Positions 1 through 24,768 of a stretch of 24,768 nt of DNA are shown in pieces. Source of the DNA: a virus; the IMG/VR virus record IMGVR_UViG_3300034066_000667, positions 1 through 24,768 of that record; one strand, given 5' to 3'. The notes under the pieces are model-generated. The model saw only the letters and a list, made by a program, of their open reading frames with translations, was not told the origin of the DNA and ran no database searches. The position numbers and the translations under genes were made by a program. Position 1 is the first letter of the stretch. The number at the start of each line of letters is the position of its first letter.

Positions 1-29
1 CAGTTGATGTTGTCGCGGTTGTTGCTCAT
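1..29 (-). CDS. Start of an unidentified virion-operon gene, cut by the window edge
   Basis: Only nine complete codons are visible, reading MSNNRDNIN, before the window ends. The start is supported by the purine-rich ribosome binding site GGGAGAGG at 42-35, five bases before the ATG, the best-matching such site on this strand near the edge. It lies downstream of the 471-residue gene in the same leftward operon, so it is probably another virion gene, possibly the capsid protein still missing from the window. Nothing in the nine residues identifies a family. Confidence 0.6.
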
Positions 30-45
30 AGCAACCTCTCCCTTG

Positions 46-117
46 TTAGTAGTTGGCGTACGCCTCAAGATTGGAAGGGGCTCCAAGTTGGCTCGTACTA
101 TCGGTCTTATACACCAT
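46..117 (-). CDS. Possible 23-residue ORF between two virion genes
   Basis: A reading frame MVYKTDSTSQLGAPSNLEAY plus three residues runs from an ATG at 117 to a TAA at 46, filling the otherwise empty gap between two virion genes. There is no ribosome binding site in front of the ATG. The frame is open upstream back to the end of the 471-residue gene (plus-one frame relative to it), so it could also be a frameshift extension or chance. An inverted repeat, CCATTGG/CCAATGG (114-120 and 132-138), covers its start. I regard it as weak. Confidence 0.2.
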   Translation of the reverse strand: MVYKTDSTSQLGAPSNLEAYANY

Positions 118-145
118 TGGGGCCGATGGGTCCAATGGAATTCTT

Positions 146-1561
146 TTATATTGCTCCTGTTATGGAGTTTGCTCCTAGTGAGCCACCGCTTCCGCGACTA
201 GCGCGAATAGTGCCTGACTTGCGCTTAAATGAAAGTTCTTCTTGCTCTTTACGGCGCTTACGCAGTTCAGATGCCATTCCTAGGAACTCTTCTGTTTGAA
301 GATCCTTTTGGATGGCTTCCTTGTCTGCCTTGACTCCGTAGATGTTCTCTAGTTTAGTCAGTGGCTCAAGAGTCTTTCCGATCTCTTCAAATCCAGTAGA
401 TGCAAGTTGAGCGATCTGTGCCTCTGTGTAACCCTTCTCTGTAAGAGTTGCAGCCAGAGCCTTCATGCCTTCGATCTGGCCAGGGGCTGTTGAGATACCA
501 GTAGCAGAGCGACGGATAGCCTCGGCTACAAATGCTCCTGTGTTTCTGTTGATCTCAAGTTGCTCCTTGCCGATCTTTGAATCAAGATAGAAGTCTTGCA
601 GACCTTCCTTGCTAGCAATATAGCCCAACTTGATAAGAGCGTCTGTCTTTGCTGGGTCTGCTTGAATAGCAGCCAAACGAGCAGTATTAGCACGTTCATC
701 TAGGTCAAGGACTGTGACGTTGTTCTTTACATAGTTCTTGAGTGAATCTGTGCTTAGGTACTTATCGCTGAAACCGTACTTTTGCTGGAGTGACTTGTAG
801 CCTTCGACAGCATTAAATAGTTCGCTTGCTTCTTTAGGGGTAGCAAGACCCTCGTTGAGGTATCCATACTCTGAGTAGAACGGTGAGGTTATCTTAGTTC
901 CATTCTTGAGTGTGTATTCTTTAGTATTGAGGAACAATGCAATGGCGTTGTCATACTCAATGTTTTCTTTAAGAAGTGAGTTAAGATATGATGTTGATGA
1001 ATCAAGTATTCTTGATGATAATCCCTGAGCCTTGAGTAGCGCCTTTAGAACATCTACGCTTGTAGATGGTGTGCCAGTTGCAGATGTTGTGGTTGTGCCA
1101 CCAGCACCACCAACAGCACCAGTAGAACCACCACCGCCCATTCCAGCGCCTGCTCCTGTGCTACCTGTATTCTGGTACAGTTTCCACTGTCCAGTATCAG
1201 TTCCACCGATCCATGTATAACGGAATCCTGCAGGTGCTACTGGCTGTACTGCCTTGTTAAATATAGGATTGCCTGCGGCTTCTTCAAGTGATAGCCCTGC
1301 TGCAATGGCACGTTCTTGCTGCATTCTCTGAGTTGTTGTAACAATTGGTGCTGGTTTCTGAGTTCCATCAGGGTTAAGACCCTGAGATACATAGAGATCT
1401 GTAAGTGCTTTTCCAAGAGTATCTACAAGATTATTAAGTTTAGGAACCATTGTGGCAGGGGTTTCAACCGTTGCAGGTGCTTTAGGTGTTTCTACTTTTG
1501 CTGGAGTAACAACTCCTTCTCCACCACCATCTACTAAAGCACGACCTGTTTTAATAGCCAT
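146..1561 (-). CDS. Unknown virion-type protein, 471 residues
   Basis: I do not recognise the family. An N-terminal part (about 1-130) is followed by a flexible Gly/Thr/Ser-rich linker at roughly 133-170 (runs such as GAGAGMGGGGSTGAVGG). Then comes a mostly helical body and a strongly charged tail (RKRRKEQEELSFKRKSG near 430-450) ending in Gly/Ser-rich sequence. There is no signal peptide or clear membrane segment. It is the seventh gene after the terminase in the leftward operon and starts three bases after the stop of the 436-residue gene. Position and the Gly-rich linker suggest a minor virion or internal protein, which is inference. In-frame codons after the stop encode a second short Gly-Pro tail before another TAA. 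Confidence 0.75.
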   Translation of the reverse strand: MAIKTGRALVDGGGEGVVTPAKVETPKAPATVETPATMVPKLNNLVDTLGKALTDLYVSQGLNPDGTQKPAPIVTTTQRMQQERAIAAGLSLEEAAGNPIFNKAVQPVAPAGFRYTWIGGTDTGQWKLYQNTGSTGAGAGMGGGGSTGAVGGAGGTTTTSATGTPSTSVDVLKALLKAQGLSSRILDSSTSYLNSLLKENIEYDNAIALFLNTKEYTLKNGTKITSPFYSEYGYLNEGLATPKEASELFNAVEGYKSLQQKYGFSDKYLSTDSLKNYVKNNVTVLDLDERANTARLAAIQADPAKTDALIKLGYIASKEGLQDFYLDSKIGKEQLEINRNTGAFVAEAIRRSATGISTAPGQIEGMKALAATLTEKGYTEAQIAQLASTGFEEIGKTLEPLTKLENIYGVKADKEAIQKDLQTEEFLGMASELRKRRKEQEELSFKRKSGTIRASRGSGGSLGANSITGAI

Positions 1562-1563
1562 TG

Positions 1564-2874
1564 TTAACCTAACGCATTCTTTAGTGATTGAGCCATATTG
1601 ACTGCCGTATTAATTGCTGTCGATGTAGATTCATAACGCTTATCGTTCTTGATAATGTTCTGCATCTCAAACTCGTTTGGCAGTCTGTACTCGCCGTTCT
1701 CATCTTTGAAGTTAAGAACTTGAATCGCAAGAGGATCTTTAATGCCAACGTTGGTTTCAAGACCAGCAGATAATGTTTGTAGCACTGGAGCAACATACTT
1801 GTTGGCTGTCTCACCTGGCTTGAGGGAGTTCTGGATAGCCATAAAGCGACTTCCAGACTTGGACTGAATCTCTGATATATACTGATTGTAAAGTTCGTTC
1901 TGCACATTCTCATCAGGGTTAGATAGAAGATTCTTGATGAGTGGAGAAACTGTGGCAAAGTCAGGAGCAGCATCATAGTTGCCCGTATGGTATGCCTTGA
2001 TTGTATCGTAGATGGTCTTTGCAGAACCACCGATATCATCTACATTCCACTGTGATTCTGGGAAGTTATTTACAAGGAAGTCAGCAAGGAACTCCTTCTG
2101 CTCTTCTGCTGTGAATCCTTCACCCTGTGAGGTAGATGTTCCTTTTGTAATAGTCTTATACTGCTTGATGCCCTCAGCATTGGTCTTAATCTTTGAGAAG
2201 ACCTTGTTTCCAAACTGATCAACCTTTTGCTTATTGGTCTTAGAATCCATAACTGGCTTGCTCTTAGTATCATAGATTGGAGCAAACTCTGTCTTACCAG
2301 AAGTAGTTGTAGGCTGGTTCTGCTGCTTGACCTGTGCATTCCATGAATCCTGGAACTTCTTATCTAGTTCTGGGGCTGGCCACTGACCAAATGCTGTAAA
2401 GTAGGCATTGTTGTAGTACTGGCGAGCATCGCCAAGATCCTTGAATTGAAGTGCTGTCTGGATCTGCTTAGTATACTTTGTGGTTGTATCTGGCTGCTTA
2501 GGGCCTTCTTTTGGCTTAACCGTAGCATTATATGCTTTTAGGAAGTCAAGGGGAAGCAGTTGGCTCGGAATAGCGGAAAGGATAAGTTTCTCAATAGCAG
2601 CAGACTCATCCATTCCAACTACTCCAACTCCCAAAGGAGTTGTTGACTTACTTAATCCAGATTTACGAAGCAAGTTTTGCATTTCAGCAAAATCTGCACC
2701 CATGGCCTTTTGGATATCCATAAGATATCCTGCTTTTCTTACTGGGTCAGTTGTTTGAGCAAATAGTACGAAAGGGTCTTTTGGATCGTTATAAATGCCA
2801 AGGATTCCTGCAGCCTGCATTTGAGTTTTAGGCGCATCAGGAATGAATTGAGATCCTACATATCTTCCGCTCAT
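1564..2874 (-). CDS. Unknown virion-type protein, 436 residues
   Basis: A soluble, largely helical protein with no recognised domain. Residues about 120-260 are rich in Lys, Gln and Thr (low complexity around QVKQQNQPTTTSGKTEF), followed by a helical C-terminal region. There are no cysteine motifs, signal peptide or transmembrane segment. Its ATG overlaps the stop of the 1943-residue gene as TAATG at 2872-2876, so the two are probably translationally coupled and made together. Placement between the giant protein and the 471-residue protein suggests that the three work together in the virion, for example as internal or DNA-ejection proteins. The function itself cannot be read from the sequence. 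Confidence 0.75.
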   Translation of the reverse strand: MSGRYVGSQFIPDAPKTQMQAAGILGIYNDPKDPFVLFAQTTDPVRKAGYLMDIQKAMGADFAEMQNLLRKSGLSKSTTPLGVGVVGMDESAAIEKLILSAIPSQLLPLDFLKAYNATVKPKEGPKQPDTTTKYTKQIQTALQFKDLGDARQYYNNAYFTAFGQWPAPELDKKFQDSWNAQVKQQNQPTTTSGKTEFAPIYDTKSKPVMDSKTNKQKVDQFGNKVFSKIKTNAEGIKQYKTITKGTSTSQGEGFTAEEQKEFLADFLVNNFPESQWNVDDIGGSAKTIYDTIKAYHTGNYDAAPDFATVSPLIKNLLSNPDENVQNELYNQYISEIQSKSGSRFMAIQNSLKPGETANKYVAPVLQTLSAGLETNVGIKDPLAIQVLNFKDENGEYRLPNEFEMQNIIKNDKRYESTSTAINTAVNMAQSLKNALG

Positions 2875-5800
2875 TACTTAGCCTCTCTTAATATACCAGC
2901 GAATACACCGTAGTACATACGGGAGAATTCAGGATTGTTAGACATTAATGTTTCTCCTAGGGCGACGAGTTCATCACGCATAAGTGTTGCAACTCCACCC
3001 TTAGATGATAGTTCTGCATAGTTTGAAACCTTTAGATCGTTAAGAACTTTTCTAAATTCCTCAAACTGCTTGTAAAATGTTACTGTTTCTCCGTAGACAG
3101 AAGAAGACTCGAATATCGGATCTTCAATAGCACGACCAACTGTTGCTATCTTTTCGTCTTGGATTCCAGTTACGATTGCATCTACTGGCTTAGCGCCACC
3201 AAACTGCTTATCGAGGATAGCGATCTGCTCGTTGTACCAGAAATCTGTGTAACGTCCAGCAATCTGCTGCTCAGCAAGTTGGCTCTTGAGCATGGAGTAA
3301 ACCATGCCCTCTGCCTCTTGTGCTATCTCTGATGTAGACATCTGACGACGAGCACCCATCTTCTTCTGCCAGTTGGTGTACTTAATCGCATACTCTCCGC
3401 CAGGGAAGAAGTAAGGAATGACGTCTCCAGATGGAGTGGCATACTTACTCACAGCATCTGGGTTGTTATTCAAGAATGTCCAAGCATCTGCAGTACCAGA
3501 GGTTCCTGGTGTGGTGTTGCTGATAGCAACTAGAAGGTTTTTGTGACCAAACCGCTCAGCAAACTTAGATGCTGCTGTTCCATTATCTCCAGGATAACGC
3601 TTCTTGAGTGTATCCCACTCTTTGTAAAGCATTGTCATGGTCATAAAGTTCTGCTTGTTATTAGGGTTCTTGATGCTTAGCAGAACCTCTTGGATAGGAG
3701 TTGCTGGCGAGATGCTCTGGAATATTGCACCAAAGATGTTTGCCCACTTAGCCATACCTTCTGCATCACTAAATAGTTGATTTCTTGCCTGATCGTTAGC
3801 AAATGGGTTATCCCCATAATCACCCGTGGAGGCTAAATACGAAGCAAAGTCTTTAACTCCACGCTGTGTAGACGCATCATCTGCAATAAAAGCGTTAACT
3901 ATCTTCTTTGCCCAGGCTGGGAAGATGATATCTTCTACGCCCTTAGGCTCACCAAATGGTGTAACAATATCTCTGAGTAGATCATCTACTGGACCAAACG
4001 CCTTGTCGCGTCCAGTTACTGTATAAGCAGCAACCATAAGAGGTCCTATGCCAGGGGATAACGGATTAACAGAACCAAATGCAAGGTTCAAAGACTGCAC
4101 TGGTGATGTTATCTGTAGAGCATCTTTTGCATTAATGTTCATACCAGCCATAGCACCAAGAACGCTACCAACAATAGGCATCTTAAACTTTAGATCTTCA
4201 GACATTTCATCCTTGTAAAGGAATCCCTGATTATCATCATAAGTTACGCCAGAAACATCGTAGATTACATTTGATCCCTCTTTTGTAAGAGAGTCAAATG
4301 CCTTAGCAAACTTAATCATAGGCACTGGGTTAGCGAACATAAGTTCTCCCCATTTGCCAATGGTGTTGTAGTGAGCCTGAGCAAACGGTGCTACCAGACG
4401 GGCTGCGTTAGCCCACTGCTTCTGCTTAGCGGCGTTATAGAACAAGTTTTCTACATACTTAGATGCTTGCTGCGCTGCGAGAGAATCAATTGTTCTTAGC
4501 GTTGCTCCACCCTTGTGAACGTAAGAAGGGTTCTTTTGACGCTGCTTGAGTGTGCTGTTGATAGAACGCAATGGTGCTGGAACTCTACCAATAATCTTCT
4601 TTCCACCTTTAGATGTAGGTGCAAAAGCCTTGTTGGCGTTGTTACGCAACTTAATCAAGTCCTCAGTGCTGAGCATATCAGCGTATGAGGCTACGAAGTC
4701 CCAGTAACTAGCGTCAAACTCAGGTCCGAAGTTGACCTTGCTTTCAACTCTTGCTGCTAGATCAAAGAACCAGTCTGTAAATTGCTTAGCCACCTTGGTG
4801 GTTCCGTCAAAGACTACCTTCTCATTGTATACACGTACACGTGAGCCAGCCATTTGCTCTGGCTTAAAGATTGCAGCAACCTGCTTTTCAAAGTTCTTTT
4901 CTGCAGAAATAACCTGCTCTGTTGTTAGACCCTTTTGAGCATATGGTGGTTTGACAGTAACTAACTTGCCGTTAACTGGAACCTTTACTTCTCCATCACG
5001 TAACATAGAAAGAACTAGATCTCTTTGTGCTCCCTGACCGGCAAGAAGGTCAACCTGTCCAATAACTGTGTTAGCCTGTTTAGCGTCAAATAGATACGTA
5101 AGGAGATTATCCTTGTTGATGTTTGACTTTACAACACCAGGACCAGTTTCCTTGAAAGGATTGATAAGAAGTAGTTCATTCATTCCTTCATTATCATTGA
5201 AGATTGCTGATAGGAACTCTCGCAACTTATTGCCTGGCTCATCAAATGTATCAATTAGATTATCAACATACTGAACTTGTGCTTCTGGTGTTCCTGCTTG
5301 CATTACGCGGATTACATCTGGAATAAACTTATCTGATGAGAAGTTGTTCATTGTCCAAGCAAGGCCCTGTAGGTAATCTTCGCTTGTAGAATCTACAACA
5401 TCATAGGTTCTAAAAATACTTGTTGGCTTTCTTCCAGGAGCACCATAGTCTGCAGTAGAGTCCTTGCCACGACGAGTCAAAGCCTGACGAGCAATAATAG
5501 ATTCAGAGAACTGAACCTCTGCATCTGTAGACTTGAAGAACTCACCCATAGCATTTACGCCAAGTTTGCTCTTACCTGCTAGTGCCTTCTGCGCCCAGTT
5601 ACCTTCTGGGTTAGCAATCATCATAGAAATGAAGCCAATAGGGTTGTTAAATAAACTGTTATGGCCAGATAGGAACTGGCGCATTTGCATTTCTCCTACG
5701 TTACGCATGATGTAGGCAAAACGACCTACCAACTGCGCTGTACGCCAGAGATCTCCTGCTTCTTCAAGAAGAACTTTTGTTGATCGTGCCTTACCATACA

Positions 5801-8705
5801 ACGGAACGTTAGTCTTAAAGTCTATAAGAGACTTAGTTACTGCACGTGAGTCTGGAAGATTAAGTACATCCTTAACCAACTGGCTTTCAAGCATTCCCTT
5901 TGTTAGGCGAATTTCTTTTCCACCTGCTGTAATAGTTCCGCCACCACCGTTGGCAAGCGCCTGCTCAAGGGTGTAGTTTGATACAAGAACGTCTTCTTTA
6001 CCAGAGATCTTGATGCTTTCTTTAAGTTTAGCAATACCGTCTTTATCAGCACCGATTCCTGATGCAACTTCATCTAGCAACTTACCGATACCATTATGGA
6101 CGGCAGCAGCGCGTTCAGCGTTAGTTTCAGCAGCAAAGATTGCTCTCTGTGTATCAGCAATAACTCTGTCTCTAGTTGTCTTGCTAATCATTCCACCAAA
6201 GCGAGATGATACAAGGATAGAACTCATCCAGTCTTCAACACCAGTATTTAGTGCTGTGAGATCATTAAGATTAAGCGCTGTAGATCGGATATAGAAACGA
6301 CCAAATGCTCTGTTAATGTTCTCTGACATACGGATAGCGTTGAGGTTTACACCTGGGATCAAACGGGCAACTGGGTTTGCGGCAATCTTAGCACCAGTTC
6401 CAACAGCATTTTTGACTGCAATTAGATCCGCACCACTATCTATTTGGTTTAACAAGATTCTATAAACGTCGTCTACTGTAGCAGCCCCAGCAAGTTCTTT
6501 AATAACTCTGTCATCTAACTTGCGTCTAAATAGGTTGCGTAGTTTAACAACATCTTTTTCGCCAGCAACAATCTCAGCAACTGCCTTAAATTGACGGCCA
6601 AGCATGAACTTGATTCCCTTTTCCATGTTTGGAGTATCAAGTACGTTGCCCATAAAGTTATCTGTAAGCCCAGCATTTGCTAGGATAGACTCTTTGTAGA
6701 TTGATTTCTCTGCAAGTTCTGCTTCTAGTTTAAGCAAACCCTTGAGACCCTTTGACTTAGGATCTGAAATTAACTCTCTAAGAATATCTGGATCTCCATT
6801 TGCCTTCTGGCGTAGGAGACTAAACCATCTTTCTTTATCTTCAAGATCTAGTTGTTTATTAACTAGGTCATCAAATTCATTCTGTCGGGTGATAAGTTCA
6901 TCCTGAGGCTTTTTAATTGACTGTAAAAGTCTAAGAACATTAGGTCCTAGGTTAGTAGGATCTGCAATCTCTGCTGCTGCAATACCAATTTCAGCACGTG
7001 TGGCTGCAATTTTTGCTGTATTAGTAATTGCAACTCCACCAGTTCCGCCATAGATAGAGCGAATGTTGGTGAAGCCATCAACTTTCCAGATGTCTTCCAC
7101 AAGTTCTGATACCTTAGACATAACTGCTGGATTCTTTAGTGCAGAAACTTCACCAAGAAGAGTGCCAAGGCTCTTTCCTGCTGCGAGTTCATCTCCAACG
7201 ACAAACAAAGATCCTGTAAATCCATCAAGTGCTGCTGCTTCGTCACGAAGTCTAGTTGCTAGTTCGTTATAGACTCTAAACTCTGGATCTGCTACATTTT
7301 TGCCTAGTTTATCTAAACGATCTGCTAATTTAGCGCGGCGGAGACCTTCTTTTGTGCGTGTTGCCTCATCAGCCTTTGTAAAGTCATCAGCAAGATCAAG
7401 TAAGTTGAATTCATCTGCTGTATTTGCAGTGACAGCATACTCGTCTAGATAATGTGCTCCTGCGCTAACCTTGCCATACTGTGGGACTTCATCAAGAAGG
7501 ATGTACCCATCAAAGAATCCGCCAGTGTTTTTCATATCAGTAGACAATAGTGACATTGCATCAGATAGTTCACCAGTCTGAGTTTTAGGGTTAGTTATAA
7601 ACCACTCAGAAATGCTTTTATCAGAAAGTGTCTGCTTTGAAATAGCGTCTGCTGGTTCTGATGTCCATCGAGCCGCGTTGAGACTTTCAAAATTTAATAG
7701 TTTACGAGCAGTTCTGATTTGTTTATCGACAATCTGCTTTTCGAGAGCAATAATCTGATCTTCTTTTTTCTTAACGTCTTTTGCAAGACGCTTAAAAGGT
7801 GAAGAGATTTTCTTTGTAATCTTATCTTCTAGAATACTTCCTTCTTTTTTAAGAAGTTCTACTGCTTCTTTTTCAAGTTGGCTAATTCCAACCTTGTTAT
7901 ACTCTTTGATCTCATTTGCTAACGCTGTTGCCTTCTTGCCCTGCGTAAGAATCTTGCCTGCAGCGCCAGGACCAAACCACATAGATGGATCTAAGCCTAC
8001 GTTAAGTGTCGCATCTACAATTCCAGATAAAACCTTATATGCATTGTCTTGTGGGTTGAGTCCAATGCCGTTAAAAATACTGCGACCAATGGTGTAGGAT
8101 TCTCCATTAATCTGACCGTACTTACCCATGGCTTTGATCTGTGCTTTTCCAGCAGCACTTTTAGGGCTGACAAAGAATCCAGATCCTTGATCTGAAAAGT
8201 TTCTTGCTAAAGCACCAAAAGTGGTTGCTTCGGAAAAAGCACCTGTAAATATTTCTTTTTTCGAAATGTCTTCTCCGCGGATAGCCGCTAGTGTATCTCG
8301 TCCTGTAACTGTTGCAATGTCATAAGGCAAACGAAGTCCTGCAAAAAGAGTACGAGTTAGACCCTTAAATGGATCGTAAACGCCTTCTTTTAGTCCAGCC
8401 TGAATAGTGCCAAGGAATCCACGATCAGGTTCTACATTCTTTTTGATTTTATCTACGTTAAATGCGTCTGCTTTGAGTGCAGCAATACCGTCAATGGTTG
8501 TAATTTTATTCAGATTAGGAGTATCTGCAGTCAATCCCTGACGAACCATAGATACAACTAAGTCATTACTCATCCCAGGATATTTTTGGGTGATAGCATT
8601 AAAGTTAGATAGTGCATCTGGAGACAATGAATTCATTGAATACTGCATCATTGTCTTGTATGAGTTTTTCCTAGCCTCTAGGATGGCTTTTAGATTATCA
8701 GCCAT
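2874..8705 (-). CDS. Giant virion-type protein, 1943 residues
   Basis: One uninterrupted frame takes up almost a quarter of the window. The N-terminal region (about 1-240) has Gly/Phe-rich stretches such as GAFSEATTFGALARNF. Residues about 285-345 are rich in Lys, Glu and Leu and look like a coiled coil. The central part is helical. Around 1490-1560 there are hydrophobic Gly/Ala/Met stretches (PIVGSVLGAMAGMN, GPLMVAAYTV) that could be membrane-active. I see no convincing catalytic motif: no polymerase, protease or transglycosylase signature. Size and operon position resemble internal or ejection proteins of podoviruses, or large multi-role phage proteins, but a tape-measure role is not excluded. 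Its ATG overlaps the previous stop (TAATG at 8703-8707). Confidence 0.85.
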   Translation of the reverse strand: MADNLKAILEARKNSYKTMMQYSMNSLSPDALSNFNAITQKYPGMSNDLVVSMVRQGLTADTPNLNKITTIDGIAALKADAFNVDKIKKNVEPDRGFLGTIQAGLKEGVYDPFKGLTRTLFAGLRLPYDIATVTGRDTLAAIRGEDISKKEIFTGAFSEATTFGALARNFSDQGSGFFVSPKSAAGKAQIKAMGKYGQINGESYTIGRSIFNGIGLNPQDNAYKVLSGIVDATLNVGLDPSMWFGPGAAGKILTQGKKATALANEIKEYNKVGISQLEKEAVELLKKEGSILEDKITKKISSPFKRLAKDVKKKEDQIIALEKQIVDKQIRTARKLLNFESLNAARWTSEPADAISKQTLSDKSISEWFITNPKTQTGELSDAMSLLSTDMKNTGGFFDGYILLDEVPQYGKVSAGAHYLDEYAVTANTADEFNLLDLADDFTKADEATRTKEGLRRAKLADRLDKLGKNVADPEFRVYNELATRLRDEAAALDGFTGSLFVVGDELAAGKSLGTLLGEVSALKNPAVMSKVSELVEDIWKVDGFTNIRSIYGGTGGVAITNTAKIAATRAEIGIAAAEIADPTNLGPNVLRLLQSIKKPQDELITRQNEFDDLVNKQLDLEDKERWFSLLRQKANGDPDILRELISDPKSKGLKGLLKLEAELAEKSIYKESILANAGLTDNFMGNVLDTPNMEKGIKFMLGRQFKAVAEIVAGEKDVVKLRNLFRRKLDDRVIKELAGAATVDDVYRILLNQIDSGADLIAVKNAVGTGAKIAANPVARLIPGVNLNAIRMSENINRAFGRFYIRSTALNLNDLTALNTGVEDWMSSILVSSRFGGMISKTTRDRVIADTQRAIFAAETNAERAAAVHNGIGKLLDEVASGIGADKDGIAKLKESIKISGKEDVLVSNYTLEQALANGGGGTITAGGKEIRLTKGMLESQLVKDVLNLPDSRAVTKSLIDFKTNVPLYGKARSTKVLLEEAGDLWRTAQLVGRFAYIMRNVGEMQMRQFLSGHNSLFNNPIGFISMMIANPEGNWAQKALAGKSKLGVNAMGEFFKSTDAEVQFSESIIARQALTRRGKDSTADYGAPGRKPTSIFRTYDVVDSTSEDYLQGLAWTMNNFSSDKFIPDVIRVMQAGTPEAQVQYVDNLIDTFDEPGNKLREFLSAIFNDNEGMNELLLINPFKETGPGVVKSNINKDNLLTYLFDAKQANTVIGQVDLLAGQGAQRDLVLSMLRDGEVKVPVNGKLVTVKPPYAQKGLTTEQVISAEKNFEKQVAAIFKPEQMAGSRVRVYNEKVVFDGTTKVAKQFTDWFFDLAARVESKVNFGPEFDASYWDFVASYADMLSTEDLIKLRNNANKAFAPTSKGGKKIIGRVPAPLRSINSTLKQRQKNPSYVHKGGATLRTIDSLAAQQASKYVENLFYNAAKQKQWANAARLVAPFAQAHYNTIGKWGELMFANPVPMIKFAKAFDSLTKEGSNVIYDVSGVTYDDNQGFLYKDEMSEDLKFKMPIVGSVLGAMAGMNINAKDALQITSPVQSLNLAFGSVNPLSPGIGPLMVAAYTVTGRDKAFGPVDDLLRDIVTPFGEPKGVEDIIFPAWAKKIVNAFIADDASTQRGVKDFASYLASTGDYGDNPFANDQARNQLFSDAEGMAKWANIFGAIFQSISPATPIQEVLLSIKNPNNKQNFMTMTMLYKEWDTLKKRYPGDNGTAASKFAERFGHKNLLVAISNTTPGTSGTADAWTFLNNNPDAVSKYATPSGDVIPYFFPGGEYAIKYTNWQKKMGARRQMSTSEIAQEAEGMVYSMLKSQLAEQQIAGRYTDFWYNEQIAILDKQFGGAKPVDAIVTGIQDEKIATVGRAIEDPIFESSSVYGETVTFYKQFEEFRKVLNDLKVSNYAELSSKGGVATLMRDELVALGETLMSNNPEFSRMYYGVFAGILREAK

Positions 8706-9133
8706 TAAGATTCCAGTTCGTTATATGCTTCTACCATCATCATTAGTTGACGAGAATCTGGGTTAGCCGCATACATTGCACGGACAAACATAGAATCAGG
8801 ATTAAAAGAATCAACTGGTGTCTGCTGTGCTGTATCGTCAGGACCAGGACCACCCTTTGCACCACTTGAAAGAGGAACTCCCTGTGTTCCTGGAGCAAAT
8901 GCATTTACTGTAGCAATAGGAGTGCCTGCTGTTACAACATTTCCTGCTGATACTGCACTTGCTGTTGGTCCTGTAGATTCGGCAGATGCAAGAGACTTCA
9001 TATCTTTGCGCTCTCCGTAGGTTCCGCCAGCAGCATTTTCTATTCTTGCGTTGCGCTGAATCTTCTGGACCATGCCGCGGTCAACACGCTTTGAGTCTCT
9101 TCCGACTCCTGATACAGGTGCAATATTCGACAT
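8705..9133 (-). CDS. Small structural or scaffold-like protein, 142 residues
   Basis: Family not recognised. The N-terminus is basic (GRDSKRVDRGMVQKIQRNAR), the middle is a disordered Ala/Gly/Thr/Pro region, and a short C-terminal helix (about 110-142, ending MVEAYNELES) could be an interaction segment. The composition resembles scaffold or head-completion accessory proteins, but that is a guess from composition and from its place directly after portal and an 83-residue gene. A ribosome binding site (GAGGA) lies before the ATG, inside the end of the upstream gene, and its own stop overlaps the start of the giant gene. Confidence 0.65.
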   Translation of the reverse strand: MSNIAPVSGVGRDSKRVDRGMVQKIQRNARIENAAGGTYGERKDMKSLASAESTGPTASAVSAGNVVTAGTPIATVNAFAPGTQGVPLSSGAKGGPGPDDTAQQTPVDSFNPDSMFVRAMYAANPDSRQLMMMVEAYNELES

Positions 9134-9135
9134 TT

Positions 9136-9387
9136 TTAGTCCTCATCTTCGTCATCAATATACTCGAGTGGATCAATCTTGTTTGGAATGCCTTCTGGCA
9201 TCATCCAATCAGGCCATGAACTGCGATCCATCATAACTGTCATGCACACGTCAGAAGGGAATCCTGCGACGCGAAGTGCTTTGTAATACTCATGCATTGC
9301 AATGCAATACAGTTCTAATTTTGAATAAGACTCATCGCGTACAGTTCTAACTGCTGCCTTTTTAACTGGCTTCTTACGCGCTGCCAT
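9136..9387 (-). CDS. Small unknown protein next to portal, 83 residues
   Basis: The protein begins with a Lys/Arg-rich segment (AARKKPVKKAAVRTVR), continues with a helical core containing YCIAMHEYYKALRVAGF, and ends in an acidic tail (YIDDEDED). A basic head and acidic tail are common in phage accessory head proteins, but no family is recognised. It starts one base after the portal stop with an excellent ribosome binding site, GGAGGA at 9398-9393, so it is surely translated. Its function is unknown; the operon position argues for head assembly. Confidence 0.7.
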   Translation of the reverse strand: MAARKKPVKKAAVRTVRDESYSKLELYCIAMHEYYKALRVAGFPSDVCMTVMMDRSSWPDWMMPEGIPNKIDPLEYIDDEDED

Positions 9388-9388
9388 C

Positions 9389-11131
9389 TTATCCTCCTAG
9401 TCCTGCTAACATTGTTGCTAAATCTGCTGGGGGTGCTGCTTGTTGAGGGACTCCACCAGAAGGTTGTCCAGGAGCGGCTGGGGATTGGGGAGCCTGCTCA
9501 ACTGGGCCTTGTGTGCCTGGTGGAGCCATCTCTGGCTGTGCTGGTTGTTCAGGCTGTTGAGGCGGCGTGAACACTGCCAACGCAGCATCCTGTATGTTTT
9601 CTCCCCGAGTGATGCGATCAATCACATCAGCAATATTCTTAATAAGCGGTGAAGGATCTGCTCCTTGCGCTGCCATTGCAGGGATTGCTTGTGCAGTTGC
9701 TGTAATGGCTTGCGTGAGATTATCTTGCATTTTTTCTACAGTAATGCGTGTTTCTTCCATGCTTGTATTAACATTCCATGGTAGTTCTCGACGAATAAAG
9801 TCTTTGGATACAAGGTCTGCACCTAGTGCTTGTAGTGAGAAGATCAATGCACGTGAAGGGTCTAATCCAGCCATCAAGCCATAACGAACTTCAATAGAAG
9901 TGTCGCCTTTTATGTCCTTGCTTGGCATGTACTTTAACTCGTACGGCGTACCCTGTGCTGTTCCTCTAACGCTCTTTTCCTTGTCGAAAAGAACTTCATC
10001 CATCTCAAACGCTATTTGAAGTACATCCTCGAACACCTCAGCAAGGATGGTTTGACCAGCCTTGATCTGAGAGTCGAAAGCACCAAGTAGCGCCTGGACA
10101 CCTTGACCAGTAATAATACTTGCGTCAATGTTTCCAGTTCTGCCCTCAGGATATCGAGCACCAAGTCGTAATTCTGATTGGAGTGCTGATTGCTCCTGGA
10201 AAGCAGCAGCGGGAATGTCCAAACGAACACGCCCGACACCTTGTGGTTGAGTTGTACGGATAACTGCATCAGGACCCATAGGTAGGTCTAATACATCGCT
10301 AGGTACAACAAGTGGCGCTTGAATTGACTTTTCAGCCGCTTCCATTGCCAAGTTAGCGAAACGTGCGCGAGCCATTTGTACATAGATCACGTCATCAAAT
10401 TGTCCGCGTGGTTCATCATCAATGCCAGGACGACGTGCAATACGCACAGTCATCTTGCCAAGAGGATTCTTTACGGTACTAAGAATTAAATTATTGTTGT
10501 TTGGAAGGAAAAGAACTGTCTGATCTTTATCCATGTACTTGATAAGTTCAATATCGTTGCCTGTGTTCTCACCAAAGCGACCAAGAATGTTGGTTGCAAA
10601 CTCTGGGAACTCATGTGCAAGTTCATTAGATGTTTTCTTGTAACGCTTAGCGTATGCTACGCAACGTCCAAAACGATCAAACTCTGGGTAAGATCCCATT
10701 GGATCTTCAACACGGATGAAAGGAATATCACCTTCAAAATCTGGCTCTACGTGGATTGGCAAGAATCCGTATGAGAAGTACCAATCTGCGCCCCAGTACA
10801 TCTGTGACTGGAGACGTGAGTTTGCAACATAGTTGTTGGCAATCATGCTTCGCTTATCAGCAAACTTACGAGCCTTCTCATCTGTAACCTTGACTGCGCC
10901 ACAGTTAAATGATGGAAGTGGGGCTAGAACTTCTGCAAGATCACGGGCTGCAACGTCGATAAAGTTAGCAACCATTGAGTATGGAAGTCCCTCAGGGAAC
11001 AAATCTGGAAAAATGCTAGCAATCTGACCTTTGCGAACAGCCTGAATCTGGGCCATACGAAAGTCACGCTCAGAATGCAAGCGCTTGAGATTCTCAACAC
11101 GCTTAGCGATTCTTTCAATGTCTAATGCCAT
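9389..11131 (-). CDS. Portal protein
   Basis: The protein forms the dodecameric ring at the capsid vertex through which DNA is packaged and ejected. The call rests on overall resemblance to actinophage portals: a helical N-terminus, the stretch YWGADWYFSYGFLPIHVEPD near 110-130, the segment VEDPMGSYPEFDRFGRCVAY, the late helical region with QVLLGAFDSQIKAG-like spacing, and the length of 580 residues. It also lies immediately after the terminase, the usual phage order. The last 75 residues are a Pro/Gln-rich tail (PPQQPEQPAQPEMAPPG and similar) that looks disordered. The ATG is three bases after the terminase stop. No adjacent protease or capsid gene is in view. Confidence 0.85.
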   Translation of the reverse strand: MALDIERIAKRVENLKRLHSERDFRMAQIQAVRKGQIASIFPDLFPEGLPYSMVANFIDVAARDLAEVLAPLPSFNCGAVKVTDEKARKFADKRSMIANNYVANSRLQSQMYWGADWYFSYGFLPIHVEPDFEGDIPFIRVEDPMGSYPEFDRFGRCVAYAKRYKKTSNELAHEFPEFATNILGRFGENTGNDIELIKYMDKDQTVLFLPNNNNLILSTVKNPLGKMTVRIARRPGIDDEPRGQFDDVIYVQMARARFANLAMEAAEKSIQAPLVVPSDVLDLPMGPDAVIRTTQPQGVGRVRLDIPAAAFQEQSALQSELRLGARYPEGRTGNIDASIITGQGVQALLGAFDSQIKAGQTILAEVFEDVLQIAFEMDEVLFDKEKSVRGTAQGTPYELKYMPSKDIKGDTSIEVRYGLMAGLDPSRALIFSLQALGADLVSKDFIRRELPWNVNTSMEETRITVEKMQDNLTQAITATAQAIPAMAAQGADPSPLIKNIADVIDRITRGENIQDAALAVFTPPQQPEQPAQPEMAPPGTQGPVEQAPQSPAAPGQPSGGVPQQAAPPADLATMLAGLGG

Positions 11132-11133
11132 CG

Positions 11134-13008
11134 TTATTCCTGTTCCTCACCAAACTCATAGTCATTGACATTGAGTACATAGCGTTCTTGTTGTTGTTTA
11201 CGAGTTGCCCATTTATTGGTTATATGGCTCTGATTAGTTCTACCGATTGAGATAACTTCTTTGGCGCGTAGTTCACAGAACCAGAGCGCCATCACACAGT
11301 CGGTCTTGCCTTTAGTATTAGGCTCCCAGGTTATTAATTGCTGGATCAGAGCCTTTATGCCCTCTGAACCTTCCACTGCTGGAAGTTCTAAGAGGTTATC
11401 GTTATTAAATGCTGTGCCACGCATAGTCCCAAAAAGACCTGACATGGCTGCTACACCGAATTGTGTATCCCATTTATTCTTACCAGTGAACTGACTCGAG
11501 AAGCGAACTCCTGCAGAGGCTAGGAACTGGCGTAGATCATCATCCAAAGCGTATGCTTTCTGATGCGCGTTGGTTTCAATTCTTAATTCTTGCGGTCTGT
11601 ACTTCTCAACCCAGTCCTGAATCAACTTCTGGATCTTCTGAGGAGTAGGATCGAACATATTTTCGACGTCAAGGATATACCTTTTGCGACTGTAACGATC
11701 TACTGTCATAACCACTGCTGCTGTATTACCAGTCATAGCAGGGTCTAGACCCATGATGGTGTACCAAGATCCCTTTTCAGTGGGATGTCCAGCGCTACCA
11801 GCCTTTAGGGGGCCACGCTTTCGCATCCTATTGATCGAACCTTGTACACAGACAGGGGCAAATATTGAGTCTTCTTGTACGTCCTGTTGCTGGTATACCA
11901 ACGCCCACGCACTTGGCGAGACTTCACTACGTCTACGGAATAATGCTCCCCCGTCCCATTTAGGATAGAGGCCATCTTCATCTGGTAAAATATCTTCATC
12001 TGAGCCCTCCCAAGGGATATGTGCTTTAGGCCATAGAGTAACCCAGTCTTTTGGGTTATCTGCGAACTCAAGTACTGCTGGCATTGAAAGGTAAGTGAAC
12101 GGTGACTTGCCACCAGTCCAGTGCTCAGGGTTTCTAATCTCTCGATAGAGGTCGTTAGCGGCGATACGTGTGCCTACGATCAACAACTTACCGTTATCAC
12201 CCAGACGAGTGACTACATCTCGCTGGAGCCAGAGGAGTTGCTTCTCCCACTCATGTGCGTTTGAAGTCGTAACAACGTCGTCCAGGATGATGAGGTTCGA
12301 ACGGGCTCCAGTAATCTGGCCACCAATACCGAGCGCTTGCACCGTCGGATCTTTTTCGGTAGAATCACGAGAAAGGTAAATGCGATCAGCCTTCCAAGTA
12401 TCCGCATCCTCTTTCCAGCCTCCTGCAGACCCATAGACTGCCTGTAACTTAGACCAACGCTCGTGGCTTAGTCGCTGCTTGATGGAGTAAAGATACTCCT
12501 TAGCGCGTTCCTGAGTCTTGGAAACGATGGTGATCTTAATGTTGGGATCCATGGCGATTCGGTACACACAGTAGTTGACCGTGATGACCGTCGACTTAGC
12601 ATGCTCGGGTGGGACGTTGATAAGCAGACGCTTCTTAGATGCAGGGTCATAGACCATCGACGAGTGAATGTAGGAAGGTTCCCGTCCTTCGAGCACGTCA
12701 ATCCAAGACCTGTGATGCTGGAAAATCGGCGAGTCAAGAAACTCACGGCTGAACTCCTCAAAGCCAATCTTGAACTTGGCATCCCCTGAAACTATACTTA
12801 AAGTCTTTTCGCCCTCTGATCGGGCCTTCTCAAGTTCTCTCATAAAGGCTGGGTCTTTGCGCCAGTCCTTCATGACATCTGGCTTACGTTCAGCCCTTGC
12901 TAATGCATCTGTAATATCTAAACCTTGGCGGACAAAATCTAAAACTTTTGCCTTTGCCTCTCTGAGAGCGACTACATTGTGGTGCTCTTTACCGCCCTTA
13001 GCAGCCAT
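11134..13008 (-). CDS. terL: Terminase large subunit with N-terminal helix-turn-helix
   Basis: The motor and nuclease that cuts concatemeric DNA and pumps it into the capsid. Visible motifs: Walker A at about 133-140 (PPEHAKST), Walker B at 239-244 (LIILDD), and an RNase H-like nuclease domain with the likely metal ligands D422 (GLDPAM), E478 (RIETN) and D570 (KTDCVMALWF). At 624 residues it is longer than most because residues about 20-65 form a helix-turn-helix-like segment (DITDALARAERKPDVMKDW), reminiscent of small terminase subunits. No separate small subunit gene is visible. The start has a strong ribosome binding site, GGAGGGG at 13020-13014. It is the first gene of the leftward virion operon. 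Confidence 0.95.
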   Translation of the reverse strand: MAAKGGKEHHNVVALREAKAKVLDFVRQGLDITDALARAERKPDVMKDWRKDPAFMRELEKARSEGEKTLSIVSGDAKFKIGFEEFSREFLDSPIFQHHRSWIDVLEGREPSYIHSSMVYDPASKKRLLINVPPEHAKSTVITVNYCVYRIAMDPNIKITIVSKTQERAKEYLYSIKQRLSHERWSKLQAVYGSAGGWKEDADTWKADRIYLSRDSTEKDPTVQALGIGGQITGARSNLIILDDVVTTSNAHEWEKQLLWLQRDVVTRLGDNGKLLIVGTRIAANDLYREIRNPEHWTGGKSPFTYLSMPAVLEFADNPKDWVTLWPKAHIPWEGSDEDILPDEDGLYPKWDGGALFRRRSEVSPSAWALVYQQQDVQEDSIFAPVCVQGSINRMRKRGPLKAGSAGHPTEKGSWYTIMGLDPAMTGNTAAVVMTVDRYSRKRYILDVENMFDPTPQKIQKLIQDWVEKYRPQELRIETNAHQKAYALDDDLRQFLASAGVRFSSQFTGKNKWDTQFGVAAMSGLFGTMRGTAFNNDNLLELPAVEGSEGIKALIQQLITWEPNTKGKTDCVMALWFCELRAKEVISIGRTNQSHITNKWATRKQQQERYVLNVNDYEFGEEQE

Positions 13009-13055
13009 TATAACCCCTCCATTAAACCCCTTGTATAAAATCCCCTTTATCGCTC

Positions 13056-13140
13056 GGCTCGCTCAGGCGAGCCTCGCTAACCCCTCGGGTTCGTGGCTGG
13101 CAATAAGCCAGCCTACACTATCGTTTCGGCTGTCTCAGCC
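13056..13140. other. Cluster of three stem-loops upstream of terminase
   Basis: Three inverted repeats lie within 85 bases: GGCTCGC/GCGAGCC with a 4-base loop (13056-13062, 13067-13073), GGCTGGC/GCCAGCC with a 5-base loop (13095-13101, 13107-13113), and GGCTG/CAGCC with a 3-base loop (13128-13132, 13136-13140). None has a T-run on either strand, so they are not ordinary terminators. They could be a structured leader of the terminase transcript, a packaging or cos-type site, or part of an origin. Confidence 0.6.
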
Positions 13141-13201
13141 AACCACTCACATCAAGATAGACTCACTCTGTAGGAGTCGTTCGTCTATATATACTAACCC
13201 G

Positions 13202-13229
13202 TTCAAAACGGAAATCCGAACGGTATAAT
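13202..13229 (+). promoter_or_regulatory. Candidate promoter with overlapping inverted repeat
   Basis: TTCAAA (13202-13207) and a perfect TATAAT (13224-13229) are separated by 16 bases. The inverted repeat CCGTTC/GAACGG (13199-13204 and 13218-13223) spans the whole -35 and spacer, as an operator would. The 10-base core CGGAAATCCG at its centre shares GGAAATCC with the palindrome family of the rightward block. The -35 match is only four of six, so this is a candidate only. Confidence 0.4.
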
Positions 13230-13235
13230 CTAGCA

Positions 13236-13380
13236 AATGTGATGTACTTCACTAACTTATATGTATAAAACGGACATTTCCCCCGTAAATACTGGAAAAA
13301 TATTGTAACGCGATAGTGTATTATACGACCAGCGGGAGTTATAAGCACTGGGGTCGCCCCAAGCGACTCGATGCTTTTTT
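13236..13380 (+). ncRNA. Candidate short transcript of about 145 bases
   Basis: The stretch from the predicted start of the TATAAT promoter to the end of the T-run of the 13345-13380 terminator contains no convincing gene. It holds only an eight-codon frame from ATG at 13242. A promoter-like signal and a rightward terminator enclosing a non-coding stretch, with a leftward operon behind them, suggest a small regulatory RNA or a leader peptide transcript. No family is recognised. The main evidence is the terminator, which has no other obvious transcript to end. Confidence 0.3.
13345..13380 (+). terminator. Rho-independent terminator
   Basis: GGGTCGC (13351-13357) pairs with GCGACTC (13363-13369, one G-U pair) across the loop CCCAA. 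After a small internal loop, GCA (345-347) pairs with TGC (372-374), directly followed by TTTTTT at 13375-13380. It points rightwards only. No gene precedes it on this strand. Confidence 0.7.
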
Positions 13381-13540
13381 CTTTCCGAGCCTTTAGACAA
13401 ATATCTTTTTGCTTGTAGCGTCAGGGCTATGCCCTGCCTCTGGCAAGTGAGGGTTTTAGTAACGCTCCGCGATTTAAGTACCGCCGAGGGTCTACCGCGA
13501 GCCCGTTTACGGGCGAGCGCGCCGAAATTTTACGCCTGAG

Positions 13541-13552
13541 AGTTTGTGTCGG
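13541..13552 (+). repeat. RGTTTGTGTYGG repeat, outlying left copy
   Basis: AGTTTGTGTCGG is identical to the copy at 14471-14482. It lies 59 bases before the first palindrome copy and marks the left edge of the repeat-bearing block. Confidence 0.6.
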
Positions 13553-13610
13553 GAGACTATCTGCTCAGGGGGCTGGCTGGCTGGCTGAGCGTGTTTTGAG
13601 CGTGGGATCT

Positions 13611-13626
13611 GTTTGGATTTCCAAAC
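13611..13626. repeat. GTTTGG-N4-CCAAAC palindrome, copy 1
   Basis: The sequence is GTTTGGATTTCCAAAC. It ends 20 bases upstream of the -35 box of promoter P1, a position suited to an activator or to an upstream operator. Confidence 0.85.
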
Positions 13627-13646
13627 GCTTTTGGGGTCTTGGGTAT

Positions 13647-13675
13647 TTGACTCTAGTTCTGATCTATGCAATAAT
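13647..13675 (+). promoter_or_regulatory. Promoter P1, strong sigma-70 type
   Basis: TTGACT (13647-13652), a 17-base spacer, then AATAAT (13670-13675): five of six matches in each hexamer. Transcription should begin near 13682. The leader carries the inverted repeat CAGGTC/GACCTG (13684-13689, 13699-13704) before the ribosome binding site GAAAGG at 13710-13715. It serves the 209-residue gene. Confidence 0.75.
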
Positions 13676-13723
13676 TCTCTCATCAGGTCGCAACGGGTGA
13701 CCTGCTCTTGAAAGGTAAGAATC

Positions 13724-14353
13724 ATGACAGAATCAAAGGCTCCACAAGGTAAGGCAGTTCCAGCGCTCGTTAAGGCTTACGCTCAACTCGTCACCACTGG
13801 CGATCAAGGCGTGCGCGAGTGGTTCCGTAAGGCTCAGAAAGTTTCCGTCCGCGATTTCGAGGCGACAATTCTTGAGGCTAAGCAGTTCGGCGAAGTTCGC
13901 GGAATCACCAAGAACTCTGCAAAGTTCGTGAAAGTTATCGTGGCCTCATTTGATCTTGAAGGCGCGGATAAGGTCTCGGTAATCGAGATTTCTAAGGTTG
14001 CTGAGATGGCTCAGCGTGCGGTCAAGGTGGACGGCGCTATCGCCATGATTGGTCTCTCAAAGGATTTTGACGAGTTCAAGGCTAATGCGGAATTGGCTCG
14101 TGACGCTAAGCCTAAGCGTAATAACACTGGCGCAGGTCGTAAGTCTGGCGAGGTCGAGGTTACTCTGAACGCTGACGGCCTAATCGCTCAAGCGCTCGAA
14201 GGTCTGCGCGATTTGGTGGACGTCACTGTTACCGACTTCGACTCCGCGTCTGATCTGATTAAACTCGTGAACCACCTCGTCACGACTTCACTCCATAACC
14301 AAGCGCTGAACGAGTCAGTCGAGCGCCATCCAGCGAAAGGCGCGACTGCCTAA
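13724..14353 (+). CDS. Unknown single-gene-unit protein, 209 residues
   Basis: I do not recognise this protein. Residues 1-125 form a mixed helical domain containing WFRKAQKVSVRDFEATILEA. A basic, Gly-rich linker at about 129-141 (KPKRNNTGAGRK) leads to a second small domain (143-195). There are no cysteines, signal peptide or membrane segments. The gene sits alone between strong promoter P1 and a strong terminator, so it is probably abundantly expressed, and it looks GC-richer than the flanking operons. Two palindrome copies flank the transcription unit. A nucleic-acid-binding or early take-over role is possible, but is inference from context and the basic linker. The start is fixed by GAAAGG eight bases upstream. 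Confidence 0.85.
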   Translation: MTESKAPQGKAVPALVKAYAQLVTTGDQGVREWFRKAQKVSVRDFEATILEAKQFGEVRGITKNSAKFVKVIVASFDLEGADKVSVIEISKVAEMAQRAVKVDGAIAMIGLSKDFDEFKANAELARDAKPKRNNTGAGRKSGEVEVTLNADGLIAQALEGLRDLVDVTVTDFDSASDLIKLVNHLVTTSLHNQALNESVERHPAKGATA

Positions 14354-14369
14354 GCACTGAAAGATCAAG

Positions 14370-14401
14370 CCCGTCACCCCTTCGGGGGTGGCGGGTTTTT
14401 T
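14370..14401 (+). terminator. Rho-independent terminator after the 209-residue gene
   Basis: An 11-base-pair stem with one T-G pair, CCCGTCACCCC (14370-14380) with GGGGTGGCGGG (14385-14395), closes the tetraloop TTCG and is followed by TTTTTT (14396-14401). It is one of the clearest terminators in the window and ends the P1 transcript. Confidence 0.93.
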
Positions 14402-14434
14402 CTATGCTCCGATTTTTTCTGTGCTCCGAAATCC

Positions 14435-14450
14435 GTTTGGATTTCCAAAC
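14435..14450. repeat. GTTTGG-N4-CCAAAC palindrome, copy 2
   Basis: GTTTGGATTTCCAAAC lies 34 bases after the terminator T-run. It overlaps a second palindrome (GAAATCC/GGATTTC) that extends to the left. Confidence 0.85.
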
Positions 14451-14470
14451 GGGCGCGGACGGGGCGCGAA

Positions 14471-14627
14471 AGTTTGTGTCGGCCAGCAATCGCGGAAGTT
14501 TGTGTTGGTTTGTGTCGGGGGTGGTGGTTCAGTCATTGTCGTCTATCAGAATCTACCCTAGCCCTAGCGGTCTTGGTTTGTGTCGGCGCACCCATTCCAG
14601 CCCCAGCCGTCCTTTGGTTTGTTTCGG
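14471..14627 (+). repeat. Cluster of five RGTTTGTGTYGG direct repeats
   Basis: The copies are at 14471-14482 (AGTTTGTGTCGG), 14497-14508 (AGTTTGTGTTGG), 14507-14518 (GGTTTGTGTCGG, overlapping by two bases), 14575-14586 (GGTTTGTGTCGG) and 14616-14627 (GGTTTGTTTCGG, one mismatch). The last two are extended to 19-base near-repeats sharing TGG before and CGCACC after. All are in the same orientation. Iteron-like behaviour is suspected only from arrangement. Confidence 0.7.
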
Positions 14628-14654
14628 CGCACCAGATCCAGTGGTCATGCTCAT

Positions 14655-14683
14655 TTGACTTAGGGTAGCCCATGCCGTAAAAT
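14655..14683 (+). promoter_or_regulatory. Promoter P2, strong sigma-70 type
   Basis: TTGACT (14655-14660), a 17-base spacer, then TAAAAT (14678-14683). It has the same -35 hexamer and spacing as P1. Transcription should begin near 14690, which places palindrome copy 3 at about +28 to +43, inside the leader. It drives the chain of genes starting at 14753. Confidence 0.75.
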
Positions 14684-14716
14684 AGGTTATGCACGGGCAA
14701 AGTCTGCCCTCGCACT

Positions 14717-14732
14717 GTTTGGATTTCCAAAC
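14717..14732. repeat. GTTTGG-N4-CCAAAC palindrome, copy 3
   Basis: GTTTGGATTTCCAAAC lies in the P2 leader, 20 bases before the ATG at 14753, and is followed by the ribosome binding sequence GAAAGG. As RNA it could form a 6-base-pair hairpin with a 4-base loop just before the ribosome binding site. Confidence 0.87.
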
Positions 14733-14752
14733 GCTAGATGAAAGGTAGTTAA

Positions 14753-14890
14753 ATGGATAAGTACGAAGTGTTCGAGAAACTAGCAGATCAGTACAAGAGA
14801 GGACTTCTCACCAATGATGAGTTCTGGGCTGAGGTCAGAGAGCGCGATCTTATGGACAAGATCGGCATTAACGAAGGGATGGCAAGATAA
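14753..14890 (+). CDS. Small unknown protein, 45 residues
   Basis: The sequence begins MDKYEVFEKLADQYKRGLLT and is predicted helical, charged and soluble, with no motif recognised. The ATG is preceded by GAAAGG, eight to ten bases upstream. It is the first gene after promoter P2, and its TAA abuts the ATG of the next gene. The phasing of helix-forming residues (FEKLADQYKRGLLTNDEFW) resembles short domains that bind other proteins, but no function is claimed. Confidence 0.7.
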   Translation: MDKYEVFEKLADQYKRGLLTNDEFWAEVRERDLMDKIGINEGMAR

Positions 14891-15061
14891 ATGATAGTTC
14901 TATCAGCATGGGATTTGGTCGCGCTTACCATAGCGCTCACCTCATCCCTAATCGTAGTAATCACCACCGCCGTTGCTAATCACCGACTCACCGAGTCAGT
15001 CCATTACTGGCGCGATGCTTACCTACAAGCCGAGCAAGATCTAAACAAGTCAGGGATGTAG
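14891..15061 (+). CDS. Small single-span membrane protein, 56 residues
   Basis: A hydrophobic segment at about residues 8-30 (DLVALTIALTSSLIVVITTA) forms one likely transmembrane helix. It is followed by a polar helix with aromatic and charged residues (HRLTESVHYWRDAYLQAEQD). The N-terminus carries no cleavable signal. It starts directly after the preceding stop. Such small membrane proteins in early phage blocks sometimes act on the host envelope or in exclusion; a holin role is possible but unsupported because no lysis partner is adjacent. Confidence 0.65.
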   Translation: MIVLSAWDLVALTIALTSSLIVVITTAVANHRLTESVHYWRDAYLQAEQDLNKSGM

Positions 15062-15063
15062 CC

Positions 15064-15324
15064 ATGATCTGCGACATTATCGAACGCATCAACATCAAGA
15101 AGGTTGATGAGTGCCTAGGTTCTGAGGTTCACTTAGATTCTAGTTACGCCACAATGCACCCTAACGCTGAACGCCTATACTGCCACATGTTTCATGTTAA
15201 AGGCCCGAAGTATCACAATGCGTTCTATGTCACCGACATGATCTGCGAGATGATACTTCACCCATCAGACATCAAGCGTCTATGGTCTGAGATGTGCCGT
15301 ACCCTAAATAGGCGCAGAAGGTAG
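15064..15324 (+). CDS. Unknown protein, 86 residues
   Basis: A compact protein with scattered Cys and His residues (C3, C17, C40, C61, C78 and several His) but no classical ribbon spacing. The C-terminus is basic (CRTLNRRRR). A ribosome binding sequence, AGGGATG, lies inside the end of the membrane protein gene. The stop at 15322-15324 precedes the next start by five bases, so it is part of the P2 operon. I do not recognise the family. Confidence 0.65.
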   Translation: MICDIIERINIKKVDECLGSEVHLDSSYATMHPNAERLYCHMFHVKGPKYHNAFYVTDMICEMILHPSDIKRLWSEMCRTLNRRRR

Positions 15325-15329
15325 TGATC

Positions 15330-15656
15330 ATGAACTTTCTATCTATCGAGAGGTTTATGGTTAATCAAGATCCACTCGCTGATGCTTCTGGATTGTCTTT
15401 CCAAGTCGGAGATACAGTCTCCAGTAGTACCACGCGTAACTGGAAGGTCGTAGCCTTCGCCGTCTCTCTAAATGGCATCTCATGTCTTTTAGAATATCCA
15501 TCCACCCAGACTTTCCGAGGTGACGAACCTTGGAAGGGTGATGGCTGGCAACATGGAACCAATGAAAGTGGGGAGTATGTTGTCCGTAGAGTGATGAAGT
15601 ACAAATCTCTCTATCTAACCGAGCGTTTGGATTTCCAAACAGAAACGAAAGGATAA
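15330..15656 (+). CDS. Unknown protein, 108 residues
   Basis: I chose the ATG at 15330 because AGAAGG sits eight bases upstream; an in-frame GTG at 15324 would be only two bases from that sequence. The protein has a beta-rich look (FQVGDTVSSSTTRNWKVVAF) and a Trp/Gly-rich middle (EPWKGDGWQHGTNESGEY), followed by VVRRVMKY. This suggests a small barrel or SH3-like fold, but no family is recognised. Palindrome copy 4 is inside its last codons (encoding RLDFQ), so the site also constrains the C-terminus. Confidence 0.7.
   Translation: MNFLSIERFMVNQDPLADASGLSFQVGDTVSSSTTRNWKVVAFAVSLNGISCLLEYPSTQTFRGDEPWKGDGWQHGTNESGEYVVRRVMKYKSLYLTERLDFQTETKG
15625..15640. repeat. GTTTGG-N4-CCAAAC palindrome, copy 4
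   Basis: GTTTGGATTTCCAAAC lies within the 3' end of the 108-residue gene and ends 19 bases before the amidoligase ATG. It is followed by the same GAAAGG ribosome binding sequence as copy 3. Confidence 0.87.
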
Positions 15657-15659
15657 ACA

Positions 15660-17111
15660 ATGCCAGTAACAATGGAAGATGTAGTCACCAGTAATGCATG
15701 GGGCTACCTTCACAATGCAAGATGTCTCAACTGTCGCACCTTTCAAGAGATATGGGTGCTATCAGCCCTACAAACCCCTGATGGGTACTGCGTGAACTGC
15801 CAGATGGGCGCACTGCGTGATGTGATGCGCTACTCAGACAATGTTCTCACCGAGGACGGTCTGATAGCACTCAGGGATAGCCGTCCTCGTCCAACCGAGG
15901 ATACCTGCTACTCATGCGAGGGCATATCTGATCTCATCCCTTCATTGGATGGCTCAGGTAATGAAGTGCAGAGCCACGATAACAATGAGTGTTCTCGCTC
16001 ATGTGATCGTTGCGACACTCAATATGCGCGCTATAACTGGCGCGTAAACTCCTTCTATAGTGGCGATCTAGTGGTAGTGAACTTCGAGAAAATATTCGGA
16101 GAGGAAGTCTGCCCTAAGTGCCAGAAGGAAATCTATGCTGATGGTGGTGGTGAGGATAATTTCTTCCACTGCTCATGTTGCGAGAGTATCGAACTCATGG
16201 ATGATAGCGGTTGGTTCAACGGCTCTCGCTATTGTGAGTCATGTATAGATAACAACGTCTATACATGTGATGAGTGCGGTCAGCAATACTGGGATGGTGA
16301 CGGGCATTACTGTCCAGATGAGGATTCAAGTCACCTCATCAACTCCTACTCGTACAAGCCACGTCCGTACTTCTTTGGCACTGCTACCTATCACATGGGG
16401 TTCGAGTTAGAAGTCGAGTCTGACGGCAACTCAATAAGAGATGCAGCAGAAGTCGTGACCAATGCCCTTGGTGAGCGTATCTATCTGAAAGAGGATGGCT
16501 CTCTCAGTCAAGGCTTCGAGATCGTCACTCATCCTCACTCGCTTGAGGAATACCAAGCCAACTTCGACTGGGAGGCACTTACCTCACTGCGTAGGCTGGG
16601 CTTTCGTTCATGGGATACCCGTACATGCGGTCTGCATGTCCACGTCTCACGTACTGCGTTTGGAATTCCAAACAGTAGGAAAGACATCACCAAGGTTCAG
16701 GCTCATGAGTTACGATTCATGAAACTGATCTACGACAATGATCGCCAGATCAGTAGGCTGGCAGGTCGTACATCATCCTATGCAACCTTCGAGGATAAGG
16801 GTCACCTAGTCCAGAAGGTCAAGTATGGACATCAAGAAAATGGTCGCTATGCAGCGGTCAACTCAGAGAACTCTGAGACACTTGAGGTTCGAGTGTTCAG
16901 AGGATCACTCAAGCCTGCACGCGTACTCATGGCACTAGAACTCGTTCAATGTGCCGTAGAATATACGCGTGACTTACATGTGAACGCCAGCAATAAGGCT
17001 CTCTCATGGATGATGTTCACTCGGTATGTCGTAGACAATGCCTCAACTTATCCAAATCTATTTACGGCTATGGAGAAATCCTTCATGTCCGATACAGTCA
17101 ATGAGTCCTAA
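15660..17111 (+). CDS. Amidoligase with N-terminal zinc-ribbon array, 483 residues
   Basis: The C-terminal half matches the putative amidoligase family (PF12224, a COOH-NH2 ligase related to glutamine synthetase). Motifs are GFELEVESDG at 247-256, KEDGSLSQGFEIVTHP at 277-292, CGLHVHVSR at 323-331, and RYAAVNSENSETLEVRVFRG at 396-415. Such enzymes are predicted to join an amine to a carboxylate using ATP; the substrate here is unknown. The first 225 residues carry many zinc-ribbon cysteine pairs (22/25, 44/47, 83/86, 115/118, 151/154, 171/174, 192/195, 203/206), an unusually long array likely to bind nucleic acid or protein. The start is fixed by AAAGG seven bases upstream. The next gene encodes a glutamine amidotransferase, a likely ammonia donor. 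Confidence 0.85.
   Translation: MPVTMEDVVTSNAWGYLHNARCLNCRTFQEIWVLSALQTPDGYCVNCQMGALRDVMRYSDNVLTEDGLIALRDSRPRPTEDTCYSCEGISDLIPSLDGSGNEVQSHDNNECSRSCDRCDTQYARYNWRVNSFYSGDLVVVNFEKIFGEEVCPKCQKEIYADGGGEDNFFHCSCCESIELMDDSGWFNGSRYCESCIDNNVYTCDECGQQYWDGDGHYCPDEDSSHLINSYSYKPRPYFFGTATYHMGFELEVESDGNSIRDAAEVVTNALGERIYLKEDGSLSQGFEIVTHPHSLEEYQANFDWEALTSLRRLGFRSWDTRTCGLHVHVSRTAFGIPNSRKDITKVQAHELRFMKLIYDNDRQISRLAGRTSSYATFEDKGHLVQKVKYGHQENGRYAAVNSENSETLEVRVFRGSLKPARVLMALELVQCAVEYTRDLHVNASNKALSWMMFTRYVVDNASTYPNLFTAMEKSFMSDTVNES
16658..16673. repeat. GTTTGG-N4-CCAAAC palindrome, copy 5, inside a gene
   Basis: GTTTGGAATTCCAAAC, a perfect 16-base palindrome, lies inside the amidoligase frame where it encodes FGIPN plus flanking bases. 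It is the only copy not near a gene boundary, as intragenic stoperator-type sites can be. Confidence 0.75.
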
Positions 17112-17113
17112 CC

Positions 17114-17129
17114 GTTTGGGTTTCCAAAC
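17114..17129. repeat. GTTTGG-N4-CCAAAC palindrome, copy 6
   Basis: GTTTGGGTTTCCAAAC begins two bases after the amidoligase stop and ends 17 bases before the amidotransferase ATG. The centre differs from the other copies but both arms are intact. Confidence 0.85.
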
Positions 17130-17146
17130 AGAAATGAGTATGTAAA

Positions 17147-17992
17147 ATGTGTATGTTATGTGTGATTCCGCCAAATGTAATTCCATCACGAGAGAAGTTG
17201 GAAAACTCTGCTCTCAACAATCCTCATGGCTTCGGCTTCGCTATCGTAATTCCTAGCGAGAATCGTATCCATGTAGAACGCACCATGAACGCTGATACAT
17301 CCATCAAGCGATTCCTCGAAATGCGTGGCAAGTATCCAGAAGGTTATGCCATGTGGCATGCACGATTCGCCACTCATGGTTCTCAGACTGTCGAGAACTG
17401 CCATCCATTCCAAGTAGGCGTAGGTAACAACCTTACTTATCTTGCACACAATGGCATCCTGCCAATCGTTGAGCCTCAAGGTGATGATCGTAGCGATACG
17501 CGTATCTTTGCTGAGGATCTACTACCTGCAATCGGTGGGGTTACTGCCCTAGATAACCCACAAGTGTCCAACCTCATTGAGGATTTCACTAGCGGTTCCA
17601 AGGTATGCATCCTCACGATAGATCCACGCGCTGAGTATCAGTGCTATCTATATCATGCTGAGAAGGGCAAGAAGGATGAGTCTGGCGTGTGGTGGTCTAA
17701 CGACTCCTGCTATCTCGATACTTATTCTCGCAAGTGGACATCCACTAACCCTTTAGACTTTGGGCTAGGTTTCGGCGGTTATTCCACTAACGAAGAAGTC
17801 AAGTGGCGTGAGTGCGAGGTCTGTGAGACCTATGTAGATGAGATGATGATCGAGTCATGGGATGATAACTACTGCATGGCTTGTGGCTCATGCTATGACT
17901 GCAAGGCGTATCTCACCAACTGCCTATGCTACAAGGGCAAAGATCAGACATGGGCTGGTCTAGGTAAAGAAGGTGGGTGGGCTCTATCATGA
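17147..17992 (+). CDS. Class II glutamine amidotransferase with C-terminal zinc ribbon, 281 residues
   Basis: An Ntn-type glutaminase domain that releases ammonia from glutamine. The start MCMLC places Cys2 as the N-terminal nucleophile after Met removal. Supporting motifs are NNPHGFGFA (24-32), HARFATHGS (71-79), ENCHPF (83-88), AHNGIL (100-105) and SDTRIFAEDLL (116-126). Residues 223-261 add paired cysteines (223/226, 243/246, 249/252, 259/261), a zinc ribbon not typical of the basic domain. It follows the amidoligase, which suggests that it supplies the amine. The ribosome binding site is weak, and a three-codon frame ATG AGT ATG TAA (17134-17145) precedes the start, so translation may be tuned. 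Its stop overlaps the next start as ATGA. Confidence 0.88.
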   Translation: MCMLCVIPPNVIPSREKLENSALNNPHGFGFAIVIPSENRIHVERTMNADTSIKRFLEMRGKYPEGYAMWHARFATHGSQTVENCHPFQVGVGNNLTYLAHNGILPIVEPQGDDRSDTRIFAEDLLPAIGGVTALDNPQVSNLIEDFTSGSKVCILTIDPRAEYQCYLYHAEKGKKDESGVWWSNDSCYLDTYSRKWTSTNPLDFGLGFGGYSTNEEVKWRECEVCETYVDEMMIESWDDNYCMACGSCYDCKAYLTNCLCYKGKDQTWAGLGKEGGWALS

Positions 17993-18093
17993 GTAAAGAG
18001 TATGAGCAAGAAATAATTGGAATCATGTATTCAATTATGAAAAGTCTCAATCGCATAGCCAATGCCTTAGAAAAGGAAGGGGATCAGTCATGA
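17989..18093 (+). CDS. Very small helical protein, 34 residues
   Basis: The peptide reads MSKEYEQEIIGIMYSIMKSL then NRIANALEKEGDQS, an amphipathic helix with hydrophobic residues at regular heptad-like spacing. It overlaps the amidotransferase stop (ATGA) at one end and the next start (ATGA) at the other, an arrangement hard to obtain by chance. This supports translation by coupling. No family is recognised; it may be a small oligomerising or regulatory peptide. Confidence 0.55.
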   Translation: MSKEYEQEIIGIMYSIMKSLNRIANALEKEGDQS

Positions 18094-18275
18094 GTAAGAA
18101 ACGCAAGCCAGTACCGCCTACCCCTTTCTATCTAGGGGTTCGCGCTGAACTATTCCTGCATGACGCCGAACAAGCGTTACGGGATGGCAACAAAGAACGT
18201 CATGCTCAACTGATGCTCAGAGCCACTGAGTATCAGCGCATGGCTGGTCAATTACCAATGGAAGGAAACTCGTGA
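18090..18275 (+). CDS. Unknown small protein, 61 residues
   Basis: A basic, Pro-rich start (MSKKRKPVPPTPFYL) is followed by a helical segment, AELFLHDAEQALRDGNKERH, and a Met-rich end. A good ribosome binding sequence, AAGGAAGGGG, lies before the ATG. Both ends overlap neighbours by four bases. There are no cysteine motifs or membrane helix. The helical hairpin form resembles TPR-like or protein-binding small proteins, with no firm assignment. Confidence 0.65.
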   Translation: MSKKRKPVPPTPFYLGVRAELFLHDAEQALRDGNKERHAQLMLRATEYQRMAGQLPMEGNS

Positions 18276-18424
18276 GCAAATATAAAGATGCTCTATGCGC
18301 CAAGTGTGCTATGCCAATTCTGGTACTGGCACACGATCACAGTGCTGGGTTCTATTGCCAGCAGTGTGCATGGGATAAGATGGATGCCGTAGGTTTAGTC
18401 TATGGTATCGAGGTGAGTAAGTGA
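18272..18424 (+). CDS. Small zinc-ribbon protein, 50 residues
   Basis: The frame starts with GTG at 18272, behind the ribosome binding sequence GGAAGGAAA, and overlaps the preceding TGA as GTGA. Two cysteine pairs, CAKC (9-12) and CQQC (30-33), with a hydrophobic segment and His residues between them, form a likely zinc ribbon. It ends just inside the WhiB start. It could be an RNA- or protein-binding accessory, as are the other ribbon proteins in this block. Confidence 0.65.
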   Translation: MSKYKDALCAKCAMPILVLAHDHSAGFYCQQCAWDKMDAVGLVYGIEVSK

Positions 18425-18759
18425 CCGAACATCATTTTCCTATCTTCGATAACCGCGCTCTATGTGCTGAGGTTGACCCAGAAGTCTGGTTTCCAGAACA
18501 TGGTGGCAACAACAAATACAAGACGCCAGAGGCTGTTCACGCTAAGCAATTATGCAAGGCGTGTCCAGCACTGGCGGAGTGTCGAGAATACGCTCTCAGA
18601 TATACTGGACTTTATGGTATCTGGGGCGGTCTCGATCCTAGTCAGAGGCGAGATATCCAAAAGCAGTTAAACATAATCCCCGTCCATGTCTTAGCGACTA
18701 CGCCAACCATGCACGAGGGGTTCAGAGATGGAGTACCACTTGATACAGGACGACTATGA
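18421..18759 (+). CDS. whiB: WhiB-family iron-sulfur transcription regulator, 112 residues
   Basis: WhiB proteins bind a [4Fe-4S] cluster through four cysteines and act with the primary sigma factor at promoters; they occur only in Actinobacteria and their phages. Here C15, C45, C48 and C54 have the family spacing (LCKACPALAEC), followed by the G(I/V)WGG turn at 66-70 and the basic segment DPSQRRDIQKQL. It starts at GTG 18421, with GAGGTG just upstream, and overlaps the zinc-ribbon gene. It may redirect host transcription or act on the phage promoters. It shares 32 bases with the next small membrane protein gene. Confidence 0.95.
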   Translation: MTEHHFPIFDNRALCAEVDPEVWFPEHGGNNKYKTPEAVHAKQLCKACPALAECREYALRYTGLYGIWGGLDPSQRRDIQKQLNIIPVHVLATTPTMHEGFRDGVPLDTGRL

Positions 18760-18859
18760 CCACTTCGTAGGAAGTGTCTCAGAACAACTCATGCTCATGT
18801 TATGGACATGCGTTGGGACGCTTATTGCAACGGGCATGATACTTGCCTTAGCATTATGA
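18728..18859 (+). CDS. Small single-span membrane protein, 43 residues
   Basis: The start ATG lies inside the end of whiB, behind GAGGGG. The protein has a polar N-terminus (EYHLIQDDYDHFVGSVSEQ) and then a hydrophobic C-terminal segment at about 22-43 (LMLMLWTCVGTLIATGMILA) that should span the membrane. Promoter P3 overlaps its last codons. Together with the 56-residue membrane protein it gives the block two small membrane proteins; roles unknown. Confidence 0.6.
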   Translation: MEYHLIQDDYDHFVGSVSEQLMLMLWTCVGTLIATGMILALAL

Positions 18860-18872
18860 GTCGGAGTATAAT
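18843..18872 (+). promoter_or_regulatory. Promoter P3 followed by palindrome copy 7
   Basis: TTGCCT (18843-18848), an 18-base spacer, then a perfect TATAAT (18867-18872). Transcription should begin near 18879, so palindrome copy 7 covers about +9 to +24, a classic repressor roadblock position. The promoter would allow the last three small genes to be expressed separately from whiB. Confidence 0.6.
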
Positions 18873-18886
18873 AGGTGATGGCTGGC

Positions 18887-18902
18887 GTTTGGAAATCCAA
18901 AC
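18887..18902. repeat. GTTTGG-N4-CCAAAC palindrome, copy 7
   Basis: GTTTGGAAATCCAAAC, the reverse complement of copies 1-4, lies just downstream of the P3 start site and 29 bases before the next ATG. Confidence 0.87.
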
Positions 18903-18931
18903 ACTTGCCATCCTTCATGAAAGGAAAGATC

Positions 18932-19063
18932 ATGTCAGAACCCAGAGTGGATGACGACATAGCACTAGGCAAGGATGACTCATGCGAGGACTGTGATGAA
19001 CGGTTGCGCGACTGTGAGTGTCATGAGCCTGATGTGTGCTATGACGAATTCTACAATGACTAG
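18932..19063 (+). CDS. Small acidic cysteine-rich protein, 43 residues
   Basis: I chose the ATG at 18932 because GAAAGGAAAG precedes it at normal distance; the frame remains open upstream through palindrome copy 7 but without a ribosome binding site. The product is very acidic and contains the cysteines CEDC, CEC and C (DSCEDCDERLRDCECHEPDVC), a possible metal site. No family is recognised. It is the first gene after promoter P3. Confidence 0.6.
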   Translation: MSEPRVDDDIALGKDDSCEDCDERLRDCECHEPDVCYDEFYND

Positions 19064-19074
19064 AAGGGAATACC

Positions 19075-19254
19075 ATGCAAGTATATCAAGATGAAGTCAT
19101 GCAAGTTGCTGGCTTTATCGTTCAAGTGAGCGATGAATATGGCAACGGAACATGGTCGTATGGAATGTTCGATACTGAGGATGAGGCGTTAGCGTTTACT
19201 GACGGCTTACTTCATGCGGTTATCGAGCCTATCTACAAGCCAGTAAAACACTGA
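19075..19254 (+). CDS. Unknown small protein, 59 residues
   Basis: The protein starts MQVYQDEVMQVAGFIVQVSD and has alternating hydrophobic residues, suggesting a small beta-sheet with one helix (EDEALAFTDGLLHAVIE). The ribosome binding sequence GAAGGGAA lies before the ATG, and its TGA overlaps the next ATG by one base. The family is not recognised. Confidence 0.65.
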   Translation: MQVYQDEVMQVAGFIVQVSDEYGNGTWSYGMFDTEDEALAFTDGLLHAVIEPIYKPVKH

Positions 19255-19361
19255 TGAAGTGTTACTACTGCGCTCGTAAAATAAGCAAGGATAGTGCGAC
19301 CCTAGAGGGCTTCGCTAAATGCGAATCTTGTGGCTGGGTGTCACCTGTCCGAGTTGCTTAA
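19254..19361 (+). CDS. Tiny zinc-ribbon protein, 35 residues
   Basis: Two cysteine pairs, CYYC (3-6) and CESC (23-26), in 35 residues form a minimal zinc ribbon, ending GWVSPVRVA. The ATG overlaps the preceding stop (TGATG). It is the last gene of the rightward block, directly followed by palindrome copy 8 and the terminator. Confidence 0.65.
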   Translation: MKCYYCARKISKDSATLEGFAKCESCGWVSPVRVA

Positions 19362-19363
19362 CT

Positions 19364-19379
19364 GTTTGGAAATCCAAAC
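19364..19379. repeat. GTTTGG-N4-CCAAAC palindrome, copy 8
   Basis: GTTTGGAAATCCAAAC begins three bases after the last stop codon of the block and ends three bases before the terminator stem. Confidence 0.87.
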
Positions 19380-19381
19380 AC

Positions 19382-19414
19382 GCCCCTCACCCTTAACTGG
19401 GTGGGGGGCTTTTT
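19382..19414 (+). terminator. Rho-independent terminator closing the rightward block
   Basis: An 11-base-pair stem, GCCCCTCACCC (19382-19392) with GGGTGGGGGGC (19399-19409, one T-G pair), has loop TTAACT and is followed by TTTTT (19410-19414). The T-run is only on the rightward strand. It separates the rightward block from the converging DNA-metabolism operon. Confidence 0.92.
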
Positions 19415-19554
19415 CATGCCTTCTTTTTGTACCAACCTTCGCCAGTCTTATGCTGGCACTCGCAACCTTTGCATAGATCATGCAACCCAATAGCGATATA
19501 GATATCACCCAACTTATTGGCCTCGCCACCTGCCGTGCACTTCTCGCAAATCAT
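19414..19554 (-). CDS. Small cysteine-rich zinc-binding protein, 46 residues
   Basis: The frame reads MICEKCTAGGEANKLGDIYI and continues to CKGCECQHKTGEGWYKKKA. Cys pairs CEKC and CKGC plus an adjacent C and H make a probable zinc ribbon. The ATG overlaps the preceding TGA (ATGA at 19551-19554). Its stop touches the T-run of the converging terminator, so it is the last gene of the leftward operon. It resembles small ribbon proteins seen in other actinophages, but no name is justified. Confidence 0.65.
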   Translation of the reverse strand: MICEKCTAGGEANKLGDIYIAIGLHDLCKGCECQHKTGEGWYKKKA

Positions 19555-19862
19555 GGGACGACAACTTCCTCAGGGGCAGGGTCGGAAGAAGTTTGTGTTG
19601 GATAGACCTTGCCGTCCTCTGGAACTTCCTCAACTCTTGTAGGTGAAAACACAGCAGACTCTTGAACAGCGTCGACATACTGATGGAAGTACTCGATGAA
19701 AATATAAATCTGACTGACGAGATTCTCTGACATGTCCCTGACGTCGTTGAAGAATTTAACATCTTCCTCTGAGTGCTTACTCGTCCATGTCTGATCCTGG
19801 ATCTTCTCCTCCAGCGTCTTGTAAATCTCCATCACTTCTGTTATCTGCATTGATCTTGTCAT
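19551..19862 (-). CDS. Unknown helical protein, 103 residues
   Basis: I chose the ATG at 19862 because GAGGAAG lies a few bases upstream; this gives an 86-base overlap with the sigma-like gene. A shorter 60-residue form could begin at ATG 19733, and the frame is also open up to 19910. The product is mostly helical, with amphipathic segments (MEIYKTLEEKIQDQ and NLVSQIYIFIEYFHQYVDAV), and ends in a Pro/acidic tail. One RGTTTGTGTYGG repeat lies in its 3' part, where its complement encodes PTQT. Function unknown. Confidence 0.55.
   Translation of the reverse strand: MTRSMQITEVMEIYKTLEEKIQDQTWTSKHSEEDVKFFNDVRDMSENLVSQIYIFIEYFHQYVDAVQESAVFSPTRVEEVPEDGKVYPTQTSSDPAPEEVVVP
19590..19601 (+). repeat. 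RGTTTGTGTYGG repeat, outlying right copy
   Basis: AGTTTGTGTTGG is identical over 14 bases (with the preceding GA) to the copy at 14497-14508. It lies inside a leftward coding sequence 210 bases past palindrome copy 8. It could be coincidental. Confidence 0.4.
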
Positions 19863-20481
19863 TGGCTTCCTCTTCTGTGTAGTCGCGTTCCTTGCGTGGC
19901 TTACTGCCACCGAGGAAGTTAATCAAATTGTTTAGTGCTCTGTTAACTCTCATACGTGCTGCATCTTCTGTGATGTCCAGTTCCTTAGCAAAGGTCTTGT
20001 TATCACAGCCATCGCCGTAACGTAGAAAGATAATACTCTTCTGTTCACTGGTTAGTTTCTCAAGTCCCCAGTCAATATCAGCCATCATGGCAAACCAATT
20101 GCCTCCCTCGGAGGCTACCTTCTTGCCTGAGACAAAGCCTAGTTCGACCACTGCTGGTGCTACTAGATCACCTCTGATGACTGCTGGTAACAATGCTTCA
20201 ACGAGTTCCTTATCGTAGTAGTAATTGTCCTCTACACGATAGCCACCCATCTGTGCCTTCTGTTTCTGGCAGTAATCCTTAGCAGCGTTACGCAGTGACC
20301 TAGCAATTAGTTTTATAGACTGCTTGCCCTCTAACTGTTCCCATGTATTCACCTTGTTAGGGTGCTCAAGGAACCATACCCACAACTCTTGACGAACATC
20401 ATCAACGTCAACGATCTTGTATTTACGAGCGAATTCGTAAGCAATAGCACTCACAATTCCATCGTATCTTTCTATCACCAT
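19777..20481 (-). CDS. Sigma-70-like transcription factor, 234 residues
   Basis: The N-terminal part resembles sigma region 2 (YDGIVSAIAYEFARKYKIVD, DVDDVRQELWVWFLEH at 26-40, and LIARSLRNAAKDYCQKQ at 58-74). Residues 139-190 resemble region 4, with a helix-turn-helix: LEKLTSEQKSIIFLRYGDG, NKTFAKELDITEDAARMRVN, RALNNLINFL. The C-terminal 40 residues are an acidic tail. It could direct host RNA polymerase to phage promoters, or be a sigma-derived DNA-binding protein. AAGGA lies nine bases before the ATG, which directly follows the stop of a 42-residue gene. The spacing between the two regions is irregular, so true sigma activity is unproven. Confidence 0.75.
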   Translation of the reverse strand: MVIERYDGIVSAIAYEFARKYKIVDVDDVRQELWVWFLEHPNKVNTWEQLEGKQSIKLIARSLRNAAKDYCQKQKAQMGGYRVEDNYYYDKELVEALLPAVIRGDLVAPAVVELGFVSGKKVASEGGNWFAMMADIDWGLEKLTSEQKSIIFLRYGDGCDNKTFAKELDITEDAARMRVNRALNNLINFLGGSKPRKERDYTEEEANDKINADNRSDGDLQDAGGEDPGSDMDE

Positions 20482-20610
20482 TTAGATGTCCTTGTTTTCA
20501 AGAATTTGAATACGTTTTAACAGTTCGATATGTCGTAACTCTAAATCTTTTATCAGAAGTCTGGTAGTTTCGTGATAAAGAAATAGTTGTTTTATTTTTT
20601 TTCTCACCAT
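20482..20610 (-). CDS. Very small basic helical protein, 42 residues
   Basis: The frame starts MVRKKIKQLFLYHETTRLLI and continues KDLELRHIELLKRIQILENK, a Leu/Ile-rich amphipathic coil with a basic start. Its ATG overlaps the metallophosphoesterase stop and its TAA directly adjoins the ATG of the sigma-like gene, an arrangement that suggests a coupled gene. The ribosome binding site is weak. It could be a small dimerising partner of the sigma-like protein; that is inference from adjacency. Confidence 0.5.
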   Translation of the reverse strand: MVRKKIKQLFLYHETTRLLIKDLELRHIELLKRIQILENKDI

Positions 20611-21344
20611 TTGAATGTTTTACCATCCACTGTGAATGAGTTGTTGATGATAGGGACAAGTTGTGGGGTTACATTCTTCCCATCTACATGCAAGATACCA
20701 AAGCCTTGTTGCCACGTGAATAGCCCAGCCTTGATGTATTTTGCATTGCGATAATCCATGAGGTTTCCGAGTTCCATACCCCAGATAGTCTTAGGCTTAC
20801 CACCACGATAGGTCTGAGTCTGATGTGTCAAACCCATGCGATGCGTGTGACCACAGACTACGGACATGCCTGAGCGTTTCGCTAAACCCAACGCAGTGGC
20901 TCCTGCAGTAGGTTGTACGTTGCCCTCATCACCATGCATAAGCAACCAGCCTGGGGCTAGTTCGTATGGATCTGTGTGGTACTTGATCTCAAGTTCACTG
21001 AGTCCAAGGAAGTTTTCTAGTTGCAACTCAGGAAGTCCAAGCAATCCTGGAGCACGCATAGCAACTGTGTTAAACAATCTATCAGTATGGTTGCTACGAA
21101 TCATATGCTCAACGGTTAAGTCATAGAGCACTTGACGAGTAAGATCACGGTCACGTCCAATAGAGCGTTCAAACTCTAGTTCAGTCCCCTTACTCCATTT
21201 CGAGATGGTCTGCATATCCATTTCATCACCGCAGGATACTACAGTCTCAGGTTGATACCACTGAATGAACTTTGCCACTGCCTTCGTGGCCTCTACATCG
21301 TGATATGGAACCTGCAAATCAGATATGCAAACTATGTTTTTCAT
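20604..21344 (-). CDS. Calcineurin-like metallophosphoesterase, 246 residues
   Basis: A dinuclear-metal phosphoesterase; substrates could be phosphodiesters or nucleic acid ends. The family blocks are clear and in order: SDLQ at 8-11 (the usual DxH is DxQ here), GDEMD at 39-43, SNHTDR at 84-89, HGDEG at 137-141 and GHTHR at 165-169. The DxQ variant is common in phage members. It starts with an ATGA overlap of the HNH gene stop. It is in the DNA-metabolism operon, consistent with a role in DNA or nucleotide processing. Confidence 0.92.
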   Translation of the reverse strand: MKNIVCISDLQVPYHDVEATKAVAKFIQWYQPETVVSCGDEMDMQTISKWSKGTELEFERSIGRDRDLTRQVLYDLTVEHMIRSNHTDRLFNTVAMRAPGLLGLPELQLENFLGLSELEIKYHTDPYELAPGWLLMHGDEGNVQPTAGATALGLAKRSGMSVVCGHTHRMGLTHQTQTYRGGKPKTIWGMELGNLMDYRNAKYIKAGLFTWQQGFGILHVDGKNVTPQLVPIINNSFTVDGKTFKW

Positions 21345-21688
21345 TTCTTTTTGGTCGCCTTCTTCACTGTTGGTTTCTTGGCGCGTCGCTTGTTTTCTTT
21401 AGCAACATTCTTGCTCTTAGAGATAGTGGTCAGGTTAGACATTCTATCGTCGCCTGCTCTACCCTTGTGGTTCTTGTGATCTACTTCTGTTCCTCTTGGG
21501 AGGGTTTTTCCTGTGGCCTTTTCGTAATCAACTCGAGCCTTATTGCTAGAAGTCGTAACCACTTTGCCATCTTTAGTCCTCTTCTTAATCACATAGATTG
21601 GTCGCCCACCGTTTTGTTCGCTACCTTTGTAAGGTCCGAAGATACGTTTGATTGTTTTTTTGATTGACTTTTTCATTCTGCTGGCCAT
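21341..21688 (-). CDS. HNH endonuclease-like protein, 115 residues
   Basis: A short HNH-type nuclease. The EVDHKNHKGRAGDDRMSNLTT stretch (68-88) contains the DH and the Asn (about N85) of the motif, with N94 following; ends are Lys/Arg-rich, as in DNA-binding proteins. It could cut DNA in packaging, host degradation or homing. The start is ambiguous: ATG at 21688 has GAAAGG three bases upstream, while ATG at 21676 overlaps the upstream stop as ATGA; I list the longer form. It overlaps the metallophosphoesterase start by four bases. Confidence 0.8.
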   Translation of the reverse strand: MASRMKKSIKKTIKRIFGPYKGSEQNGGRPIYVIKKRTKDGKVVTTSSNKARVDYEKATGKTLPRGTEVDHKNHKGRAGDDRMSNLTTISKSKNVAKENKRRAKKPTVKKATKKK

Positions 21689-22056
21689 TTACCTTTCAGT
21701 ACCATTAGTGCGATGATTGAATAGTTGGCTAAGTCAGCAAAGGAATCCTCAAGAGATTCATTCTGTGCATCCTTGCCAGTGTCAATGAGGTTGTTGATAC
21801 GTGCCACCTTGTCCCACATACGAACACGGAGGCCGTTGAGTGGGCCTCCAGGACTTTGTGAGATATTCTTTGGGCCGTAGTCGGCATGCTTCTTGATGAG
21901 TAGGTTGGTCAGTGTGTCACTGATCTCCCAGATATCTAACTCAAAATTAGTCGGACCAATGTCATCAAACTTGTATTCACCTACCTTGATAGGTGGTTCA
22001 AACTTGTATTCATTAGTCATTAACTCTTTTACTTGCTTAATCTTTTTCATCGCCAT
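21673..22056 (-). CDS. DUF1599-like nucleotide-metabolism protein, 127 residues
   Basis: The central segment KKHADYGPKNI (55-65), the segment LNGLRVRMWDKVARINNLID (73-92) and NESLEDSFADLANYSIIALM (99-118) resemble the all-helical DUF1599 domain found in phages (also linked to nucleotide-modification operons) and, more remotely, MazG/dUTPase-type NTP pyrophosphatases. The E102-D104 and D108 acidic cluster fits metal-dependent NTP hydrolysis. Start codon choice is uncertain between ATG 22056, 22050 and 22020. It overlaps both neighbours by a few bases. Confidence 0.7.
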   Translation of the reverse strand: MAMKKIKQVKELMTNEYKFEPPIKVGEYKFDDIGPTNFELDIWEISDTLTNLLIKKHADYGPKNISQSPGGPLNGLRVRMWDKVARINNLIDTGKDAQNESLEDSFADLANYSIIALMVLKGKWPAE

Positions 22057-22393
22057 CTCTCTTGAGTAGTCTTTCTAGGTCGCTCATCATGTCATTCATC
22101 TCAGAGGCAACGACTGTCTCCTCAACGAATTCTTCTAGGTCTCCCTCACTTGCATTGACCATCATGAGGGTTGCATCTTGGACAATAGTCCATGCATCAT
22201 CAAGATCACCATTATTCACAGTGTCATTGAGAAGGCTCAAAAACGTATATAAATCAAAGGAAAAACGCTTATTTAGGCGTACTTGCCAACCGAATTCGAT
22301 GCCACAGTGATCCATAAACTCGAAGATATCTGCCGTTGCAAACGAGCACTTATCTTCACATCTAAACACGCCGTTCTTATCAGGCATTAACAT
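22037..22393 (-). CDS. Unknown protein with Cys/His cluster, 118 residues
   Basis: An N-terminal cluster C12, C16, H29, C30 (FRCEDKCSFATADIFEFMDHC) could bind zinc in a C-x3-C-x12-H-C arrangement. The rest is helical and acidic (MMVNASEGDLEEFVEETVVA). The ATG overlaps the preceding primase stop as TAATG. It is unidentified; its place after primase suggests a replication accessory. Confidence 0.65.
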   Translation of the reverse strand: MLMPDKNGVFRCEDKCSFATADIFEFMDHCGIEFGWQVRLNKRFSFDLYTFLSLLNDTVNNGDLDDAWTIVQDATLMMVNASEGDLEEFVEETVVASEMNDMMSDLERLLKRDGDEKD

Positions 22394-23013
22394 TAGGCAC
22401 TCGCAATCTTTTGTTGGAAATATTCTACACCATTTGTCCGATATATGCTGTTTACATCCTCGCCCTCGGGCATGTTGACGATGGTCAAGTTAGGTAACTC
22501 CTTAGCAAGAGACTTACCAAACTCAGCACCAGCATTATCCCCATCAGCAAATAGAAATACTTTCTCAAAGTCCGAGAGGAGTCTGGTGTAGTGCTTCTTC
22601 CAGTTGTTGACTCCAGGGACCCCCACCGCAGGTATCCCGCAAACAGCATCAAGCGTGATCGTGTCAATCTCACCCTCGCAGATAGAAATATATGAGGACG
22701 CTTTGAAGAATGCACCCACGTTGTAGAGATGCGTTGTTGCCCCAGTGATGCCCATGTACTTTGGTTCTGAGTGGTCCATCGCACGGAATCTAAGGTCAAC
22801 CACCCCCGAACGCGTAAGATACGGAATCGCCAAGCGATTGATATAGGCTTCATGACCCGTGAGCGGCTCTAGCACGACGCCCAAGCGCATCCGCTGGGCT
22901 TGCTCCAGAGAGATCCCCCGTTCTGCGAGGTAGTCCTCCGCTTCGTGCAGTGCGCTGTGGTAAAACTTTGCCGCTCTGGTCAAAGATTCTCTTTGCAAGT
23001 GTGATTGCTTCAC
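22393..23013 (-). CDS. Primase C-terminal half with TOPRIM domain, separate frame
   Basis: From GTG 23013 this gives 206 residues. Following a primase-core segment (RAAKFYHSALHEAEDYLAER at 13-32, then RMRLGV) there is a TOPRIM domain with ICEGEIDTIT (111-120, E113 likely catalytic) and FADGDNAGAEF (155-165, D157 and D159). The frame is one base forward of the zinc-finger half, so a plus-one shift between about 22985 and 23005, an assembly error, or a genuinely split primase must be assumed. An excellent ribosome binding sequence, AAGGAG (23028-23023), lies nine bases before the GTG, which makes independent translation credible. The frame remains open upstream to 23196, but those residues are not primase-like. 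Confidence 0.75.
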   Translation of the reverse strand: MKQSHLQRESLTRAAKFYHSALHEAEDYLAERGISLEQAQRMRLGVVLEPLTGHEAYINRLAIPYLTRSGVVDLRFRAMDHSEPKYMGITGATTHLYNVGAFFKASSYISICEGEIDTITLDAVCGIPAVGVPGVNNWKKHYTRLLSDFEKVFLFADGDNAGAEFGKSLAKELPNLTIVNMPEGEDVNSIYRTNGVEYFQQKIASA

Positions 23014-23230
23014 GAAAGTTAACTCCTTCTTTCTGCATAATGATAGCATACGCATCGCCTTTGTACTGGCAACCATGACACTTAAAGATATTATCTTTGA
23101 GATGTACTGCTGCTGATGCATGTGAATCATCGTGGAATGGACATTTGAGTTTTGCCCATCCACTACGGGTAGGAACTTGAGCACCGTAGTACTCAAGAAT
23201 TGTTGTTATATCTGGCTTCTCAGAGTTCAT
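22850..23230 (-). CDS. Primase N-terminal half with CHC2 zinc finger
   Basis: The first 85 residues are a DnaG-type zinc finger: C30-x2-H33 (LKCPFHDDSHAS) and C51-x2-C54 (FKCHGCQYKGDAY), followed by QKEGVNFREAITLAKRIF. The finger recognises the start site on single-stranded DNA in primer synthesis. After about residue 85 the frame continues as Arg/Gly-rich sequence (SGKVLPQRTARSGGLPRRTG) with no family resemblance, the typical sign of reading a shifted frame of the partner TOPRIM gene. Either a frameshift joins the halves or the finger protein ends in an unrelated tail. The start overlaps the stop of the 47-residue gene. Confidence 0.75.
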   Translation of the reverse strand: MNSEKPDITTILEYYGAQVPTRSGWAKLKCPFHDDSHASAAVHLKDNIFKCHGCQYKGDAYAIIMQKEGVNFREAITLAKRIFDQSGKVLPQRTARSGGLPRRTGDLSGASPADALGRRARAAHGS

Positions 23231-23363
23231 CTTCCGTGAAAGCCCTCACTGTAATTTTTCCGTCTTTAATGGAAACCTTATTCAGCAATACTGCTTTAGC
23301 AAGTATATCAATCCAGCCAAGTTCGTTCCAACCTGTAGATTCATTGAGTTGATCTATGTTCAT
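23220..23363 (-). CDS. Small unknown protein, 47 residues
   Basis: The frame reads MNIDQLNESTGWNELGWIDI and ends ITVRAFTEDEL. It has ATGA overlap with the preceding nuclease gene and overlaps the primase start. There is no recognised motif. The four-base overlap at one end and eleven-base overlap at the other suggest a coupled gene in a compressed operon rather than chance. Confidence 0.6.
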   Translation of the reverse strand: MNIDQLNESTGWNELGWIDILAKAVLLNKVSIKDGKITVRAFTEDEL

Positions 23364-23701
23364 TTATCCATCGCTTTCTTTAGTAACTCTAAATACACTG
23401 ACCCAGGCATTGTAGCATACCAATCAGCAGGAGATGACTTACCTTTGCGCTTGTGCCATACCACGCCAGTCCATGCCTTAGCATGAATCATCTCAACTCG
23501 TAACTCTTCTAGCCAACCAGAGAGAGCCATTTTTGCATGGTCTTTAACTTCGATGCATACACCATTGACACCAGCGATATCGCCCTTATCCTCTTGCGCC
23601 CCTGCTAAACGCCTTTCAGCGTATGGGAATCCGTTCTCAATCAGATAAGTGACAATATCTCTTTCGGCCTTAGATCCTTTGGCCTTTGCTGCGTTGCTCA
23701 T
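23360..23701 (-). CDS. Holliday-junction-resolvase-like PD-(D/E)xK nuclease, 113 residues
   Basis: The arrangement E13 (SKAERDIVTYL), GD41 (DKGDIAGV) and E51-x-K53 (CIEVKD) is the PD-(D/E)xK nuclease core seen in phage Holliday-junction-resolvase-like (Hjc/RecU-type) proteins. It would resolve branched recombination or replication intermediates before packaging. I chose ATG 23701, which overlaps the upstream TAA (TAATG); a TTG at 23710 is also in frame. The ribosome binding site is weak, so translation is probably coupled. Confidence 0.75.
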   Translation of the reverse strand: MSNAAKAKGSKAERDIVTYLIENGFPYAERRLAGAQEDKGDIAGVNGVCIEVKDHAKMALSGWLEELRVEMIHAKAWTGVVWHKRKGKSSPADWYATMPGSVYLELLKKAMDK

Positions 23702-24132
23702 TAGTACCAACCATGTCTGTTATGGAACTTCAACGCCTTGGTAGGCGTGCCATAGCGGTGCTTAATGTATTTCAATCCCAAATCAATCTGCTTTATCAAT
23801 GGAGTCTTTGGATCCATCTTGAGCAGTTGAGGTATGCCATAGGCAGTAGAGCGAGGATTGTCTGCCGTGTAATCCCAGCGTGACTCGATGTACCATAGTT
23901 CATCTAAAGCCTTCCACTCTTTAATGCTTTTGTACTGTGCCATGACTTTCATCTTAGCAACGTCCTTGGCGATTAACTTCATCTCCCTCATCGCTGGGTT
24001 AGCGCACCGGTAGACGATCTCTTCTTCAATCTGAATAATCTTCTTTTGCAAAGTAAGAGCACCCACAGTATGGGGCAGTGTACCCACAAAGACCACAAAA
24101 ATCATCAAGAATATGTATGTTCTTAGTTTCAT
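23701..24132 (-). CDS. Secreted lytic transglycosylase-like protein, 143 residues
   Basis: Residues 1-25 are a signal peptide or anchor (hydrophobic FLMIFVVFVGTL). The C-terminal part matches lysozyme-like SLT/transglycosylase proteins of Actinobacteria: LDELWYIESRWDYTADNPRS (76-95, E83 the likely catalytic acid), AYGIPQLL, IDLGLKYIKHRYGTP (116-130), and a closing HNRHGWY. It would cleave or trim peptidoglycan. GGAG lies in the end of the preceding gene, and the start follows its stop after two bases. It is unusual in sitting within a replication operon rather than a lysis cassette; it may be an early wall-active protein. Confidence 0.85.
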   Translation of the reverse strand: MKLRTYIFLMIFVVFVGTLPHTVGALTLQKKIIQIEEEIVYRCANPAMREMKLIAKDVAKMKVMAQYKSIKEWKALDELWYIESRWDYTADNPRSTAYGIPQLLKMDPKTPLIKQIDLGLKYIKHRYGTPTKALKFHNRHGWY

Positions 24133-24134
24133 CT

Positions 24135-24335
24135 TTACTCCTCAATCGGGGCGGTTGCCTGTGTTCCACAGTCAGCGCACTCCATATCTAGAAAGTACAT
24201 TCCTATCGTACCATCTGCTTCAAATGTTACTTTAAGATTCCAAACGAAACACCCACATACGCATACAGTGGTGGGTTCACCTCTGATATCCATAGCCCTT
24301 GAGTAGTCAGGTTTCAAATCATTGATGTGCTTCAT
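24135..24335 (-). CDS. Small zinc-ribbon protein, 66 residues
   Basis: Two cysteine clusters, C25/C27/C29 (VCVCGC) and C53/C56 (ECADCG), are separated by a beta-like stretch (FVWNLKVTFEADGTIGMYFL), the layout of a zinc ribbon. The ATG overlaps the helicase stop (ATGA). It might be a DNA-binding accessory or a rubredoxin-like protein; I cannot choose between them. Confidence 0.7.
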   Translation of the reverse strand: MKHINDLKPDYSRAMDIRGEPTTVCVCGCFVWNLKVTFEADGTIGMYFLDMECADCGTQATAPIEE

Positions 24336-24768
24336 TGTACCCGTTCAGGTATGTCTGAGACATCCATAAATTCGGGATTGAACTGCAACCAAAAAGCCGT
24401 ATCCCCAGTTGGATCTGCCTTACCATAGCGGTTCTTAACGGGCGCTACCGCGAGGTAGCCTGGTGCGTTAGTTCCCACTGTACAGATAAGTGCAGGCAAC
24501 TGTGCCACCATGCCCTGCAAAGCAGAGCGAGGTTGGCATGGGTTCCCCATATACGACTCCTTGGTATGATGCAGTATCAATACCGCAGCGTTGGTATCTC
24601 TTGCGAGATATTTCAACTCTTTGATTGTGGAACGCATGTTAGCAAACTCTTCTCCCCCGTCATTGGAGATATCCATAAGGTTATCAACAACTATGAGAGT
24701 CGGCGAACAGCCCCACAATTCCTCGAATGCTTCTACCTCTTGATCGAGATCTGCCAGCGTAGGTGCTG
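24332..24768 (-). CDS. RecA-fold (DnaB/RepA-like) helicase, partial
   Basis: About 144 C-terminal residues are visible and the 5' end is beyond the right edge; the frame is open to the last base. The Walker B strand LIVVDNLMDI, the segment STIKELKYLARDTNAAVLIL followed by HHTKE, and RSALQGMVAQLPALI are typical of the RecA-type fold of replicative helicases such as RepA and DnaB. It leads the leftward DNA operon as far as can be seen, with primase downstream in the same operon, so it is probably the replicative helicase. It could also be a RecA-like recombinase. Confidence 0.75.
   Translation of the reverse strand, partial: APTLADLDQEVEAFEELWGCSPTLIVVDNLMDISNDGGEEFANMRSTIKELKYLARDTNAAVLILHHTKESYMGNPCQPRSALQGMVAQLPALICTVGTNAPGYLAVAPVKNRYGKADPTGDTAFWLQFNPEFMDVSDIPERVQ

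Follow-up and report, generated by a model that had tools for sequence, protein, structure and literature searches.

A cysteine-free giant protein and its gene partners as a candidate internal ejection complex of short-tailed actinophages

What is the role of a 1943-residue protein, encoded by the largest gene of a 24.8-kb virus record, in which no enzyme motif is visible? The whole stretch of 24,768 nucleotides analyzed here (IMG/VR record IMGVR_UViG_3300034066_000667) is hereafter referred to as the window. The giant gene is a single unbroken open reading frame of 1943 codons at 2874-8705 of the minus strand, as the earlier note on this DNA had it, strand apart; that note also raised the idea of an internal ejection complex. 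We consider it probable (roughly 75%) that the giant protein acts with p436 and p471, and likely also p142, as the internal ejection complex of a short-tailed phage infecting freshwater actinobacteria. This reading draws on the position of the genes, their exchange as a unit, the wall enzymes carried by partners in related phages, a cargo slot in related giants and the absence of cysteine; we likewise infer the virion location of the proteins, their ejection, the formation of a channel and the order of events. The relevant features of the window are the following.

11134 to 13008, minus strand: terminase large subunit (TerL; PHROG 38, E = 1.5e-70), 58% identical to that of Planktophila phage E7
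9389 to 11131, minus strand: portal protein (PHROG 104, E = 5e-26), 44-55% identical to portals of Streptomyces and Planktophila phages
9136 to 9387, minus strand: p83, a small gene between portal and p142; two cysteines, no function named
8705 to 9133, minus strand: p142, cysteine-free, overlapping the giant gene at TAATG; proposed small cassette member
2874 to 8705, minus strand: giant, 1943 residues, no cysteine; proposed main internal or ejected virion protein
7953 to 8027, minus strand: giant residues 227-251, motif SGIVDATLNVGLDPSMWFGPGAAGK, resembling by eye SGSIDLTVTFGLDPLILGGKAKRS of E7 and TGATDFAVSWYMDPLVLGGKAAG of Streptomyces phage Immanuel3
3951 to 4424, minus strand: giant residues 1428-1585, conserved core (PFAQAHYNTIGKWGELMFANP ... 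SLNLAFG..NP..PG.GP ... TPFG), aligning with gp9 of Streptomyces phages
1564 to 2874, minus strand: p436, second cassette gene; its C-terminal ~115 residues match gp11 of Streptomyces phage Dennebes
146 to 1561, minus strand: p471, third cassette gene; its C-terminal half matches Immanuel3 gp13 and PHROG 8424
18421 to 18759, plus strand: WhiB-family regulator (PF02467, E = 1.6e-17)

Because the window encodes a WhiB-family regulator, it is read as actinophage DNA, with a host among the Actinomycetota. The late genes run on the minus strand in the order TerL (13008-11134), portal (11131-9389), p83, p142, giant, p436 and p471. The earlier placing of the giant between head genes and two other large proteins is thereby made precise, with TerL and portal upstream and p436 and p471 downstream. 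Coupling of the three genes (1943, 436 and 471 residues), also claimed before, is confirmed: a TAATG at both the p142/giant and the giant/p436 junction leaves one base common to each gene pair, and p471 starts two bases past the end of p436. Both followers match PHROGs without assigned function (p436, PHROG 6654, E = 2e-5; p471, PHROG 8424, E = 7e-16), and the sole PHROG match of p142 stands at E = 0.063. As for the giant, the absence of a visible enzyme motif holds: there was no PHROG at E ≤ 1, a single sub-threshold DUF (E = 0.12) and nothing better in Pfam, and a best match of E = 0.52 among PDB sequences. Likewise, tblastn against 50,697 phage records, E7 and F5 included, gave no match at E 1e-5, and a scan of genome contigs found no relative. 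Inspection of the conserved columns revealed no catalytic signature, and a crude Kyte-Doolittle scan showed no strongly hydrophobic segment or transmembrane helix (best 19-residue mean 1.13).

The portal points to the relatives of this phage. At E 1e-5 it matches 31 phage records, namely 29 Streptomyces phages and the Planktophila phages E7 and F5 (LanE43-AprE7 and AprF5), whose isolation host was Ca. Planktophila strain LanE-43 according to excerpts of PMC10202952. The TerL and portal of E7 are 58% and 53% identical to those of the window. The Streptomyces relatives whose taxonomy was inspected belong to the Beephvirinae, a subfamily that includes Abafar, described in a passage of PMC11536984 as a podovirus with a very short tail by electron microscopy. 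Downstream of the portal, each of the four phages E7, F5, Immanuel3 and Dennebes has small genes, next a giant (1764, 1711, 1648 and 1635 residues, respectively) and after it further genes whose function is tentative or unassigned. Planktophila phages E7 and F5 keep the gene order of the window, with two followers each. In the gp9-gp13 set of Beephvirinae of the Immanuel3, Manuel and Flowerpower types, the giant and its followers occupy the same place after the portal, with homologues of p436 and p471 detectable by BLAST and the core of the giant by hhalign. The Beephvirinae differ by their shorter giants (1635-1648 residues), an extra gene, gp10, and two p436 paralogues bearing NlpC/P60 and SLT domains; in Immanuel3 and Dennebes, a tRNA cluster also separates off the capsid genes. 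The gp9-gp13 products are annotated as hypothetical protein, peptidase, glycosylase or minor tail protein, and the inspected records and passages state no ejection role for them. The cassette of the window belongs with this unnamed gp9-gp13 set.

The longer context is provided by a 41.9-kb relative (G001), in which a scaffold-like protein (PHROG 648, E = 5.5e-7) is encoded right after the cassette and the major capsid protein (PHROG 1357, E = 6e-59) after that. The unusual virion plan suspected by the earlier note therefore finds no support, as recognizable head genes lie directly after the cassette. Other late genes of this relative encode a collagen-like fiber and an SU10-adaptor-like protein (a sub-threshold Pfam match); tail-related matches among the 10 late proteins checked are limited to the fiber and weak minor-tail matches. 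This context bears on whether the giant could be the tape measure protein of a long-tailed phage, to which it is similar in length, helix content and lack of cysteine (gpH of lambda has none in 853 residues), and to which proteins annotated as tape measures in BFVD show weak matches (E = 0.04 and worse). We regard this as highly improbable, given the very short tail of Abafar (PMC11536984, in the passage cited), the position of the giant before the scaffold and capsid genes of G001 instead of between tail-tube and distal tail genes, the lack of any recognized tail tube, tape measure or baseplate protein among the 10 late proteins checked in G001, and the absence of a fold match in PDB at E ≤ 0.001.

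Structure prediction yielded little that is specific. AlphaFold2 models built from 62 sequences are mostly helical and of low confidence, with a mean pLDDT of 57.2 for residues 930-1943 and of 64.6 for residues 1-1000. Residues ~1422-1613 are among the most conserved of the protein, yet are modeled at very low confidence; this stretch may fold only in the assembly, or the alignment may be too shallow. Foldseek searches of PDB with both halves gave no match at E ≤ 0.001. VIA-align against PDB returned best Z scores of 5.8 (rmsd 9.1, 111 aligned) and 9.2 (rmsd 15.2, 142 aligned), whose top matches are unrelated helical proteins that we take to reflect common arrangements. No phage ejection protein was listed by VIA-align, which says nothing against one. 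Five proteins in BFVD matched the C-terminal half at E ≤ 0.001; three belong to uncultured Caudovirales phages and are described as uncharacterized, and the other two are nameless in the tables. A clear tape-measure or polymerase-like fold, which the earlier note had set against its own reading, did not appear in these low-confidence segment models. The models also bear on the idea that the giant is an N4-type virion RNA polymerase, or another enzyme, diverged past recognition. Its size and its grouping with two smaller proteins do match N4 gp50-gp52, and some related giants hold enzyme inserts. Nevertheless, this is very doubtful, as no polymerase family was matched in Pfam or PHROG, N4 gp50 aligned with the giant profile at E = 0.11 over 29 columns, the N4 polymerase chains appeared in Foldseek at E 3 and TM 0.08 only, and the conserved columns, by inspection, lack the look of a catalytic site.

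Relatives of the giant itself were found in IMG/VR, where a first scan gave 31 loci of the window type and a profile scan, overlapping the first, gave the best 80 of 110; scans with the E7-type and F5-type giants gave 9 and 25 loci. The full-length window-type giants (n = 62, that is, the window and 61 other loci) all measure 1923-1961 residues and are 41-89% identical to that of the window in alignments of 19 and 34 giants. Such near-constant length at this range of identity indicates coding sequence, not chance. Giants diverge faster than the portal. At locus L009, for example, portal and p83 are 94% and 95% identical to those of the window, against 73% for the giant, 72% for p436 and 65% for p142.

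Between types, giants are barely detectable by BLAST, and profile comparisons were required. The profile of the Streptomyces giants (A7) aligned with the window type at E = 0.0012 over 353 columns (E = 4.8e-4 by single-sequence hhalign), with the E7 type at E = 0.00074 over 43 columns and with the F5 type at E = 0.0049 over 253 columns; each of these alignments covers one core motif, and the controls did no better than E = 0.053 (reversed decoys) and E = 0.031 (21 control proteins). Window-type and E7-type giants align directly at E = 0.0048 over 313 C-terminal columns. Direct comparison of F5-type giants with the window type (E = 0.32) and the E7 type (E = 0.63) gave nothing above decoys, leaving the F5 type tied to the others solely through the Streptomyces profile at the E = 0.0049 given above. 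In addition, the N-terminal motif appears by eye to be common to the giants of the window, E7 and Immanuel3, and the E7-Immanuel3 pair is the sole one also matched by BLAST (E = 0.001). The hhalign probabilities of all giant alignments are low (7-32%; for window and Streptomyces, 32% by single sequence and 19% by profile), and homology therefore rests on the E values together with position and partners. Taken alone, the case that the gp9-type giant of Streptomyces phages is homologous to that of the window would be weak.

The partners of the giant are constant. Adjacency was surveyed for 82 distinct full-length giants (61 of window type, the window excluded, 9 of E7 type and 12 of F5 type). 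Wherever the DNA was long enough, the gene right after the giant, that is, starting -3 to +7 bases from its end, belonged to the p436 group (75/75 loci), and the gene after that to the p471 group (68/68). Seven loci were left out at each step because the DNA ends before or inside the gene, as judged from the remaining bases. To assign groups, genes were matched by BLAST to a set of representatives in which every type had its own member; one E7-type third gene matched both groups. Across types, second genes are linked by BLAST between E7_442 and Immanuel3 gp12 (3e-13), F5_364 and gp11 (2.6e-5), and Dennebes gp11 and p436 (3.5e-7), the direct match of E7_442 with F5_364 being weak (E = 0.015). 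Third genes are linked between E7_530 and Immanuel3 gp13 (2e-29) and between E7_530 and F5_482 (1.5e-10), and p471 matches Immanuel3 gp13 (1.2e-8) and F5_482 (2.6e-13), its residues 19-129 accounting for a match with the third cassette gene of F5.

E7 and F5 further show how these genes travel. Their DNA is 96.3-97.7% identical in the four longest blocks, beyond which about 3 kb by TerL aligns piecewise at 79-98%. The alignment breaks within the p147/p160 gene and restarts where the third cassette gene ends, and the intervening DNA (8373-16921 in E7, 22069-30335 in F5), which holds the giant and its two followers, has no match at E 1e-10. At the protein level, matches across the two phages are weak: p147 and p160 are 50% identical over 115 residues, E7_530 and F5_482 are 26% identical, and the two giants have no match at E 0.1. 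As two phages that are ~96-98% identical around these genes share no DNA similarity inside them, the genes move as one cassette. The genomes are described in excerpts of PMC10202952 as differing by an 8-kb island with three (E7) or four (F5) hypothetical proteins; from its coordinates, size, position and gene count, we read this island as the cassette.

In Immanuel3, the two p436 homologues carry N-terminal NlpC/P60 (E = 3.6e-30) and SLT (E = 2.5e-5) domains; no hydrolase domain was found on the p436-type proteins of the window, E7, F5 or 10 further freshwater loci. Wall hydrolases on the second protein would suit an ejection complex, and they also lend themselves to another reading, in which p436-type proteins resemble phi29 gp13 as tail enzymes that cut the wall, with the giant as an outer part of the tail tip or knob. 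Streptomyces gp11 and gp12 indeed bear the hydrolase domains, some records annotate them as minor tail protein, and phi29, the podovirus model for Gram-positive hosts, carries its wall enzyme gp13 on the knob (passages of PMC9863714) and is reported in excerpts of PMC8954989 to be without ejection proteins. We nevertheless judge an external location unlikely. The phi29 tail-knob proteins gp9 and gp13 contain 3 and 7 cysteines, whereas the cassette proteins have none but one in an NlpC/P60 domain; the giant lies between portal and scaffold, away from fiber and tail genes; and the models, albeit of low confidence, are mostly helical, with no fiber-like beta structure.

Cysteine content also favors the internal complex. 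The giant, p142, p436 and p471 of the window are all cysteine-free, and in the giant alone ~12 cysteines would be expected in 1943 residues at the rate of TerL, portal and p83 (P ~5e-6). The same holds for 62/62 window-type giants, 26/26 giants of other types (five of which carry F5-kind inserts and one a GNAT-kind insert), 75/75 second genes and 68/68 third genes, and is therefore regarded as an evolved property. In the Beephvirinae, 6/6 giants lack cysteine. In gp9-gp13 of Immanuel3 and Dennebes, the sole cysteine belongs to a DCSG motif, which lies in the NlpC/P60 domain of gp11; in 6/6 phages it is also the only cysteine of the gp11-type protein. This residue is presumably the catalytic cysteine of the NlpC/P60 family. 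Other late genes of Immanuel3 are cysteine-poor as well (e.g., 1 in 641, 1 in 477 and 0 in the capsid protein), so the contrast is smaller there.

Known ejection proteins behave alike. The test set comprised T7, P22, SP6, Sf6, phiKMV, P-SSP7, K1E and N4, that is, the proteins of Table 1 of PMC8954989 for 7 of its 14 phages plus N4 gp50-52 (24 in all, P-SSP7 gp14 being chosen by its size). Of these, 21/24 are cysteine-free. The set as a whole (18,699 residues) contains 3 cysteines, every one of them in a gp14-like protein. All three N4 proteins lack cysteine, even gp50 with its 3500 residues. Among 62 other late proteins of the same eight phages, hand-picked, all of at least 150 residues and with genes cut by the stretch excluded, 13 are cysteine-free (5 scaffolds, 2 needles and 6 others), with 202 cysteines in 28,010 residues (0.72%). 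Lack of cysteine is thus a strong but not an exclusive mark. It also cannot separate tape measures from ejection proteins, since gpH of lambda is cysteine-free, as are gpV and gpZ; the scaffold and capsid proteins of G001 and Immanuel3 and three phi29 head or neck proteins are cysteine-free too. Two cases run contrary to the rule. Epsilon15 gp14-17 have 5 cysteines in 2,574 residues (1, 2, 1 and 1), and are counted separately because gene numbers and sizes in the record mismatch Table 1 of PMC8954989; T7 gp13, annotated as an internal virion protein, has 3 in 138 residues and is outside the 24 because it is absent from that table. Cysteine exclusion is likely due to the threading of these proteins through a narrow channel into an oxidizing envelope, where disulfides would jam. 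No such rule, and no actinophage ejectosome, was found stated in the portions of the open-access literature on podovirus ejection proteins and actinophages that were consulted. That the giant instead acts outside the virion, whether as an assembly factor in the cytoplasm or as a host-interaction protein, with its gene among the late genes, draws on its function being deduced from position and composition. It is nonetheless improbable in our view, as the giant is conserved jointly with two partners, wall hydrolases are fused to one of these in relatives, and the lack of cysteine fits proteins that leave the reducing cytoplasm.

Some related giants also carry what looks like cargo. At a slot near residue 820 of the F5-type giants, 14 of the 25 loci have no insert (L126 being so counted by length only), five carry an ADP-ribosyltransferase-like insert (one of them truncated where its contig ends), one shows just the start of such an insert, four have a ParB-like insert (two identical) and one does not cover the slot. 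The two ADP-ribosyltransferase-like inserts whose giants were scanned match PF03496 (L130, E = 4.5e-15; L135, E = 1.6e-16). The ParB-like label is weak, drawing on a single sub-threshold Pfam match (PF02195, E = 0.018, in L134) and the look of the motif; L131 gave no Pfam match, and a PDB sequence search gave nothing ParB-like. Among the nine E7-type loci, a GNAT-like insert is present in one (L113; PF00583, E = 1.7e-4), the other eight being judged by length. Inserts of more than 30 residues are absent from all 62 full-length window-type giants, and Pfam and PHROG revealed no effector domain in that of the window. The relatives inspected hold at most one insert per giant, in a fixed slot. A delivered effector would be expected to take just this form, an enzyme placed in a swappable slot of a virion-type late protein. 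The nearest concept is that of polyvalent proteins, which are large proteins of phages with ADP-ribosyltransferase and ParB-like domains whose packaging and injection are predicted (excerpts of PMC5512222); some F5-type giants resemble them by their inserts. Polyvalent proteins are, however, strings of domains with at least two effectors, whereas none is recognized in the giant of the window and its relatives hold one insert.

Known ejection systems are similar in organization. In N4 and DEV (Schitoviridae), the ejection operon gp50-gp52 encodes one giant and two smaller proteins with no detectable similarity to T7 (passages of PMC12633501), an arrangement like that of the window. The cassette of the window differs from this operon in that no sequence similarity was found, it shows no polymerase and the host envelope is of another kind. 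T7 gp14-gp15-gp16 and P22 gp7-gp20-gp16 are likewise clustered late genes whose large members are cysteine-free; T7 and SP6 types have a wall hydrolase on one component, a feature found in Immanuel3 gp11 and gp12 but not in the window, E7, F5 or the 10 freshwater p436 homologues; and ejection proteins of T7 and P22 diverge faster than the portal (excerpts of PMC8954989), like the giants described here. Here too no sequence similarity was found; moreover, the largest gene comes first in the window, and the hosts of T7 and P22 are Gram-negative. Comparison of 28 reference products (the 24 ejection proteins and epsilon15 gp14-17) with the giant profile A2 gave a best E of 0.023 over 43 columns, and 21 proteins compared with the Streptomyces profile A7 gave a best E of 0.031. 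All gp16-like proteins listed in the consulted part of PMC8954989 have putative C-terminal transmembrane helices, unlike the giant of the window in the crude Kyte-Doolittle scan. In gene adjacency, as a small operon, the cassette resembles the ejection genes of T7, P22 and N4. The complex may thus be likened in action to T7 gp14-16 or N4 gp50-52, while not being classifiable in those families.

In the proposed mechanism, the giant, p436 and p471 (probably with p142) would be loaded into the procapsid beside the portal, and would exit through the portal and tail ahead of the DNA. The complex would then build or open a path across the peptidoglycan and the membrane. In the Streptomyces relatives, the second protein would bring the wall hydrolases, and in some freshwater relatives, the giant would deliver an ADP-ribosyltransferase-like, ParB-like or acetyltransferase-like domain from its fixed slot. 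The internal ejection complex put forward by the earlier note accordingly keeps its place as the preferred reading, now backed, if indirectly, by a constant gene block, cassette exchange, hydrolases, lack of cysteine and inserts.

According to excerpts of PMC8954989, podoviruses of Gram-negative bacteria commonly have ejection proteins, in a list that also names Mycobacteria, and phi29-like phages lack them; an actinophage ejectosome would therefore extend the kind. Crossing of the Gram-positive wall by short-tailed phages has been described from phi29-like phages (passages of PMC8954989 and PMC9863714). The broadest form of our proposal is a tentative one, to which we give somewhat less than even odds: podoviruses of Gram-positive Actinomycetota would have an ejectosome of their own, of no sequence relation to those of T7, P22 and N4, exchanged as one cassette, with wall enzymes on the second protein in soil phages and a slot in the giant delivering varied effectors before the DNA, and exclusion of non-catalytic cysteine would be a general mark of proteins that pass unfolded through portal and tail. 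The cassette offers a candidate ejection machine in Streptomyces laboratory phages and in phages of Nanopelagicales, which are abundant freshwater bacteria, and a likely role for the 'genomic island' that differs between two isolated Planktophila phages. If it holds, the cysteine rule would provide a simple sequence test for ejected proteins among phage giants of no known role.

In the publication on the Planktophila isolates LanE43-AprE7 (E7) and AprF5 (F5), an 8-kb 'genomic island' is described as a difference between the two phages (PMC10202952), and by our reading the giant cassette coincides with this island.

Island and giant cassette in the two isolates
8373-16921 of locus L003: phage E7
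22069-30335 of locus L036, reverse complement: phage F5

Enzyme-like inserts interrupt several giants resembling those of these isolates. Five F5-type giants, virion-type proteins of freshwater phages (L130, L135, L137, L138 and L139) carry an ADP-ribosyltransferase-like insert (for example, L130 7461-8132); the same slot holds a ParB-like insert in L131, L132, L133 and L134, and is empty in further F5-type giants. A GNAT-like insert was found in the E7-type giant L113. The p471-type product of the third cassette gene varies strongly in length, spanning 390-737 aa across related loci (737 aa in L064, 691 aa in L025 and 658 aa in L121), whereas full-length window-type giants span only 1923-1961 aa. 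A Pfam scan of three freshwater proteins of this type (L015, L025 and L010) returned nothing above the family cutoff.

Elsewhere in the window, two enzyme-like genes adjoin each other, and the primase occupies two overlapping ORFs, as in Immanuel3, a related Streptomyces podovirus in which it is likewise annotated as two overlapping genes.

15660-17111, plus: Amidoligase_2-like gene (PF12224, E 7.7e-6)
17147-17992, plus: class-II glutamine-amidotransferase-like gene (PF13230, E 9.3e-7)
22393-23230, minus: primase (ORFs 22850-23230 and 22393-23196)

The products of the adjoining pair, perhaps peptide or surface modification genes, are cysteine-rich (21 and 14 residues, respectively). Ejection proteins are almost cysteine-free in T7, P22, SP6, Sf6, phiKMV, P-SSP7, K1E and N4 (L154-L159, L161-L163), gp50 of the latter having none across 3500 residues; epsilon15 (L160) is an exception. 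This near-absence of cysteine is possibly a general mark of proteins exiting via the tail.
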